Positions 1 through 64,000 of a stretch of DNA of 64,000 nt are shown piece after piece. Within the stretch, counting starts at the first letter, position 1, and every line of letters begins with the position of its first letter. The stretch covers positions 1 to 64,000 of the forward strand of contig PHAL01000021.1 of the NCBI GenBank assembly GCA_002840355.1. Direction: 5' to 3'. The position numbers were made by a program, and so were the translations under genes. Source of the DNA: Elusimicrobia bacterium HGW-Elusimicrobia-3 (lineage in GTDB: Bacteria; Elusimicrobiota; Elusimicrobia; Elusimicrobiales; UBA9959). Under the pieces are notes generated by a model. That model saw only the letters and a list, made by a program, of their open reading frames with translations. It was not told the origin of the DNA and made no database searches.

Positions 1-545
1 CCGGCGTGCAGGTTGGCCCAGACGGCGAACAGCAGCGCCAGCCCGGCGAAACCCGCCGGGGCGGCGGGCCAGGGCAGGCCGGCGGCGCGGGCGGCCTCCA
101 GCCGCCAGAGCAGCACGGCGAAGAACAGCACGCTGAAGTTTTCCGGCCGCAGATCGGAGTTGGCCATCAGGGCCAGGCCCCAGAGCGGCAGCGCGAAGAA
201 AGCCGAACGGGCCAGGCCTTTATCGGCCAACGTCCTGAAGAAGAAATAAAAAGAGGCCCCCAGCACGGCGGTCTTAAGGGCGAAGAAACCCGCGGCGCCG
301 GCCAGAGAGTGCACGCCGTAATAGAGCAGCTGCACCAGCCATTCGAAATCGGTCCACGGGGCGCCGTACTCGGTCCAGGAAAGGAAATCCGCTGCCGGAA
401 GCTTCAAATTCTCTACGATGTACCTGCCCGCGGAAAGATGCCAATAAAGATCGGGGTTCAGCACGGGCATGGCTATGGCGCCCAGCGCCGTAATTACTCC
501 GGCGGCAGCCAGCGCCTTCTCGCCATTAGTATAGTTGCTGTCCAT
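1..545 (-). CDS. Partial polytopic membrane protein (GT-C-like), 3' end outside window
   Basis: An open minus-strand frame starts at the ATG at 543-545 and runs off the left edge, so only about 181 N-terminal residues are visible. They are strongly hydrophobic with several predicted membrane helices. Near residues 33-65 is a pattern of the type NPDLYWHLSAGRYI followed by a W-T-D-F-E-W-L stretch. Similar 'D-x-x-W-H-L-x-x-G' first-loop motifs occur in polyprenyl-phosphate-dependent (GT-C fold) glycosyltransferase-like membrane proteins, which is the basis of the tentative call. The start lies one base after the stop of the upstream pilin-like gene (TAACATG), so the two are almost certainly co-transcribed. 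The catalytic region is not visible and function is unproven. Confidence 0.6.
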   Translation of the reverse strand, partial: MDSNYTNGEKALAAAGVITALGAIAMPVLNPDLYWHLSAGRYIVENLKLPAADFLSWTEYGAPWTDFEWLVQLLYYGVHSLAGAAGFFALKTAVLGASFYFFFRTLADKGLARSAFFALPLWGLALMANSDLRPENFSVLFFAVLLWRLEAARAAGLPWPAAPAGFAGLALLFAVWANLHA

Positions 546-546
546 G

Positions 547-882
547 TTACCTGGAGAGTACCAGCCTCACCGTGCAGGAGGGCGGCGTGCCGCCGAAAGC
601 GACCCCCACCCCGCCCGGCACGCAGGCGGCCTGGGCCGCATTCGGGGTGCAGGAACCGGAAGGATAGCCCGCCGCCTCGAGACAGGACATAAGGGGGCCG
701 CGCGCCAGTTCCGCGTCGCCTTTGAGCTGCGAGTCCGCCAGGTTATTGGCGGACTGCCTGTGGCGCTGCAGCTGCCAGCGTATGACCGCCGTAGCCAGAC
801 CGATAATGATCAGCCCCAAAATAATGGTCTGCGTCAGGGCCGCGCCGCGGCGGCTCTTGAAAGCGGTCAGGATACTCTTCAT
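547..882 (-). CDS. Small pilin-like/PilX-like membrane protein
   Basis: About 111 residues from the ATG at 880-882. An upstream in-frame extension is possible but the MKSIL start is better placed. The N-terminus is basic (KSRRGAALTQ) followed by one hydrophobic helix at about residues 14-32 and then a polar C-terminal part with four cysteines. A short basic leader, a G-A boundary and a long N-terminal helix are typical of type IV pilin-like or PilX-type minor pilins. The canonical Glu at position +5 is absent, so processing by prepilin peptidase is uncertain. It is followed after one base by the membrane protein at 1-545. It could equally be an ordinary single-pass membrane protein. Confidence 0.5.
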   Translation of the reverse strand: MKSILTAFKSRRGAALTQTIILGLIIIGLATAVIRWQLQRHRQSANNLADSQLKGDAELARGPLMSCLEAAGYPSGSCTPNAAQAACVPGGVGVAFGGTPPSCTVRLVLSR

Positions 883-980
883 ATTTTCATCCCTTATCCC
901 CGTTCGCGCCAATGCCAATGGCGGCGCCTGAACGAAATAATAACAAAATTAACCGCGGTCCGCGCCGCTTCCGCTGCAAA

Positions 981-1012
981 TTAAAAAGCCGGTCTCGTAG
1001 AGACCGGCTAAT
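981..1012 (-). terminator. Second copy of the tmRNA-type terminator hairpin
   Basis: Inverted repeat AGCCGGTCTC/GAGACCGGCT (987-996 with 1000-1009, 3-nt loop). On the minus strand it is followed by TTTTTAATTT. The sequence is nearly identical to the hairpin at 1126-1158, including flanking ATTAATTAG and CCATATTAATT, so this is a duplication rather than chance. Confidence 0.75.
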
Positions 1013-1020
1013 TAATATGG

Positions 1021-1122
1021 CGGGGTGGACTTCGCTATCCTGCGCCACTACGGACACAGCCTTCTCGCGCCGCTTCTCGCGGCGACGCCGGGCACCGGCG
1101 CCGACTGGGCATCCCGCGGCTT
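1021..1122. other. GC-rich ~100-bp segment between two duplicate terminators
   Basis: No convincing reading frame. The segment is rich in short inverted repeats (for example CGCCGC/GCGGCG) and on the minus strand ends in CCGCCA immediately before the duplicated terminator flank, as tmRNA does on its side. It may be a small RNA or a decayed RNA gene; I do not recognise it. Confidence 0.3.
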
Positions 1123-1125
1123 AAA

Positions 1126-1158
1126 TTAAAAAGCCGGTCTCCTAAGAGACCGGCTAAT
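1126..1158 (-). terminator. Rho-independent terminator of ssrA
   Basis: Stem AGCCGGTCTC/GAGACCGGCT (1132-1141 with 1146-1155, 4-nt loop) followed on the minus strand by TTTTTAATTT. It starts only about 9 nt after the CCA end of tmRNA, the usual arrangement. Confidence 0.85.
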
Positions 1159-1163
1159 TAATA

Positions 1164-1514
1164 TGGTGGAGGCGCCGGGATTCGCACCCGGGTCCGTAAA
1201 CCGCTTGCAGGAACCGCTACAGGCTTAGCCCTGAGTTTGTCTCGGACGGCATAAGTTCAAGGCGACAATGCCGGCCCAGCTCCGTGTTGTCTTTTGCCGA
1301 CGCGGGACGAAGCGCGCCCCCGGCGACAGCAGCCTGAATTTAACGCAGTACAGTCCGCTCAGGCGGGCAGACTATAAGCGAGGCACACTTAGGCGTGCGC
1401 CCAGGCCAGCTCGTTGGAGTTGGCTTTTGTTTTTTTGACCCTGTTTTACATGGCCTGGTCAACCATGACCTGCTGATCCTGCAGAACAAGTTCACGTCGA
1501 ACCTATTCGCCCCC
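1164..1514 (-). ncRNA. ssrA: tmRNA (transfer-messenger RNA)
   Basis: The minus strand begins GGGGGCGAATAGGTTCGACG and ends CGCGCC-type T-arm sequence GGGTGCGAATCCC followed by GGCGCCTCCACCA. The first seven bases GGGGGCG pair with CGCCTCC next to ACCA, forming the tRNA-like acceptor stem with one G-U pair. The length of 351 nt is normal for a one-piece tmRNA. An in-frame tag reading frame stops at TAA near 1390 and encodes ANSNELAWAHA, preceded by an A-rich stretch. tmRNA rescues ribosomes stalled on broken messages and tags the product for proteolysis. The ends were set by the acceptor stem and encoded CCA. The unusual part is the tag C-terminus (AHA instead of the usual LAA/VAA). Confidence 0.95.
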
Positions 1515-1515
1515 C

Positions 1516-1816
1516 TCTGTCGAACCTTGCGCCCGAAGCGCAAGGCGGATTTACGCAATCCGCCCGGCCTTCGTCGGCCGGGTTCTTGTCCGCTGCATTG
1601 TGTCGCGTGCTTTGCACGCTCCACCCCGCAAGGAGGGCTCTGCCCTCCGTTTCATCGCCGCTGGCTCCCTGCGCTTCGCTTGGTCGCTGCGCTGAACCAC
1701 CCGGAGATGAATGCGGAACTTATAACAAAAGGGTTCTCAAAGAGCAATACTTCCTAAATATATTTTAGCAGTTTTTCATTGGGGAGGACAGGGTCCTATG
1801 GCCCCTGCGGCGGCGG
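1516..1816. other. Gene-free 300 bp with serial small hairpins upstream of ssrA
   Basis: No supported gene. The first two thirds hold consecutive short palindromes: CTTGCGC/GCGCAAG (about 1528-1546), CGGATT/AATCCG (about 1547-1562), CCGGCC/GGCCGG (about 1563-1582) and GAGGGC/GCCCTC (about 1632-1650). The right third (about 1715-1780) is AT-rich and contains a candidate minus-strand promoter. Confidence 0.5.
1719..1747 (-). promoter_or_regulatory. Candidate sigma70-type promoter toward ssrA
   Basis: On the minus strand TTGCTC (1742-1747) and TATAAG (1719-1724) are separated by 17 bp. Transcription would start about 200 nt before the mature tmRNA 5' end, implying a long processed leader or another promoter that I did not find. 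The match is tentative. Confidence 0.4.
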
Positions 1817-2728
1817 TCAGGGGCGCTTTTCCGGGTGGTAGTGGGTGTAGACCTTGCGGATGTGGTGGAACTTCTCGTAAAGGGTCTTTTCGGCCAGGGT
1901 GGCTATGCGGTCCCCGTCGCTCACCGGCAGGCCGCCATCCACGCAGAATTTCAGATTGACGATGAAGTGCGGCCCGAAGCGGTGCGCGTGCACCTCCTCC
2001 ACGGCCTTGATGCCCTGCACGCCGGCCAGCGCCGCGCGGATCTCCGCGTCCAGCTCTTTGCCGGGCACGGTATCCATCAGCTCCATCGCCGATTCCCTGA
2101 GTATGCCCACGCCGGTCTTGAGGATGAACAGCGCCACCACGGCGCCGGCCAGCGGGTCCACCCAGGTGTAACCCAGCAGGGCCAGAACGATGCCTACGGC
2201 GGCAGCGGCAGAGGCCATGATGTCGTTGACATGGTCCTTGGCCAGCGCCATCACCACCGGGTTGCGCGTAGTAGCGCCGATACGCCGGGTCTTCACGGCC
2301 AGGCCTATCTTCAGGGCGATGGTAAAGAGGGCCGTCCACAGGGCATAGATGGAGATGGCCGCGGCCTCGGCCGTGCCGGCGTAGAGGTGCCAGCCCCTGT
2401 CGGCAGACTCCCAGAAAATGGCCACGCCGGTGGTGATGATAAAGGCCCCCACCACCAGCGCCGCGATGGTCTCGAACTGGCTGTGGCCGTAGGGATGCTC
2501 GTCGTCGGGCGGCATGCGGGACAGCCGCACGAAGATCTTCACCGCCACGTAGTAGACGAAGTCGGAAGTGGAGTTGATGCCGTCGGCCAGCAGCGCGGCG
2601 CTGTGGCCGACTATGCCGACGGTGGTCTTGAGCAGCGCGAGGAAAATATTGGAGTACAGGCCCACGTCCACCGCGAAATCGCAGGCGTCGTTGCGGGCCT
2701 TGGTAGTCTCCTCGTTCTCTTCTTTCAT
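1817..2728 (-). CDS. Cation diffusion facilitator (CDF) metal exporter, probably Mn(II)
   Basis: About 303 residues from the ATG at 2726-2728. A longer frame from an upstream TTG is less likely because it overlaps the end of mfd. It has six hydrophobic helices and a cytoplasmic C-terminal domain with H-A-H-R-F and a final HYHPEKRP. CDF proteins exchange divalent cations for protons across the inner membrane. In the TM2 motif ADGINSTSD an Asn stands where zinc transporters have His; in TM5 the motif is KDHVND (D-x3-D). An N-x3-D / D-x3-D site is the pattern described for manganese exporters of the MntE type, so Mn(II) is the best substrate guess. The gene starts 7 nt after the mfd stop codon and is probably co-transcribed with it. 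Confidence 0.88.
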   Translation of the reverse strand: MKEENEETTKARNDACDFAVDVGLYSNIFLALLKTTVGIVGHSAALLADGINSTSDFVYYVAVKIFVRLSRMPPDDEHPYGHSQFETIAALVVGAFIITTGVAIFWESADRGWHLYAGTAEAAAISIYALWTALFTIALKIGLAVKTRRIGATTRNPVVMALAKDHVNDIMASAAAAVGIVLALLGYTWVDPLAGAVVALFILKTGVGILRESAMELMDTVPGKELDAEIRAALAGVQGIKAVEEVHAHRFGPHFIVNLKFCVDGGLPVSDGDRIATLAEKTLYEKFHHIRKVYTHYHPEKRP

Positions 2729-2735
2729 AAGCTCA

Positions 2736-5700
2736 TTATACAAAGCCGGCGGCCGCCAGCGAGATATCCTCCAGCGGGTCGGCCACCGCGGCTATGCGTA
2801 TGCCGTCGCCGCCCTTGGAGGGCAGGAAGGAGAGGCGCTGGCCGAAAGCCTTGCGCCAGCGGCCTATCACGCCCTGGTCCACCACGGCGCCTGGCAGGAA
2901 GAAGATCTCCAGCTCGTCCTCTTTCTGCGTGACCGCGCGCACCGACTTGCGCGCCAGCAGCTTCTTGAGCCTGATGATCTCCACTAAATTCTTGAGCGGC
3001 GCGGGGGCCGGGCCGGAAATATCCTCGAAGCCCCGCAGCAGCGCCGGCAGGTCGGCCTCCCTGGCATTGAGCAGCTTCTTGTAGAAGTTCAGGCGCTCCA
3101 TGTCGTCGCCCACGTAATCCTCGGGGATGAAGGCCGGCACCAGGATGTCCATCCTGGGCTCCGGCAGCTCGGCCGCTCCGGCGCGGCCCTTGATGCGGTC
3201 TATCTCCCCGTTAAGCAGCTTGATGTACATCTCGAGGCCGATGGAATTGATGAAGCCGTGCTGCCGCAGGCCCAGCAGCTCGCCGGCGCCGCGTATCTCC
3301 AGGTCGCGCATGGCCAGGCGGAAGCCCGAGCCCAGCTCGGTGAACTCCTCCAGCGCCGAGAGGCGCCGCACCGCGTCCTCGCTGATCTCTTTCTCGGGAT
3401 GGTCGTCCGGCGAGATCAGCTCCGCTTTCTTCATGAGTTTTTCCCCGCCGCGCCGCATCCAGCTCGGAAAATACAGGTAGCAGTAGGCCTTCTGTTTCTC
3501 GCGGCCTATGCGCCCGCGCAGCTGGTAGAGCTGCGCCAGGCCCATCTCGTGCGCGTTCTCCACGATCATCGTGTTCACTGTCGGGATGTCCAGGCCGGAC
3601 TCGATGATCGTGGTGGCCATCAGCACGTCGTACTTGCGGTTTAGGAAATCCCACATGGCCTGCTCCACCGCCTCGGCCTTCATCTGGCCGTGTATCACCG
3701 CGACGCGCAGCTCGGGCATCAGGCGCTTGAGATAGGCGGCCCGGCTGTCGATGGTCTGCACGCGGTTGTGCACGTAGTACACCTGCCCGCCGCGGGCCAG
3801 CTCGTAGGTGACGGCCTCGGCCGCGCCCTTCTCGGTGAAAGGCCGCACGAAGGTGGAGATGGCCTGGCGCCCGACGGGAGCGCTCTCGATGACGGACATG
3901 GATTTCAGCGACGACAGCGACTGGTAGAGCGTGCGCGGTATGGGCGTGGCGCTCATCAGCAGGCAATGCACGCCCTTGGCGGCGGCCTTGATCTTGTCCT
4001 TGTCCTTGACGCCGAAGCGGTGCTCCTCGTCGGCTATCATGACGCCCAGCGCGGCGAACCGCACATCCTTCTGCAGAAGCCGGTGCGTGCCCACGATGAT
4101 GTCTATTTTGCCCAGCGCCAGGTCGGCCAGGATCTTTTTCTGGTCGGCCTTGGACACGAAACGCGAGATCACGCGGATATTGATCGGGAAACCGGCGAAG
4201 CGCTTGGAGAAATTGTGGAAGTGCTGGTCGGCGAGGATGGTGGTGGGCACCAGCACCGCGGCCTGCCGGCCGTTGGCCACCGCGCGCATGGCGGCGCGCA
4301 TGGCCACCTCGGTCTTGCCGAAGCCCACGTCGCCGGCCACCAGCCGGTTCATCGGCAGCTCCTTCTCAAGGTCGGCCGTCACCTCGGCGATGGCGCGGGC
4401 CTGGTCCGGCGTCTCGTCGAAAGGGAAGGAGGCCGCGAACTCGTCCTCCAGGTGGCCGCCGTGCGGCAGCGCGGCGGTCTTGAGCGCGGCGCGCTCGGCC
4501 TCGAGTTTAAGAATATCCAGCGCCAGCGCCTCCACCTCCGCCTTGACCCGGGTCTTCATCTCGGTCCAGGTCTTGGTGTCCATGTGGGACAGGCGCGGGG
4601 CCTTGCCCTCGGAGCTGATATATTTCTGCACGCGGCTGAAGTCGTGCAGCGGCACCAGGAGCTTGTCCCCGCGCGCGTACTCGAGCGACAGGCAGTCGGA
4701 ATCCTCCACCTGCAAGCCTTCGGCGTTGCGGAAATAGGCTTTCCGGATGCCGAGGTAGCGGCCCACGCCGTAGTCCTCGTGCACTATGAAATCCCCGACC
4801 TTCAGGTCGGTCCACTTGAAGAACTTGTTCTTGGGCTTGATCGAGGCCGGGTCGAAGCGGTAGCGGCGGCGGAACAGCTCGGAGGAGGTGATTACCGCCG
4901 TCTTCGACGGGGCGTGCACAAAACCCTCTTCGATGTAGCCGGTAAGGATGGAGACCTGCCCGCCGGCCCCGGCGTCGGCGAGCGACTCGGCCAGGCGCTC
5001 GGTTTCGCCGCGGTTGATGCAGAAGAGCCGGGCAGAGACGCCGTCGCGCTTCAAGCGGGCCAGCTCGCCGGCCAGCAGCTTGATGTCGGAATTGAAGTTC
5101 AGGTTGGAGGCGGCGCCGAAGTCGAGCGCGTCCTCGCCGGCCGCGAAGCCGAAGGAGTAGAGCGCGCGTCCCGCGAAGTCGCCGGCGGCTGGCGCGTCCA
5201 GAAAGCCCCGCCAGTCCGGCCCCGCGAGAGCGTACAGCGGCTTGCCGGGCCCGCCGAAGATATTGGGAGCCACTTCCACCTTCTCGAGGAAGCCCGACGT
5301 GTGCTGGGTGTCTATCTCGAAATGCCGGATGCTTTCGAGCTTCTTGTCCGAGAAGAACAGCCGGATGGGCCTGTCGAAGCCGGGCGCGTAGAAATCCAGC
5401 ACCGAGCCGCGCGCCGCGAACTGGCCTTTCTCCTCGACGAAAGAGACGCGCTCATAGCCGGCCTTGATGAACAGGTCCAGCGCCACGGCGCGTTCGTAGG
5501 TGTAGCCCTGCTTGAAGGCGAAGCTCAGACTGGCGTAGGCCGACTCCGGCATCAGCGGCTCGGCGAGGGCCTCAGGCGAGGCGATGTGCACATAGTTGAC
5601 CCCGGGCTCCGGGGAATACAGCGCCCGCATGGACTTGGAGCGCTCGGAGAGGTCGCCGCCCCACAGGCAGACCTGGAAAGGCGGCAGGCCGGGCAGCAGG

Positions 5701-5861
5701 CCGGCCAGGGAATTGAAGGCGTGCTGCCAGGAGGACAGGGCGTCGTCGCCGGCGGCCGCCACCAGCAAATGGCCGGGCTCCCGCTCGTACTCCTTGAGCG
5801 CGAACCAGGCTTTGGCGCTTATATTGGGAACGCCTTTGACGGCCTTGGCTAGCATCGCCAT
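2736..5861 (-). CDS. mfd: Transcription-repair coupling factor Mfd
   Basis: About 1041 residues from the ATG at 5859-5861 (MAMLAKAV); the frame stays open further upstream but would run into alr. Mfd removes RNA polymerase stalled at DNA lesions and recruits the UvrABC excision machinery. The N-terminal UvrB-like part is followed by the polymerase-interacting domain (GDFIVHEDYGVGRYLGI, about residues 350-366). The helicase core shows Walker A GDVGFGKTE, DEEHRFG, SATPIPRTL and a conserved QLRGRIGR motif VI, and then the C-terminal TRCF domain follows. It is somewhat shorter than typical Mfd (about 1150). It is divergent from alr with only 30 bp between start codons. Confidence 0.97.
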   Translation of the reverse strand: MAMLAKAVKGVPNISAKAWFALKEYEREPGHLLVAAAGDDALSSWQHAFNSLAGLLPGLPPFQVCLWGGDLSERSKSMRALYSPEPGVNYVHIASPEALAEPLMPESAYASLSFAFKQGYTYERAVALDLFIKAGYERVSFVEEKGQFAARGSVLDFYAPGFDRPIRLFFSDKKLESIRHFEIDTQHTSGFLEKVEVAPNIFGGPGKPLYALAGPDWRGFLDAPAAGDFAGRALYSFGFAAGEDALDFGAASNLNFNSDIKLLAGELARLKRDGVSARLFCINRGETERLAESLADAGAGGQVSILTGYIEEGFVHAPSKTAVITSSELFRRRYRFDPASIKPKNKFFKWTDLKVGDFIVHEDYGVGRYLGIRKAYFRNAEGLQVEDSDCLSLEYARGDKLLVPLHDFSRVQKYISSEGKAPRLSHMDTKTWTEMKTRVKAEVEALALDILKLEAERAALKTAALPHGGHLEDEFAASFPFDETPDQARAIAEVTADLEKELPMNRLVAGDVGFGKTEVAMRAAMRAVANGRQAAVLVPTTILADQHFHNFSKRFAGFPINIRVISRFVSKADQKKILADLALGKIDIIVGTHRLLQKDVRFAALGVMIADEEHRFGVKDKDKIKAAAKGVHCLLMSATPIPRTLYQSLSSLKSMSVIESAPVGRQAISTFVRPFTEKGAAEAVTYELARGGQVYYVHNRVQTIDSRAAYLKRLMPELRVAVIHGQMKAEAVEQAMWDFLNRKYDVLMATTIIESGLDIPTVNTMIVENAHEMGLAQLYQLRGRIGREKQKAYCYLYFPSWMRRGGEKLMKKAELISPDDHPEKEISEDAVRRLSALEEFTELGSGFRLAMRDLEIRGAGELLGLRQHGFINSIGLEMYIKLLNGEIDRIKGRAGAAELPEPRMDILVPAFIPEDYVGDDMERLNFYKKLLNAREADLPALLRGFEDISGPAPAPLKNLVEIIRLKKLLARKSVRAVTQKEDELEIFFLPGAVVDQGVIGRWRKAFGQRLSFLPSKGGDGIRIAAVADPLEDISLAAAGFV

Positions 5862-5872
5862 AATGATATAAT
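5845..5872 (+). promoter_or_regulatory. Promoter of alr
   Basis: TTGGCT (5845-5850), a 16-bp spacer and TATAAT (5867-5872). A start near 5879 would give a leader of about 13 nt before the alr ATG. The promoter overlaps the first codons of mfd on the other strand. Confidence 0.6.
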
Positions 5873-5891
5873 TTTGTCGTTGGGTACCTCT

Positions 5892-6959
5892 ATGCTGAAA
5901 TGGGTGGAAATAGATCTTAAAACGCTGGCCGGCAACGCCCGGGCCATAAAACGGGCCCTGCGCCCGGGGGTCTCTTTCATGGCCGTGGTGAAGGCCGACG
6001 GTTACGGCCACGGCGCGGCCGAGGTCTCCCGCGCGGCGCTGGCCGGCGGGGCCGACTGCCTGGGCGTGCTGACCGCCGACGAGGGCGCCCGCCTGCGCGC
6101 GAGTTTTCCCCGGACCCCCATACACCTGCTGGCCCCGTCCCTGCCTGAAGAAGCCCCGGCCATAGTCAAAGCCGCCTTGGTGCCCACGGCCGATTCTCTT
6201 CCCTTTATTAAAGCGCTGGACCGCGCCGCGAAAAAGACCGCCTCCTACACGCTCGACATAGACCTGGGCCTGGGCCGCTGGGGCGTGAAGCCCGCCGACG
6301 CCGAAAGATTCCTGGCCGCCGCGCTGGCCTTAAAAAAAGCGCGGCCCTGCGCCGTTTCGGCCCACCTGGCCTACCGCCCGCCGCAGAACATGACGGAGGC
6401 CGAAGAGAAGCTTTCCTCTTTCAGCGCCCTGGCCGGGAGACTGCGGGCCCTGGCGCCCGGCCTCCAAGCCCATGCCGCCAACAGCGCCATCTTCGCAGAT
6501 TTCCCCCACTGGCAGCTGGACCTGGTGCGGATCGGCAACTTGCTCTACGGCATCTACCCCACCGACGTGTACAAGAAGCGCCGGCAGGGCCCGCCGCTGC
6601 CCGGCCTGGGCCGCCCCTGGCAGTTCTACGCGCGCATCATATCGGTGCGGGAAGTGAAGAAGGGCGAGTCGCTGGGTTATGCCGGCGAGTTCACCGCGCC
6701 CCGCGCCATGCGTCTGGCCACCATCCCCGCCGGTTATTCCGACGGCCTTACGATGGAGCCCACCGAGAACCGCATACGCCTGACGGCGGGTTTCCGCTAC
6801 TGGGGCGTCATCAACGGCAAGAAGGCTTTCTTCACCGGCAAGACCGGCATAGCGCACACGCTGCTCGACGTCACCGCCATCCCCGAGGCCAGGCCCGGCA
6901 CCCCCGTGGCCCTGCACGTGCGCCGCACCGCCGCCAAGCTCCCCCGCGTCTATAAATAG
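5892..6959 (+). CDS. alr: Alanine racemase
   Basis: 355 residues from the ATG at 5892; a TTG further upstream is possible. The PLP-dependent enzyme interconverts L- and D-alanine for peptidoglycan. The PLP lysine lies in AVVKADGYGHG (Lys34) and the second catalytic base, Tyr, in SLGYAGEFTA (about residue 263). The C-terminal beta domain is complete and length is normal for the family. Ddl, which uses its product, is encoded at 16.0-17.1 kb and a class A PBP follows at 7.3-9.4 kb, so peptidoglycan genes are concentrated here without forming one operon. Confidence 0.96.
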   Translation: MLKWVEIDLKTLAGNARAIKRALRPGVSFMAVVKADGYGHGAAEVSRAALAGGADCLGVLTADEGARLRASFPRTPIHLLAPSLPEEAPAIVKAALVPTADSLPFIKALDRAAKKTASYTLDIDLGLGRWGVKPADAERFLAAALALKKARPCAVSAHLAYRPPQNMTEAEEKLSSFSALAGRLRALAPGLQAHAANSAIFADFPHWQLDLVRIGNLLYGIYPTDVYKKRRQGPPLPGLGRPWQFYARIISVREVKKGESLGYAGEFTAPRAMRLATIPAGYSDGLTMEPTENRIRLTAGFRYWGVINGKKAFFTGKTGIAHTLLDVTAIPEARPGTPVALHVRRTAAKLPRVYK

Positions 6960-7027
6960 CCACACAACCGCCCGGCCAGTTAAGCGGCCAGGACTGCAAA
7001 AACCCCCGAAAACGCGTGGATTGCGCG

Positions 7028-7156
7028 GGCTGGGGAGGGTATGCCTTCGGAGGGGCCTCGCGGAGGCGAGGCTTGCGTAGCGCCGAGCCGGAGCGAAAGA
7101 GCGAGGCCACGGTGTGGCCGAGCGTACCCGGAGAAGGCGTACCCTAACCAGCCCGC
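7028..7156. repeat. Dispersed ~130-bp intergenic repeat, copy 1
   Basis: Matches 25935-26064 in the same orientation at roughly 90% identity by eye. Its ends form an imperfect inverted repeat: GGGTATGCCTTCGGAGGG at the left and CCCGGAGAAGGCGTACCC at the right. Internal hairpins include GCCTCGC/GCGAGGC and GGCCAC/GTGGCC. It lies between convergent genes, does not encode a protein and resembles a MITE- or REP-like element. Confidence 0.7.
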
Positions 7157-7220
7157 CTTCCCTATACCGGGCTTGCACATGTCGTGCCGGGACTTTCCGC
7201 AGCCGCTACTCCGTATTAAA

Positions 7221-7252
7221 GAAGAAACGCCGGCGGGGGCCGGCGTTCTTTA
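7221..7252 (-). terminator. Terminator of the class A PBP gene (possibly bidirectional)
   Basis: Perfect 9-bp stem AACGCCGGC/GCCGGCGTT (7226-7234 with 7239-7247) with a 4-nt loop. On the minus strand it is followed by TCTTCTTTAA. It lies just after the PBP stop codon and may also end alr transcripts. Confidence 0.75.
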
Positions 7253-7271
7253 TGGAGGCGGAGAGCGGCGC

Positions 7272-9419
7272 TCAATGCACGGCGTCGCAGAATTCCTTAG
7301 GCTCGGTGCCCTTGATGAAGGCCTCGAGCAGCTTGTTCTTGGCCGGGCAGGTGGGCAGCGACAGCTTGCCGGTCTCGCGGTCCACCGTCACGAAGACCAC
7401 GCCCTCCGGCACCTGGAAATCGCGCACCGGCTGGTCCTTCAGCACGACCTCCATGATCTCAGTCCACCACGGCACCACTGTGCCGCCGCCGGTCCAGTCC
7501 TGCATGGTCAGCGAGCTCATGTCGTCGTAACCCATCCAGGCCGCGGCGGTCAGGTCCGGCGTCATGCCGATGAACCACATGTCCTTGGAGTCCTGGGTGG
7601 TGCCGGTCTTGCCGGCTAGCGGCCGCTTCAGGCGGCTGGCGTAGGCGCCGGTGCCGCGCTGCACCACGCCCTTCATCATGTTGACCAGCACGTAGGAGAG
7701 CTGCGGCGAGAAGGCCTCGGTCTCCTCGGGCACGGCCTCCTCGAGCACGCGGCCGCCGTTGTCGGTGACGCGCAGCACGCCGAAGGGCGCGGCGTGTATG
7801 CCGCCGTTGGCGAAGGTGGAGAAAGCGCTGGCCATCTCTATGGTGCTGACCAGCGACGTGCCGAGGCCTATCGAGGGCACGGCCTCCAGGTGGCGCTTGA
7901 TGCCGGCGCGGTGGCCGACGTCGGCCACCAGCGTGGGGCCGATGCGGGTCACGAGGAAGATGGAGGCCAGGTTGCGCGAGGCCTCCAGGCCGTGCCGCAG
8001 CGTGATCCGGCCCCGGAACTTGCCGTCGTAGTTGTTGGGCACCCAGATCTTGAAATCCTTGTCGCCCAGGAAGGGCTGGATGGCCATGTCTATGGAATAC
8101 TGGTCGGTGGCGCCCTCCAGCAGCCGCCAGTCCTTGCCGTCGTAATAGTAGGCCATCGGCGAGTCGTCGATGATGGTGGCCGGCGTGTAGCCGCTCATCA
8201 GCGCGGACATCCAGACGAAGGGCTTGAACGTGGAGCCGGCCTGCCGGGCCGACTGCGTGGCGCGGTTGAACTTGCTGTCGCGGAAGTTGCGGCCGCCTAT
8301 CATCGCCTTGATGGCCCCGGTCCTGGTGTCGAGGATCAGGAAAGCGCCCTGCAGCGGCGCGGTAGCCTTCACCACCTCCGGCTCTTCCCCTTCGTTCTCC
8401 GGCTTGGGCGCCTCGGCGAGCAGTTTGGCGGCGGCCTCGTCGTGCCTGGAGAGGTTCTTCTCCATGATCTCCTCGGCGGGGATCTGCATGGAGAGGTCCA
8501 GCGTGGTATAGATCTTCATGCCGCCCTTCCACAACTGGGCGATGCCGTACTTGGGCTCGAGCTGCTGGCGCACGTACTCCACGAAATAGGCCGCGTGGCT
8601 GGCGAACATCGAGGACTTCTCGGTGGGGATGGGCTCGGCCGCGGCGGCCTCGGCTTCGGCCTGGGTGATATAGTTCTCGGCCAGCATGCGCTGCAGCACC
8701 AGCCGGCGGCGCTGCTTGGACCGCTCGGGGTTGTTTAAAGGCGAGAAGCGCTCAGGCGAAGGGATCAGGCCGGTCAGCAGCGAGCATTCTCCCAGCGTCA
8801 TCTCGCTGACGTCCTTGCCGAAATACAGCTTGGAGGCCGACTGCACGCCGTAGACGCCGGCGCCGAAATAGATCTGGTTAAGGTAAAGGGCCAGGATCTC
8901 CCGCTTGGAGAAGTTGCGCTCTATCTGCAGCGCCAGCACCATCTCCTTGATCTTGCGGGTGATAGTCTTCTCCGGCTTGAGGAAGATGAGTTTGGAAAGC
9001 TGCTGCGTCAGCGTGGAACCGCCCTGGGCGGTGCGGCGGTGCAGGATGTCGCGCAGCAGCGCGCGCGCGATACCGCGCGGCGAGATGCCCCAATGGCGGA
9101 AGAAGTTCCGGTCCTCCATCGCGATCACGGCGTTCTGCATGTCCACCGGGATCTTGGAGAGCGGCAGGATGGCCCGCTTCTCGACCGAGAACTCGGCGAT
9201 CACGTTATTATTGATATCGTAGACGTAGGTGGTCAGCGACGGGGTATACTCGTCCAGCTTGTCCACCGAGGGGATGTCCGTGAGGATCTTGCGCATCAGC
9301 AGCGCCGCGGCCAGGATGACTATGGCGGAGAGCACGCCTGCTATGTACACGGTCTTCAGCACCAGTTCGCGCGCCGAAAGCCCGTCCAGGTATTCCAGGA
9401 ACCTGCGGACGATATTCAT
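7272..9419 (-). CDS. mrcA: Class A penicillin-binding protein (PBP1A), transglycosylase/transpeptidase
   Basis: About 715 residues from the ATG at 9417-9419 (MNIVRRF); a longer frame exists upstream but overlaps the divergent chaperone gene. This bifunctional enzyme polymerises lipid II glycan strands and cross-links them at the outer face of the inner membrane. A single membrane helix lies at residues 20-42. The GT51 domain shows EDRNFF (catalytic Glu102) and QGGSTLTQQ (132-140). The transpeptidase has the active-site SxxK in GSTFKPF (about Ser394) and KTGTT (about 603). The C-terminal end carries the FIKGTEP motif usual for PBP1A. A TATAAT lies 7 nt before the start, predicting a leaderless transcript. 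Confidence 0.95.
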   Translation of the reverse strand: MNIVRRFLEYLDGLSARELVLKTVYIAGVLSAIVILAAALLMRKILTDIPSVDKLDEYTPSLTTYVYDINNNVIAEFSVEKRAILPLSKIPVDMQNAVIAMEDRNFFRHWGISPRGIARALLRDILHRRTAQGGSTLTQQLSKLIFLKPEKTITRKIKEMVLALQIERNFSKREILALYLNQIYFGAGVYGVQSASKLYFGKDVSEMTLGECSLLTGLIPSPERFSPLNNPERSKQRRRLVLQRMLAENYITQAEAEAAAAEPIPTEKSSMFASHAAYFVEYVRQQLEPKYGIAQLWKGGMKIYTTLDLSMQIPAEEIMEKNLSRHDEAAAKLLAEAPKPENEGEEPEVVKATAPLQGAFLILDTRTGAIKAMIGGRNFRDSKFNRATQSARQAGSTFKPFVWMSALMSGYTPATIIDDSPMAYYYDGKDWRLLEGATDQYSIDMAIQPFLGDKDFKIWVPNNYDGKFRGRITLRHGLEASRNLASIFLVTRIGPTLVADVGHRAGIKRHLEAVPSIGLGTSLVSTIEMASAFSTFANGGIHAAPFGVLRVTDNGGRVLEEAVPEETEAFSPQLSYVLVNMMKGVVQRGTGAYASRLKRPLAGKTGTTQDSKDMWFIGMTPDLTAAAWMGYDDMSSLTMQDWTGGGTVVPWWTEIMEVVLKDQPVRDFQVPEGVVFVTVDRETGKLSLPTCPAKNKLLEAFIKGTEPKEFCDAVH

Positions 9420-9426
9420 ACCATTG

Positions 9427-9432
9427 ATTATA
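9427..9432 (-). promoter_or_regulatory. -10 box of the PBP1A gene (leaderless)
   Basis: Exact TATAAT on the minus strand with 7 nt between it and the ATG, so transcription is expected to start at or next to the A of the start codon. No good -35 element is visible. Confidence 0.5.
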
Positions 9433-9460
9433 TTAAATCTTTGGAGCGGCCTGCCCGGCT

Positions 9461-9489
9461 TTGCCGCTCCCAGTGAAAAATGATACATT
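9461..9489 (+). promoter_or_regulatory. Promoter of the chaperone operon (leaderless)
   Basis: TTGCCG (9461-9466), a 17-bp spacer and TACATT (9484-9489). The ATG is at 9496, exactly where transcription should start. No Shine-Dalgarno sequence is present. Confidence 0.6.
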
Positions 9490-9495
9490 CCTAAT

Positions 9496-10299
9496 ATGAA
9501 TAAACTTTTAACGCTGTTAGCTGCGGCCATTTTCCTGTCCGCCTGCTCTAAACAGGACGGCAAGGTCATAGCTAAAATAGGTTCCGAGAAGATCACCGAG
9601 ACCTACCTGCAGGAGAAGTTCGCGGAGATCAGCCCGGCGGCCCAGGAATACCTGGCCTCCAAGCCGGGCCGCAAGCAGTTCCTGGACGTGCTCATCCACG
9701 AGCGCCTGATGCTGATGGCGGCCCGCAAGAGCCGCGTGGCCTCCGGCGACGATTACAAGGCCCGCGTCCGCGAGAAAGAAGAGGAGATCAAGCGGACAAT
9801 GGCGGACTACAGGGATTTCATGCTGACCCGCATGTGGATAGAGGACATGCGCGGCAACGAGCTCAAGGTCAGCGACCAGGAAGTGGCCGAATATTACCAG
9901 AAGTACCCTTACAAGGTCTCCCTGGCCCATATCCTGATGCCCAGCTACGAGGAAGCGGAGAAGGTGGTGCGCAAGCTCAAGGCCGGCGCCGACTTCGACA
10001 GGACGGCGAAGGAATATTCGCTGGACAAGGAGACCGTGCGCCTGCCCCCGGTGATGTACGGCGAGTTCATGCCCGAGCTCGAGGACATGGCCTTCAAGAT
10101 GAAGCAGGGCGAAACGCAGGGCATAGTGAAGACCCCGATGGGCTTTCACATCCTCAAGAAGCTCGGGCAGGCCCGGGTGGACCAGCGCGAGGCCATGGAG
10201 CGGGTGCGCAAGATCCTCGAGAAGAAGAAATTCGACGCTTACCTGGCCAAGTTCCAGGAAAAGAATAAAGTGGAGGTATTAGATGCGGACTATAAATAA
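9496..10299 (+). CDS. Parvulin-type peptidyl-prolyl isomerase lipoprotein (PrsA/SurA family)
   Basis: 267 residues. The N-terminus is a lipoprotein signal with lipobox LSAC (Cys17). An N-terminal chaperone segment (GSEKITETYLQEKF) is followed by a parvulin core near residues 135-225, with LAHILMPS at its start and MGFHILKKLG at its end. This layout matches PrsA/SurA-type folding factors that assist exported proteins in the periplasm. The last codons overlap the start of the second chaperone gene by 17 bp, so the two are translationally coupled. Which membrane holds the lipid anchor is not decided by the sequence. Confidence 0.88.
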   Translation: MNKLLTLLAAAIFLSACSKQDGKVIAKIGSEKITETYLQEKFAEISPAAQEYLASKPGRKQFLDVLIHERLMLMAARKSRVASGDDYKARVREKEEEIKRTMADYRDFMLTRMWIEDMRGNELKVSDQEVAEYYQKYPYKVSLAHILMPSYEEAEKVVRKLKAGADFDRTAKEYSLDKETVRLPPVMYGEFMPELEDMAFKMKQGETQGIVKTPMGFHILKKLGQARVDQREAMERVRKILEKKKFDAYLAKFQEKNKVEVLDADYK

Positions 10300-11386
10300 A
10301 TTTGCGGCGGCAGCCGCCCTGTGCGCGCTGGCCGTCCCGGCGCGGGCCGCGGTAGTGGACGAGCTGGCGGCGCGCGTGAACAACGAGCCCATAACCGTCT
10401 CCGAGTACAAGAAGGCCAAGGACGCGATGACCGAGCAGTACGCGGCCGCCATGCCGGACTTCTTCAAGCAGCCGGACGCGGAGCAGCAGATAGAGAAGGC
10501 CGCGCTGGACAAGCTGGTGGACGAGGCGCTGCTGCGGCAGAAGGCCGAGGCCCTGAAGCTGAAGGTCTACGAACGGGAGCTCGAGAACGGCGTAGGCGAG
10601 ATCAAGAAGCGCTTCGCCCGATCCCCCGAGGGCGCCGCCCTCGCCCCCGAAAAGGCGGAGGCGGCCTTCCGCGAGGAACTCAAGCGCGAGGGCGTGACGA
10701 TGGAAGAGTTCCGCGAGCGCATCCGCAAGCAGCTGATGGTGCAGAAGCTGGTGCAGGAGACCGTGAAAGCCCGGGCAAGGATACCCGGCGAGGCCGAGAC
10801 GAAGGCCTATTTCGACAATATCACCCTGGTCCTCAAGGGCCGGGAAGCGGAGATCAAGGGGCTCGACGAGGAGGCCCGCCAGGACCTGCTGGCCGTGGCA
10901 GGCAAGTTCAAGGAGATCACCGCCGAGCGCCTGCGCCTGCGCCATATCCTGGTGAAGGTGGCCGAGGGCGCCACGCCGGAGCAGAAGAAGGCCGCCAAGG
11001 ACAGGGCCGCCGAACTGCGCAAGGACCTAGACGGCGCGCTGGACTTCGACGAGGCGGCAGAGAAGAGCTCCGACGACCAGGAGAGCGCCCGCCGCGGCGG
11101 CGACCTGGGCTACATCATACGGGGCATGCTGCCCGAGGAAGTTGAGGCCGTCGCCTTTAAGCTGCGGGTGGGCGAGAACTCCCAGCCGGTGGAGAGCAAG
11201 TTCGGCTGGCATATCCTGCGCCTGGAAGAGAAGCGCGCGGCCCAGCGCCTGCGCTACGAGACCGTCCGGGACGACCTGGAGCAGGTACTCGCGCAGAACT
11301 CCTTCGCCGACGAGCTCGGCAAGTACATCAAGGAACTGCGCCGGGACGCCAAGATACAGATATTCGCGGCGGCCGGCAAGAACTAA
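10283..11386 (+). CDS. Periplasmic SurA-like peptidyl-prolyl isomerase
   Basis: 367 residues with a cleavable signal peptide ending near A-R-A (about residues 20-22), a SurA N-terminal chaperone domain (about 25-175) and a parvulin domain (about 215-325) bounded by LRLRHILVKV and FGWHILRLEE. SurA escorts outer-membrane barrel proteins to the assembly machinery, which would suit the PorV-like protein encoded later in the window (inference). A strong Shine-Dalgarno GGAGGT sits 7 nt before the ATG, inside the end of the previous gene. A terminator follows the stop codon. Confidence 0.88.
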   Translation: MRTINKFAAAAALCALAVPARAAVVDELAARVNNEPITVSEYKKAKDAMTEQYAAAMPDFFKQPDAEQQIEKAALDKLVDEALLRQKAEALKLKVYERELENGVGEIKKRFARSPEGAALAPEKAEAAFREELKREGVTMEEFRERIRKQLMVQKLVQETVKARARIPGEAETKAYFDNITLVLKGREAEIKGLDEEARQDLLAVAGKFKEITAERLRLRHILVKVAEGATPEQKKAAKDRAAELRKDLDGALDFDEAAEKSSDDQESARRGGDLGYIIRGMLPEEVEAVAFKLRVGENSQPVESKFGWHILRLEEKRAAQRLRYETVRDDLEQVLAQNSFADELGKYIKELRRDAKIQIFAAAGKN

Positions 11387-11399
11387 AGCCCGCCGCGAG

Positions 11400-11433
11400 A
11401 GCCACGGGAGACCCTCGCCCGTGGCTTTCTTTT
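11400..11433 (+). terminator. Terminator after the chaperone pair
   Basis: Perfect stem AGCCACGGG/CCCGTGGCT (11400-11408 with 11418-11426) followed by TTTCTTTT. pdxA starts only 12 nt later, so it either depends on readthrough or has a promoter inside surA. Confidence 0.85.
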
Positions 11434-11444
11434 ACCCTGAAACC

Positions 11445-12380
11445 GTGAAACCAGACATACTGATAACCGCCGGCGACCCGCTGGGCATAGGGCCGGAGAT
11501 AACGGTCAAGGCCCTGCTGGCCCCGGCCGTGCGCCGCGCCTGCCGCCCCGCCGTCATAGGCGACACGGCCGCCCTGCGCAGGGCCGGCTGGACCCCCGCG
11601 CTGTGCCCGCTGCTGCCCGAGGACGCCGGGCGGCTGGACTTCAGGCGGCCGGGGCCTACCGAGGCTGGCGGCGCCGCCTCGCTGCGGGCCGTCACCGGGG
11701 CCTACTGCCTGCTCAAGAGCGGCCTGTTCAGGGGGCTGGTCACCGCGCCGGTCTCCAAGGAGGCCTGGGCGCTGGCCGGGGCTCCCGCCCCCGCCCATAC
11801 GGACCTGTTCCGCCTGCTGGAGAGGCGCGAGCCGCTGATGCTCTTCTCCCGAGGGCGGATCAACGCCGCGCTGGTCACCGAGCATTTGCCGGTAAAGGCC
11901 CTGGCTCGGGCGCTCACTAAAAGATTGATAAAGGAAAAGGCGCTGCTTTTCGCCGCCGCTCTGGGCGCGCTCGGCCTGCGCCGGCCCTCCATAGCGGTCT
12001 GCGCGCTCAACCCGCACGCCGGCGACGGCGGCGTGATAGGCCGGGAGGAAATAGACGCCATTCGCCCCGCCCTGAAGGAACTCCGCGCCCGCGGCCTGCG
12101 CGCCGGCGGGCCGCTGCCCTCCGACGCCGCCTGGGCCGCCCACCTGGCCGGTGAAAGCGACGGCCTGCTCTGCCTCTACCACGACCAGGCCCTGGCCCCG
12201 CTCAAAGTGGCCCCCGGCGCCGCCCCGGCCGTGCACTGGACCTGGGGCCTTTCTTTCCCGCGCACCTCGCCGGCCCACGGCACCGCTTTCGACATAGCCT
12301 GGAAGAACAAGGCCGACCCCGCGGGCATGGTGGCCGCGGTGCTGTTCGCCGCCAGGCTGGCGGCCAAGAGGAAAAATTAA
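11445..12380 (+). CDS. pdxA: 4-hydroxythreonine-4-phosphate dehydrogenase PdxA
   Basis: 311 residues from the GTG at 11445, chosen because the family begins just before ITAGDPLGIGPEI; an in-frame GTG at 11421 would lie within the terminator stem. PdxA oxidises 4-phosphohydroxy-L-threonine in the DXP-dependent vitamin B6 pathway, which would supply the PLP needed by Alr. Metal-ligand histidines are visible in PAHTDLFR, ALNPHAGDGG and HGTAFDIAWKNKADP, and YHDQALAPLK is conserved. It is slightly shorter than the usual 330 residues. It overlaps the next gene by one base (TAATG). Confidence 0.93.
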   Translation: MKPDILITAGDPLGIGPEITVKALLAPAVRRACRPAVIGDTAALRRAGWTPALCPLLPEDAGRLDFRRPGPTEAGGAASLRAVTGAYCLLKSGLFRGLVTAPVSKEAWALAGAPAPAHTDLFRLLERREPLMLFSRGRINAALVTEHLPVKALARALTKRLIKEKALLFAAALGALGLRRPSIAVCALNPHAGDGGVIGREEIDAIRPALKELRARGLRAGGPLPSDAAWAAHLAGESDGLLCLYHDQALAPLKVAPGAAPAVHWTWGLSFPRTSPAHGTAFDIAWKNKADPAGMVAAVLFAARLAAKRKN

Positions 12381-12991
12381 TGATAGAGCTTATCGGCTAC
12401 GCGGCCTCGGCGCTGGTGGCGGTGTCGCTGCTCACCAGCAACGTGCTGCGCCTGCGGGTGCTGAACCTGGCCGGGGCGGTAGTGTTCGTGGCTTACGCGG
12501 CGCTGGCGCAGGCCTGGCCGGTGCTGGCGGTGAACCTGTTCGTGGCCTGCATAGACCTGTGGCACATAGTGGCCCTGAAATCCAAGAGCGACGTCTTCAA
12601 ACTGATGCCGGTGGGGAGCGCCGACCCGCTGCTGGCCAACTTCCTGGCTTACCACGCGCGCGGCATCTGGCAGTTCTTTCCCGAGTTCGACCTCGCGGCC
12701 CTGCGGGCGCCCCGCTGCGTCTTTATCCTGCGCAACTTGCTGCCGGTAGGGCTCTTCATTTACACCGAGGAAGGCGGCGACCTGCGCGTGCACCTGGACT
12801 ACGTGGCCGAAGACTACCGCGACCTCAAGAGCGCGCGGTTCCTGTTCAACAGGGAGCGCAACCCGGAGATCTTCGCCGGCTTCACGCACTTCACGGCGGC
12901 CAGCGGGTCGCCGAAACACGCGCAATACCTGCGCAGGATGGGGTTCGTGGAAGACGGGGAGAAGAAAGGTTTCTTCAGGAAGAAGATCTAG
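12380..12991 (+). CDS. YgjV-like membrane N-terminus fused to a GNAT-like C-terminal region
   Basis: 203 residues. The first ~65 residues form two or three membrane helices (IGYAASALVAVSLL, LNLAGAVVFVAYAAL) as in the small YgjV family. The rest is soluble and ends in HAQYLRRMGFVEDG, reminiscent of the last strand and helix of acetyltransferase-like folds. Function is unknown. It is translationally coupled to pdxA by a one-base overlap, but no clear metabolic link is visible. Confidence 0.65.
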   Translation: MIELIGYAASALVAVSLLTSNVLRLRVLNLAGAVVFVAYAALAQAWPVLAVNLFVACIDLWHIVALKSKSDVFKLMPVGSADPLLANFLAYHARGIWQFFPEFDLAALRAPRCVFILRNLLPVGLFIYTEEGGDLRVHLDYVAEDYRDLKSARFLFNRERNPEIFAGFTHFTAASGSPKHAQYLRRMGFVEDGEKKGFFRKKI

Positions 12992-13011
12992 CCGGCCGCG
13001 TCCGCGGCCGG
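12992..13011. terminator. Hairpin between convergent genes
   Basis: Perfect CCGGCCGCG/CGCGGCCGG stem with a 2-nt loop directly after the stop codon of the YgjV-like gene. A T-run is missing, so it is only a possible weak terminator. Confidence 0.45.
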
Positions 13012-13025
13012 TAGAATAAAAAATA

Positions 13026-13850
13026 TCAGGGGACCTGCTGCAGGCGCACCGGGCGGCCTTTGGGCACCGGCGCGCTGGCGTAGGAATCGCGATTGCCCGG
13101 GTCGGTCCCGGCCGCCATGGCCAGCGGGTTCACCCGGTACTTCACCAGCGTCTCTTTGCGTCCCGGCTCCACGCCGGCCACGCTGAAGATGCCGCTGGGA
13201 AAATCCGAGAGCGAGACGAGTATCACCAGGTCGAAGGCGCCGAAATCGTGCGGCGCCGGCTTGAGTTTGCGGGCATTGGCGAAAGTCCACCAAGTCTCGG
13301 AGCTTTTAAAAACCTTGTAGTCCACCGGAGCCGCCAGCAGGGTCACCCCTTCCTGGCCGCTGCCTCGGCCGAGTTCCGGCATGCTGGAAACCTTCACTCC
13401 ATGGCCCCTGGGGCTGGAGGCGCCCAGGTCGCGCAGCTTGCGGTCCAGGTCGGCGTCGCTGAGATTTATGGGGGGCGGCTTGCGCCTGTTCCCGCCGGCC
13501 ATGTCGTTGAGCATGGCCATCATGTCCTTGGGCTTTTCGGCCACGCCGCTGAAATCCTTGTCCTTCACCAGCTGGATGGCGCCGTTGGAGGTGACGGCCG
13601 CGGTGGAGAGGCCCTGCCTGGCGGCGGGGATCATGGAGGCCCTGGGAACGCCGCCGGCCCGGGCCGCGGCCATGGCCTGCTGCGCCACGGTCTCGGCGCT
13701 TTCCGGCTTCTCGTCCGAGATCTCCTGGCCATCGGCGTCCAGCCTGGCGCCGGAGAAACTCCCTATGTAATTGACCAGCATGAGCAGGAAGAAAATAACT
13801 ATCAACCCGCTAAACATGTATATCAGCGCGCGTATCGCCCTTGCGTCCAT
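13026..13850 (-). CDS. Membrane-anchored protein with PrcB-like C-terminal domain
   Basis: About 274 residues from the ATG at 13848-13850 (MDARAIRAL). One N-terminal membrane helix (about residues 12-32) is followed by a long Ala/Pro/Lys-rich linker and a C-terminal domain of about 100 residues. That domain contains SETWWTFANARK, FDLVILVSLSDFPSGIFSV and a final PVPKGRPVRL. This order resembles the PrcB C-terminal fold, whose best known member stabilises a spirochaete protease, but identity is low and the call is tentative. Topology predicts a periplasmic C-terminus. It is divergent from the GYF-domain gene across 172 bp of AT-rich DNA that presumably holds both promoters. Confidence 0.55.
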   Translation of the reverse strand: MDARAIRALIYMFSGLIVIFFLLMLVNYIGSFSGARLDADGQEISDEKPESAETVAQQAMAAARAGGVPRASMIPAARQGLSTAAVTSNGAIQLVKDKDFSGVAEKPKDMMAMLNDMAGGNRRKPPPINLSDADLDRKLRDLGASSPRGHGVKVSSMPELGRGSGQEGVTLLAAPVDYKVFKSSETWWTFANARKLKPAPHDFGAFDLVILVSLSDFPSGIFSVAGVEPGRKETLVKYRVNPLAMAAGTDPGNRDSYASAPVPKGRPVRLQQVP

Positions 13851-14022
13851 TGCTAAAGTATACAAAAAGGATTTAATTATTAGTTATTATTTCCGTAACA
13901 GCCCAATTGTAGAATTAATACGTACATATGCGTTTTAATTTCTATTTCCTAAATACCATATATATGCCCGCGGCCCTGGGGCGCAGTAATGCGGAACGAT
14001 CAAACCGGGACAGGAAGGCGAT

Positions 14023-15936
14023 ATGAAATATTGGGCGTACGTTAACAACGAGATCCTCGGCCCCTTCGAAAAGGACAAGCTCCGCGAGCTGCCGTCATTT
14101 TCTCCCTCCATGCTGGTCTGCCCCCAGACCCCTGTAGGCGAGAAGACGGAAGACTGGAAGGAAGCCTCCACCTACCCCGAGCTTTCGGCCGGCGGGGCCG
14201 CCCCGCAGCCGGAGCCCGCCCCGGCACCGGCGGCTTTCCAGCCTGCTCCCGCCGCGCAGGAACCGGCGCCGCAGCCGGCTTTCCAGCCCGAGCCCGTCTC
14301 CGCTCCGGAGGCGGCCCCCCAGTCTTTCCCCCAGCCCGCCATAGAAACCACCAGCCTCAGTTTTAAGCCCCTGCGGGCGGCGCAGTCCATAGATCCCGTA
14401 CCCCCTCCCACCCATACCGACGGCATGGCCGATATCGCGGTGAACCGTCTGGGCGGCGGCACGGCCGCGCCCGCCCCGGCCCCCGAAGCGGTAGCGCAGT
14501 CCTCAGCCGGCTTCGACCCCATCAGCCTCTCGCAGATAGTGCGCCGCACCGAGCCGGTCGGCCAGGAAGCGCCCGCGCCCGAGGGCCTGTCCCTGGAACC
14601 GCGCAACGATCAATTCCAGCCGGCCGCCGCCCCGGAACCTGCTCCCGAACCCGCGGCCGCCGCGCCGGCACCCGAGCCCGCCGCGCCGGCTCCCGAACCG
14701 GAGGCGTTCACTCCTCCGGCCGCCGCCCCCGCGCAGTTTGAAACCGAGAATTTCCCCCGCGCGGCCGCCTCCGCCGCCGCGCCGGTGGCGGATACGGCCG
14801 GCCTGGAGAAACTGCTGCGCCGCCTCGACGAGATCTCGGCCAATTCCGTCAGCCGCAAGGACGTGGATAACGCCGTAGACCCCATCCGGATAAAGCTGGA
14901 CCAGATGGGCGAGGTCGTTTCGTCGATAAAGAACTCGCAGTTCCAGCGCGAAGTGACCGATAAACTGGCCTACCTGGAGAGCGCCATCGGCGACGTCAAG
15001 GCGGCCCTGCGCAACCCGGCCCCTGCCGCCGCGCCCGCTCCCTCGCAGGAGCTAAAGATAGAGAGAAATTCCGACACCGTGTTCGGCGTGGAACCGCAGC
15101 GGGCCGCCAGGGAGCCGGAGAAAGCCAAGCCGGAACCGGCCAAGGAACCCGTCAAAGAGGAGCCCAAGGATATCGGCACCAAGAAGTCCAATGTCGGCAT
15201 GGCGCTCAAGAAGGTCTTTAAACTTATACTTACCCTGGTGCTGCTGGTCGCCGTCCTGCTGGGCGCCGTGATAGGCCTCAAGACCTTCGGCATCTTCGAT
15301 GCCACGGTCTTCATACCGTTCCCGCTGCCCTTCGTCTCCGCCCCGCAGCAGTCCGAGCCGGCCGGTGCCGGGGAATTACAGGAGGGCGCCGCGCCGGAGC
15401 AGCCCGGCCAGCCCGCCGCCGACGGCACGCAGGCCGCTGCCGAGCAGCAGCCGGCGACCGAGGCAGAGATCAAGGCGCAGGAGGAGGCCGCCCGACAGCA
15501 GGCCGCCAAGGACGCCGCCCCCGAAATCACGTATATAACGCGCACCTTCAAGCCCGACGCTTCCGGCGCCAGCCTGGAGAACAAGGTGTACGCGCACGCC
15601 ACCAAGGCGGGCGGCAACCCTAATAGTACCGCCTGGGAGGTAAGAACCGCCCCGGAGGGCATGTTCGAGATAGACGCTGTCATACCGTCCAGGACGGGGA
15701 ACCTGACCTATACCTTCGTGGTGGACAGGGCCCGGAAGAGCGTGGCCCCGGTGAACGACGCGGCCAAGGCGGCTTTCGCGCCGCCCCCGCCGGTGCGCAA
15801 GAAAGCGGCCAGAAAACCGGCCGTCAGAAGACCGGCGGCGCCCAAGCCCGCCGTCAAAGCGGCGCCCAAGCCGGCCCCCGTGCCGATAGAGGCAGGGGAA
15901 GAATACGAGTACGTCTACGAGGACGAGCTGGAATAA
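14023..15936 (+). CDS. GYF_2-like domain protein with Pro/Ala-rich linker and one membrane helix
   Basis: 637 residues; Shine-Dalgarno AGGAAGG lies before the ATG. Residues 1-50 (MKYWAYVNNEILGPFEKD...) look like a GYF_2-type domain, a peptide-recognition module. They are followed by about 200 residues rich in Pro/Ala/Glu, a short helical segment (about 265-335), and one membrane helix at about 400-422 (ILTLVLLVAVLLGAVIGL). A C-terminal region follows, with ITYITRTFKPDAS, a second Pro/Ala/Lys-rich stretch and an acidic end. The GYF domain is presumably cytoplasmic and the C-terminus periplasmic. Function is unknown. The simple-sequence linkers suggest a spacer that crosses the periplasm, in the manner of TonB/TolA-like proteins (inference). 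Confidence 0.65.
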   Translation: MKYWAYVNNEILGPFEKDKLRELPSFSPSMLVCPQTPVGEKTEDWKEASTYPELSAGGAAPQPEPAPAPAAFQPAPAAQEPAPQPAFQPEPVSAPEAAPQSFPQPAIETTSLSFKPLRAAQSIDPVPPPTHTDGMADIAVNRLGGGTAAPAPAPEAVAQSSAGFDPISLSQIVRRTEPVGQEAPAPEGLSLEPRNDQFQPAAAPEPAPEPAAAAPAPEPAAPAPEPEAFTPPAAAPAQFETENFPRAAASAAAPVADTAGLEKLLRRLDEISANSVSRKDVDNAVDPIRIKLDQMGEVVSSIKNSQFQREVTDKLAYLESAIGDVKAALRNPAPAAAPAPSQELKIERNSDTVFGVEPQRAAREPEKAKPEPAKEPVKEEPKDIGTKKSNVGMALKKVFKLILTLVLLVAVLLGAVIGLKTFGIFDATVFIPFPLPFVSAPQQSEPAGAGELQEGAAPEQPGQPAADGTQAAAEQQPATEAEIKAQEEAARQQAAKDAAPEITYITRTFKPDASGASLENKVYAHATKAGGNPNSTAWEVRTAPEGMFEIDAVIPSRTGNLTYTFVVDRARKSVAPVNDAAKAAFAPPPPVRKKAARKPAVRRPAAPKPAVKAAPKPAPVPIEAGEEYEYVYEDELE

Positions 15937-15954
15937 ACGCCTGGCAGGAAAGCG

Positions 15955-15993
15955 AAGAGGCCGGGAGCCCTGAAAGCTCCCGGCCTCTTTATT
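15955..15993. terminator. Strong bidirectional terminator
   Basis: Perfect 14-bp stem AAGAGGCCGGGAGC/GCTCCCGGCCTCTT (15955-15968 with 15976-15989) with a 7-nt loop and TTTATTT on the plus side. It separates the convergent GYF-domain gene and ddl. Confidence 0.9.
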
Positions 15994-16000
15994 TGCGGCT

Positions 16001-17080
16001 TTACTTCCTGGCCGTGGTCAGCCGGCGCCGGGCGGCGGCGGAGCGCAGGGCCATGTCCACCAGCCGCTTCAGCACCCGCTCCGGCTTGAGGCCGGTCCGC
16101 TCCCACAGGCGCGGATACAGGCTGTGCGAAGTGAAGCCCGGCAGCGTGTTGATCTCGCAGAAGTAGACCCGCTTGGAGTCCTTCGGGTCCACGAAGAAGT
16201 CTATCCTGGCCAGGCCGGAGCCGCCCAGGGCCATGAAGATCCTGACGGCCAGCGCGCGCAGCCTGGCGGCTACCGCGGCGGGCAGCGGCGCCGGCAGCAG
16301 AAACCGCATGCCGTTATCGTCGAGATACTTGGCCTCGTAATCGAAGAACTCGTGCTTGCCCTGGGGCACTACCTGGCCGCAGACGCTGGCCGCCGCCCCC
16401 TCGGGCGACCCCAGCACGCCCACCACTATCTCCCGGGCCCTGTCCACGCCCTTCTCTATCATCACCGCGCTGTCGAAGCGGAAGGCGTTGAGCACGGCGG
16501 GCCGCAGCGCGGCGGCGGTCTTCACCTTGGCCACGCCCACCGAGGAACCCTGCGCCACCGGTTTGACGAAAAGAGGGAAGCCGAGCCTGGCCGCGCGGGC
16601 CAGCAGCGGGCCCATGGCCGCTTTCTGATGCGCCCTTACCACCACGTGAGGCAGCACCGGCACGCCGTCGAGGGCGACCAGCTCCTTGGAGATGATCTTG
16701 TTCATGCCCACCGCCGAGGCGGTCACGCCGCAGCCGGTGTAGGGCAGGCCCAGCAGCTCCAGGAAGCCCTGCAGCACCCCGTCCTCGCCGGTGGAGCCGT
16801 GGATGATGGGGAAAGCGGCGTCGGGCTTTACCCGGCCGCCGCCGGCCTTCAGGAAACAGCCGGCGCCGAGGGACGGCTCCAGGGCGGGGCCCTTCAGCGG
16901 ACGGCCGGCCAGCAGGTCAGCCAGCCCGACCAGGCGCCAGGCGCCCTCGCGGGGCGCGTAGAACGGCAGGACGGCGAAGCCGGCCGCGCGCAGACGCGCG
17001 CAGACGGTCTTGGCCGACTCTATGGACACTTCGTGCTCGGGCGACTTTCCGCCGAAAATGACAGCTATCTTTTTTTTCAT
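16001..17080 (-). CDS. ddl: D-alanine--D-alanine ligase
   Basis: 359 residues. This ATP-grasp enzyme joins two D-alanines for the peptidoglycan stem peptide. Visible motifs are GGKSPEHEVS at the N-terminus, HGSTGEDGVLQG, the ATP-grasp KPVAQGSSVGV, FDYEAKY with the Tyr usual for dipeptide ligases, and EINTLPGFTSHSLYP near the C-terminus. Nothing indicates D-lactate specificity. The ATG overlaps the end of mnmA by 4 bp, so the two are one transcription unit; substrate is supplied by Alr from the 5.9-kb locus. Confidence 0.95.
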   Translation of the reverse strand: MKKKIAVIFGGKSPEHEVSIESAKTVCARLRAAGFAVLPFYAPREGAWRLVGLADLLAGRPLKGPALEPSLGAGCFLKAGGGRVKPDAAFPIIHGSTGEDGVLQGFLELLGLPYTGCGVTASAVGMNKIISKELVALDGVPVLPHVVVRAHQKAAMGPLLARAARLGFPLFVKPVAQGSSVGVAKVKTAAALRPAVLNAFRFDSAVMIEKGVDRAREIVVGVLGSPEGAAASVCGQVVPQGKHEFFDYEAKYLDDNGMRFLLPAPLPAAVAARLRALAVRIFMALGGSGLARIDFFVDPKDSKRVYFCEINTLPGFTSHSLYPRLWERTGLKPERVLKRLVDMALRSAAARRRLTTARK

Positions 17081-18162
17081 ATCTCCCGGTCCTCCGCGGC
17101 CGACATAGTCTTACCGATGATCCCCCCGCCCAGCACCCGGTCCCCGTCGTAGAAGACAGCGGCCTGCCCGGGCGCCACCGCGAATTGCGGCCTGTCCAGC
17201 GTTACCTCGGCCCGGCCGCCGCGGCCGGGGCGCAGCAGGCAGGGCTCCGGCTTGTGCCGGTAGCGTATCTGCGCCGCGCAGCGCAGCTCCCCGCCGGCCG
17301 GCGCGGCCAGCCAGTTCAGGCCGGACAGCTCGAAGCCCCGGCTCTGCGCCGCGCCCAAGGGCCCCAGCACCACCTCGTTGGTCTCCGGCCGGACCTCGGT
17401 GACATAGAGGCGGCCGCCGCCGTAGACGCCGGTGCCGCGCCGCTGGCCCACCGTGAAATTAAAGAAGCCGTTATGCCGGCCCAGCCGCCGGCCGGCGGCG
17501 TCCACGATATAGCCGGGGCGGGGCTTCACGCCGGAGCGGCGCAGGTAATGGGCGTAATCGCCCTCTGTGACGAAGCAGATGTCGTGCGATTCGGGGGCGG
17601 AGGCGGACGGCAGCGAGAGCGAGGCCGCGGCGGCGCGCACGTCCTTCTTGGTCATGCCGCCCAGCGGGAACAGCAGGCGCCCCAGCTGCTCGCGCTTCAG
17701 GCAGTAGAGGAAATAACTTTGGTCCTTCAGCGGGTCCGCCCCGCGGTAGAGGCCGAACTCGCCGGCCTCCTCTTTTATCACGGCGTAATGACCGGTGGCC
17801 AGGAACTCCGCGCCCAGCGAAACGGCCAGGTCGAACAGGTAGGAGAATTTCAGATGCCGGTTGCATTCCACGCAGGGGTTGGGCGTGCGCCCGGCCAGGT
17901 AGCCGTCCACGAAATCTTTTATCACGTGCCGTTCGAACAGGCCGTGCGCGCTCTTGAAATAATGCCTGATGCCCAGCGCCTGCGCGGAGGCGCGGGCCCG
18001 GTCGGCGCTGTCGGCGCCGCCGCAGCATTTCACCGCGCCGCGCCGCTCGGCGAACAGGCGCAGCGTGACGCCGATGACCTCGTAGCCCTGCCGCAGCAGC
18101 AGGGCCGCGGCGGCGGAGGAATCCACCCCGCCGGACATCGCGACGACGACTTTCTTTTTCAT
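17077..18162 (-). CDS. mnmA: tRNA-specific 2-thiouridylase MnmA
   Basis: About 361 residues from the ATG at 18160-18162; an in-frame TTG two codons upstream is possible. MnmA adds sulfur to U34 of tRNA-Lys/Glu/Gln. The PP-loop SGGVDSS (10-16), the catalytic Cys97 in GRTPNPCVECN and the persulfide-forming Cys196 in SHDICFV are all present. TAGAAT lies 7 nt before the ATG, predicting a leaderless mRNA separate from the motor genes, whose terminator lies just upstream. Confidence 0.96.
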   Translation of the reverse strand: MKKKVVVAMSGGVDSSAAAALLLRQGYEVIGVTLRLFAERRGAVKCCGGADSADRARASAQALGIRHYFKSAHGLFERHVIKDFVDGYLAGRTPNPCVECNRHLKFSYLFDLAVSLGAEFLATGHYAVIKEEAGEFGLYRGADPLKDQSYFLYCLKREQLGRLLFPLGGMTKKDVRAAAASLSLPSASAPESHDICFVTEGDYAHYLRRSGVKPRPGYIVDAAGRRLGRHNGFFNFTVGQRRGTGVYGGGRLYVTEVRPETNEVVLGPLGAAQSRGFELSGLNWLAAPAGGELRCAAQIRYRHKPEPCLLRPGRGGRAEVTLDRPQFAVAPGQAAVFYDGDRVLGGGIIGKTMSAAEDREI

Positions 18163-18169
18163 CGTCAAT

Positions 18170-18175
18170 ATTCTA
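18170..18175 (-). promoter_or_regulatory. -10 box of mnmA-ddl (leaderless)
   Basis: TAGAAT on the minus strand with 7 nt to the ATG. The -35 is weak (TTTCTT at 17 bp). Confidence 0.4.
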
Positions 18176-18195
18176 TCTATTTAGCAGAGGCAAAG

Positions 18196-18224
18196 AAAAA
18201 AGAGGGAAAGCTTTCCCTCTTTTT
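18196..18224 (-). terminator. Terminator of the motA-motB-lipoprotein operon
   Basis: Near-perfect palindrome AAAAAGAGGGAAAG/CTTTCCCTCTTTTT with T-runs on both sides. It follows the lipoprotein gene and insulates mnmA from the motor operon. Confidence 0.85.
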
Positions 18225-18243
18225 CCGGGCGCCGCGCGGGGCG

Positions 18244-18981
18244 CTAGTTGCCGAAGTCGAAGCCCTTGAAGAGGTCTTCCTCGGCCTGCGCGCCGCCGGC
18301 GGGGGCGGCGTCGGGCCTGGCGGCGGGCTGCGGGGCCTGCGCGCCGGGCAGGTTCTGCATGCGGCCCTTGCCCTCGCCCACAGGCTGCACTATGACCTTG
18401 CGCACGCCCTCGGCGAAGGCCAGGAAGCCGTTGTCGAGGTTATAGTAGAGGCGGAAAGGGGATTCCTTCATCTGCGGCTCGTAGGCCTTGCCCAGGTTCA
18501 GGCGCTGCTGGTCCCAGCCGGGGTTGTAGACCAGTTTGCCGCGCACGTCCACCTCGCTGTCGGTGACCGGCAGCGAGAAATGGATCTTGAACAGGCCCAT
18601 GGTGTCGGTGATGCCGGGCGCGAAAGAGAGGTTGATGGCGGAATTGGCGTTCTCGTCTAGCGCGAAGGAGTCGCCGCCGTCGCCGCCGCCGGCGCCCTGC
18701 CGGCCGGTGTCGGGCAGGACCTTCACGGTGACGCCCTCTATCGGGTTGCCCTGGTAATCGGTGATGACGCCCTGGATGTTGCCGTCCAGGAAAACGCTCA
18801 TCTTGGTGGTGGAGAAGAACAGGAACTCGCGCTTGCCGGTGACCTTCTTGGTCAGCGACAGGTCGCCCACGCGCGAGTCCGTGTAGTCCACCACCTTCAG
18901 GCGCTTCATGCCGCCGAAGCAGCCGGCCAGCGGCGCGGCCAGCAGGGTAACGGCCAGTATGCGGATCAGTTCTCTCTTCAT
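18244..18981 (-). CDS. Lipoprotein of the motor operon
   Basis: 245 residues with a lipoprotein signal (LAGC, Cys21). The mature part has LDGNIQGVITDYQGNPIEGVTVKV, a carboxypeptidase-regulatory/Ig-like beta-sandwich pattern, a Gly-rich loop, a second beta-rich stretch, and a Pro/Ala-rich tail ending in EEDLFKGFDFGN. Function is unknown. It starts 16 nt after the motB stop with Shine-Dalgarno AGGAAGG, so it belongs to the motor operon. A lipoprotein beside a stator is reminiscent of FlgH- or MotX-like accessory proteins only by position; no homology is claimed. Confidence 0.7.
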   Translation of the reverse strand: MKRELIRILAVTLLAAPLAGCFGGMKRLKVVDYTDSRVGDLSLTKKVTGKREFLFFSTTKMSVFLDGNIQGVITDYQGNPIEGVTVKVLPDTGRQGAGGGDGGDSFALDENANSAINLSFAPGITDTMGLFKIHFSLPVTDSEVDVRGKLVYNPGWDQQRLNLGKAYEPQMKESPFRLYYNLDNGFLAFAEGVRKVIVQPVGEGKGRMQNLPGAQAPQPAARPDAAPAGGAQAEEDLFKGFDFGN

Positions 18982-18997
18982 AAATTAAGCCTTCCTG

Positions 18998-19801
18998 TTA
19001 TTCCCAGCCTTCCGCGGGCGCTTCTCCGGCCGGGGCGGGGGTCTGCGGGGCCGGGACTTCCGCCGCCGGCAGTTCGGGGGCGCCCTCTGGCGCTGCCGGC
19101 GCCTGCCCGGGCACGGCCGGGGCTCCCCCCTCCGGCGCTGCCGGGAGGGGCTTGCCGTCGGGCCCCGGGGGGCCGGTCGGGTCGGGATAGGGATTGTTCT
19201 TGATGAAGAACACCACGCGGCGGTTCTTCTTGCGGTTCGGCTCGCTGTCGTTGGGCACTACGGGGTGGTATTCCCCGTAGCCCACGGCCGCCAGCCGCTT
19301 CGGCGAGAACTTGTTCCCCAGCATGGATTTGACCACGCTGGTGGCGCGGGCGGTGGAGAGTTCCCAGTTGGAGGCGAACTGTTTGGTGGCTATCGGGATA
19401 TTGTCGGTGTGGCCTTCCACCACGATGTCGTGCTTCTCGGCCAGCTTCAGCAGCACCGGGGAAAGCTTGTCCATCTGGGCGCGCATCTGGTCGGTCAGGT
19501 CGGACTTGCCGCTCTCAAAGAAGGCCACCTGGCTCTGTTCCTCGAGGGTGATGCGCATGCCTTCCTTGTCTATCTGCACCTGGCCCGCCATCTTGCCCTC
19601 TTTGATCATCTCCTGGATGTCCTGCTGGGCCTTCTGCATGTCCTTATTGAGGGCGGCTGAAAGGGCGTAGAGAATAACGAAGAAGCAGACCAGCTCGGTC
19701 ATCAGGTCGCCGTAGGCGATGCTCCAGGGCGGGCCGGGGTGGCCCACCTGAGAGACCCTGGGGTCATCCTCGCTTATCATCCCTTTGACTTTTAGCCGCA
19801 T
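18998..19801 (-). CDS. motB: Stator protein MotB with OmpA-like peptidoglycan-binding domain
   Basis: 267 residues. After a short cytoplasmic start, one membrane helix (about residues 27-50) carries Asp32 in AYGDLMTELVCFF, the proton/ion-binding residue of MotB. An OmpA/MotB domain (about 85-200) shows EGHTDNIPI, NWELSTARA and EPNRKKNRRVVF, which anchor it to peptidoglycan. A Pro/Ala/Gly-rich tail of about 65 residues extends beyond the usual MotB end, which is unusual. With MotA it should form an ion-driven torque-generating stator. It begins 31 nt after motA. The helix and Asp context fit MotB better than ExbD/TolR, which lack the OmpA domain. Confidence 0.93.
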   Translation of the reverse strand: MRLKVKGMISEDDPRVSQVGHPGPPWSIAYGDLMTELVCFFVILYALSAALNKDMQKAQQDIQEMIKEGKMAGQVQIDKEGMRITLEEQSQVAFFESGKSDLTDQMRAQMDKLSPVLLKLAEKHDIVVEGHTDNIPIATKQFASNWELSTARATSVVKSMLGNKFSPKRLAAVGYGEYHPVVPNDSEPNRKKNRRVVFFIKNNPYPDPTGPPGPDGKPLPAAPEGGAPAVPGQAPAAPEGAPELPAAEVPAPQTPAPAGEAPAEGWE

Positions 19802-19832
19802 AGCCGTGAAACCTTTTCCGGGCGATTTTGCC

Positions 19833-20615
19833 TTAAGCCGCTTCTTTCTTTACGGATTTACGCTTTTCCGGCTCGAGATAGGCCTTCAGGTTGGCCTCCA
19901 CCACGCTGGGCGTGGCCCCGCTCTGCAGCAGCAGCACGCCGCGGATGATGATCTCCTTGACGAAGAGCTCCTCCTCGGAGCGGTGCTTCAGTTTGCCGGC
20001 CATCGGCAGGAAAAGCCAGTAGCCTGAGCCCAGGCCGTAAAAGGCCGCGGCCAGCGCCAGGGCCATGCGGCGCGGAACCTGGGCCACGTCGTCGATGGAG
20101 GACAGCATCATGATCATGCCCAGCACCGTGCCGATGATGCCGAAGGCCGGGGAATAAGTGCCCAGGGCGTTGAAGATCTCACGGCCGGCCTTGTGCCGCT
20201 CCCTGATGAAGTCGAGCTCGGTCTCGAGCATATTGCGGATGAATTCGTGGTCGGCGCCGTCTATGACCAGCTGCACGCCGCGCTTGAGAAAATCGTTATC
20301 AATGGCTTTGGCTTCGGACTCCAGCGCCAGGAAACCCTCTTTTTTAGCCTTCTGCGACAGGGACAGAAAGGTCGTGACCAGGCGCGAAGTGTCCTCCCCT
20401 TTGCTGCTGAGCACTTTTCTCAGGACCTTGGTCACGCCTATGACGGAGGAGAGCGGGAAATTGACCAGCAGGGCGCAGAAGGTCCCGCCCATCACTATCA
20501 GGAACGCCTCGGCGTTTAAGAAAGGCTTGAAGCCGTGTATGCCCTCGCCGAGAAAGATGGCCGCGAACACGAACCCGCCGAAGACTATGATGCCGCTGAA
20601 TGTAGCTATATCCAT
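19833..20615 (-). CDS. motA: Stator protein MotA
   Basis: 260 residues with four membrane helices. The conserved prolines Pro156 (TYSPAFGIIGTVLGMI) and Pro204 (FLPMAGKLKHRS) of the MotA family are present. Between helices 2 and 3 lies a cytoplasmic loop (about 60-145) that in flagellar motors contacts FliG and contains GFLALESEAKAIDNDFLKRG. A Shine-Dalgarno GGAG is 7 nt before the ATG. It lies between flbD and motB. MotA/MotB without hook, rod or filament genes in the window suggests a stator serving a non-flagellar rotor; the FliG-like partner is encoded 3 kb upstream on the same strand. Confidence 0.93.
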   Translation of the reverse strand: MDIATFSGIIVFGGFVFAAIFLGEGIHGFKPFLNAEAFLIVMGGTFCALLVNFPLSSVIGVTKVLRKVLSSKGEDTSRLVTTFLSLSQKAKKEGFLALESEAKAIDNDFLKRGVQLVIDGADHEFIRNMLETELDFIRERHKAGREIFNALGTYSPAFGIIGTVLGMIMMLSSIDDVAQVPRRMALALAAAFYGLGSGYWLFLPMAGKLKHRSEEELFVKEIIIRGVLLLQSGATPSVVEANLKAYLEPEKRKSVKKEAA

Positions 20616-20632
20616 TTTAGATCTCCGGTCGG

Positions 20633-20857
20633 CTACTTCCTCTCAAAGCTCTCGAGCGGGTTCACACATTTCCGCTCGGAATAAACCTGTTTCTTGTACT
20701 CCACTATCTTGGCGATGACCTCGTCCACCGGGTTCCTGACCAGGTAGCGGTTGCCGGTGGCCAGGTTCAGCACGGTGTCGGGCCCGGCCTCTATCGTTTC
20801 GATAAGTTCGGCGTTCACCACGACCATGGTCCCGTTGAGTTTTTCGAGCTTGATCAT
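20633..20857 (-). CDS. flbD: FlbD/SwrD family small protein
   Basis: 74 residues. The start MIKLEKLNGTMVVVNAELIE, then IEAGPDT and DEVIAKIVEYKKQ, are typical of the FlbD family, found beside motA in flagellar operons. In Bacillus the homologue SwrD increases flagellar torque, probably through the stator. It stands directly before motA (17 nt), as in classical flagellar clusters, supporting a flagellar origin of this motor. A TATAAT is centred just before the ATG. Confidence 0.9.
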   Translation of the reverse strand: MIKLEKLNGTMVVVNAELIETIEAGPDTVLNLATGNRYLVRNPVDEVIAKIVEYKKQVYSERKCVNPLESFERK

Positions 20858-20865
20858 CGTCTTAA

Positions 20866-20871
20866 ATTATA
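20866..20871 (-). promoter_or_regulatory. -10 box of flbD-motA-motB (leaderless)
   Basis: Exact TATAAT on the minus strand with 8 nt before the flbD ATG. No convincing -35 is present, and a sigma28- or sigma54-type motif is not seen. Confidence 0.5.
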
Positions 20872-20941
20872 CTTTATTGCCAATACGGGCGGGCGGCGGC
20901 AACCCTGGTTCCCCCCGCCCTGCGTACCCCGCCGGGGCGCG

Positions 20942-23371
20942 TCACTCTTCCTGTTTTTTGCCCTTGATGGCCCACTTCAGGCGCTCCGCGAAGGAAGCCT
21001 CGAGCGAGCGGTATTTCTCCAGCTCGGCGGCGGCTTGCGCCAGGCGGGCGGCGTCGGCGGCGGCCTGGTCGGCGGCGGCCTGCGCCTGCGCGGCGGCGGC
21101 GTCGCGCTCCTCGTCGAGCAGCGAGGCGGTCTCCTGGGCCTGCAGCTCCATCTGCTGCACCTTCTGCTTGAGGAAGAGCAGCTCGGATTCGAAGCGGGCG
21201 CGGTTCTCGCTCTCCAGCCTGAGGTTCTCGGCCTGGGCCTTGAAGCTGTCCGTCAGGCGGGCCAGCTCGGCCTCCTCGGCGGTCTTGCGGGACTCTATAG
21301 CTGAATATTTCTCGCGCAGGGCGGCGTACTCGGCCGACAGGCGCTGGCGCTCGGTCTCCACGGCCTGGGCGGCCTTGGCGGCTTCGGCGGCGCGGGCCAG
21401 GGACTCGGAGAGCTGGGCCTCGGCGCGGGAAGCCTGCTCGTCGCGGCGCTTGGCCTCGGCCTCGGCGCGGACCAGCCTGTCCTCGAAATCCTTGGTCCTG
21501 GCGGCGATGGTCTTTTCGAACACGGCGCTCTCGGCGGCGAGGCGGCGGTTCTCGGCCTCCAGCCTGACCAGCGAATCCATCGCGGCGGAGGCTTCCGCGC
21601 GGGCGGTAGCCAGCTGGGCGGTGTGGGTGGTCTCGAGCTGCTTGCGCACGGCGGCCTTCTCCTCTTCGGAGGAGGACTCGTACTGCATGCGCAGCTGGGA
21701 GACCTTGGCGTCCAGCTCGGCCTGGCGCTCGGCGGAGATCCTGGCGACCTCGGCCTGGGCGTCGGCGGAGATCTTGGTGACTTCGGCCTGGCGTTCGTCG
21801 GAGATCCTGGCGACCTCCTCCTGGCGCTCGGCGGAAACCTTGGCGAGTTCCGACTGGTGGGCCGCGGCGGCCCTGGAGGCTTCCTCGCGGCGTATCGATT
21901 CCAGCCTGGCAATCTCGGCCTGGTGGGACGAGGCGGCGTTGGCCAGCTCGGCCTGGTGCACCGCGGCCAGCCTGGACAGCTCCTCCTGGTTCCTGCGGGA
22001 GGCCTCGGCCAGCTCCTCGGCGTGCCTGGCGGCCAGCTCGGCCCCGTAGCCGTTCTTCACCCGGGCTATCTCGGCCTTGTAGCCGGTGGCCTGGGCTTCC
22101 AGCTCGCTCTGGTGGGCGGCCTTGATGGTGTCCAGCTCGGCCTTCTGGCGGCGTATCTCTTCGAGCTGCGCGGCCATGTTCTGGGCGAGCTGCATCTTCT
22201 CGAGCCGCAGCTGCCCGCGCTCCTTGTCGAGCACGGCGTTGATGGCCTGCACCCGGGACACGAAGCCTTTGATCTTGACGAGTTCGGAGATGGCGCGCAC
22301 CTTCTCGCCGTTCACGTCGGCCAGGGACTTCTCCTTCTCCAGCAGCGCGGCGTCGTAGCGCTCGGCCTGCTTGCGGAGGGCCTCGTTCTTCTCCTCGTTC
22401 TTGCGGTCGGAGATGGCGCCGATCTCGGCCTGCAGGCGGCCTATCTCCTTCTGCATCTTCTCCAGTTCGAAAGCCTGTTTTTCGGCGTTGTGCTTCTCCT
22501 CGAGGCGCGCCTTCTCCTCGCGGCCGCGCAGCGAGATATTCTCGCTCCGCAGGTCCGCGATCTCGCGCTCCTTCTCGGGGATCATCTTGATATAGGTCTC
22601 TACCGAAGCCTTCTCGCGCTCGGCGCGGGCCACGTCGTCGCGCAGCCTGGAGACCTCGCGGTCGGACATGGTCTTTTCCAGCGAGATCTTGCGCAGCTCG
22701 TCCTCGGTGTCGCGCAGCTTCTCGGAGGCGGACTTGAGAGAGCGGATGGTCTCCTCGCGGGAGGTGATCTCTTTCTGCCACTGGGCCTTTTCGTCGAGCC
22801 AGCGGCGCTCCATCTCCTGGAGCCTGTAAATAAAGTGCCCTTCCACGTCCCGCCCCTGCACCTCGCGCTCGGACATCTGGTTCTTGAGCGTGGTCATCCA
22901 GGTCTCGCGCTCCTGCGCGAGGCGGGTCTCCATCTCTTTGATCTTGGACTTCAGCGTGAGGCGCTCTTCCTCGACCTCGTGGTCGCGGCGGTCGCGGCGC
23001 ATCTTGTCCTGTATATCCTTAAGCGAGGACTCCACGCGGGAGGAGAGGGCCTCGTCCTGCTGGTTCTTGAGCGTGGCGAGCAGCGCCTTCTCTTTCTCGG
23101 CCGACAGCAGCTTCTCCATGTCGGAGATCTTGCGCTCCAGCTTGTCCTTCTCTTCCTGCAGGCGGCGCTCTTCTGCGTCGTCCTTGGCGGCGGACTGCGG
23201 GGCGGCGGCCGGCTGGCCGAAGCCCTGGGGCAGCGAGGGAAAACCGGCCTGCGGCATGCCAGGCATGGACGGCAGAGGAGGCCTGCCGGCAGGAGGCGCC
23301 GGCGGCATACCAGGCTTGAGCATCCCCGGGGGAAGCGGGGGCATCTTGGGTATTTTCATCTCGTCTGCCAT
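20942..23371 (-). CDS. Long coiled-coil protein of the motor locus
   Basis: 809 residues with no signal peptide or membrane helix. Residues 1-60 are Pro/Met/Gly-rich (PKMPPLPPGMLKPGMPPAPP); from about 65 to 790 the sequence is almost continuous charged coiled coil. Near residues 480-570 it becomes regular with 11-residue periodicity (units such as AEVARISAERQ), a right-handed hendecad pattern. The end carries the basic segment FAERLKWAIKGKKQEE. A 700-residue coiled coil would be about 100 nm long, so a cytoplasmic scaffold or filament is likely. It lies between the FliF-FliG fusion gene and flbD-motA-motB on the same strand. A role comparable to motility scaffolds such as AglZ is speculation by context only. 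Confidence 0.75.
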   Translation of the reverse strand: MADEMKIPKMPPLPPGMLKPGMPPAPPAGRPPLPSMPGMPQAGFPSLPQGFGQPAAAPQSAAKDDAEERRLQEEKDKLERKISDMEKLLSAEKEKALLATLKNQQDEALSSRVESSLKDIQDKMRRDRRDHEVEEERLTLKSKIKEMETRLAQERETWMTTLKNQMSEREVQGRDVEGHFIYRLQEMERRWLDEKAQWQKEITSREETIRSLKSASEKLRDTEDELRKISLEKTMSDREVSRLRDDVARAEREKASVETYIKMIPEKEREIADLRSENISLRGREEKARLEEKHNAEKQAFELEKMQKEIGRLQAEIGAISDRKNEEKNEALRKQAERYDAALLEKEKSLADVNGEKVRAISELVKIKGFVSRVQAINAVLDKERGQLRLEKMQLAQNMAAQLEEIRRQKAELDTIKAAHQSELEAQATGYKAEIARVKNGYGAELAARHAEELAEASRRNQEELSRLAAVHQAELANAASSHQAEIARLESIRREEASRAAAAHQSELAKVSAERQEEVARISDERQAEVTKISADAQAEVARISAERQAELDAKVSQLRMQYESSSEEEKAAVRKQLETTHTAQLATARAEASAAMDSLVRLEAENRRLAAESAVFEKTIAARTKDFEDRLVRAEAEAKRRDEQASRAEAQLSESLARAAEAAKAAQAVETERQRLSAEYAALREKYSAIESRKTAEEAELARLTDSFKAQAENLRLESENRARFESELLFLKQKVQQMELQAQETASLLDEERDAAAAQAQAAADQAAADAARLAQAAAELEKYRSLEASFAERLKWAIKGKKQEE

Positions 23372-23539
23372 AAATTTAAGGTTAAGCTCTGACCGTCTTG
23401 CTGCCTCTATATTCTAAAAAAACGCGGTTGCAGTTTCGTTACAGGATTGTTAACAACTTTATAACCATGGGCCCGCCAAGGGTACGCCCTCTCCTAAGCT
23501 TCTCCCCTCCCATTCTTAATACTCCTTAGCCTGGGATCC

Positions 23540-23630
23540 GGCCGGGGATGGTTCCGGAAGGCCCTCACGGGGTGGAGCGGAGCGACACTTTCTTCGCCCG
23601 ACGCCCGGAGAAGGCATCCCTTGCCGGGCA
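23540..23630. repeat. Degenerate relative of the dispersed repeat
   Basis: The segment GGGGATGGTTCCGGAAGG ... CCCGGAGAAGGCATCCC keeps the layout and right end of the repeats at 7028 and 25935, but the interior differs. It fills most of the 266-bp gap between the coiled-coil and FliF-FliG genes. Confidence 0.4.
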
Positions 23631-23637
23631 CGAACAG

Positions 23638-25578
23638 TTATCGACCCACGCTCGCTTTGAAGCCGGCCAGCCATTCGGTGGCGGCCGGGTCGCCGGAGAG
23701 GCTGGCGTACTTCTCGTAGGCGGCCACCGCCTCGTCCACGCGCTGCAGGCCGTAGTAGGCCGCGCCCAGGTACTGCCAGGTGGAAGCGTCGCCCGGGTTC
23801 AGCGAGGAGGCGTATTCCAGGTACTGCAGGCTCTCCTGCACCTGGCCCTGGTTGTACATATTGGCGCCCGCCTCGGCGTACTGTTTGGCCTGCTCGAGCT
23901 GCTCCGGAGTGGGTCCGGCCGCGGCCGGGGCGGAACCGGACAGGCTCTCGTATTTCTTGCGGCGCTCGTCGCCGGAGGACATCTCGTCGCCCTCTATCAT
24001 ATAGACTTCCTGCGAATTGCCGCCGCGCGAGGCGATCTTGCCCTCGGCTTCCAGCGCCTTGATGGCGTCCAGGATCTTCATCTGCGCCTCGTCCGACTGG
24101 GCCAGGCTGATATCGCCGGAGTACTCCATGATCTCCTTGACGGAGTTCACGGCGCCCTGCGACATGTTCGTGAAGAACTTGTTGACGATGGCAGGATCGG
24201 CCTTGGCCAGCGCCTTCGCCACGTCCTCGTTGTTAAGGTTGCGGATGATGGACTGCATGTCGCGGTCGGCGAAATTGACGATGTCCTCGAACATCAGCAC
24301 GATCTGGCGCACCTTGGCGTAGACGTCCGGCTTCTGCGTCTTGAGGTACTCTATGATGTTCTTGCGGGTGGCCGGGTCGGAGTCGTCGAGCATCTTTATC
24401 AGGCGCTCTATGCCGCCCATCACGAAATCCACGTTCTCCCGGATATCCTTGTCTATGGCCTCTATCTGCTCGCGGGTGGCCTGGCGCACGGTCAGGGCCT
24501 CCAGCGCCACGCGGCTCTGCATCTCCACCGGCAGCATCGACAGGGCCTGGCGGCTCAGGTCGGGCTTGAGGTAGCTCAGCACCACCGCGATGACCCACGG
24601 GTCCTCTTTGCGCAGCAGGAACAGGTAGATCAGGCGCTTGAGGTTCTCCTCGTTCAAATAGGTGAAAGGCTCGAATTTCTTCATAAGGTCGTCCTCATCC
24701 TCACTCTTCTCCTCCTCCTTCTGAAGGAAGTTCATATCTATGCTCTGGTGACCCTCGGTCTCCTGCTTGCCCTCTTCGTCCCCCCCGCCGCCGCCCTCTT
24801 CGCGCTTGTCCTCTATGTTCACCTCGGCGCCGGGCTTGGCCATCAGCGCCTTGATGTACTTGCGGAAGAAGCCCCAGAGCGGGCCGAACAGGAACAGCAG
24901 CAGCAGCAGGAACAGCAGCGCGTAAAGCAGGGGCAGGTAGACGGACGGCTTCTTGAGGTCGTCGAGCGGGTTGCCGGCCTTGAACTTGGTGGGCTTGAAC
25001 ACCACGGTAGGCGCGCCGGTCTTGCGGATCTTGTAGGGCACCAGGAAATCGTCTATGCGCTCGCGGGCCAGCGCGATGGAGGCCGGGGCGAGCTGTTCGT
25101 CATGGATGATGGTCAGCTGGAAGCGGGTGATCTCGGTCTCCAGGCCGTAGCGGATCTCCTGCACGCCCTTGGCCTGCTGGGCCTGCTGCCCCTGAGCCGC
25201 CTCGGGGCGCTTGTTCTCGCCGCTCAGCACGGAGCGGGGCTTGGGGATGCCGGGCAGGATGAAATCGGTGTCGGCGGCCTCGTCGCTGCCGCCCTTCTCC
25301 TTGTACTTCTGCATCACGCCCAGGCCTTCCTTGCTCTGCTCGGCCTTCTTGGAGATGACCTCAAGTTCCACGTCGGCGAAAACGAAAGACCGGTCGGCCC
25401 CGAGGATGGGGTCGAGGATCTCCTTCTTGACCTTGGTCTCCGCCTCGCGGCGCATGGAGTCCTGCTTCTGCATCAGCGAGGTCTCCATCATGGGATTGCT
25501 GAGAGCGGCGCTCTGGGCAGATACCCGGGGCGTCCAGAGGCTCATGACGAGCGCTAGGGCGGCGAAAAGCCTTTTCAT
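23638..25578 (-). CDS. FliF C-terminal domain / FliG fusion with C-terminal TPR (rotor protein)
   Basis: 646 residues. Residues 1-22 are a signal peptide. Residues 45-185 resemble the periplasmic C-terminal domain of FliF (ILDPILGADRSFVFADVELE ... EIRYGLETEITRFQLTII). One membrane helix follows at 213-233, then an acidic cytoplasmic linker. Residues 300-520 are FliG middle and C-terminal domains: EDPWVIAVVLSYLKPDLS replaces the classical EHPQTIAVVLSHL motif, followed by FEDIVNFADRDMQSIIRNL and FFTNMSQGAVNSVKEIM. Residues 555-640 form TPR-like helices. The topology equals FliF's last membrane pass joined to FliG, without the ring-building N-terminal half of FliF or the FliG N domain. By eye the charged FliG torque residues are largely replaced. 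Likely the rotor partner of the MotA/MotB encoded nearby. Confidence 0.85.
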   Translation of the reverse strand: MKRLFAALALVMSLWTPRVSAQSAALSNPMMETSLMQKQDSMRREAETKVKKEILDPILGADRSFVFADVELEVISKKAEQSKEGLGVMQKYKEKGGSDEAADTDFILPGIPKPRSVLSGENKRPEAAQGQQAQQAKGVQEIRYGLETEITRFQLTIIHDEQLAPASIALARERIDDFLVPYKIRKTGAPTVVFKPTKFKAGNPLDDLKKPSVYLPLLYALLFLLLLLFLFGPLWGFFRKYIKALMAKPGAEVNIEDKREEGGGGGDEEGKQETEGHQSIDMNFLQKEEEKSEDEDDLMKKFEPFTYLNEENLKRLIYLFLLRKEDPWVIAVVLSYLKPDLSRQALSMLPVEMQSRVALEALTVRQATREQIEAIDKDIRENVDFVMGGIERLIKMLDDSDPATRKNIIEYLKTQKPDVYAKVRQIVLMFEDIVNFADRDMQSIIRNLNNEDVAKALAKADPAIVNKFFTNMSQGAVNSVKEIMEYSGDISLAQSDEAQMKILDAIKALEAEGKIASRGGNSQEVYMIEGDEMSSGDERRKKYESLSGSAPAAAGPTPEQLEQAKQYAEAGANMYNQGQVQESLQYLEYASSLNPGDASTWQYLGAAYYGLQRVDEAVAAYEKYASLSGDPAATEWLAGFKASVGR

Positions 25579-25587
25579 ATCACAATT

Positions 25588-25593
25588 ATTCTA
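25588..25593 (-). promoter_or_regulatory. -10 box of the FliF-FliG fusion gene (near leaderless)
   Basis: TAGAAT on the minus strand with 9 nt before the ATG. No strong -35 was found. Confidence 0.4.
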
Positions 25594-26089
25594 TCTTTAT
25601 CGTATTACAGAATAGTTTCAAAAACATTCACTTATTAAAACCTATCCGTTTCCTATGGCCGAGCGCATTATACCCTTGGCGGCCTACCATATGGGCAGGA
25701 TCGCAAAATCGGCGTCGGCCACACCGTGGCCGGTCACGGATAAGCCGCATAGCGGCTTTCCGCGACCCCGGCTCGGCGATTTTCGCGGAAAAATCGCCTC
25801 CGCCCTTGCGGACCGGCATTGCCGGTCCTCACCTGCCGCCCACTGCGGTGTCGCTACGCTCCACGAATGAACGTTTTGCTAACCATGCCCGTCTGACTTC
25901 CATAATGCTAAGACATAGCAGCAGGCAGACGGCAGGCTGGGGAGGGTATGCCTTCGGAGGGGCCTCACGAATGCGAGGCTTGCGTAAGCGCCGAGCATGA
26001 GTGAAAGAGCGAGGCCACGGTGTGGCCGAGCGTACCCGGAGAAGGCGTACCCTCACCGGCCTGCCCTCCCCCGCCCGCCTGCGCCCGGG
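25594..26089. other. Gene-free 496 bp between PorV-like and FliF-FliG genes
   Basis: I see no supported reading frame. The interval holds several small palindromes (for example GCCGCATAGCGGC near 25743-25756 and GACCGGCATTGCCGGTC near 25810-25827), the second copy of the dispersed repeat (25935-26064), and an AT-rich stretch at 25594-25650 that may carry the FliF-FliG promoter. Confidence 0.6.
25935..26064. repeat. Dispersed ~130-bp intergenic repeat, copy 2
   Basis: Same orientation and almost the same sequence as 7028-7156. Terminal inverted repeats GGGTATGCCTTCGGAGGG and CCCGGAGAAGGCGTACCC are identical in both copies, while changes cluster in the internal hairpin loops. Confidence 0.7.
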
Positions 26090-27655
26090 TTATTTCACCT
26101 GGCGCAGGAAGTTCTTGACCATCGTGTTGTTGGGATTGATCTCCACGACCTTTTCCCAGATGACCTTGGCCTTCTCCTTCTGGTCCATCAGGTAGAAGGA
26201 GCTGCCCATGATCTCGAGGGCGGTCTCGTTGTTGGGCTCGAGGTCCAGGATGTCCTGGGCGCGCTTCATGGCCAGGTCGTACTTGCCGTCGTAGATGGCC
26301 TGGCGGGCGTCGTAGGTGCGCTGGTCGATATAGGTGAAGATCTCGGGGCCCTCGGGCTTGCGGGTGAGCTCGCTCACGCCGGCCTCGCGCTCCACCATGT
26401 TCAGCAGGGAGAGCAGGCGGTCGTTCTTCGGGTCCTTGTTGAAGGCGTGGCGCAGCACGTTGACCGAGGCGCGCAGGTCCTTGCCGTCCACGTAGGAGAT
26501 GATGCCGCGGCGGGTCAGCGTGGGGACCTCGTCGCCGCCGGTGGCGTCCGGCACGTAGTCGATGGCGCCCTGCAGGCGGGTGACCATGCGGCGGATCTCG
26601 GGGTTGCCCGGGTCGGCGTCCATCGCGGCGCGCAGCTTCTCCATGGCGCGGCTGAAGTAGCCGCTCTTGAAGTACTGCAGGGCCTGGCGGACCAGCTCAC
26701 GCACCTCGCGGTCGTGCTTGGCCTTGTTGCTCTGGCCCATGCGCAGCGTCACGGAGAAGCGGGTGGTGGAACCCAGCGCGTGCACGCCCTGGGCCACGTC
26801 GAAACCGAGGTTCTTGTACTTGATGCCGAGGCCGAAGTCGGCCTCCTGGATCTCGGGGGCGCCCTGCACGCCGAAGCGCAGCGCGGCCCAGTACATCAGC
26901 CAGTACTCGCCGCCGAAGCGCCAGTTCATCGAGGACCCCTGGGGCTTGTTCAGGTCGAAGCCGAACAGCAGGCTGCCCTTGAACAGGCTCAGGGCCTGGC
27001 CGAACTTCAGGGTCAGGGGCAGCTTGTCCTCGGTGTCGCCCGAGGCCATGGAGAAAACGTTCTGGATGCCGACCGCGGCGCGGTAGGTCTTGGAGAACTT
27101 GTTGAGCATCGCTATGTCGATGGCGTTAAAGGAGTCCACGGAGGTGTCCAGCGAGCGGCTGATATTCTTGGCCATGATGCCGAAAGCCAGCTTGTCCGAA
27201 ACATCGCGGCCCCAGGAGAAAGCCAGCGCGCGCTCGGTGCTGTCGAAAGTGCCGAGCGTCTTGATGTCGATGATCTCGTCGCCGGCGGGGTTGGCGGTGA
27301 TGGAGATCTTCTCGAAGCCGGTGGACTGCAGCTGGGTCATGCTGACGGCCCAGGTGCCCTTGGTGCTGGTGGGGTGCGCGTAGGTGAAGAAGTTGAGCGT
27401 GGTCTGCTCGAAGAGCGTGGCCTGCATGGCGGTGAATTCTTTGCGCTCGAGCAGGGTGAGGGCCGCGGGGTTCCAGTAGGAGGCGGAGGCGTCGTCGGCC
27501 ACCGCGAAGAAGGCGCCGCCCATGCCCAGGCCGCGCGCGCCGGCGCCGTAGCTCATGAAAGCGCCGGGCTGGCCGCCGCCCTGGGCCAGGGCAGTCGCCG
27601 CCGAAAAGACAATAAAAAACCCCATGGCGAGGCTGAAGCGCATAACACGCTTCAT
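26090..27655 (-). CDS. PorV/PorQ-like outer-membrane barrel fused to TPR domain
   Basis: About 521 residues from the ATG at 27653-27655, chosen because it gives a clean signal peptide (MKRVMRFSLAMGFFIVFSAA...); an ATG at 27706 is possible. The mature N-terminus shows SYGAGARGLGMGGAFFAVAD followed by ASASYWNPAAL, the signature of PorV/PorQ (UPF0164) barrels. The barrel spans roughly residues 25-325 and is followed by TPR-like repeats (about 335-521, e.g. AMKRAQDILDLEPNNETALEIMG). PorV in Bacteroidetes shuttles C-terminal-domain proteins to the cell surface in type IX secretion. Here the gene lies next to a giant protein ending in a FlgD/CTD-like domain. It has its own promoter and a c-di-GMP riboswitch. 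Confidence 0.82.
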   Translation of the reverse strand: MKRVMRFSLAMGFFIVFSAATALAQGGGQPGAFMSYGAGARGLGMGGAFFAVADDASASYWNPAALTLLERKEFTAMQATLFEQTTLNFFTYAHPTSTKGTWAVSMTQLQSTGFEKISITANPAGDEIIDIKTLGTFDSTERALAFSWGRDVSDKLAFGIMAKNISRSLDTSVDSFNAIDIAMLNKFSKTYRAAVGIQNVFSMASGDTEDKLPLTLKFGQALSLFKGSLLFGFDLNKPQGSSMNWRFGGEYWLMYWAALRFGVQGAPEIQEADFGLGIKYKNLGFDVAQGVHALGSTTRFSVTLRMGQSNKAKHDREVRELVRQALQYFKSGYFSRAMEKLRAAMDADPGNPEIRRMVTRLQGAIDYVPDATGGDEVPTLTRRGIISYVDGKDLRASVNVLRHAFNKDPKNDRLLSLLNMVEREAGVSELTRKPEGPEIFTYIDQRTYDARQAIYDGKYDLAMKRAQDILDLEPNNETALEIMGSSFYLMDQKEKAKVIWEKVVEINPNNTMVKNFLRQVK

Positions 27656-27710
27656 TTCAGCCCATATAGCCAAGGGGGCAAAGGCAATACAAAGATTGCG
27701 TTTCATTGTT

Positions 27711-27786
27711 TTCGGCAGCCTGACCCCCGCTCACTTAGCGGGTCTTAGCTTTGCGCCGCCGGTTTTCACCGGCTTTGCTATTATCG
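27711..27786 (-). ncRNA. Cyclic-di-GMP-I (GEMM-I) riboswitch
   Basis: On the minus strand the leader contains AATAGCAAAGCCGGT, a GAAA tetraloop closed by GCCGGT/ACCGGC, then GGCGCAAAGCTAAGACC, a second hairpin CCCGCTAAGTGAGCGGG, and GTCAGGCTGCCGAAAA. This is the order of conserved GEMM elements: GCAAA, GNRA-capped stem, CGCAAAGC, variable stem, and AGG-TGCC closing P1. The base before the first CAAA is G, as in c-di-GMP rather than cAMP-GMP sensors. It lies between the promoter and the PorV-like start codon. No obvious intrinsic terminator follows, so control is probably at translation (inference). Confidence 0.85.
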
Positions 27787-27831
27787 TACCAGTACTGCAT
27801 TACAAACTCGTTACAGATTTACGGCATTAAT

Positions 27832-27859
27832 ATTATAGCAGATTAAACGGCTTTGTCAA
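27832..27859 (-). promoter_or_regulatory. Near-consensus sigma70 promoter of the PorV-like gene
   Basis: Exact TTGACA (27854-27859), 16-bp spacer and exact TATAAT (27832-27837) on the minus strand. Start near 27825, giving a leader of about 170 nt that contains the riboswitch. Confidence 0.85.
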
Positions 27860-27864
27860 GGGGC

Positions 27865-27886
27865 GGGTATTGACATGTCAATACCC
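27865..27886. promoter_or_regulatory. Perfect 22-bp palindrome upstream of the PorV promoter
   Basis: Two halves of GGGTATTGACA and its exact complement meet with no spacer. The site ends 5 bp upstream of the -35 box. A perfect palindrome at this position is typical of an operator for a dimeric regulator, although it could also form a hairpin at the end of the giant-gene transcript. Confidence 0.6.
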
Positions 27887-27940
27887 ATAGTATACCACCT
27901 GGCCGGCCCCTTGTCCAGCCCCCCTTTATACTAATAACCC

Positions 27941-30900
27941 TTAATGTATAACGCCTATCTTGCGCAGTATGACCTTGCTGCCCTTGGGGCTCGAGGCCTT
28001 TACGCGCACTATATAGCCGCCCTTGGAAACCGTGCCGCCCAGGCCGTTCTTGCCGTCCCAGAGCACGTGGTTGGGGCCCAGCTTGCCGCCGTCCGAGCCG
28101 CTGGTGAAGCGGAACTCCTTGACCACGTAGCCCAGCAGGTCGTAGATCGTCATCGTCACTTCGGCGTTGTCGTTAAGGGTGTAGGTAATGTCCACCCTGC
28201 CCTCCACGCCGCCCTTGCGCAGGTCCACGGGGTTCGGGAAACTGGAGACCTTGCTGATCAGTTCCTCGCCTATCGTGGTGCCGGCCGGGGTGGAGATCGG
28301 GGACCACTCCGAGTGTATGCCGGCGAAGTTCCAGCTGCGCACCCGGTAGGTGTAATAAGTGCCGGTCTTGCGCGGCGTTTCGCCGGGCACGGAGACGTCG
28401 CCCACGGAGTAGATATTGTTGATGGCGCCGCCGGTCTTGAAGCCGGGGATGGCCGCTATGGTCTTCCAGACGGGGCTGGTGCCCACGCGCTCCTGCACCT
28501 CGTAGGACATGATATTGGACTCGGGGTCGGACGCGGCGTCCCACTTGAGGGTATAGACCTGGCCCGAGGCCACGCCCTTGGCCACCTGGGGCTCGGGGGC
28601 GCCGGGGACGGTCGGGTAGCTGGTGTCGATGCGGTAGATCAGCACCGGCACGCCGTTCTCGCTGGGCACATAGCGGCCGTCGGCCATCTTGCCGCGCACC
28701 GAGACGATGTAGCCGCGGTCGGAAACAGACTCGCCCCAGGCCGTATGCGGGCCCTTGAACGAGCCCTGCACGCCGCGCTGCTGCACGGCGAAGGTGACGC
28801 CGTCGAGCTTCCTGACCAGCATGATCTCGTTGCCGACATAGATGATGCCCTCGGTAGCGAAGCCCTCGGTGGACTGCACCGTGAAGGAGGAGGTGTTTAC
28901 CTCTATGCGGCTGGTCAGCTTGGTAAGGTGGCCGGGGGATAGCGCCACGTTGGTCACGCTGCCGCCCAGCGAGGCGCCTACCGACTGCCAGGAGTTCTTG
29001 ATGCCGATAGGGTCCTCGAAGTTGCCGCCCAGCGAAACCTCGTAGGAGTCCACGGCTCCGGAAGCGGGGTTCCACAGGGCCGGCAGCTCGGTGGTCTTGG
29101 CGGACCAGGCCGAGGGCACGGCGCCCAGGTCGGAGACGGCCAGCAGCAGGTTGGCGTTCTTCACGAAGTCGCCGATGAAGTAGAGCGGCTTGCCGGTGCC
29201 GTCGTCCACGATCTTGTCGGGCACGTAGTCCAGGTTGGACTCGAAGTCCAGCAGGCCGTCGCCGTTGATATCGAAGGAAGGCAGGCCGGAGTTGTTGAGC
29301 GTGACGTTCAGGCACTTGCCGGAGCCGTAGAAGTCGTAGTTGTCCGGCAGGCCGTCGCCGTTGACGTCTATCAGCGGCTCGTCAGCGCGGCAGCCGGAGG
29401 CGGTGTAATTATAGATCCAGTAGCTCGGGTCGGCCACCGGCAGGTTGCCGGCGCCCAGCAGCACGTTGCCGCTGGAGTCGGTCACCGCGTAGGCGGGGTA
29501 GCCGTTGGACGCCAGCATGATGTTCTTATACACAGGCGTCAGCGGGATAATGGCCGGCGCTATCAGCACCTGGTTGGAGGCGATCGGATAGACGTCCGAG
29601 AAGTTCTGGCCTGCGGCCAGCGGCAGGCCGCCGAGGCCGCGCAGGTTCGAGAAGGCGGCCAGCGACACGCTGGCCAGGTGGCCCAGAGTGTCCGCGCCGG
29701 ACAGGTCCGTGGAGGAGCTGACGTCGCAGGTGAGGTGCAGGATCATGCTCGAGGTGGAGACGATCAGGTAGGGCAGGTTGCCGTCCATGATGGGCACCGA
29801 GATCACGCTCTCGAAGGAATTGGCGGCGGAATGCACGGCCGAGCCCAGGCGGTAATCCGTGATCGGGCTGAAAGCGCCGTCGCCGTCGTCCTTCCAGAGC
29901 GATACGCTGGTCAGGTCGCCGTCGCCCAGGCCCACCGTGGCGCTGCTGATAGTGCCGCCCTGGGTGAAATTGACCTGGCCTATGGCCACGAAGTCCGAGA
30001 GCGTGGCCAGGTCCAGCGTGACCAGCGGTACGTTCTTGGTATCCTTCTGGGCCGACCTGGGCGAGATGTTGGTGCCGCTGACGGCCAGGGTGATGGCGCG
30101 TATCGGCACCAGGCTGGACGCGACCGGGTACTCGCCGGTATAGGTGCCCTGCGGCAGCGCCTTGTCGATGTTCATGTAGACCTGCGCCGAGATGTCGTGC
30201 GGCACGTTGACCGTGAGCCAAGAGCGGTCGCGGATCATCAGGCCCACCTTGTTGGCCTTGACGGCCATTTCGCCGATGTCGTAGACGGCGAAGAAGGTCT
30301 GGGCCAGCGGGCTCAGCGTCTGGGTCTGCGCCAGGCTGACCGTGATCTGCGTGTTCAGAGCGTTGTCCTGGTCGAACAGGTCCACCTTGCGCACCTTGGC
30401 CCCGGCGGGGTGGTTGATCAGCGGGGTGATAAAGTCGCCCAGCCGCTCGCCCCTGTAAGTGACGGTGAGGTACGGCTTGCCGGAGGCGGAGATGCCGCTG
30501 CCGCTGTAGGTCATCAGCTCGGCGTCGCTGACGTACAGCCGGCCGGAGACCGGGAAGCCGGCGGTGGAGTCCAGCACCAGCGCGAACGGCACCGTGACCG
30601 TGGACGAGAGCGGAACGGCCAGCTTGGTCCCGGCCTCCGAGATATTGATGTCGTTGACGTCCAGCACGTCGTTCTGGTTGGAGTCCTGGTAGATGGACAC
30701 GAACTTCACGTCGGTATTCTTGCCGAACGGCGCGTTCGGGTCGTTGGAGGCGCCGGTGCGCTGCACCTTGACCGCGCTCCAGCGGGCGTTGCCGGCTTCT
30801 GTGGTCAGGTTGAAGCGCAGCATCGGCACGCCGACCTGGGCCTGGCCCACGCCGCCGGACTGCAGCAGCGCGGCGGCCATGTCGTTGGCGCCCAGCATGA

Positions 30901-33900
30901 CGTTGGAAGGGATCTCCTCTATCTTTACCGGCATCGTGTTCACCGGCCAGGTGGTCATCGTGACCGTGTTGGGAATGCCGATCGTCAGGTCGGCGATGCC
31001 GCCCAGGTTCAGGGCCGTGGTGGAGCCCACGATGGCGAACTGCGAGAGATCGTAGCTGACGAAGGCGCAGGACGGCGACGTCGTGATGACGATCGGCGTC
31101 TTGAGCACCACGTTGATCGTGCTGGAGGAATAGGCCTCGTTGCCGTAGCTCATCAGGTTGGGGTACAGGCCGGCCGTGGTGGAAGCCGTATCCACGGCGT
31201 CCAGGATGCAGTTGTCGTTGGAATCTTTCCAGATCTTTATTAGATCGATGTCCGAGTCCGCGGCGGTGCCGAGGCGGCGCAGCTTGACGGCCTGCAGCAG
31301 GGCCGAGGTTTTGTCCACCTTCATGTGCATAGCCAGCAGGCCGACATTTTTGTCGTTCTGCACGGCCGCCACGGGCGAGATGTCCTCGGGCTCCAGCGTG
31401 ACGTTGTTGAGCGTGGGCATCACTACCGTCATGGCGCTGGCGGCGGGGCCGAGGAAATCGGCGACGTGGCCGGAATTATCGGGTCCGAAGAGGAAGTTGC
31501 TTTCGAACGGCACCTCGACGCCCAGCACGTCGTTCTGCGGCGTCAGCTGCTCGTGCGAGAACCGGGAAGCGCGGTCCACGTCCATCGTGACGAAGATGAT
31601 GGTCGGGGTGGCGCTGACCACGACATAGTCCTGGTTGGTCAGCGCCGGGTCGGCCACGTAAACGGTGGCTTTGCCCACGGGGTCGTTGACGCCGAAGCGG
31701 GCGCTGCCCACCAGCACGTCCGAGGTGTTCATGCCGGTCACCGGGTCGCGGTCGAAGATGCCGTTGCCGTTGTCCTTCCAGACCTTGACCATGCTGATGT
31801 CGGAGTCGTAGCCGTTGAGGCCCGAAGGCTGCATGCGCGAGAGCCGGAAGCCGCGCCAGCGCACGCCGTAGCCGGCGGTCAGCAGCGTCATCTTCATGAA
31901 GGGGTAGTTGTCCCAGCCCTGGCGCACCATGCCGCCCAGCGCCGCGCCGGAGGAGTGGTTCACCACCGGCGTGTTAAAGACGCCGCGGGTGACCATCGTC
32001 AGCGCGCCGGCCGCGGTGCCCGCGTACTGTACCACCTCGTTATCAACCATCGCGTACCCTGACGACGGGATGCCGGCGGTGGAGGTCACCAGCCAGGCGG
32101 CGTCCATCGGGCCGGGGCTCACCACGTCCTGCGTCAGGCGCAGGTTCGGGAAGGACCGGCCGCCCTCGTAGGCGAAGACCGGCTCCGTGTTCACCGTGAC
32201 GGTGCTGGGCGAGGAGATGATCTCGCGCACCCTGGAGACATAGGTCAGATTGGAATCGTCCGCGAAGAACTTATTGGGCAGCGACAGCGCGTTCTTGGAC
32301 GTGTCGTCGAAGCTCGGGCTGCCCTGCGGGAAGGACTCGGGCTTGAGATAAGCGCCCAGGTAGCGCGGGTTGCCCAGCGCGTCATTGGGCATGGCCGAGT
32401 CCCTGATGTCGTAGGTCAGGAAGTAACGCATGGAGGTGTTGTCCAGCGCGGCCTTTCCGGAGGTCACGATGCGCTGCTCCTGGGAGAGAGAAACCCTGGC
32501 CACCAGCGGGCCGTAGATGGTATTGCCGAACGTGCCCGAGCCGACCTCCTCGTCGATGCCGCCCAGGAAGCCGTTGTTGTCCTTGTCGTACCAGATCTTC
32601 ACGGCGGACACGTCGGGCACGGCCGTGCCGTCCCTGATGGCCGTGCCGGTGGCGTAGACCAGCATCCAGCGCCACATAGCGTCGGCCACGTCCGTCTTCA
32701 TGGTGAAGTCCAGTATAGGCTGGTTGACCGCCTGCTGCTGCAGGTTCTCGCCGGTGAACGTGTCGGAAGCGGTCACGATGACCGAGTCGGCGAACTCGCT
32801 CACGCGGCCCACCAGCGACAGCGTCTTGCCGGGAGCGGTCACGCCCACGTTGGCCTGGCTCATCTGCTTGGGCGCCTCGATGTAGAAGTAATCCGTGGTA
32901 CGGATCGCCATGCCCAGGTACGAGAAGTTGGACACGTTGGCCAGGGGGTCGATGTCGTAGGTGATGAAGTAGTCGCGGGGATCGGAGAAGATCACCTGGC
33001 CGTCGAGGCTGGTGCCGTCGCCTATCAGCGGCAGCACGGCCTGGCCAGAGATCACGGTGCCGCTGGACCACTCCGCCTGGGTCGTGCCCTCCGCGCCGCG
33101 CGTCAGGCTGCCGAAGGAGTTGGTCAGCACGTCCACGGAGCCGTAGTACACGACCTCTTTGAGCGCGGGGTTGGGCTGGGCGTCGTTGACGATCAGGCGG
33201 CCGGGCGCCATCGGGAACGGGCTGTCCGACGGGAAGAACTTCTGGATGTCGGTCACGCGGATGACCGTGTCTGTGGAGACCAGCGGCGTCTTGAGCGTGT
33301 CGTAGGGGAAGTTGCGGGTGTTGGCGCCCAGCAGCACCACCTCGGTGTCTTTTATGGTCGTGGTGGTCTGCAGCAGGCCGTCTCCGGTGGAATCGTGCCA
33401 CAGGCTGATGCGCTTGACGTCGGTAACCATGTTCCAGGCGTCAGTGCCGCCGTTCTCGGAGGCGGTCACCCAGCGGTCCAGCTTGAGGCCGCGCCAGACC
33501 GCGGAACCGATAGTGTCGGTCACCTTCATCGTCAGGCGGGCGACCGGCTTGTTCTGGTCGTTCTGCGTGACGAAAGAGGGCTTGCTGAAGTCGTTCGGGG
33601 CGGACTTGTTGACGTCGAGCAGGTAGACCAGGTCGGCGGTGGCGTAGAGCGGCACGGTGGAGGAGGCCACCGGGGTAAAGGCCCCGACGACGCCGTCGAT
33701 CAGGCTGACGCCGGAGTTTTCCAGGCGCGCGCCGTGCGTCATGTTCGGGACGGCGTCCGGCTGGAACTCGTAGACCACGTAATAAGTGCGGGTACTTATG
33801 GATATGGCGCCGTCCACGCCGGGGTTATACAGCGGGAGCACGTAGGTGCCGGGGTCGGCCGGGTTGAACGTGGGCGGATTGGCCGGGTCCGTGACCTCTT

Positions 33901-36142
33901 TATCGATGGCCTGGCCGAACTTGCCGTCGCCGTCGTCGAGGAACAGGCGCACGCTCTTGAGGTCCTGGCCGGAGCCGGTGCCGGTCTTGATGATCTTGAA
34001 CGACTTGATCGTACCGATGAAGTTGTCGGTCCAGGCGTGGATGGCCAGGAAGCCGGCGCGCTCGGTGCCCTGCTCCACGTAATCGTACTGGCCCGCGTCC
34101 ACGCCGGCCTGCCACCAGGCGCCGATATCCTGGCCCTGGATCAGCACCGTGGCGGGCTGGTTGCGCACCGGGGAGGTGGCGGTGACTATCGGGAAGTTGT
34201 TGTAGGCGACGCCGACGAAAGTGGAGCTGAGCACCACGAACGACGGGTTGTCCAGCGCCACCGCGAAGCTGCGCGGGGTAGCGGCCACGGTGGACATGCG
34301 CACCGCGAAGAAGAAGTTCCTGGCCACGTCGGAGACTATCGCGGCGGTGGAGACCTTGGTGTTCAGGTCCTCGAACTTCCAGCCCATCAGGCCCGAATCC
34401 CAGGTGCCGCTGGACATGAAGATGTCCACCGGGGCCGCGCCCAGCGCGGTCTCGCCGTCGAACAGGCCCAGCTGGCCGGCGGACGGGTTGTCGGCGTAGA
34501 GGCCGATCTCCACGATGTCGGAGTAGGCCAGCGTGCCGGAGCTCTTGAGCTGCATCGACTTGAGGTAGGCCGGCGGCGAGCCCACCGGCTGCGTCTGCAG
34601 CGTCAGGCGCAGCATGGGCACGGGGGCGGGGATGTCGGTTATCACGCCGTCGCCCTGGTAGATGGCGTTCTTGCTGATGCCGATCGAGGTCTTCGAAACG
34701 GGCAGCGGGTCTTCGGGGGCCATATCCCTGGGGTTTATCACCAGGCCCGACAGCACCAGGTCGGGGCTGGAGCCCTGCGGCAGGCCGCGGCCGGTGTCGG
34801 AGGTATGGCCGAACACTCCGGGGCGGTGATAGTCGGTGACGTTGATGCGCAGTGTCTCCACCATCGTATCGTAGAGCATCAGGGTGCGCTCGCCGCGGTC
34901 GGCCGGCAGGAAGACGTAGTCGGTGGCGTTGGTGATATAGTCGCGCAGGTCCGCCGAACCCTTGGAGTTCGTGACCATGTTGATCTTGCCGGTGTAGTAG
35001 CGGCCGTTCACCGGGTCGCCGGTGGCCACGTTGCCGTACTGGTCGCGGGCGCGGAGCGTTATGTAGCCGGGGGTCTGCACGCGCAGCGGGCTGGCTATCG
35101 TGTACGTGTGATGCAGGGTGAAGTAGGCGGCCGTGCTGGGCGTGATGTACTGGTTCTGCGAGACCTGGGGCAGGGTGATGTTGCCCTCGGAGATGTACGA
35201 GTTGGCCGTGACCGTGGCCGTGCCGACCAGCGTGTCCCAGATGTAGAAGTTGGCGAAAGAGTAGCCGGCCGGGATGTCCAGGTCCAGCGGGTTGGTCAGC
35301 AGCAGCTTCCAGCTGGGGTTGGAGGAGACGGTGGCGGTGGACGGGTCTATGCCGCCGTAGGTGCTGTTGCGCAGCGCCGACAGGCGCACGGTGACCTGCG
35401 TATTGGTGGTCGTATTGTTGTCATACGCGTCTTTTAGCGCCACGGTGACCACGGTGGGGGTGGCGAGGTTGGTAGTGTAGTCGGCGTACTGCACGGTGGT
35501 GCCGGCCACCAGGCGGCGCGGCGGCGTGTAGAACAGCACATGGTCGGGGGCGGACGGGGTCACGGTATAGGACGACACGGCCGGCAGCCAGCCCTTGGAC
35601 TGCGCCGTGTTCACGCTGAGCTGGTGTGTGGTAGCCGAGACCAGCGTATCTATCAGGTAGAAACTGGTGGTAGCCTGGCCGAGCAGCATCCTGGCCGAGC
35701 CCGGCTGGGCGGCGAAGGCGCCGGGGTCCGGCGCGGAGAACTTGACCTGGCCGGCAGAGTCGGAGGCCAGCGAGAAGCTGATGCCCGCGCCGACCGCGTC
35801 CTCCTGCCCGCTGGCCACCGGGGTCGGGTTGCCGTAATGGTCCTCTATCGACAGCAGGAACACCTGCGAGGTGACGCCCGCCGTGAGCTCCTGCCCGGCG
35901 TTGAAGCTGACGTTCACGCGGTAGGTCAGGTCCGGCATGATGACCACGGACTGCGTGGAAGCCGACCAGCCCTCGCGCTCCGGCACCTGCACCTGGACTA
36001 TGGGCCGTACCGGCGTCATCGAGGAGGCGTAGACCGAAGAGGCGGTCGTGTCGAGATAGTAGAACGTGGCCGTGTAGCCGTCCAGCGGGATCTGGATGGC
36101 GGACACCGTGGAGGTGAACACCGGCGGGAAAGCGCCGGACAT
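27941..36142 (-). CDS. Giant repeat protein, C-terminal 2733 residues (after frameshift)
   Basis: This frame begins in the middle of a domain at an ATG (36140-36142) with no signal peptide or Shine-Dalgarno site, so I read it as the continuation of the frame at 36144-64000. Order: four or so filamin/invasin-like domains (to about 34.8 kb); about seven modules of ~200 residues, each with a D-x-[DNG]-x-[DN]-G-type loop such as DKDNNGFLGGIDE; two DxNGDGLxD loops (DVNGDGLPDNYD near 29.35 kb, DINGDGLLDFES near 29.26 kb); an fn3 domain (about 28.3-28.6 kb); and a C-terminal domain beginning SSFPNPVDLRKG and ending ILRKIGVIH. That last domain resembles FlgD-Ig and T9SS sorting domains. Presumably exported to the cell surface. 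Confidence 0.85.
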   Translation of the reverse strand: MSGAFPPVFTSTVSAIQIPLDGYTATFYYLDTTASSVYASSMTPVRPIVQVQVPEREGWSASTQSVVIMPDLTYRVNVSFNAGQELTAGVTSQVFLLSIEDHYGNPTPVASGQEDAVGAGISFSLASDSAGQVKFSAPDPGAFAAQPGSARMLLGQATTSFYLIDTLVSATTHQLSVNTAQSKGWLPAVSSYTVTPSAPDHVLFYTPPRRLVAGTTVQYADYTTNLATPTVVTVALKDAYDNNTTTNTQVTVRLSALRNSTYGGIDPSTATVSSNPSWKLLLTNPLDLDIPAGYSFANFYIWDTLVGTATVTANSYISEGNITLPQVSQNQYITPSTAAYFTLHHTYTIASPLRVQTPGYITLRARDQYGNVATGDPVNGRYYTGKINMVTNSKGSADLRDYITNATDYVFLPADRGERTLMLYDTMVETLRINVTDYHRPGVFGHTSDTGRGLPQGSSPDLVLSGLVINPRDMAPEDPLPVSKTSIGISKNAIYQGDGVITDIPAPVPMLRLTLQTQPVGSPPAYLKSMQLKSSGTLAYSDIVEIGLYADNPSAGQLGLFDGETALGAAPVDIFMSSGTWDSGLMGWKFEDLNTKVSTAAIVSDVARNFFFAVRMSTVAATPRSFAVALDNPSFVVLSSTFVGVAYNNFPIVTATSPVRNQPATVLIQGQDIGAWWQAGVDAGQYDYVEQGTERAGFLAIHAWTDNFIGTIKSFKIIKTGTGSGQDLKSVRLFLDDGDGKFGQAIDKEVTDPANPPTFNPADPGTYVLPLYNPGVDGAISISTRTYYVVYEFQPDAVPNMTHGARLENSGVSLIDGVVGAFTPVASSTVPLYATADLVYLLDVNKSAPNDFSKPSFVTQNDQNKPVARLTMKVTDTIGSAVWRGLKLDRWVTASENGGTDAWNMVTDVKRISLWHDSTGDGLLQTTTTIKDTEVVLLGANTRNFPYDTLKTPLVSTDTVIRVTDIQKFFPSDSPFPMAPGRLIVNDAQPNPALKEVVYYGSVDVLTNSFGSLTRGAEGTTQAEWSSGTVISGQAVLPLIGDGTSLDGQVIFSDPRDYFITYDIDPLANVSNFSYLGMAIRTTDYFYIEAPKQMSQANVGVTAPGKTLSLVGRVSEFADSVIVTASDTFTGENLQQQAVNQPILDFTMKTDVADAMWRWMLVYATGTAIRDGTAVPDVSAVKIWYDKDNNGFLGGIDEEVGSGTFGNTIYGPLVARVSLSQEQRIVTSGKAALDNTSMRYFLTYDIRDSAMPNDALGNPRYLGAYLKPESFPQGSPSFDDTSKNALSLPNKFFADDSNLTYVSRVREIISSPSTVTVNTEPVFAYEGGRSFPNLRLTQDVVSPGPMDAAWLVTSTAGIPSSGYAMVDNEVVQYAGTAAGALTMVTRGVFNTPVVNHSSGAALGGMVRQGWDNYPFMKMTLLTAGYGVRWRGFRLSRMQPSGLNGYDSDISMVKVWKDNGNGIFDRDPVTGMNTSDVLVGSARFGVNDPVGKATVYVADPALTNQDYVVVSATPTIIFVTMDVDRASRFSHEQLTPQNDVLGVEVPFESNFLFGPDNSGHVADFLGPAASAMTVVMPTLNNVTLEPEDISPVAAVQNDKNVGLLAMHMKVDKTSALLQAVKLRRLGTAADSDIDLIKIWKDSNDNCILDAVDTASTTAGLYPNLMSYGNEAYSSSTINVVLKTPIVITTSPSCAFVSYDLSQFAIVGSTTALNLGGIADLTIGIPNTVTMTTWPVNTMPVKIEEIPSNVMLGANDMAAALLQSGGVGQAQVGVPMLRFNLTTEAGNARWSAVKVQRTGASNDPNAPFGKNTDVKFVSIYQDSNQNDVLDVNDINISEAGTKLAVPLSSTVTVPFALVLDSTAGFPVSGRLYVSDAELMTYSGSGISASGKPYLTVTYRGERLGDFITPLINHPAGAKVRKVDLFDQDNALNTQITVSLAQTQTLSPLAQTFFAVYDIGEMAVKANKVGLMIRDRSWLTVNVPHDISAQVYMNIDKALPQGTYTGEYPVASSLVPIRAITLAVSGTNISPRSAQKDTKNVPLVTLDLATLSDFVAIGQVNFTQGGTISSATVGLGDGDLTSVSLWKDDGDGAFSPITDYRLGSAVHSAANSFESVISVPIMDGNLPYLIVSTSSMILHLTCDVSSSTDLSGADTLGHLASVSLAAFSNLRGLGGLPLAAGQNFSDVYPIASNQVLIAPAIIPLTPVYKNIMLASNGYPAYAVTDSSGNVLLGAGNLPVADPSYWIYNYTASGCRADEPLIDVNGDGLPDNYDFYGSGKCLNVTLNNSGLPSFDINGDGLLDFESNLDYVPDKIVDDGTGKPLYFIGDFVKNANLLLAVSDLGAVPSAWSAKTTELPALWNPASGAVDSYEVSLGGNFEDPIGIKNSWQSVGASLGGSVTNVALSPGHLTKLTSRIEVNTSSFTVQSTEGFATEGIIYVGNEIMLVRKLDGVTFAVQQRGVQGSFKGPHTAWGESVSDRGYIVSVRGKMADGRYVPSENGVPVLIYRIDTSYPTVPGAPEPQVAKGVASGQVYTLKWDAASDPESNIMSYEVQERVGTSPVWKTIAAIPGFKTGGAINNIYSVGDVSVPGETPRKTGTYYTYRVRSWNFAGIHSEWSPISTPAGTTIGEELISKVSSFPNPVDLRKGGVEGRVDITYTLNDNAEVTMTIYDLLGYVVKEFRFTSGSDGGKLGPNHVLWDGKNGLGGTVSKGGYIVRVKASSPKGSKVILRKIGVIH
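27944..28250 (-). other. FlgD-Ig/T9SS-like C-terminal domain of the giant protein
   Basis: About 100 residues: FPNPVDLRKGG, ITYTLNDNAEVTMTIYDLLG, HVLWDGKNGLGG and GGYIVRVKASSPKG, then ILRKIGVIH at the end. FPNP, the W-D-G-x-x-x-x-G turn and a basic last strand are shared by FlgD-Ig domains and by C-terminal sorting domains of type IX secretion substrates. Confidence 0.8.
29858..33949 (-). repeat. Seven calcium-loop-like motifs in the giant protein
   Basis: Loops at about 33.90-33.95, 33.37-33.41, 32.55-32.60, 31.75-31.79, 31.19-31.24, 30.65-30.70 and 29.86-29.91 kb. Examples: LDDGDGKFGQAIDKE, KDNGNGIFDRD and KDDGDGAFSPITD. Each is preceded by a strand such as V-K-I-W or V-S-L-W. The acidic spacing resembles dockerin or EF-hand loops. 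Confidence 0.65.
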
Positions 36143-39100
36143 GGGTGGACAGCTGCACCTGCACCGGGGCCGTGGCGACCGACGGATTGTCGAACATGTC
36201 CCGCAGTTCCGCCTTGAACACCTGCATTTCGCCGAACCTGTCCGTCAGCTTGCCGGCGGTCATGGACCTGGGGGCGTTGCCGAAGGCGACCTTGGCCACC
36301 TGGGCGGGGTTGACGCGCAGGTCGTGAAGGGCGGGCTGCATGGTGCCGGAGCGGGCCTCCAGGCGCCAGTAGCCGGGCCTGCCGGCCTCGTAGGTATTGG
36401 CGGCCGGCGAGGTGCCGGAATAGGACGACGTCCTGTCATGGTACCGGAACCTCGCGAAAGTCTTGTTGGGCGGTATAATGACCGCGTTGATGAACTGCGT
36501 GTCGAACTCGTCGCGGAAGCCGTAGTCGCCGATACCGCCGAACGTGGCCAGGACGCGGCCCAGGCCGGTATGCACCGACTGCTGCTCGGAGGGAATGCCC
36601 AGATAGACGCCGGTCTCGCCCTGCTTGGTTATGTTGTCGAAGTCGTCGCGGCGCTCCACCGTGAACGCGGCGCCGACAGCCGCCATCTCCTGGATACCTA
36701 CGAGGGCTTCGGCCTGGCTTGATATATAGACCAGTTTGGTCGGGGTGCCGCCGGTGGTGGTTAGTTTGCCGCTGAGGTTCTGCCTGGCCGCGGCGTAGGT
36801 GGCATAAGAAGCGGGGTTGAGCGTGGTGGTGCCGATCCAGACCCGGGCCCAGTCACCGGCCCGGCTGGAGACCTGGTAGGCTATCGCCGTGGAAACGCCC
36901 ACGCGCCCCTGGTCGTCGGTATAGACCAGCGTGGAGACGCCGATATCCTGCCAGGCGGCGCCGTCGTAATAGAGCAGGGTGCCGGTGGAGCCGTAAACCT
37001 CGCCCATCATGACCTGCGCGGGCAGGCCGGCCGAGGAGATGTTATTGTCGAAAGCGTCGGTCAGCTGGGCCGCGAGATCCTGCAGGCCCGGCGTCAGCAG
37101 CGAACCGGCGGGAACTTCCAGGTCGCTATTAGGGGTGACGCGGTACACGCTGGGCGGGCCGGGCAGCACGTAGAGCTCCAGCGGCGGCGTGACGCTGATG
37201 GCCGGCAGCAGCGAATCATAAGCCGAGATCGTGTCGGGGCCGGCCTTCTTGAGCGTAAACCAGTTCGAGAGGGTCTTAACGCCGAAGTCGGAAGCGTAAT
37301 AGGCGGTGGTCGGCGCCGCGAGCGACGGGTCCTGCAGCAGGCTGGCCTGGTCGGTAGCCACGAACGTGGCGGTGCCCAGGTAGACGTTGGGACCGGTGGA
37401 GCAGACGTTCCCGTAGGCGTCCTTGACGTAAAGCTGGGCCGAGAACGGCACGCCGGCCACCGCGTAGGTGGAGGCCACCACGAAGGCCATACTGGCGGCG
37501 GGGCCGGGGTTGACGGTCAGAGTGGAGATGCCGGAAGCGTAGCCGGCCGGCGAGGCCGCCGTGGTGGCCGCCAGCACCGTGTAAGTGCTTATCGAGGTGC
37601 GCGGGTCCAGCGAGAAGACCGAGCTGCCGTTGGACAGGGTCTGCGGGGCCGGGGCGGAGGTCTTAGCGTCTCCGGGCAGCGTCAGGCGCACCTCCGGCAT
37701 CACCGCCACCGGGCTCGTGTTCTGAGCGGCGCCCACGGCGTCCGTGGCCCTGTTGTGGAACAGGTCGGTCAGGTAGACGTTGGCGAACAGCGCGCCCGCG
37801 CCTATCGTATACTCGGCCGGGGGGCCGCTGCGGCCGGGCCAGGCCAGGGAGGCGCTCTTGCACGGCGGGCTTACGGCGCACTTGCCCTCCACCAGCGTCT
37901 GGCCGGGCAGCAGCACCTCCAGCCTCACCGCCGTGGAAGCGAAGACTTTGAACGAGTCTTTGGCCGCCAGATCGTCGTTGCGGCAGAGCCCGCCGGGATT
38001 GCCGCCGCAGACCAGATTGTCGGCGCCCGCGACCGGGAACACCTTCACGGTGGCGGCGCCCGTCCTGGTGACCAGGTTCAGCGGCACCTGCATCGTGCCG
38101 TAATTGAGCGGGGCGCTGGCGGGGTCGATGTCGTAGATGTCCGAGGTCACCAGGTAGACGGTCGGGCCCATCGAGAGGCCCTGGTAGACGTTCATGTACT
38201 GGTCCACCAGGTTCACGGTGGCGCTGAAGCCGGTGCCGGCCGTCTGCGTAGAGGCGGTGAGCGCCTTGCCACCGGCGGGATAAGCGCCGGAGCCGGGCAG
38301 GGCCGTCTCGCCGGGCAGCACGAGCTGCAGGCCCAGCGGGGCGGCGGGATGCACGGTGAACGTGGAGGATTCGGGGTCGTCGGAGAGGCCGGAAGACCCG
38401 AAGTCCGAGGCGGTCAGGTAATGCGTGGCCGCGCGGCGCATCTGGAAGTAGATCAGGTCGGTGTAGCCGAAAGCGGTATCCACCGCCACGGTGCTGACCG
38501 CGGGGGCGTAAGCGTCGGTGGGAGTATTGACCTTGACATCCACGGGCCTGCCCGGCACGAGGTTAAAATAGTCGTCCACCACGCCTACGCGCACCTTGAA
38601 GTCGGTGCTGCCGGCGGTCGTGTCCTCGGCCTTGCCGGACTTGCCGGTGGCCGAGCCCTGGCTGAAGGACTCGCCCGGCAGCAGCAGCAGCAGGCGCTTG
38701 GGCACGCCGGGCGCCACCGTCACCGTGGTGGCCGTGTCCTGGCCGAGCACCGGGCCGCCGGCCAGGCCGGGGACCACGGCCTCGGCGCGCAGCACGTTGC
38801 TGCCGGCGCGGATCGGGGTGACGGTGAACGTGGCGGAACCGGTGATGATCTGCGAGGCCGGCACGACAGTGGCCACGGGGTCGTCGGAGAGCAGGCGTAT
38901 CTCCTGGCTGGCGCCGGGCGTCAGGTTCCAGAAAGAGTCGGTAATGTCCACGGTTACCGTGAACGGGAAGCCGGCCTGCTGGCCCGCGGGCGAGCCGGAG
39001 CGGCCGTTGCCGGTGGAACCGGCCACCCGGCTCTCCCCCTCCACCAGCGCGCGCAGCTTGGTGGGCGTGTTGGGCACCAGCAGGAAGCCGCCGCTGGGCG

Positions 39101-41310
39101 TGCTGCCCAGCGCGCCGCTCTGGTCGGCCGCGGTCAGCACCCTGGCGCCGGCCGTACGCAGCGCGATATTGCTGACGGTGGCGCTGCCGTCTATCATGCT
39201 GAAAGAGCCGAGGGACGGGACGAAGGGGTCGTTAGTGGTGACGACCATCGTCTTGTCCAGGGCCCCGTCCGTGACCCTGTTGTAGCGGGAGTCGGCCGCG
39301 TAGATCTGCGCGTCGAAGTACACGCCGGCGGTCTGCGTGGAGATGACGCCCTCCACGCCGTAGGGGGCCACCACCTTGCCGGGCACCAGGCTCTGGGTGG
39401 GCAGCAGCACGATCAGGCGGGAGGCCGCGCCGGGCACCACGGTAACGCCGGCGTCGGTGCTCGTGGAGAGCTTGGGCTCCACGGCGTCGTTGTCGAAGGC
39501 GTCGATCACCAGGTTGGAGGTGGCGGCGCTGGGCACGAAGCCGTCTATCAGCGCTATGCCGTTGGCCAGCGACTGGGCGGGCGGGTGTACCGCGTAGATA
39601 TCGTTGGAGCGGACCCGGACCGAGCGGCCGTCGTTGGCCAGGTTGCCGAAATCGTCCACGGAGCGAACCTCCAGCTGGTACGTGGTGCCGGCCGTCAGCG
39701 GGCCGGCGGTGCCGCTCTTGCCGCCGGGCACGCCCTCGGCGACGGTCTCGGAGGGCACGAGCAGCAGCAGGTGCCTGGCCGGGGCCGGGTTCACCACCAG
39801 GCCGGTGACCGTGTCGGTGCTGAAGAACGTGCCGGTGAGGCCGGCGTCGGTGACGCGCACCGACAGGCCCGGGGACTGGTTGCGCGTGACCGGGACCACC
39901 GCGAAAGTGGTAGTGCCGCCTATAAGGCTCTTGCGGTACGGCTCCGGGTGCAGGCCGCGCAGCTGGATATTGGGATCGTTGAGGAAGTCCAGCTGCACCT
40001 GGGGCGTATTGGAAGAGACCGCCAGGAAAGGGGTGGTGCCGCGCACGACGTTATAGTATTCGTCCGTCAGGTAGACGTTGAACTGGACGGTAGCGCCGGC
40101 TTCCAGCGCGGCCGCGGCGCCGTCCTTGCCGCCGCCCGACGGGTCGGCGGTGTAGGGCGGCAGGCCGGGCCGCAGCGACCGCCCAGGGGGCACCAGGTGC
40201 AGCTTCACTGGCCTGTCCCACCAGACCTTGACCGGATCCGGGGTGAAATAGACAGAGGTGGCGGAAGGCAGCGAAGAGCTCTCGGCCTTTATCGTGTGCG
40301 TGTCGGCCACCACCGGCGTGAAGATGAAGGCCGTGGCGCCCGAAACCAGCGTATTGGAGGCCGGGTTGATATCGTAAGGGTCCGTAGGTATGGACGCGTA
40401 GACCTTGAACACGGCGTCGGTGTCCGTGTTGTAGTACGGGTCCACGCCGTAGACCGTCACCTGGAAAGTCGCGCCGGCCCGCAGTTCGGACGGAACCCCG
40501 GTCTTGCCCAGCGGCGCCAGGTCCCACTTGCCCTGCACGCGGGCCTCGCCGGGGAACAGCGCCAGCAGGCGGTCGGCCGCCTGAGCCACCACGGGCACTA
40601 CGGAGGAGGGGTTGCGGGCGTTGGTATAGACGCCGTGGCCGGTGGCGGAGACGTTCCAGCCGGTGGCGGAGGCCGAGACCAGCGTGCGGTTGACGGTCGT
40701 GGAGCCGACGAAATTGACGTAGCCGTCCGGGGACAGGTTGTCGTTATTCGGGTCGCTGTCGGCCACGTAGACGCTGGCGGCGGAGGAGAGCACCAGGTTC
40801 CAGTACTTGTCGGTCACCTGCAGCAGGAAGGGCACGCTGGACCCGGCCGGCTTGAGACGCGGGGTGCCGGTGCTGCCTTCCACGCCGGCCTCGCTGCGGC
40901 CGGGCGCGGGCAGCTGGCCCGAGGGGTCGAAGTCGGCTATCACCTGCACGCGGTCGGCGGCGGCGGCGTTCACGGTCACGTTGCGCGCGCCGAACAGGGC
41001 CGGGTTGGCCGAGTCCTCGGCGCGCAGCGCGCGGGCGCCGGCCTTGCGCATGCGCACCTGGAAGGTCTTGACGCCGTAGTCGCCCGACAGGAACGAATAC
41101 TGGCGCGGCAGGCCGCGGTAGTCGTCCATCACGTCGTCGTTATCCATCACCTCGGGGCCGCCGGGCATGCCGTCCACGTAGAAATTCACGGTGCCCTGGT
41201 AGGCGCGCGCGGGGCTGCCGGTGCCGTTCGGGCCGTCGACGGCCTGCACCGTCATGTTGACGTCGGAGCCGGCGGTCATCGGGTCGGCCGAGACGGTCAC
41301 CTGGAAGCTC
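34790..41310 (-). repeat. Filamin/invasin-like domain array
   Basis: Roughly 14 units of 130-160 residues spanning the frameshift. Shared landmarks are an initial LLLPGE[ST]-like strand, a G-K-x-G loop, A-G-x-x-F-x-V, and a V-x-D-x-Y-x-N core (for example DKYWNLV, DEYYNVV, DAYGNVC, DAYDNNT). Such strings resemble bacterial Ig-like (Big_1/filamin) folds. Confidence 0.7.
36136..36150 (-). other. Apparent one-base frameshift inside the giant gene
   Basis: The upstream frame reads ...QVQLST and then loses its domain pattern, while the other frame resumes at SGAFPPVFTS. Skipping one base of the GGG at 36143-36145 (CCC on the coding strand) restores a continuous protein. Causes could be a sequencing or assembly error, a real mutation, or +1 recoding; no classical slippery signal is visible. 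Confidence 0.75.
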
Positions 41311-44300
41311 TGCGCCGGGGCCGCGATGTAGAACTTCGGGCCCTGGTCCACGATGCTCTCGGTGTTGCCCGCGTTGTCGGTCACGCGCACCCACGAGGCG
41401 TAGGAGTCGCCGCGCACCCAGCAGGTGAAGGCGGCGCGCTCGGCGTCGTCGTCGCAGACCAGGCCGGTGTATTCCCAGTTGCCCAGCGAATCGTTGAAGG
41501 AGGCCGGCACCCAGACTTCGCCGCCGGAGGACGGCGTCCAGGTGGAGCCGTTCCAGAAGTAGCCGGAATTGTCGTAGCCGCCGGCGTTGATGGGCCCGTT
41601 GGAGGCCAGGAACGGAGCTGCGTCGCGGAATACCAGCACCTCCGCCTTGCCGCGGTGCCAGGGCAGCGTCGGGTAGACGCCGGAGCCGGTGCCGGAGATG
41701 CCCGTGGTGAAACCGGGGTCGGAAGAGTTGCCCAGCAGCGTCTTGTTGTCGTTATACACCATCGTGTTGACGGGCGTCACGACGGCCGACTGCGGCTCGG
41801 TCTCGTCGAACAGGAAGCGCGAGCGGCCCTCTATGATCTGCGAGTTGCCGATGGAGTCCGTGGCGGAGGAGCGGATGACGTAATGCCTGCCGGGCTCGAA
41901 AGTCAGCAGGCCCAGGCTGTAGGTCCAGGAGGAGACGTAGAGGTTATTGGACTGTATGGGCAGCCAGGTCTCCTGCGCGTTGGCGAAGTTGGAACCGTCG
42001 AAGTATTTAGCGCCGCCGGCCTCGTCCTCGCTGAGTATCGAGATCCTGGCCGAGGCCACCGTGGTGACCGCGTCCACCGACGTGCCGTGCAGGAAAGGCA
42101 GGTTGGCGGTGTTGTAGGCGGTGTCCACGCCGGGCTGCACCGGGGCCGAGACCGGCGGCACATTGTCGAACACGAAGTTGCGCGTGCTGAGGTCCACTTC
42201 CTGGTTGGTCGTGATGTCCACGGCGCGGGTCACGATGTAGAAGGTCTTGCCGTTGCCGCCGTCGTGCGTGTTCTCTTTCCAGGCGAAGTTGTCGGTGCCC
42301 GGGTTCGTGAAGTCGGCGCTGGTATAGGTCCAGCCCTGGGTACCCTTGGAGCCGGGCACGGAGATCGAGACCCACTCCGGGTCCACGGACCAGTGCGGGG
42401 CCACGCCCTTCCAGTAATAGGTGGTGCCGTCCGCCAGGTACCAGATGCGGATGCGCACGTCGTTGACGATAGAGGTCAGGTCGTACGAGGTGCCGGTGAT
42501 CGCGGTCATGGAGGAATACAGCGTGCCGTCGGCCGGCGGGTAGGTGAGGCGCGAAATGGGCTTCACGTTGTCGAAGCTGAACGTGGACGAGACGACCGAA
42601 TAATTGCCGGCGCGGTCGGCGGCCTTGACGTCCAGGCGCAGCTCGTTGTCGCGGTTGGGCCACGGCAGCGCGGCGGAGTTGTAGTTCCACGTGAACGCGC
42701 CGGAGGCGGAGGAGGAATCCAGCGCGACGTTCCAGACCTCGGGGAAAGCCGGGCAGGCGGCGTCCACCCAGCCGGGCAGGTTCACGCCGCCGCAGGCGCC
42801 GCTGCCTTCCATCCAGTACTTATTGAGAGGCACGTCGTAAACGCGGGCCTGCGGGAAATTCACGTTGAAGGAGTCGGCAGCGGTGCCGGAGACCAGCGGC
42901 AGCGTGATATGCCTGGAGCCGGTCAGCGGCAGCAGCACGGCGGCGGTCGGGCTGGACACGTCGAAGCGGAAGGAGGTGCCGCCCAGGATCACGCTCTGCG
43001 TGTTGCCGGCCACGTCGTAGGAGCGCGCCGTGACGGTGTAGAGCACGCCGTCCTGCAGCCCGGCGGCGTTGTCGGAGGGCGGCAGCTGCGCGGACTTGGT
43101 CCAGGGCGCGCCGGCCACGGCCGTCAGCCAGGCCTCGGAGCCCCACGTGGAGCCGCTCCAGTAATCGCCGTTCGAGCGCTGTATTCTGATCTGGGTGCCG
43201 GCCAGGCCCGACGGGTTGGAGTTGGGATCGTGGGCCGTGCCGCCCACCGATGCGAGCAGGTTCAGGAAGCCGCCGTCGGCGGGCAGCTGCGGCTGGGCCA
43301 CGGGCGGCGTCACGTCGTACCTGACCGTGGTGGCCGAAGGCGGCGTCAGCTCGTTGCCGGCGGCGTCGTCGGCCCGGACCTGGATATTGTAGTTCTTGTT
43401 GTCGGTCAGCGGCGGCGCGGGGGCGGTCCAGGTATAGTTGGGACCGGCGCCGGCGACGACGGCCGTTATCCATTTCTGCGCGGCCGAGCTGAACGTGGAG
43501 GTCTGCGTGTCGTAATACAGCAGCGTGTCGGCCTCCTGCACCGAGACCGAAGCGGATTTGATGGAGAACTGCTCGAAGGCGGTGCCGGCGATGGCGGCCA
43601 GGGTTCTGAGGTTGCCGCGCGGGTCGGGCAACGCTATCGGATAGGAGATGGCGGCCGCGGGCGGCGTGTTGTCGTAGGTGAACGTCACGTACTGCGCCGC
43701 GGCCTCGGTATTGGGCGGGGTGACGTCGTCCATGGCCTGCACGCCCAGGCGGTAGGTATAGCCGTCCTGCAGCGTGGGCGCTTTGAAGGACCAGTCGGCG
43801 CCGGCGTAAGAGGCCTCCAGCGAAGGGGCGCTGAGCGGGCGGAAAGCCTCGGCGCCCGGGGCGAAGGAGCCGGGGTAGAGGCCGTCCCATTTATCGGTGC
43901 CGGGCGAGAGTTCGGAGAGGCTGACCCTGATCTGGCCCAGCGTGGAGATGCCGGCGAGGTTGTCCAGCGCCGTGCCGGTGATGGCGGCCAGCGTGCGGAT
44001 CCTGGAGGCGTCCAGCGGGAAGGTGATCCTGGAAACCGGCGCGGTCACGTCGTAGACCACGTTGGCGTTGGTCACGGCGTTGTCGCCCAGCGCGGCCGGA
44101 TTGGGGACCGGCAGCGCGTTGTCCTGCGCCCGGGCGCTGAAGCGGTAGACTTTGTTGGCCACCATGGCGCCGGCGAGGCCGGCCGGGTTATAGGTCCAGG
44201 TGCCGGAGGAGGGACCCAGCGGGGCCCAGTTGTTGGCCGGCCACCACGCGGCCGTCTCGGTGAAAGAGTTGGCGTTGTCGTAATAGTAGGTCACGGCGCC

Positions 44301-47300
44301 GGACAGGTAGGAAACCTGTACCTGCACGTTGGCGGCGCCGGAGATGCCGGAGCTGGTGGCCCAGTTGGGATCGTTGGCGGTGCCGGAGACCGAGGCCACG
44401 GAAGCGAGCTTGCTGCCGGCCGCGGGCGACACCACGGCCACTAGCGGGGCTGAGCGGTCGGTGGTGAACGTCACCGAGGAACCGTTGCCTGAGAAGCCGG
44501 CCTGTACGTTGCCGGCCTTGTCCAGGGCCTCGGCCCAGAGGGTGTAGGAGCCGTCGTCGGCCCAGGCGGGCATGGCGGACATGGACCAGGAAGACTGGTG
44601 GACGGAGGCCGCCGCCCAGACCCCGGGGTCGCCGCCCCAGCCGGAGCCGTCCCAGTACAGGTTTAGTTTATTGTCGCGCAGGCGCACCTTGACGCCCTGT
44701 ATCTGCATGCCCGGCTGGTAGCCCACGCTGTTGGCCAGCACGGCCGTCTCGGAGAGCGTGCCGCTGGCCAGGCTGACGCCGGAGCGGCGCTGGCCGGGGT
44801 AGACCGAGGTCACCACCGCCGTCGGGGCGGAGACATCGTAGCTGAAAACGCTGGCCGCGGAGAAGTCGGACTCGGTGCCGGCGAAAGCGCTGTTGTCGTA
44901 GGTGTTGTCGAGCGACTTGGCGCGCACGCTGTACTGCACGCCGTTGACATAGGCCGCGGTAGGATAGGAGACCGTGTAGTCCCACGAAGAGGCGGCCACG
45001 TAATAGGCGGCCTGGTTGTTCGCCTGGTTCCAGGCGGCGGTGAAGGCGGACGCCGTATTATCCCAGCACTTGCCGGAGTCGGCTCCGTTGAGGGCGCAGA
45101 GTTCGGCCCAGACGCGGTTGACGCCGGCCGCGGGCGGGGTGAGGCCGGGCGGGTCCTGGGCGTTGCCGCCGAGGCGCGGCAGGGAATTGTAATAAGCCTG
45201 GCCGTCGGCGGGCAGCAGTACGGCCGCCTGCGGCTTCTCGGTATCGGAGTAGACCTGGTTCACCACCGGGCCGGTCTCGTAGACGTCGGAGAAACTGACG
45301 CCGACGGCGCGGAAGGTGTAGGAGGAACCGCTCACCAGCGGGGGCAGCGAGGCGGCCAGGCTCCAGGTACCGCCGGCCGGGATGACCTGCGCGCTGGACA
45401 GGCCGACCTGCCACTGCGCGGCGCCGAAGTTCCAGTACCAGCTGTCGGACAGGCGCCTGACCTCCAGGCCGAGGCGCGCGGTGTCCGCGTTGGCGGTGCC
45501 GCTGATCTGCGTCAGCGACTTATAGAACTTCAGGTTGTCCGGCACCAGCACGCGGGTAGAGGCGGGCGGCGGCATGAAGCGGAAGCGGCGGGAGGCCCAG
45601 GTGGCTTCGCCGTTGCCGACATTATCCGAAGCGCTGGACTTGAGCACGTAATAGCAGTAGGCCTTGAACACCACGCCGGAGGCGTCGAAATTCCACTTAT
45701 TATCCCCGGGGTTGTACGGCAGCCCGGACAGCCACTGCTCGCCGCTCTGCCAGCCGGAGCCGTTCCAGTAGTAGCCGTTGTTGGCGGTGTCGGCGCAGGT
45801 GTTCTCCGGGGCCTGCGAGATGTCCTGCTGTATGCGCAGCTGCACCGCGGCTATGCCGGAGTTGTAGTCGTAGGCGGTGCCGGCGATGCTGCTCACCTCG
45901 AGGTAGAAACCGTTCTCCGAAGGCGGAGAGGAGATCTGGGAATCGGGCGGCATCAGGTCCAGGGTAAAAGTGGACTGGTTCACGGAGAAAGCCGAGTAGT
46001 TGCCGGCGCGGTCCGAGAACTTGACTCTCAGCACGAAGGTGGCGCTGGAGCGGCCCACCGCCCACGAATCGGCTCCGGACGGGGTATTGGCCGGCAGCGC
46101 CGGGGCCGCCCAGCTGGCCGAGGCCGCGGTGGCGCTGGAGGCGTAGCCTGCCTGCCACAGGCGCGTGTTGAAATTCCAGTATTTCGCGGGAACCTGGTCG
46201 GTGTCGGCCAGTTCGTACTCAGCCTGGTAGAGGCCGGCCGGTATCCCCCCGCCCGCGACCGGGTCGACGGCGGTGCCGGACAGCGAGGCGACCGAGCGCA
46301 GGAAGGAAGTATGCGCCGGCTGCAGCACGGCCGCGACCGGCGTGCTGAAGTCCACCAGGAAGGTGGAGGTGGCGTAGAGCACTTCTGTGTTGGGCCCGCC
46401 GTTCACCGCCTGCGTGTTGTCGCGCGCCTCCGACTGCACTTCGAAGCGGTAGCCGTCGCCGTCATTGTCGCCGGTGAAGGCGGAGGCCGGCACGGACTTG
46501 ACCCACGGGGTCAGCGCCCCGTCGACGCTGCGGAACACCCAGACGCCCGCGGCGCTGGTCCAGGTGTTGAGGCCCCAGTCGTAGTAGCTGCGCACGGAGG
46601 CGGAGTTGAGACGCGACAGGCGCATGCGGACCTGGCCCAGGCCGGAGGGCACGCCCAGGCTGGCGTCGGAAGCGGTGCCGCCCACGTAGGAGACGGCGGC
46701 GTTCAGGTAGGCGCCCGAAGAGGGATAGGTGACCTTGGAAGCGGGCAGCACCGGGTCCAGCGTGAAAACGACTTCGGGATTAAGCGGGGCCGCGGCGCCG
46801 GGGCGCGACTGATTGCCGGCCAGGTCCCTGGCGCGGATGTAGACGCGGTAGCGCAGCGAGGCGTTGGAGGCCTTCAGCGCGGCGAAGACGGCCGCGAGAG
46901 CGGGATCGTTAAGGCTCCAGGCGCCGCCGCCGGCCGAGGTGGCGTTGCGCCAGTGCGCGGCCGGGTTCCAGGTTCCGTCCCAGCCCGAGCCGTTCCAGTA
47001 TTCCAGCAGCGAGTCGCTCTGCACGGCCACCTGCACGCCGTCGCCGGGGTTCAGCGCGCTGTGGTTCTCCTGCACCGCGCCGGAGAGCACGGGCAGCGAC
47101 GCGTAGGCGAAATTGCCCGGCATCGTCACCGTGGCCGTCGGCGCCGAATTGTCGTAGCAGAAGGACTTCTCCTGGTAGAGCTCGGCGTTCAGCGAACGGT
47201 CGGTGGCGCGCGAGCGGACCGTGTAGGTGGCGCCTTCCACCAGCAACGGCGGCCAGACGTCGCCGGCGGGCGGGTAGGACCAGGCCGCCGACGTGATTAT

Positions 47301-50300
47301 GTCGGTGGTTATGACGGCGTCGTACTGCGCTACGGGCGCGAAGGCCGCGCGGCGCCAGAAATCGCCGGTGGCGAAGGCGCCGCCGTTAAACGTGACGCCG
47401 GCCTGCGAAGCGTCGGCTATCTGCACCTCCACGCCGCCGTACTTGAGCCCGCCTACCGACTCGGTGTCCGGGTCGGCCACCCAGTCCACCGCGGAGCCCG
47501 AGAAGACGGCCGCCGCGGCCGCGTTATGGTAAGCCTGGGACGGGGCCGAGATAGTGGTGGAGGGCTTGTTGACGTCGTATATGAACTCGCGCACGTAAGT
47601 GCCGGCCGGGGGCTGGTTGCCGGCGTAGTCCGTGCCGGAGAGCTCTACGCGGAAGCGCTTGTTCTGCGGCCACGCGGGAGCTGTATAGGACCAGGGGCTC
47701 AGGCCGGCCGCGGCCAGCCAGGTGGACTCTACGACCTGCCAGGCGGAGCCGTTCCACTTGGGCTTCACGGCGCCGGGCTCGGAGAGGTTGGTGATCTGCA
47801 CGCGCAGCGGCGGGTTGATGCCGGCGGGGCTGTCGGAGGAGTCGCCGGCCAACGGCCCCGTTTCCCTGGCCTGGCCGTAGAAGGCGGCGGCGGAAAGCAT
47901 CGGCGTGGAGACGGTGACGGCCGGGTAGTTGAAGTCGGAAGTGACCGTAACGGCCGAGTAAGCCTCGACGTTGCCTGCCAGGTCGGTGCCGGAAACGGAG
48001 AGTTCGTAAACCTGGTTATTGAGACCTATCTCCACCGGCAGGTAGACCCCCGGGCAGCTCCAGGTGACGGTGTCGGCCGACACGGAGAAGGTCATCGGCA
48101 GCTCCACCACGGCATGGGAGCTCCAGGCCGCGCCGGTCCAGTACCAGCTGTCGCCGCCGGAAAGATAACGCACCTTGAGCCTGAGGTCGGCCAGGCCGGA
48201 AATGCCGGCGTAGCTGGTGCCGGAGATGGCCGCCAGGTTGCCCGGCACGTAGCTGCCGCCGGCGGGCACGGCTACCCTGGAAACCGGCGGCGTGCCGTCC
48301 ACGGTGAAGCTGGTGACCGTCCACGGGGTCTGCTCGTTGCCGCCGTTGGCGTCCATCGGCCCGGCCTTGTCGAAAGCCCTGACCCGCAGCGTGTACGGCC
48401 GGTCGGAAACCCACTTGTCGATGCTGAAGGAGTAGCGCCAGGTAGCGGTGCCGACCGCGTCGGTCCAGGCGTCGTCCAGCACGACGGCGTCGGAGAAAGA
48501 CGAGCCGTACCAGTACCAGGTGACGGCGCCCTGCAGGTAGGACAGGTTGATCTGCACTTTATTGAGGTTGTCGCTTACCAGGGGCAGAGCCGCGTCGGAG
48601 GCGGTGCCGTTGAGGGCGTTAGGGCCGGCCAGCACGGCCGATTTGTAGTTGCCCCCGTTCGCCGGCACGTTCATGAAGCTCTGCGGCGGCGTGGTATCCC
48701 AGATGAACGTGGAGGAGGAGACGTTGTCGGTGAAACCCTGCTGCGCGTTGCCAGCGCGGTCCAGCGCGCGGGACTGAGCGATGTAGTAGCGGCCGGACTG
48801 CAGCGCCGCGGCCAGCAGGGGGCTAGAGTAGGTCCACCCGCCGGTGCCGGAAACGGCGTTGAAGCTGGAAAGGGCCACGAAGCCGCCGGTGCCGTTATGC
48901 CACCAGCTGTCGCCGGCCTGGTCGTAGAGCTGCAGTTCCACCTTGTCCAGGTCGGACTTCAGCGCGCCGTAAGAACCTTCGGGGTCCTGCGCGGTGCCGG
49001 TGACGGCCGGCAGCGACCGCAGCACGGCGAACGGAGACGGCACGAGGAAGCCGGAATCGGGCGGCGAGGTGTCGTAGATGACGGAGAAGGACGGCATGTA
49101 CTGCTCATCGTTCTCTATATTGCCGGCCTTGTCCTCGGGTTTTACGAAGACCGTGTAATTGCTGCCGTCGCGCAGGGCCGCGGTCACCGCGGTGGCCGTG
49201 CTCCAGTTCAGCGTACCCGTGGCCAGGATGCTGCTCGAGGACATATACGTGTCGAAAGTCTGGCCGTTCCAGTAGCGGCCGGCGCCGTCCTTGACCATTA
49301 CGAACACCCTGCGCATGCCCTCGCGGTAGGCGTCGGGCAGCTCGGCGCGGCCGGGGTCGGCCGCGGTGCCGGTGATCGCGGTCAGCGCGTTGATATAGGG
49401 CTTAGACGGGCTCAGCAGCCCGGCCAGCGGCTTGGTATTGTCCACGATGATCGTGCGGTTGGTGGGCGGCGACTCGCCTTCGTTAGCCGGGTTGTAGCCC
49501 AGCGTCGTGATCGTGTAGGAGGCGTTGTCCACCGTGAAGGCCTTGACCGCGTCGAAACCGGTGGACCAGGAGCCCACGCCGGCGGGCACGTCCACGTAGG
49601 TGAACGTGTCATTGTTGACCCAGTAGCCGCCGTCGGGGTTGTACCACCAGGAGGTGGGCTCCTTCAGGCGCTTGAGGTGGATCTCGAAGCTGTTGACCGC
49701 GCGCACGTTGACGGCGTTGCCCAGCACGGAGTTCAGCGAGGAGCTGCGGTAGTTGCCCATCTCGGTGGCGGGCGTGGTGATATTGGTGTCCGCGGCCGGC
49801 GTCACGAAGTCGAACGTGATGTCGGGCGAGTTGTCGCCAGGATAGGCGCGCATATTGCCGGCCTTGTCTATGCCCAGCGCCTGCAGGTGGTAGGTGTGGC
49901 CGTTGGCCCAGCTGACCGCCGAGGTGTCCCAGCTCCAGTTGCCGGGCTGGCCGCGCGGGTCGTCGATGGTGCCGGTGGAGAACCAGAGGCGGTCGGCAGG
50001 GTAAACCGCGGCCGGGCAGGTTTCCCAGGTATTATTGTCGGCGCGGTAGCAGGACTGCGGGTTCGTGACCTTCTTCAGCGAGACCATCACTACGCCGGAG
50101 CTCCGGAGCTCGCCGGGCAGCGGGTCGGCCGCCGTGCCGGTGATCAGGTTCAGCGTGGAGACCTGGCCGGTGGGGAAGTCGGCGCGCGAACTGGGCGGCG
50201 TGGTGTCCCCGGCGAAATAGTTGGTGGTATAGGAGGTCTGCAGGTTGCCTACCCGGTCCTGCACGCGGCTGACCGCGTAATAGGTGGTGCCGTCCACGAT

Positions 50301-53300
50301 GGCGCCGGGCGGCAGGTTGAACATCCAGGTGCCCGACGAGGCGCCGGTAAAGGCGGCGGCGTGCCACTGGCGGGTATCCAGGCTGAAACCGCCGCCGTCC
50401 CACCACTTGTTGTCGCTGAGGCGCTGCAGCGAGACTTCGGCGCCGGCGGGAGCTATGCCGGCCTCGTAGCTCCTGCTGCCGGTCCAGCCCTTCAGCGCCT
50501 CCACGGAGTCGTCCGCGGTGCCCCGGATGACGGAGACGGCCTGCGAGATAAAGCTGTTATGGGCCGGCTCGGTGACCTTGGAGGCGGGCACCGTCTGGTC
50601 CATCAGGAAAGTGAAGGTGGAGAAATAGGCGCCGGAAATGTTGTTGAGGGCCTGGTCGCGTCCGTACTGGTTGATGTAGTACTGGTAGCCGTCCTCCTGC
50701 GACGGCAGGCCTATGGCCTTGGTCCAGTTGCCGCCCACCAGACTGTCCACGTCGTAATAGTCGTTCGTGCCCACCCAGATGCCGGTGAAGAAGTTCCAAT
50801 ACATACCGTCGGAGCGGCTCATCCGCAGGCGCACGGCGTTGACGCCGCTGGGCTCGCCGCCGGTGTCGGGGTCGTAGGCGGTACCGCGCAGCAGGCCGGT
50901 GGCCGTCGCGACGGCGAAATTGTCGGGGGCGGTGACCCCGGTCAGCGGGATGGAATTATCGAAAGTAAAGTAGTAGGCCGCGGAATTGTCGGCCTTCAGG
51001 TTATCGTTTATCTGCACGTCGGTGGGCAGGGCCTGCCAGTTGCCGGCCCGGTCATGGCCGCGCGCCCAGACCGAGATCTTGGCGTTATTGACCGGGGAGA
51101 GGGGCGGCAGCTGCACGCGCCAGGCGCCGTTGGCGTAGACCGCGTCATGCCAGTGGCCGTATTTCGTGATGGGGTTGGTGTCCCAGTCGCCGATCACGCC
51201 GCCCATGGTCCCCGTCCATATGGCGTTATAGTTGCCGCGGGCCTTTACCAGTACCTGCACGCCGTCTATGGTGCCGGTGTCGGTGACCACGCCGTAAACG
51301 TAGGTGACGGCGTTGAGCGAAGAGAGGTTGGCCGGCGAGGTGGCCACGGCCACGGGCACGTCGTTGTCGAACTGTATCACCCGGCCGGCGGCCGCGGGGA
51401 TATCGGCGCTCAGCGGATCCCCGGAGGCGGGGCCGAATTCCTTGTTGAGGGCCAGGTCGTAGGAGTAGGTGACGAAGCGGTAGTCCTGCCGCTTGTTGGT
51501 GACGATGGCGGCCTGCAGCCCCGCCGGGAAATTATAGGTCCAGGCAACGGTGGACTTGCCGGTGCTGTAGGGCGAAGTGTCCACGGCCGTCTCGAACCAC
51601 GCCGGCTCGGGCTGGTCGAAGGCGGAACCGCCCCACCAGTTGCCGCCCTGCAGGCGGATGGCGGCCCTGACGGTATAGGTGCCCAGGCCGGCCTCGTAGA
51701 CCCGCGGGCCGGCGCGCTCGTCGTTAGCCTCGCCGCTCACTACGGTCAGCGCGTTGACGAACTCGGCGGCCGGCGACAGCACGGTGGAGGTAGGCCTGTC
51801 CAGGTCGAACTTGGTGGTGACCGATATCGGCGCGGAATGGTTGCCGGCCAGGTCGGTAGTGCGGGCCTCGTACATGTAGCGGTGGTCGCTGATGAAGACC
51901 AGGTCCGGGTCATTGAAGGTCCAGTTGGCCGCCGTGCCCTGGGCGGGCAGCCAGACCGAGGAGGCGCAGCCGGTGAAAGCGGAGCCGTTGAAGCACTGCG
52001 AGGCGTCCAGGTCGGTTATGGCCACGGCGGCGGTGCTCGGCCCGGTGAAAGGCGAGGTCTGGTTATTGGCGCCGGTGCCGGCCATCGGAGTGGAGGCCAG
52101 CACGCTGGAGTAGGTGACGCCGGACAGCGGGTAGGCCAACGAAGCCAGCGGCCCCGTTATGTCATACGTTACAGTATAGGTCGAATAGACCGAGGAATAG
52201 TTGCCGGCGTAATCCATGGCCCTGGCCACTATCTGGTAGGCCGCGTCGTCGCGCAGCATGGCAGGGGTTATCGTGTAATACCACGAAGTGCTCCCCAGCC
52301 TTTCGGTGGCGGTGATCCATTTCTCCCCCGCCTGCCAGAGGCCGGTCTCGTCGTTCCACCAGCGCTCGGCGCCGCCGGTGCCGGTGGAGATGCGCAGCTC
52401 GGCGCGCCTGAAACCCGAGATGTCGGCCGAGGCGGTGCCGCCCACCCCGGGCAGGGCGCGCACGGCGCTGGCGGTGGGCGTGGTCACCAGCACGGACGGC
52501 GGTGTATCGTCTACGATGAAATACCGGACATTAGCCCCGCGCGTCTGCGGGTTCTCCCAGTTGCCGTCGCCGGCGCCGTCGGCGGTCCTGGCGTCGTCCA
52601 TGGCGCGGATCTCGGCCTTGTACTCGCGGTCGCCGGCGGGCCAGGCCACGTCGGGCAGGTAGACCCAGCTCCAGCCCGGACCGACGTAAGAGACGGACAC
52701 CGGCTGCCAGGCGGCCTCGGGCGCCACCGCGCTGTTGAAAGCGGGCGGTGACCAGTACCAGGTGGTGGCGCCGTCCAGGTAGGAGAGGCGTATGCCGCCT
52801 CCGGCCACGCCGGAGTTGTTCTGGCTGTAGAAATTATCCTGCGCAGCGCCGTAGAGGCGGGTACCGGTGCCGCTCTTGCCCAGGTTGGCCGAATTATACC
52901 GGCCGCTGACGCCGTCCAGGTCGTCCACCGGCAGCGAGAACACCGAAGAGGGAGGCATCTTGTCCACCTTCACGATCACGGAGGAAACGCCGACGGAGAA
53001 AGTCTCCTGCGCGTTGGCGCCCACGTCCACGGCCTTGGCCAGCAGCAGGTAGGCCAGGCCGCTGGCGCCGGCGGTAAAGCGGTTGTCCAGGCCGGCCGGG
53101 GCGTAGGACCAGTAGGTGGCGTTCGCCGAGAGGTAGCCGCTGGTATTGTCCTTGAGCGCTATCCACTGCGGGGTGGCGCCGGGCTCCATGAAATCCACCC
53201 CGTCGAACCAGAGCGGCGGGCTGCCCAGCTGCTGCATGGCGATATGCACCTCGGCGTTGGCGAAGTTGTCGGCCGCGGTGCCGGAGAGGGCGGCCAGCTG

Positions 53301-56300
53301 GCGCAAGCCGCTGTTGTTGGCGTCCAGCGGCACCACGATCCTGGCCGTCGGGGAGGCCACGTCTATGGTGAACTGGAAAGCGGGGGCGGCGCCGTTATTG
53401 CCGGCCTTGTCGGTGACGCTGAGCTCCACCACGTAGGTGCGGTCGGGCTCGAAGGCCGCGCCGGCCTGGAAGTAATCCGTGGTATAGGACGCCAGGCCGC
53501 CGCCTATGGAGGCGTTCAGGTTGGTATACGGGAAAGACAGGGCTGTAAAGGTGGAGGCGCGCCAGTTCCAGTATTCCTCGGCGCCCTGGCGCTTGACGCG
53601 GAAATAGCCGGAGAGCACCTCGCCGGGCTCGGTGTCGGCCACGGTGCCGGCCAGCGCGGTAAGCGTGCGCAGGTAGGCCGCGCCGGGCTGCGTGACGCCG
53701 GCCGTAGGGGCGGCCGAGTCGACGATGAATTCCCTGCCGGTGGACGGCGTTTCCGTCATGCCGTTGGTATGGGCCGCCTGCGAGATCACGCGGTAGCGGC
53801 GGTTGCCGTTCCAGGAAGCGGGCGGCAGGGACCAGGACCAGCCGGGGCCGGGGAAGGCGTGCACGCCCACGTAGCCGGTGAAAGTGTTGGTGGACACCCA
53901 GGCGGCGCCGTTCCAGGCCAGGTCGTCGTTGCCGGTGCGTTCGGTGACGTCGGGGCCGTAATCCACGACGCGCAGCGTGACGGTGGTGGCGTAGACGGCC
54001 GTACCGGCTATGGCCGGCACGGTGTCGCTGCGGTAATGCGGCACGCTTTCGGCCGGCGTGGTGATGGCGGAAGAGGGCGGCGGCGGGAACAGTTTGAACT
54101 GTATCAGCGGCGAGTCGGGCAGCGGCTGGCCCGGCTTGGCCACCGCGTTGGCGGCCTGGTCCAGCGCGCGGGCGAAGATGCGGTACTCCACGCCCGCCAT
54201 CTCGGTATACCAGGAGGGCGTGGAAGCGCCGGTGGCCTGCCAGGTCTCGCCCGCTATCGCTGCGTCGTAGAACAGCTCGGCGGCGGAATCCCAGGCCATG
54301 TTGGAGCGGTTCCAGTACAAGCCGGTGGCGCAGGCGCTGTTGTCGCATTTCTGGTAGGAGAGCTGCACCTTGTCCAGCGTGCCGGGCACATAGTCCATGG
54401 CGTTGCCGGTTATCAGCGTCAGTTCGTTGTTGACCTCGAGGCCGTGCGTGGGGAAAGTGATAGTCGAGACCGGGCTGGTAAAGTCGGCCTTGACCGCGGT
54501 GGCGGTGGAATACACGACCTGCAGGTTGCCGGCCTTGTCCAGCGCCCAGGCGTTGACCTCGTAGGTCTCGCCGCTCTGCCAGGGCGCGGTATTGAGCTGC
54601 CACCAGGTGGCGGCCGGGCTCAGCGCGCCGTAAGTGCGCACGCTGTTCTCCACGGCGGTGTCGGTCCAGGCGCCTCCGGCCACGTTCCAGTACTTGCCGG
54701 CCTGCGGGCCGCCGGTCTGGAGGACGCGCACCTTGACATCGTACACGACGCCGTTGGGCCGGTCGTAAGAGCCGCCGGAGATATTGCCGGTCTGGCTGAT
54801 ATAGCCGTTGTCGTACGGGTAGAAGATGGCCGCCGTGGGGCGCGTCACGTCGTAGACGAAAGTGCCCCTGACCCCGTAGCCCTCGGTGTTGGAGGCGTTG
54901 TCGGCCGCGTTGGTGCGCACGGTAAAGCGCCGCCCGTCGTTGCCGGCGTAGATCGCGGAGTTGATGGGCCAGGTCCAGTTGGCGTAAGGGCTGAGGATGC
55001 TCAGCGTCTGCGGCGTCGGGTCCCAGCCGTTGACGCCGTTCCAGTACCAGTTGTCGGAGTCGCGGGTGACATAGAGGGAGATGGACTGCACGCCGGAAGA
55101 ACCGGGGTCGTAACTGGTGCCCTGCAGCGCGCCGTAGGCGTAGTTGAAATGGGCGTCCTGGGCCGGCACCGTGACGGTGGAGATCGGGGCCTGGTTGTCG
55201 AACAGGAAAGGGGCGGTGGCGTAGACGGTGTCGTAGTTGCCGGCGGCGTCCAGGGCGCGGGCGCGCACCCAGTAGTAGGCGCCGCTGGTCCAGGTGGAGT
55301 CCTGTATGCTGTAGCTCCAGGAGGAGGAACTGGTGTAGAGCGTCTCCTGCACGGGCAGCCAGGGCGTGGCGTTCTCCTGCGCGCCGGGGGCGGACCAGGG
55401 CGGGGTCAGGGCCGGGTCGTAATATTTGCTCAGCGAGGTCATGAACACGCCGATGCGGGTCTGCGCCACGCGCACATTGTCGAGCGAAGTGCCGGCTATG
55501 GACGTCAGCGTGTTATAGTTGGCGGCCGAGGGCAGCGTGATATAGCTGCTGGGCTTCTCATTGTCGTAAATGATGGTCACGCCGACACCCGCCGGGACGT
55601 CGGCGTCCCGCGGCTTGCCCGAGAGCGGGCCGTACTCGGGGTTCAGCGCCAGGTCGTAGGACCAGGGCACCAGGCGGTAGACGGCGTTCTGATTGCTGGG
55701 ATCGGACAGGTAGGTCTGCAGTCCTCCCGGCAGGCTGTATGTGAACTTGCCGGAATTCAGGCCGGTGGTGGCCAGCGCCACCTCGTACCAGGCGGGGTCG
55801 GCGCCCGTAAAGTTGGTTCCGTTCCACCAGCCGGTCTGCGCGCCGGTCAGGCGGCGCATGGCCACGCTCACCGTATAGGTGCCAAGGTCCGCCCTGTAGG
55901 CCTCGGCTACGTCGGCGGCCGTGCCGGAGATATAGGTGAAGCCGGTGGTATAGCCGGCCAGCGGGTAGGTGATAGTGGAGGTAGGGCGGCGCACGTCGTA
56001 ACGGATCGTGACGCCGGCCACGACCGAATTGTTGCCGGCATAGTCGGCGGCCCGGGCTTCCACGCGGTACTGGCGGTTATTGGTCAGGTCCAGGCCGGGG
56101 CTGTTGAAGGTCCAGGCCCCGGGAGCGCCCTGCGCCGGCAGCCAGGCGGGGCAGGCGCCGAAAGCCGAGACCCCGTCGAAGCAGGTGGTATTGCCGAGAT
56201 CGGTGATCTGCACGGCCACCGTGCTGACGCCGGTATAGGGCGCGGTCTGGCCGGGCTGCGAGGAGGAACCGGCCACTGGCGTGGAAAGTTTGATGCCGGA

Positions 56301-59300
56301 ATAGGCCACGCCGTCGAGCGGCTGGGACAACAGGACGGCCGGGGGCGTTATGTCATATGTAAAGACATAGGTGGAGTAGGCCGCCGAATAATTGCCGGCA
56401 TAGTCCAGCGCGCGGGCGCTGACCGTGTAGACGGCGCCGTCGCGCAGGATAACGGGGTCCACCGTGTAATACCAGGAGGTGGCCCCCAGCGGGTCATAAT
56501 GGTTCCAGGTCGCGGCGTCCGTCACCCAGGCGTCGGCGGCGTCGCTCCAGTACCTGTCGCCTTCGGGGCCGGTAGTGGAGACACGCACCTCGGTCCACTT
56601 GTGGCCGGCCAGGTCCGCGTTGGCCGTGCCGTAGATCGTAAAATCGGTACTGTGGGCCAGGGCCGCGGGCGCGGTGATCTGCACCGCGGGCGGCGTATTG
56701 TCCACGATGAACCGGCGGGTCACGTAGGGCGGCTGCTCCCAGTTGCCGTCGCCGGTGTCGTCGGACAGGCGGGCGTCGTCCATGCCGCGCGCCTCCACCA
56801 CGTACTCCCGGTCGCCGGCGGGCCACACGATATTGGTGGCGTAGTCCCAGTTCCAGGTCGGGGCCGAGCCGGTGAGGGAGACGCCGTTCCAGGCGTCGGC
56901 GGCGTCCATCAGCGCGAAGGCCGAGCCGTTCCAGTAATAGGTATCGTTGCCCAGCAGGTAGGAGAGCCTGATCTGCGAGGTCTGCAGGCCCGCCCGCGCG
57001 GCCGGCGGGTTATCGGTGGCCGTGCCCCTGATATGGCTGATAGGGAACAGGCCGATGGCGGAAGCCGGATAGCGGCCGCTCTTGCCGTCGGCGTCGTCGG
57101 CCGGGAACACGAAGCTGGAGACCGGCGGGTTCTTGTCCACCGTCACGACCATCGACGATACGCCGACGGCCAGGTTCTGCTGCATATTGCCGGCCGTGTC
57201 GGAGGAGCGGACCAGGATCAGGTACTTGTAGCCGGTCTCGAAGTTGTTGTCCAGGCCGGCCGGCGCGTAGGTCCAGGACGTGGCGGAAGGGGACAGGTAG
57301 CCGTTGGCGCCGGTAATATCCATCCAGTAGGGCTCGGGATCCAGGGAAGTGAAGCCCGCGCCGGTGTACCAGACCAGCGTGGCGCCCACCCATTTCTGTA
57401 TGGCGATCTGCACGGCGTTGTTGCTGTGGTTGTCGTAAGCGGTGCCGGAGACGGCGGGCAGCGAGCGCATGCCCTTGGCGTTGGCGTCCTTGGGAATGAG
57501 GATGCGCGAGGCGGGCGCGGTGCGGTCTATGGTGAAAGGCCGGTCGGTGGCCTGCGTGGGATTGCCGGCCGTGTCGGCGGCGAAGAGCTGCACCACGTAA
57601 GACCGGTCCTGCTCGAAGGCGGCCCCGGTCAGGAAATAGTCGGTGGTATACGCGTAGAGGCCCCCGGCAAAGGAGGCGGCCAGGTCGGTGTCGGCCCCGC
57701 TCAGCGCGGTAAACGTGGAGGCGGCCTCGTTCCAGTACTGCGCGCTCTCCTGGCGCTTGACCCGGAAATACACGCTCTGCAGCGTGCCGGGCGCTATATC
57801 GGTGACGGAAGCCTGCACCTCCGGCATTTCCCGGACATAGGAGAGCGCAGGCAGGGTGATGGCCGCCGCCGGGGCGCTGGAATCTATGATGAAATCGCGG
57901 CCCAGGGCCGGCGCCTCTTCGGAGGCCCCCACGGCCATGGAGCGGACGCGGTACTTGCGGTTGCCGTTCCAGTTGCCGGACGGCATATACCACTGCCAGT
58001 TGGGCGTATTGTACAGTGTGACGCCCAGGTAATCGGGGTAGGAGGTTTCGGGCACCCAGGCCAGGCCGGTCCAGACCAGGTCGGCGTCGGCGCCCGAGCC
58101 GCCCAGCGCGAAGTCCGCGCCGAGGTCCACCACCCGCACCTGCACCGTGCTGGCGTACAGCGCCGTGCCGGAGATGATGGGCATCGGCGTGGGCGGCCAG
58201 TGAGGCGTATCGGCGTCGGGGCTGAGTATCGCGGATACCGGGCCCGGGGTCTTGAGGGTAAATTCTATGAAGGGGCTGTCCGCGGCCGGCGCGCCGGGCT
58301 TGGCCACCTCGTTGGCGGCCTTGTCGACGGCCTTCGCGAAGATGCGGTAGATGATGCCGTCGGTGGACATGGCCCAGGTGGGCGTGGAAACCCCCGTGGC
58401 CTGCCAGCCGTCGCCGCCGGTCAGGCCGGCCTCGTAGAAGACCTCTGAGGCGGAATCCCAGAGCATGGTGGCGCTGTTCCAGTACTTGCCGCCGCAGATG
58501 CCGCTGGTGCAAAGGTAGGACAGGCGCACTTTATCGAGCTGGCCTGGGGCCGGGTCGGCGGCCGTGCCGGAGATGGCGGTCAGCTCTTCCTGCATATTGG
58601 AGCCGTGCAGGGGCCAGGTGATGACGGAGGAAGGCGGCGTAAAGTCGGCCTTGATGGCGGTGACGGTGCTGTAGCCCAGCCGATACCAGCCGGCACGGTC
58701 GCGTATATTGACATTGATATCGTAAACCTCGCCGCTCTGCCACGGCGCGGTGCCGAGCTGCCACCAGGTGGCAGACGGGCTCAGCGTGCCGTACGGGCCG
58801 CCGGCGTACAGCTCGTTCCAGACTTCGGGAGCGCCCTCCACCGTCCAGGAGGAGTCGGCCACGCGCCAGTAATGGTCGGTATTGGGCAGCGCGGTCTGCG
58901 TCTGCTTTACGCGCACGTAGACGCGGTCCACGATGCCGGCGGGCATGTCGTAGGCGGTGCCGGCGATCCTGCCGGCGCTGCTGATATAGCCGTTGTTGTA
59001 AGGGTAGGTCACCGCGCCGGTGGGGCGCGAGATATCGTAAATGAAGTCGGTGTCCCGCGTGGTGTTGTAGTTGCCGGCGCCTGCCCCTTCCTGGTTGGTC
59101 GCGGCGTCCACCGCGCGCGAGACCAGGCGGTACATGTGCCCGTCCGCCCATTCCGGCACGCCGTAGTCCTGGCCTATCCAGGCCCAGTCGGCGCCGGCCA
59201 TGGAGGCGAACAGCCACTTCTGCCCGTCGTTATCGGTCCAGCCCACGCCGCTCCAGTAGCTGGCTCCCTGCGTCAGGTCCTGCAGGTAGACCTTGATATT

Positions 59301-62300
59301 GCTGACGCCGGAACCGGCCGTGGGGTCCACGGACGTGCCGACAATGGCCGCGGTGGAGAGCGTCATATAATGCACGCCCTCCAGCGGGTAGAGCACCTTG
59401 GTGACGGGCTCGGTATTGTCGAACTTGAACGTGACGGTGGAATAGACGGCGTCGTAGTTGTTCACATAGTCGCGCGAGCGGGCTTCCAGGCGGTAGGTAT
59501 AGCCGGAGGCCCACGGCGACGACGGGAAAGTGTAGGAGAAAGAACCGCTGGACTGCTGCGGCCCGGCGTAGGCGAAAGTGGTGGTGGAGAAATAAGTCTC
59601 CGGGCTGCAGGGATCCTCGCAGGTCTCCCATACCGAGTCCCTGAAGTTCCAGTAGACCGAGCCCACCGTCCTGAACAGGCGCAGTTTCACCACCTCGTCG
59701 GCGGCCGCCGCGTAGAGGCGCCTGTTATCTTCAGCCGTACCGCTGACGGTCAGCAGCGAATTCCTGGGCGCGTTGGTAGGCACCTGTATCAGCGTGGACG
59801 GGTTCTGGTTGTCTATCCAGAAGACCCGCTGCGGCGAGGCGTTGCCCTGGTTGGCGCCAGAAAGCGCCGTATCCTGGCTGCGCAGGCTGGCGTAATACTT
59901 GTAGCCGTTCGTCCAGACCGAGGGCGCAAAAGTCCCGGTGACGGTGGCGGTAGAGCCGATGACGGACATGCCGCCGGCGGCGAACCAGACGTTATTGTCA
60001 TAGGCTATCCACTGCGAGCCGTCCCAGGTGCCGTCGGGGGTATCGTCGCTGTTGGAGTCGCGGTGCAGCCGCAGCTCGGCCGCGGCGGGGATCGTGTAGC
60101 GGTCGTAGGAGGTACCCGTAATGGACGCCACGTTGGAGTAGATCTCGCCGTCGGCGGGATAGGTCAGGGCCGAAACGGGGCCCACGTTGTCGACCAGGAA
60201 GGTGCGGCCCGCGGCGATGGAGCTCTGCACGTTGCCGCCGCGGTCCGAGGCGCGGCTGGTGACCAGGTACTGCTCGCCGTAAGTCCAGGTGATGTTGGAC
60301 GGGGTATAGGTCCAGGTGGACCCCGTCAGCGAGGCCAGGTTCCACAACGGGGTAACGGAGCCCGTCCAGTTGGCCCCGTCCCAGTAGTAGGTGGTGGCGC
60401 CGCTGAGCCACTTGATGGCCGCCTCGGCGGACTGCACGCCGGCCGGGCCCACGTCCACCGCGGTGCCGCTGAGCGCGGCGAGGTTGCTGTGTATGCTGTT
60501 GTTGGCCGGGGCCAGCACCCTGGAGTCGGGAGCCGAGACGTCCACGATATAGACGGTGCCGCGGTGCGGCACCTCCTGCCGGCCGTTCTGGGTCCAGCGG
60601 CTGCGGATGACGTACTCGCCGGTGGTCCAGGTCACGGCCGAGGCGTCGAAACTGAAAGCGTAATTACTCCCGCCGGGGTCGCTGCGCGTGGCGACGTTCC
60701 AGACCTCGGTGCCGCCGGTCCAGGAACCCAGGGAATTATCCCAGTAGCGGTTGAGCGTCTTGTTATAGATGCTGACCACGATGGCGTTGGGGTTGTCGGC
60801 CCTGTCGGGCCACATGCGGCCGGTGATCACGGTAACGCCGGAACCTATGGAGCCGTGCACCGGCGAATCCACCACCGACCAGGTGTAGTCGTTGGTAGGG
60901 TCGAAACGCTCGCCCACGCCGGCCAACTCGGTGCGCTGCGCCGTGGCGGTGCGGGCCATGATAGTGGAGTCGTAACTGGTGCTGTACGCCGCGTTGCCGG
61001 GCGCGCCGGGCAGGTCGGCGCCGTCGTAATTCCAGTACAGCGGGCCTACCTGCGGGGTGACGCCGATATCCTTCCAGTAGGCGTCCGGCGTGGCGCTCTG
61101 CTGCCAGGCCCGGGTGCTCCAGTTCCAGTAATACGGGTTACCCCAGGTGTACTCGGCCCTGATCAGGATCTCCACTTTCTCTATCTGGGCGCTGCCGGCG
61201 GTGGAGACGCCGCGGATCACCGCCGGGGCGTAGGGGTCGTAGCGCGGCCTGCTGACCGCGACCGGGGCGTACATCAGCGTCTGCGGCGCGGAGACGTCGA
61301 AGGTAAAGGTGGACACGGCGATGAAGGCGTCGCCTAGCGAGGCCTGGGCGTTGCCGGCCGAGTCCACCGCCTTGGCCCTGACGCGGTAGATCTGCTGGTC
61401 CTGCCAGGCCGGCACGTCGCTGAAAGACCAGTCGGCGCCGCGGCCGGTGTCGGTGCTGGACTGGGTGAGCGTCTCCGTGGCGTCGAGCCAGTACTCGGAG
61501 GTGCCCTCCCAGCCCGTGGCGGCGCCTTTCCAGTACAGCTGCGAGCCGAAATCCTGGCGGATGGAGATCTTGACGGCGTCGTCCGGCAGCGCGGAGCCGG
61601 GGTAGGGGTCGACGTAGGAGCCGGTGATCTCCGCCAGCGTGCTGAGGGCGCCGCCGTTGGGCGGGTTGCCGATCGTGGCGGTGGGATGCAACACGTCGTA
61701 ATTAAAGTAGGAGACCGCGGCCGGGACTTCGACATTGCCGGCAATGTCGGTGGCGCGCGACTGCACGGCGTAGCGGTGCCCGTCGGCCAGCGCGGGCTTG
61801 GGATAGGTCCACGGCGTGGTCATGCCGCCGGGGTTGGCCGGCGTGACCTGCAGCCAGATCGGGCTGGCGCTCTCCTGCCAGGCCGAGCCGTTCCAGTAGG
61901 TGGTGGGCCACTCCAGGTCCTCGATAAGGCCGACGTCGCGTATCCAGACATGCGCGCCGTTGGCCGGGATACCGGACAGGTCGTCCATGGCCTGGCCCTG
62001 GAAGGTGCCCAGCGAGGCGTTATAAGAGGCGTCGTTGGCCGGCGTCAGCACGCTGCTGACCGGGGCCGTCATGTCTATGGTAAAGGTCACCTCGGTCAGC
62101 GCGGTCTGCACGCGGGCCACGTCGTCACGGGCGCGGGCGCGCAGCTGGTACTTGCCCGAGGTCCAGCTGACGCCGCCGTAATTCCAGTTGAGCGAGGTCA
62201 CGGCGAGGTTCTGCATGTTCTGCGAGCTGATCCAGACGTCGAAGCCCGGGTCGTCCTGCCAGAACACGCCGTTCCAGTAAGTATAGGGCGGAGAGAAATC

Positions 62301-64000
62301 GGTGGAGGTGGAGCGCTTGAGCGCCAGGTCCACCCTGTCGAGGCCCTTATTGTCGGCCGCGGTGCCGTAGAGCGTCCAGGCGCCCGCGCCGTAGATGGCC
62401 CCGTTGGCCGGGAAGGTGGCCACCGCCACCGGCGCCTGCAGGTCTATCGAGAAGGCGATGAAAGGCGTATTGGGGTTGAGGAGGTTGTGCGCCTCCTGGT
62501 TGCCGGCCTTGTCCGTGGCCATGTAGCGGATCTGGTAGTCGTAGTTGTTGATCCAGCCGGTGGACGGGGTGATGGTCCAGGAGTGCTCCCAGCGGTTGTC
62601 GGCGATGTTGAGGTCGCCGCCGTCCTGGTTCACCGGCAGCGGGGTGAGGGCGCCCCAGCCGGAGCCGGTATAGTACTGGCCGGTCTGCTCGTTATAGATA
62701 GAGACCAGCACGGAATCGAGCGAACTGCCCACGGGGCCGAACGGGGCGGTATCGGCGGCCGTGCCGGAGATGGTAGCGAGCCCGTCGAGCAGCGAGCCGC
62801 TGGCCAGGCCCGTCACGGCCGAGGTAGGCTTGTCCACGTCGTACCAGAAGCGTTGGGCGGCGCTGTAGCCGGTATTCTTGGTCGGGATGGAGGAGTCGTC
62901 GGCCCTGAGCAGTATCTCGTATTTCCCGCCGCTAGTGAAGGCCGTCTTGGGAACTTTAAGGCGCCAGAAGCCGGGCGCGTAGATGGTGGCGGTAAGCCAG
63001 GTCTCGGCGCCCCAGGCCCCGCCGGTCCAGTAGGCGCTGGACTGGAGGTTCTGCAGCCGGACCTGCACCTGCGAGGCGTCCGCGTCCACGGTGCCCTGTA
63101 TCGTGGTCTCCGCCATCAGGGGGGCCGTAATGTAGCCCAGCGAGGCCGGCTGCGTTACCAGCGGGGCCGGCGCCTGGGTGTCGAAGGTGAACACCGTGGT
63201 GCTGAAAGCCGTCTCGTAGCGCAGGTAGTCCTGGGCCTGCACGTTGACCTGGTATTCGGTGGCCGGGTTGCCGGTCCAGTCGAAAAGGTCGGAGTAAGTC
63301 CAGTTATTATTGCGCACTCCGAGGCCGGAGCCCAGCGTCACCCAGGCGGCGTTGGGATCGGCGATATTGAAATCGTTGGCGGTATCGTTCCAGTAAAAAT
63401 TGTCGCTGTTGCGTTTCAGGCGCACCTTGAGCGCGTCCAGCTTGACATTGTCGTAGGCGGTGCCGAAGATACCGGGCAGGGAGGAGTAGCGCGCGCCGGC
63501 GGCCGGCAGCGTGCTGACCGAGACAGGCGCGCTGACGTCCCACCAGAAGGTGATCGTGGTGCGGTTCACCTCGTAGTTGGGCAGCGAGTTGCCGTTCTGG
63601 TCCACCACCCGGTCGGCCGCCACCGAGGTCACGTAATAGGTGGTGCCGTCGGTCATGGCGCCGGCGGTAGGCAGCAGGCTGGTCCTGTCCCAGGTTACGG
63701 GCGTGCCGCCGGAAGGGAAGACCGAGCTGGGGTCCGGCCAGGAGCCGGGATTGGCCGGCACCGGCCCGGCCGTCCAGTTGCCCATCCAGTAGGCTCCGTC
63801 GGAATTGCGCCAGAGCACCCACTTCACGTTGCCCACGCCGCCCAGCGCGTTATCGGCGGCGATACCGCTGAACGGCGGTATGGCGTTCAGCACCGAATTG
63901 TGCGCGGGCACCTGCACCTCGGAATCCGGGTTCTCAGGGGGGCCGGCGGCGTAAGTGTCGAAATAGAAAGTGGAGGTGGCCCAGTTCAGGGTATAGTTGC
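36144..64000 (-). CDS. Giant Ig-repeat surface protein, N-terminus beyond window
   Basis: The frame is open from 36,144 to the window edge: 9285 codons without a stop, and no start is visible because coding continues at 64,000 (NYTLNWATSTFYFDTY). From 64.0 to about 41.3 kb there are about 59 tandem Ig-like domains with the pattern P-x-S-x(n)-L-x-x-I-x-G-T-A-x-D, a central Y-W, W-x-Y, and A-x-D-x-A-G-N. From 41.3 kb about ten domains of a different type follow (V-x-D-x-Y-x-N core, often led by LLPGE-like segments). Composition is rich in Gly, Ala, Ser, Thr, Trp and Tyr, with few Cys and no membrane helix. Most likely a secreted or surface-displayed filamentous adhesin. With the downstream frame the product is at least 12,018 residues. 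Confidence 0.9.
41330..64000 (-). repeat. Array of ~59 Ig-like repeats of ~127 residues
   Basis: Counted by eye from the G-T-A-x-D type strand in each unit. Units diverge at sequence level but keep GTAxD, YW, WxY and DxAGN landmarks. Conserved linkers of type F-x-Y-D-x-x-x-P-x-S join them. Each unit takes about 380 bp. Confidence 0.85.
47125..59795 (-). repeat. Three tandem 11-domain super-repeats of ~4.2 kb
   Basis: Blocks at about 59.79-55.54, 55.54-51.34 and 51.34-47.13 kb have the same order of individually recognisable domains. Markers at constant rank: PYNNGYIS / PYDNGYIS / PAHNSFIS; SGTALYASTVQVRVVD / AGTAVYATTVTLRVVD; IRLSYLLGNDTYYW / IRLSYLDGATTWYW / INLSYLQGAVTWYW; and WPAGDREY in the first two blocks. 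The two distal blocks are most alike. Confidence 0.75.

Follow-up and report, generated by a model that had tools for sequence, protein, structure and literature searches.

We propose, at a probability of roughly 45%, that COIL, an 809-residue coiled-coil protein of Elusimicrobiota, serves as a scaffold in the cytoplasm for an ion-driven rotary motor that is not a flagellum and consists of FliF-FliG(-TPR) rotor units and MotAB stators. More tentatively still, we suggest that what COIL positions, as a scaffold, is a kind of motility or adhesin-moving machine not described before: a rotary motor under c-di-GMP-riboswitch control, built on a FliF-FliG rotor and without an export apparatus or C-ring. 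Such a motor would be ancestral in much of Elusimicrobiota and would occur in up to several paralogous versions per genome, some of which place a helix-rich or kinase-bearing gene of their own directly behind the rotor gene. The gene lies in a 64,000-nucleotide stretch of DNA (the window; Table 1) from an elusimicrobial MAG (2.88 Mb, 95 contigs, 97% complete) that holds a single COIL at E 1e-5. The nearest named relative found was Elusimicrobia bacterium GWB2_63_16, with a rotor protein 97% identical to that of the window. All genomes discussed are MAGs, and the findings are drawn from gene sequences.

Table 1. Positions of the COIL gene, its parts and its neighbours in the window
Feature	Position	Strand	Basis
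COIL, 809-aa coiled-coil protein	20942..23371	-	ORF with ATG start; orthologues; AlphaFold2 model
COIL residues 1-63, disordered Pro/Met-rich tail with PPLPPGM	23183..23371	-	composition, low pLDDT
COIL residues 86-200, most conserved block (W158, E177, R190, W191, E194)	22772..23116	-	66 distinct sequences
COIL residues ~407-560, hendecad repeats, most length-variable part	21692..22153	-	lag-11 identity; ends by eye
COIL residues 793-805, C-terminal tip SFAERLKWAIKGK	20957..20995	-	alignment
Large repetitive protein upstream of the set, C-terminal FlgD-Ig-like domain	27941..36142	-	PF13860 1.3e-6 on last 519 aa; syntenic
Sigma-70-like promoter TTGACA-N16-TATAAT 5' of the riboswitch	27832..27859	-	read by eye
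c-di-GMP-I riboswitch aptamer directly 5' of the OMP-TPR gene	27711..27789	-	RF01051 59.4 bits
Outer-membrane FadL/UPF0164-like protein with TPRs (OMP-TPR)	26090..27706	-	first gene of set; syntenic
FliF-FliG-TPR rotor protein, 646 aa	23638..25578	-	Pfam, structure model, Foldseek
FlbD/SwrD family protein, 74 aa	20633..20857	-	PF06289 1.9e-24
MotA stator subunit	19833..20615	-	PF01618 2.2e-28
MotB stator subunit with OmpA domain	18998..19801	-	PF13677 2.3e-11, PF00691 1e-17
Lipoprotein-like gene 3' of MotB	18244..18981	-	conserved synteny
Possible COIL partner: GYF_2 domain at the N-terminus, then a TM-like helix and a further part	14023..15936	+	PF14237 E 0.0015, below cut-off

A preliminary description of this DNA had placed COIL between rotor and stator genes, and that location was borne out: the reading frame is real, with the FliF-FliG gene on one side and MotA on the other, the FlbD gene sitting between COIL and MotA. 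Transcription proceeds on one strand in the order OMP-TPR, FliF-FliG-TPR, COIL, FlbD, MotA, MotB and the lipoprotein-like gene, followed by two genes that, from reading their sequence, we take to be MnmA and then Ddl. Intergenic gaps of 511 and 266 bases separate the OMP gene from the rotor gene and the rotor gene from COIL, respectively. The product of the first gene matched TPR above, and FadL and UPF0164 below, the Pfam cut-off; a Pfam search with the lipoprotein-like gene gave no strong match. The large repetitive product encoded upstream of the set is probably a surface protein.

The riboswitch at the head of the set is preceded by a sequence that, read by eye, resembles the sigma-70 consensus and is presumably a promoter. 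The same riboswitch class was found before the set in 24 of 25 relatives with the OMP gene in view (6/6, 7/7, 3/4 and 8/8 by batch, L109 being the exception), these 25 loci being related rather than independent, and L115 and L106, which have no OMP gene, standing outside the 8/8. The window's genome has four further motor sets, L068 among them cut by a contig end, and none of these carried the riboswitch; nor did any of seven motorless COIL loci, or L106 and L140. Through this riboswitch the set is probably under c-di-GMP control, and from the gene order we infer that COIL shares a transcript with the set that it heads.

The rotor protein matched FliG_C (9.8e-26), FliG_M (4.8e-11) and TPR_2 (2.2e-7) in Pfam. 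In its structure model an alpha-beta, FliF-like domain in the periplasm is followed by a single TM helix, the M and C domains of FliG and a C-terminal TPR, and Foldseek returned FliG (1lkv, 1.4e-9) and a FliF-YlxF model (9a67, 8.9e-5). YscJ_FliF_C was matched in one of 19 window-type rotors (9.6e-6) and in one paralogue (1.5e-9); the FliF part is weakly supported. All 19 window-type rotor proteins scanned carry TPRs, and none of the three FliF-FliG paralogues tested from the window's genome does. Searches of 61 near genomes, the window's own included, detected neither FliMN_C (FliM/FliN) nor FlhA, and FlhA was present in 5 of 340 genomes across the phylum; control genomes were positive in each case. 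The absence of FliMN_C, the TPRs of the window-type rotors and the position of COIL as the next gene favour a rival reading, in which COIL is a rotor part that hangs on the FliF-FliG TPR and replaces the absent FliM/FliN ring.

We measured linkage to motor genes by searching a 20-row COIL profile against 340 Elusimicrobiota genomes. COIL was found in 125 and FliG_C in 151, with 116 genomes holding both, 9 COIL alone, 35 FliG alone and 180 neither (Fisher odds ratio 66, a test that ignores phylogeny and hence is of no use as a probability). The place of FliG could be compared in 99 of the 116 genomes with both genes, 17 being not comparable; in 94 of these 99 COIL lay within 8 kb of FliG (start to start) on the same contig, and in the other 5 on another contig. 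The earlier proposal that COIL is tied to motor genes therefore withstood an orthologue search, in which linkage to FliG recurred across the phylum and orthologues away from motor genes were the minority. As a control for chance matches, heptad-shuffled COIL scored 25 bits against the profile. Where motor genes share its locus, COIL scores ~120 bits or more, while the COILs of G143 and G164, together with some second COIL matches, score 40-73 bits, little above the shuffled control.

Among the 61 near genomes COIL was present in 31, every one a member of the window's family. Gene neighbourhoods were compared in 26 near loci (L031-L056, 25 with COIL) and in 20 distant loci (L106-L125, all picked for COIL). 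FliF-FliG lay beside COIL in 25/25 near and 17/20 distant loci (absent from L106, L107 and L111). FlbD and MotA accompanied COIL in 23 of the 25 near loci, the exceptions being L049 and the contig-cut L054, and MotA plus MotB did so in 21. Eleven of the 20 distant loci (L109, L110 and L113-L121; families f6 and f10-f15) held FlbD, MotA and MotB. No FlbD or stator gene was found within the 5.6-7.3 kb 3' of COIL in L122, L124 and L125 (f18, f23 and f25), and the stretches of L108, L112 and L123 stop sooner than that. In G061 (f3), COIL lies with the OMP gene on one contig, and FliF-FliG, FlbD, MotA and MotB lie on another (L107, L139). Since stator genes are missing beside COIL in 9 of the 20 distant loci, COIL is linked to the rotor gene more tightly than to the stator genes, across the whole phylum in the one case and over a narrower range in the other. 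This asymmetry, too, is what a rotor part would be expected to display.

COIL also persists where motor genes have been lost. Of nine COIL-positive genomes without FliG_C, eight are also without MotA at 1e-15, the ninth, G143 (84%), having MotA. Five of the eight are sound cases, 92-97% complete (G194, G202, G214, G230 and G124), and three are less sound (G231, 79%; G164, 85% and with a weak 73-bit COIL; G168, on a short contig and with FlhA present). In four further genomes (G125, G204, G217 and G233), the remaining MotA is only paralogous (28-34% identity) and lies away from COIL. COIL adjoins MnmA in motorless f15 loci L126, L127, L128, L135 and L136, though not in L129, L134 or the short L130, and it adjoins Ddl in f2 loci L106 and L131. 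Three motorless loci, L134, L136 and L140, have kept FlbD next to COIL.

The cleanest motorless case is G023, a member of the window's own genus. A 20-kb stretch of its 56.8-kb contig holds COIL, FlbD, MnmA, Ddl, the GYF-TM gene and a homologue of the gene at 13026-13865, in the same order from COIL to that homologue as in the window; the GYF gene thus stays with COIL in this genome. The same stretch gave no match for OMP, rotor, MotA, MotB or lipoprotein and contained no riboswitch, and the sole FliG_C match in G023 is paralogue-like (1.1e-14). On a 37-row COIL tree the motorless label changes 4 times, and motorless COIL occurs in three families, once inside the window's own genus. Identity to the window over block 131-200 was 65% in motorless f15 (n=8) and 60% in motor-bearing f14/f15 (n=4), and was lower, 33%, in two motorless f2 sequences; the motor-bearing f1 sample of this comparison contained L022 (G023). 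At least in f15, then, COIL is under selection for something other than this motor, probably jointly with FlbD. COIL thus remains tied to the motor genes, and the suggestion that it is attached to the motor falls short as an account of its sole role.

These losses weigh against COIL as a rotor part, given that it persists in genomes without FliG_C or MotA and that G023 keeps it without a window-type rotor alongside. The C-terminal tip, which in that reading would be the putative TPR-binding element, still reads RLKWA in G125 and G023, whose FliG_C matches are weak and paralogue-like only. In addition, L107 and L122-L125 carry an extra 1600-1860-aa helix-rich gene here, with TPR matches in both of those scanned. 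G023 in particular makes the rotor-part reading less likely, and we regard it as unlikely overall. A scaffold, by comparison, would explain how COIL outlives the motor, much as a landmark remains in place after the loss of one among several clients.

Near-total coiled coil had been claimed for COIL, and the calculations agree. The AlphaFold2 model contains helices at residues 67-168, 174-278, 289-506, 558-792 and 794-802 (mean pLDDT 68.5), with breaks at 169-173 and 279-288 and a low-confidence stretch at 507-557. At 0.1485 nm per residue, the 669 helical residues would extend ~99 nm if straight, in keeping with the ~100 nm predicted earlier, the model being a monomer in which a straight rod and a hairpin are indistinguishable. 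Power in the 3.45-3.67 band over residues 64-803 was 2.03, versus 1.03 +/- 0.16 in block shuffles (0/500 as high). By part, shuffles reached the observed power in 2/500 (64-260), 8/500 (260-440) and 1/500 (575-803) cases; in the hendecad part (440-575) the band was not significant (73/500). A whole-length Fourier test was likewise not significant (p ~0.26), as expected because of phase breaks in the coil, and local power was used instead. Residues 440-575 displayed a lag-11 identity of 0.33 compared to 0.12 when shuffled (0/2000 as high), with lag-7 identity at background (0.12). The hendecads described for residues 480-570 are therefore real as a repeat, and it is their extent, longer than stated, that needed revision. 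The single-chain model is worst in this part of the protein (pLDDT <50 at 519-541).

A cytoplasmic location, also predicted earlier, is consistent with the failure to find a TM segment (maximum 19-residue Kyte-Doolittle mean 0.83) or, by eye, a signal peptide. COIL contains zero cysteines and matched no Pfam family at E 0.1 and no NCBIfam family. PDB profile matches (IgA receptor, apolipoprotein, lamin) and the SMC names given to some orthologues were attributed to coiled-coil composition. The predicted Pro/Met-rich tail is evident, with 19 Pro and 7 Met among the first 63 residues, most of which have pLDDT <50.

Conservation is uneven along the protein. Across 66 distinct COILs, E148, E154, W158, E177 and E194 are conserved at 1.00, R190 at 0.98 and W191 at 0.94. 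This exceeds what holding a coil would need, and block 86-200 is thus likely, judging by sequence, to be a fixed binding surface. In a set of 71 distinct COILs that includes 4 fragments, PPxP occurs within the first 80 residues of 68, and PPG[MFILV] in the tail of 38. The basic end noted earlier (ERLKWAIKGK) proved to be conserved, R[LMIV]KW[AV] being kept at the C-terminus in 19 of 20 aligned rows, the window among them, while distant COILs have short aromatic and basic tips such as RFWNWLNKPIVE, KIWLWLTKPVLRI, SFLSRLFGK and SWLDRLKQSFQKK. Trp or Phe is present in the last 20 residues of 61/71 COILs, compared to 0.37 of body 20-mers. The hydrophobic moment of the C-terminus showed no excess (0.50 versus 0.49 in the coil body), and a C-terminal amphipathic helix was rejected on that measure; as a result, it is the W/F and K/R pattern that argues for membrane binding. 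L054 and L112 are a single contig of 5628 bases that was retrieved twice, and the COIL on it has a TM-like end that is cut off where the contig stops. An apparent COIL-FlbD fusion in L120 (G203) was dropped, FliF-FliG being frame-broken in that assembly.

Orthologues range from 507 to 1267 aa (script calls, fragments and the contig-cut L054 excluded), and in the alignment this variation is concentrated in the hendecad part. The range bears on another reading, in which COIL, attached to the motor, serves as ruler, track or filament. A helix of ~99 nm and the hendecads are compatible with it, and AglZ offers a filament precedent, the accessible part of PMC4488436 listing an AglZ reference whose title speaks of a filament-forming coiled coil. 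Nevertheless, orthologues have no constant length and differ in it most within the repeats, which makes a ruler unlikely, and we give the reading as a whole little credence.

The genome of the window contains five FliG_C genes, and two of its other motor-set types resemble the COIL set in having a helix-former-rich gene right behind FliG, a point in favour of the scaffold. A helix-former-rich gene comes right after FliG in the L066, L071 and L073 types, and that of L066 and L071, both scanned, ends in a histidine-kinase ATPase domain. Sets of the L067 and L072 types have a helix-former-rich gene with a Pro/Ala-rich start after FliG, and those of the L068/L074 and L069/L075 types have no such gene, all of these calls being made by composition and reading only and FliG not having been picked up in L070. 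Homology of COIL to the L066/L067 coils or to the extra coil-plus-TPR proteins is not claimed, since the best E value (0.046) was worse than shuffled controls. FlbD belongs with SwrD, which the accessible part of PMC6878767 reports to raise motor power in Bacillus, so a local motor-tuning hub with FlbD is plausible. A COIL-FlbD signal relay or tuner that reads the motor or c-di-GMP state, although it accords with SwrD, with the kinase-ended genes and with the three motorless loci in which FlbD remains, is the least probable of the readings weighed here, COIL having no recognised output domain in Pfam and no detectable homology to the L066 coil-kinase.

A GYF protein encoded near the set was considered as a partner of COIL. 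Its N-terminus is nearly invariant in 14 rows. The GYF ligand motif is PPG followed by a hydrophobic residue, which the PPLPPGM of the COIL tail resembles, and the GYF_2-TM gene lies 5 kb away. A GYF domain was found in 102 of 125 COIL genomes (missing from 23) and also in 110 genomes without COIL; for close GYF orthologues, absence of COIL was seen in 6/50. The GYF-COIL pairing was not adopted, co-occurrence being non-specific, and GYF is listed as a possible partner.

Returning to the scaffold, we envisage that a COIL oligomer may form a coiled-coil rod of up to ~100 nm, the aromatic and basic tip of which would rest against either the inner membrane or one of the motor subunits. Block 86-200 would hold a fixed partner, with FlbD as the first candidate, and the disordered proline-rich tail could recruit further partners at a distance. 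By analogy with AglZ in Myxococcus gliding, COIL might place or cluster motor units rather than carry torque.

A 2025 survey (PMC12199754) counted 11% of non-motile species as having rotor proteins but no filament proteins, and raised the question of what half a motor is good for. The set described here, comprising rotor, stator, FlbD, OMP and a cytoplasmic rod under one c-di-GMP riboswitch, offers a concrete, conserved and testable answer. A figure legend of PMC7031533 speaks of a 'clear absence' of flagellar genes in the phylum, yet it carries a conserved flagellum-type rotor and stator set; the main text of a 2025 MotAB survey (PMC12505986), as far as accessible, does not name 'Elusimicrobi-'. 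No paper on this gene set appeared among the matches listed by a search with most subscription journals and bioRxiv outside its scope. Survival of COIL after motor loss, even inside one genus, provides a natural experiment on its function.

The set shares with the flagellar motor homologous FliG, the MotA/MotB pair and FlbD, and likely a FliF-like part. It differs in that no FlhA and no FliM/FliN were found, in its reduced FliF part fused to FliG with TPRs, and in the outer-membrane and large surface-type proteins encoded nearby. We know of no flagellar counterpart of COIL. Those neighbours are also a likeness to Type IX secretion and gliding in Bacteroidota, where ion-driven motor genes stand beside outer-membrane and large surface-type proteins. 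The Type IX gliding motor, however, is GldL/GldM, and matches to PorV and PorP/SprF were obtained only in two paralogous sets, not in the OMP of the window; a SprA search found 0/61 genomes, its control genomes being silent too.

The third comparison is with AglZ. AglZ has an N-terminal pseudo-receiver domain and binds MglA-GTP and MreB, and a link between GltJ and AglZ in Myxococcus is reportedly made through GYF. A receiver domain was not detected in COIL (no Pfam family at E 0.1), the N-terminal 63 residues of which are disordered. AglZ serves AglRQS, whereas the set of COIL is FliG/MotAB, and COIL, unlike AglZ, possesses a Pro-rich tail and a conserved tip; the likeness we draw is functional, with no homology claimed. 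It consists in the long cytoplasmic coiled coil that both proteins have. According to the accessible parts of PMC4488436 and PMC3169522, AglZ of Myxococcus xanthus is a cytoplasmic member of the gliding motor complex (PMC4488436), and in the Agl-Glt machine, as proposed here for COIL, a cytoplasmic coiled coil belongs to an ion-driven envelope motor complex without forming part of its channel.

A c-di-GMP-I riboswitch precedes the motor gene set in 24 of the 25 relatives in which the OMP gene is in view. The first of the two giant ORFs found in the window upstream of this set ends in a FlgD-Ig-like domain.

Features of the window
Feature	Position	Strand	Remark
tmRNA gene	1164-1514	-	
GYF_2-domain TM protein	14023-15936	+	first 55 residues nearly invariant
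c-di-GMP-I riboswitch	27711-27789	-	at head of OMP-rotor-coiled-coil-stator gene set
Pair of giant ORFs (2733 aa; about 9500 aa)	27941-63917	-	upstream of motor set

The coiled-coil gene was also found without a motor. The locus from a genome of the window's own genus (L140, G023) lacks both the motor genes and the riboswitch, and retains the window's order of coiled-coil gene, FlbD, MnmA, Ddl and GYF-TM gene. At six loci of motorless genomes (L126, L128, L129, L134, L135 and L136), a small divergent gene adjoins the coiled-coil gene on its upstream side; several of these small genes end in a PDV.K.L-type motif. At five other loci (L107, L122, L123, L124 and L125), an additional helix-rich protein of 1600-1860 aa lies between the rotor (or OMP) and the coiled-coil protein, with TPR matches at its end in both loci scanned (L107 and L125).

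Beyond the window's own set, there are four more FliF-FliG/MotAB sets per genome (L066, L067, L068 and L069 in the window's genome; also L071-L075). These additional sets possess PorV/FadL-like OMPs and are often accompanied by surface-type proteins and two-component genes; the gene after FliG is helix-rich or kinase-bearing in some of them. FlhA was found in only 5 of the 340 Elusimicrobiota genomes searched (G144, G148, G166, G168 and G187). Lastly, the GYF_2-domain TM protein is similar in its layout to GltJ of Myxococcus.

Follow-up and report, generated by a model that had tools for sequence, protein, structure and literature searches.

The window, the whole stretch of DNA analysed here (64,000 nucleotides; positions 1 to 64,000 of contig PHAL01000021.1 of Elusimicrobia bacterium HGW-Elusimicrobia-3), carries on its minus strand a gene (26090..27706) for a 538-residue PorV/PorQ-family protein with C-terminal TPRs. 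Its match to the NCBIfam PorV/PorQ model (NF033709) scores 113.8 bits against a cut-off of 90, in agreement with the target named in a preliminary description of this DNA. Upstream on the same strand lie a GEMM-I aptamer (RF01051; 27711..27789) with complete P2 and P3 and a sigma-70-type promoter (27832..27859). That description had proposed the aptamer and had suggested a covariance-model search of the GEMM-I family as a check; a cmscan search of the window recovers the complete model (positions 1–87) on the minus strand at 27789–27711 with 59.4 bits (E 4.4e-9), above the gathering cut-off of 35 bits. The promoter, described there as near-consensus, is in fact exact, with a −35 box TTGACA (27859–27854), a 16 nt spacer and a −10 box TATAAT (27837–27832) giving 12 of 12 consensus matches, and its distance from the aptamer (−70/−48) is kept in almost all orthologues.

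Within the family to which this organism belongs, about 35 genomes have the same aptamer ahead of the same PorV gene. P2 and P3 show compensatory changes among orthologues, with two-sided changes at five aptamer pairs, and all aptamer cells are paired in the 25 orthologues aligned. Since the association recurs in so many genomes together with these compensatory changes, it is not attributable to chance, and the almost invariant binding pocket rules out a decayed riboswitch. No paper on GEMM-I riboswitches in Elusimicrobiota was found in the literature searched.

The alignment places an A rather than a G, preceded by a U, at 27779 (minus strand; model position 11), a position corresponding to G20 in the numbering of Vc2; the two bases are referred to below as A20 and U19. 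Canonical c-di-GMP aptamers have a G at position 20. Among Elusimicrobiota aptamers aligned to a model built here, UA occupies positions 19–20 in 83 of the 90 aptamers of the same family; the other families mostly have G20. The family is represented here only by MAGs, and the related loci likewise come from Elusimicrobiota MAGs. A20 and U19 are kept together in about 80 aptamers from at least ten genera and have both changed together in three different leaders. The layout was checked against that of the Geobacter cGAMP riboswitch, in which the ligand is contacted by G8, A9, A11, A12, A14, A41 and C75 (PMC6274999), and the pocket (G-A-x-A-A-x-A, A, G-C) is the same except for the lower P2 pair. 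This pair is a G-C of the c-di-GMP type (columns 12–37) in 25 of 25 sequences, while in the Geobacter aptamer it is C15-G40 (PMC6274999). Pairs at this position are reported to affect ligand selectivity (PMC9262584); the lower P2 pair modifies selectivity and does not strictly define GEMM-Ib.

The PorV start codon (27704..27706) lies 4 nt after the aptamer and is conserved in frame in all orthologues. About 35 distinct orthologues have an ATG 3–8 nt past the aptamer that shares the reading frame of mature PorV, with no intervening stop codon, and the leader lengths of 102, 117, 120, 123, 126, 138, 141, 150, 162, 177, 180 and 243 nt are all multiples of three. Because the frame is kept and stop-free despite this variation, the ATG adjoining the aptamer is very probably the real start of PorV, the region downstream of it thus being translated. 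A start at the second in-frame ATG (about 27655) is ruled out, as relatives have ACG, GTG, TTG or CTG there. No Shine-Dalgarno sequence is seen before the AUG adjoining the aptamer. The first 41 residues (27584..27706) form a signal peptide with a predicted cleavage site, and its Phe-Phe-Ile codons (UUU UUU AUU) supply a U tract.

The preliminary description found no evident terminator-type expression platform. This does not hold: as judged from comparison of orthologous leaders, a conserved intrinsic terminator is present downstream of the aptamer, within the PorV coding sequence (27614..27679, minus strand; stem 27679–27619, U tract 27619–27614). It begins 32 nt past the aptamer and ends in UUUUUU followed by AUU. 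Between the start codon and the terminator lies a small hairpin (GCAAU-CUUUGU-AUUGC; 27684..27699) in which a compensatory U-A/A-U change occurs in 10 of 25 sequences. Across the 25 orthologues 96.7% of the cells of the aptamer, small hairpin and terminator are paired, and two-sided changes affect 10 pairs; they number 43 cells, compared with 10.3 such cells in shuffles and at most eight in slid versions; RNAalifold independently recovers most of the same helices. Distant relatives (L009 and L063–L066) differ in sequence, yet have a stem and a U-rich tract at the same place. The codons of the U tract are rare in the large ORFs of the window, where TTT occurs 31 times versus 431 for TTC and ATT accounts for 19 of 501 isoleucine codons. 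The folding energy of the leader is modestly lower than that of synonymous recodings (mean z −1.3, n = 38; −0.33 in this genome), and because the gain is only modest the terminator is assigned from covariation, conservation and the U tract, not from energy. No paper describing a riboswitch terminator within a signal peptide was found in the literature searched. A further leader type occurs in relatives within the genus (L025, L083, L093, L079, L086 and others), in which an MKERF-like ORF starts 1–7 nt after an A20 aptamer and a hairpin and U tract likewise lie within a translated hydrophobic stretch.

PorV is followed on the same strand by genes for a FliG-TPR protein (23638–25578), an 809-residue protein (20942–23371), MotA (19833–20615), MotB (18998–19801) and a 245-residue protein (18244–18981); from the gene order, those at 18244..25578 are presumed to form one cotranscribed unit with PorV. 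The genome contains three GEMM-I aptamers, all with A20, two of them on this contig. The second (C83:66531–66453, minus strand), 2.5 kb beyond the window, has a strong 5′-UTR terminator and leads a gene for a HEAT-repeat protein followed by a giant Ig-like ORF. The latter encodes a Big_13 protein of about 10,004 codons that starts at contig position 65435, outside the window, and occupies 35421..63917 (minus strand) within it. An ORF of about 2500–2700 residues with a C-terminal FlgD_ig-like domain (27941–36142, minus strand) runs in a different frame from the giant ORF and overlaps its end; the start of this shorter ORF is therefore probably below 35421. The third aptamer (C22:66419–66509, plus strand; L003) is followed by a terminator and a gene for a kelch protein with a weak T9SS-type C-terminal tail. 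In the kelch leaders L010, L035 and L003 a second copy of the aptamer 3′ end (GGCTGCCGAA-like) follows about 40 nt downstream, and two alternative 3′ strands could therefore close the aptamer. The link to a motor and a giant adhesin drawn in the preliminary description is strengthened by these data, as the second copy stands ahead of the HEAT/giant-adhesin operon and many genomes of the genus likewise have two aptamers about 30–55 kb apart on one contig. Since A20 copies lead PorV, the giant-adhesin operon and the kelch protein, the motor and adhesin genes are likely to be under one signal.

A 22-bp perfect palindrome, GGGTATTGACATGTCAATACCC (27865..27886), lies upstream of the promoter. Its core, TTGACATGTCAA, occurs four times in the genome (window 27865–27886, C83:66757–66768, C50:64895 and C87:8368), with about 0.2 occurrences expected for a 12-mer, and two of the four sites precede riboswitch promoters. 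About 22 nt separate the core from the downstream −35 box at the promoters of riboswitches 1 and 2 and at another strong promoter on C87. The pattern TTGACA-A/T-GTCAA is kept in several genera, and the palindrome is possibly a shared operator. At C87:8368 (L214) the strong promoter and palindrome stand before an apparent structured RNA gene, a stretch with no match to an Rfam family at gathering score. The window also contains a tmRNA gene (1514–1164, minus strand; 133 bits).

These features make it likely that a functional GEMM-I cyclic-dinucleotide riboswitch controls PorV-TPR, an outer-membrane gene of a putative gliding machine, and probably also FliG, MotA and MotB, by transcription attenuation. 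Terminators follow copies 2 and 3 as well. The direction of switching is read from copy 2, where the upper 5′ arm (UCUUCGG) of a classical 5′-UTR terminator and the aptamer 3′ end (CCGAAGA) are complementary. Both motifs are conserved across genera and the sequence between them varies; read as a candidate antiterminator, they predict an OFF switch, in which ligand would hold CCGA in P1 and so free the terminator to form. At copy 1 ligand binding would stabilize P1 and the 3′ strand of the aptamer, so that this strand would no longer disturb the terminator, or ribosomes would be barred from the adjacent AUG, or both; the terminator would then form and transcription would stop. In the absence of ligand, read-through might proceed via an RNA antiterminator or because a ribosome that initiates at the neighbouring AUG crosses the terminator. 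On balance the OFF direction appears the more probable one for this locus.

The opposite arrangement, in which ligand promotes read-through, is suggested by the A20-type relatives in Geobacter, which are ON switches (PMC9262584, PMC6456294). In the Geobacter pilM riboswitch, however, the aptamer 3′ strand forms part of the terminator (PMC9262584), whereas here copies 1 and 2 form their terminators independently of that strand, and the 5′ side of the copy 2 terminator pairs with the aptamer 3′ end; an ON switch at this locus is regarded as rather doubtful. Under the preferred OFF reading, the means of read-through at copy 1 is conjectural, as no antiterminator there scores better than synonymous recodings (mean z +0.67). 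A GGGGG (P3)–CCCCC (terminator) pairing is present in 21 of 25 sequences, yet it too is no better than the recodings. An AGGCUG–CAGCCU pairing is ruled out by its loss in AGACU variants, and a pairing between the small hairpin and a UAAUGC stretch upstream is ruled out because it is not conserved. Because no copy 1 antiterminator exceeds the recodings, ribosome-mediated read-through becomes a serious alternative, in which the aptamer beside the AUG would gate ribosome entry and the ribosome itself would melt the terminator. The AUG stays within 3–8 nt of the aptamer across families with the frame kept and the terminator falls within about the first 30 codons, both consistent with such coupling; the lack of a visible Shine-Dalgarno sequence argues against it, and its probability is put at somewhat short of even.

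The ligand is predicted to be a purine cyclic dinucleotide, either c-di-GMP or 3′,3′-cGAMP. The genome encodes five GGDEF domains, and each retains the Asp that marks strict diguanylate cyclases. A DNA pattern for Hypr-type GGDEF domains (Ser/Thr at the Asp site) finds none in 77 genomes (41 + 36), while the Asp version of the pattern, used as a positive control, is found in 41 of 41. No CD-NTase (SMODS) is found in this genome, which is 97% complete; three of 32 genus members have one. The expected cGAMP makers were thus not found, and an unknown enzyme, differently spaced GGDEF domains or the missing 3% of the genome are possible explanations. The preliminary description had presented the element as a c-di-GMP riboswitch; the GEMM-I class stands, but with A at position 20 the assignment of c-di-GMP as its ligand is insecure, although no signature of a cGAMP synthase was found.

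A20 favours cGAMP and the enzyme complement favours c-di-GMP. Were c-di-GMP the ligand, A20 would be tolerated or would merely tune affinity, which is compatible with the invariant Asp of the GGDEF domains, the outcome of the Ser/Thr and Asp pattern searches, the lack of a CD-NTase in this genome, the c-di-GMP-type lower P2 pair and the G20 of the kelch riboswitches in sister genera. In addition, cGAMP riboswitches can bind c-di-GMP by means of a protonated adenine (PMC9262584). Against this stand the retention and joint change of A20 and U19 and the behaviour of the Geobacter aptamers, in which A20 makes GEMM-Ib selective for cGAMP and A20G alone converts Gmet_0970 from cGAMP to c-di-GMP specificity (PMC6456294); the case for c-di-GMP is evenly poised. 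A ligand of 3′,3′-cGAMP, made by an enzyme without known signatures, would explain the match of the A20/U19 pocket to the Geobacter contact residues (PMC6274999) outside the lower P2 pair and a single lineage-wide switch from G20, and cGAMP drives gliding in Bdellovibrio (PMC9140294). The c-di-GMP type of the lower P2 pair and the lack of a detectable Hypr GGDEF or CD-NTase count against cGAMP, which is rated slightly below c-di-GMP in probability.

A tblastn search places GEMM-I aptamers before PorV-like genes throughout the phylum (families f1, f7, f8, f11, f12, f20–f23, f26, f27 and others), and in f7 and f8 the AUG likewise adjoins the aptamer. The other families with clear orthologues have G20, as seen for f12, f7 and f8, and when PorV is placed on a tree of 50 rows one change accounts for the A20 group (support 100/98). 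This is most simply read as one G-to-A switch, basal to this organism's family, with a polarity that depends on the root. A20 and G20 can coexist in one genome, since the kelch riboswitch has retained G20 in some sister genera. A more far-reaching proposal is that the family rewired an ancestral c-di-GMP regulon (PorV, motor, giant adhesin and kelch) to 3′,3′-cGAMP through a G20-to-A20 change in nearly all of its GEMM-I leaders, with a synthase of unknown type and with PorV read out by the signal-peptide-embedded terminator; as a whole this is considered unlikely.

On the sequence evidence, the element is a genuine GEMM-I riboswitch; its terminator, unusually, is embedded in the coding sequence, and its discriminator base is noncanonical. 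If so, Elusimicrobiota would steer the PorV, motor and giant-adhesin system by one direct RNA signal, and orthologous riboswitches at one gene, with G20 or A20, would constitute a natural experiment in riboswitch specificity. A terminator overlapping the conserved code of a signal peptide would be an unusual expression platform. A20 riboswitches without a recognizable cGAMP synthase would imply either an unknown enzyme or that A20 by itself is not enough to assign the ligand.

By analogy of gene content, the system resembles that of Bdellovibrio Bd0367 in placing a gliding-type proton-channel motor and adhesin genes under cyclic-dinucleotide control. A Hypr GGDEF is known in Bdellovibrio and the available text of PMC9140294 describes no riboswitch of its own for Bd0367, whereas here there is a riboswitch and no such enzyme was found. 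With the Geobacter GEMM-Ib riboswitches (Gmet_0970 and pilM) it shares A20 and U19, the G-A-x-A-A-x-A junction layout, the control of surface machinery and the presence of several copies per genome; it differs in phylum, targets and lower P2 pair, in the lack of a detected Hypr GGDEF and in its predicted OFF rather than ON direction. The full-length covariance match, the P2/P3 architecture, the ligand-contact A and C and the G-C lower P2 pair are as in RF01051 GEMM-I riboswitches such as Vc2 and Cd1, and terminator-based control is shared with Cd1. Compared with these, the riboswitch described here has A rather than G at position 20, a terminator within the coding sequence and a start codon 4 nt from the aptamer.
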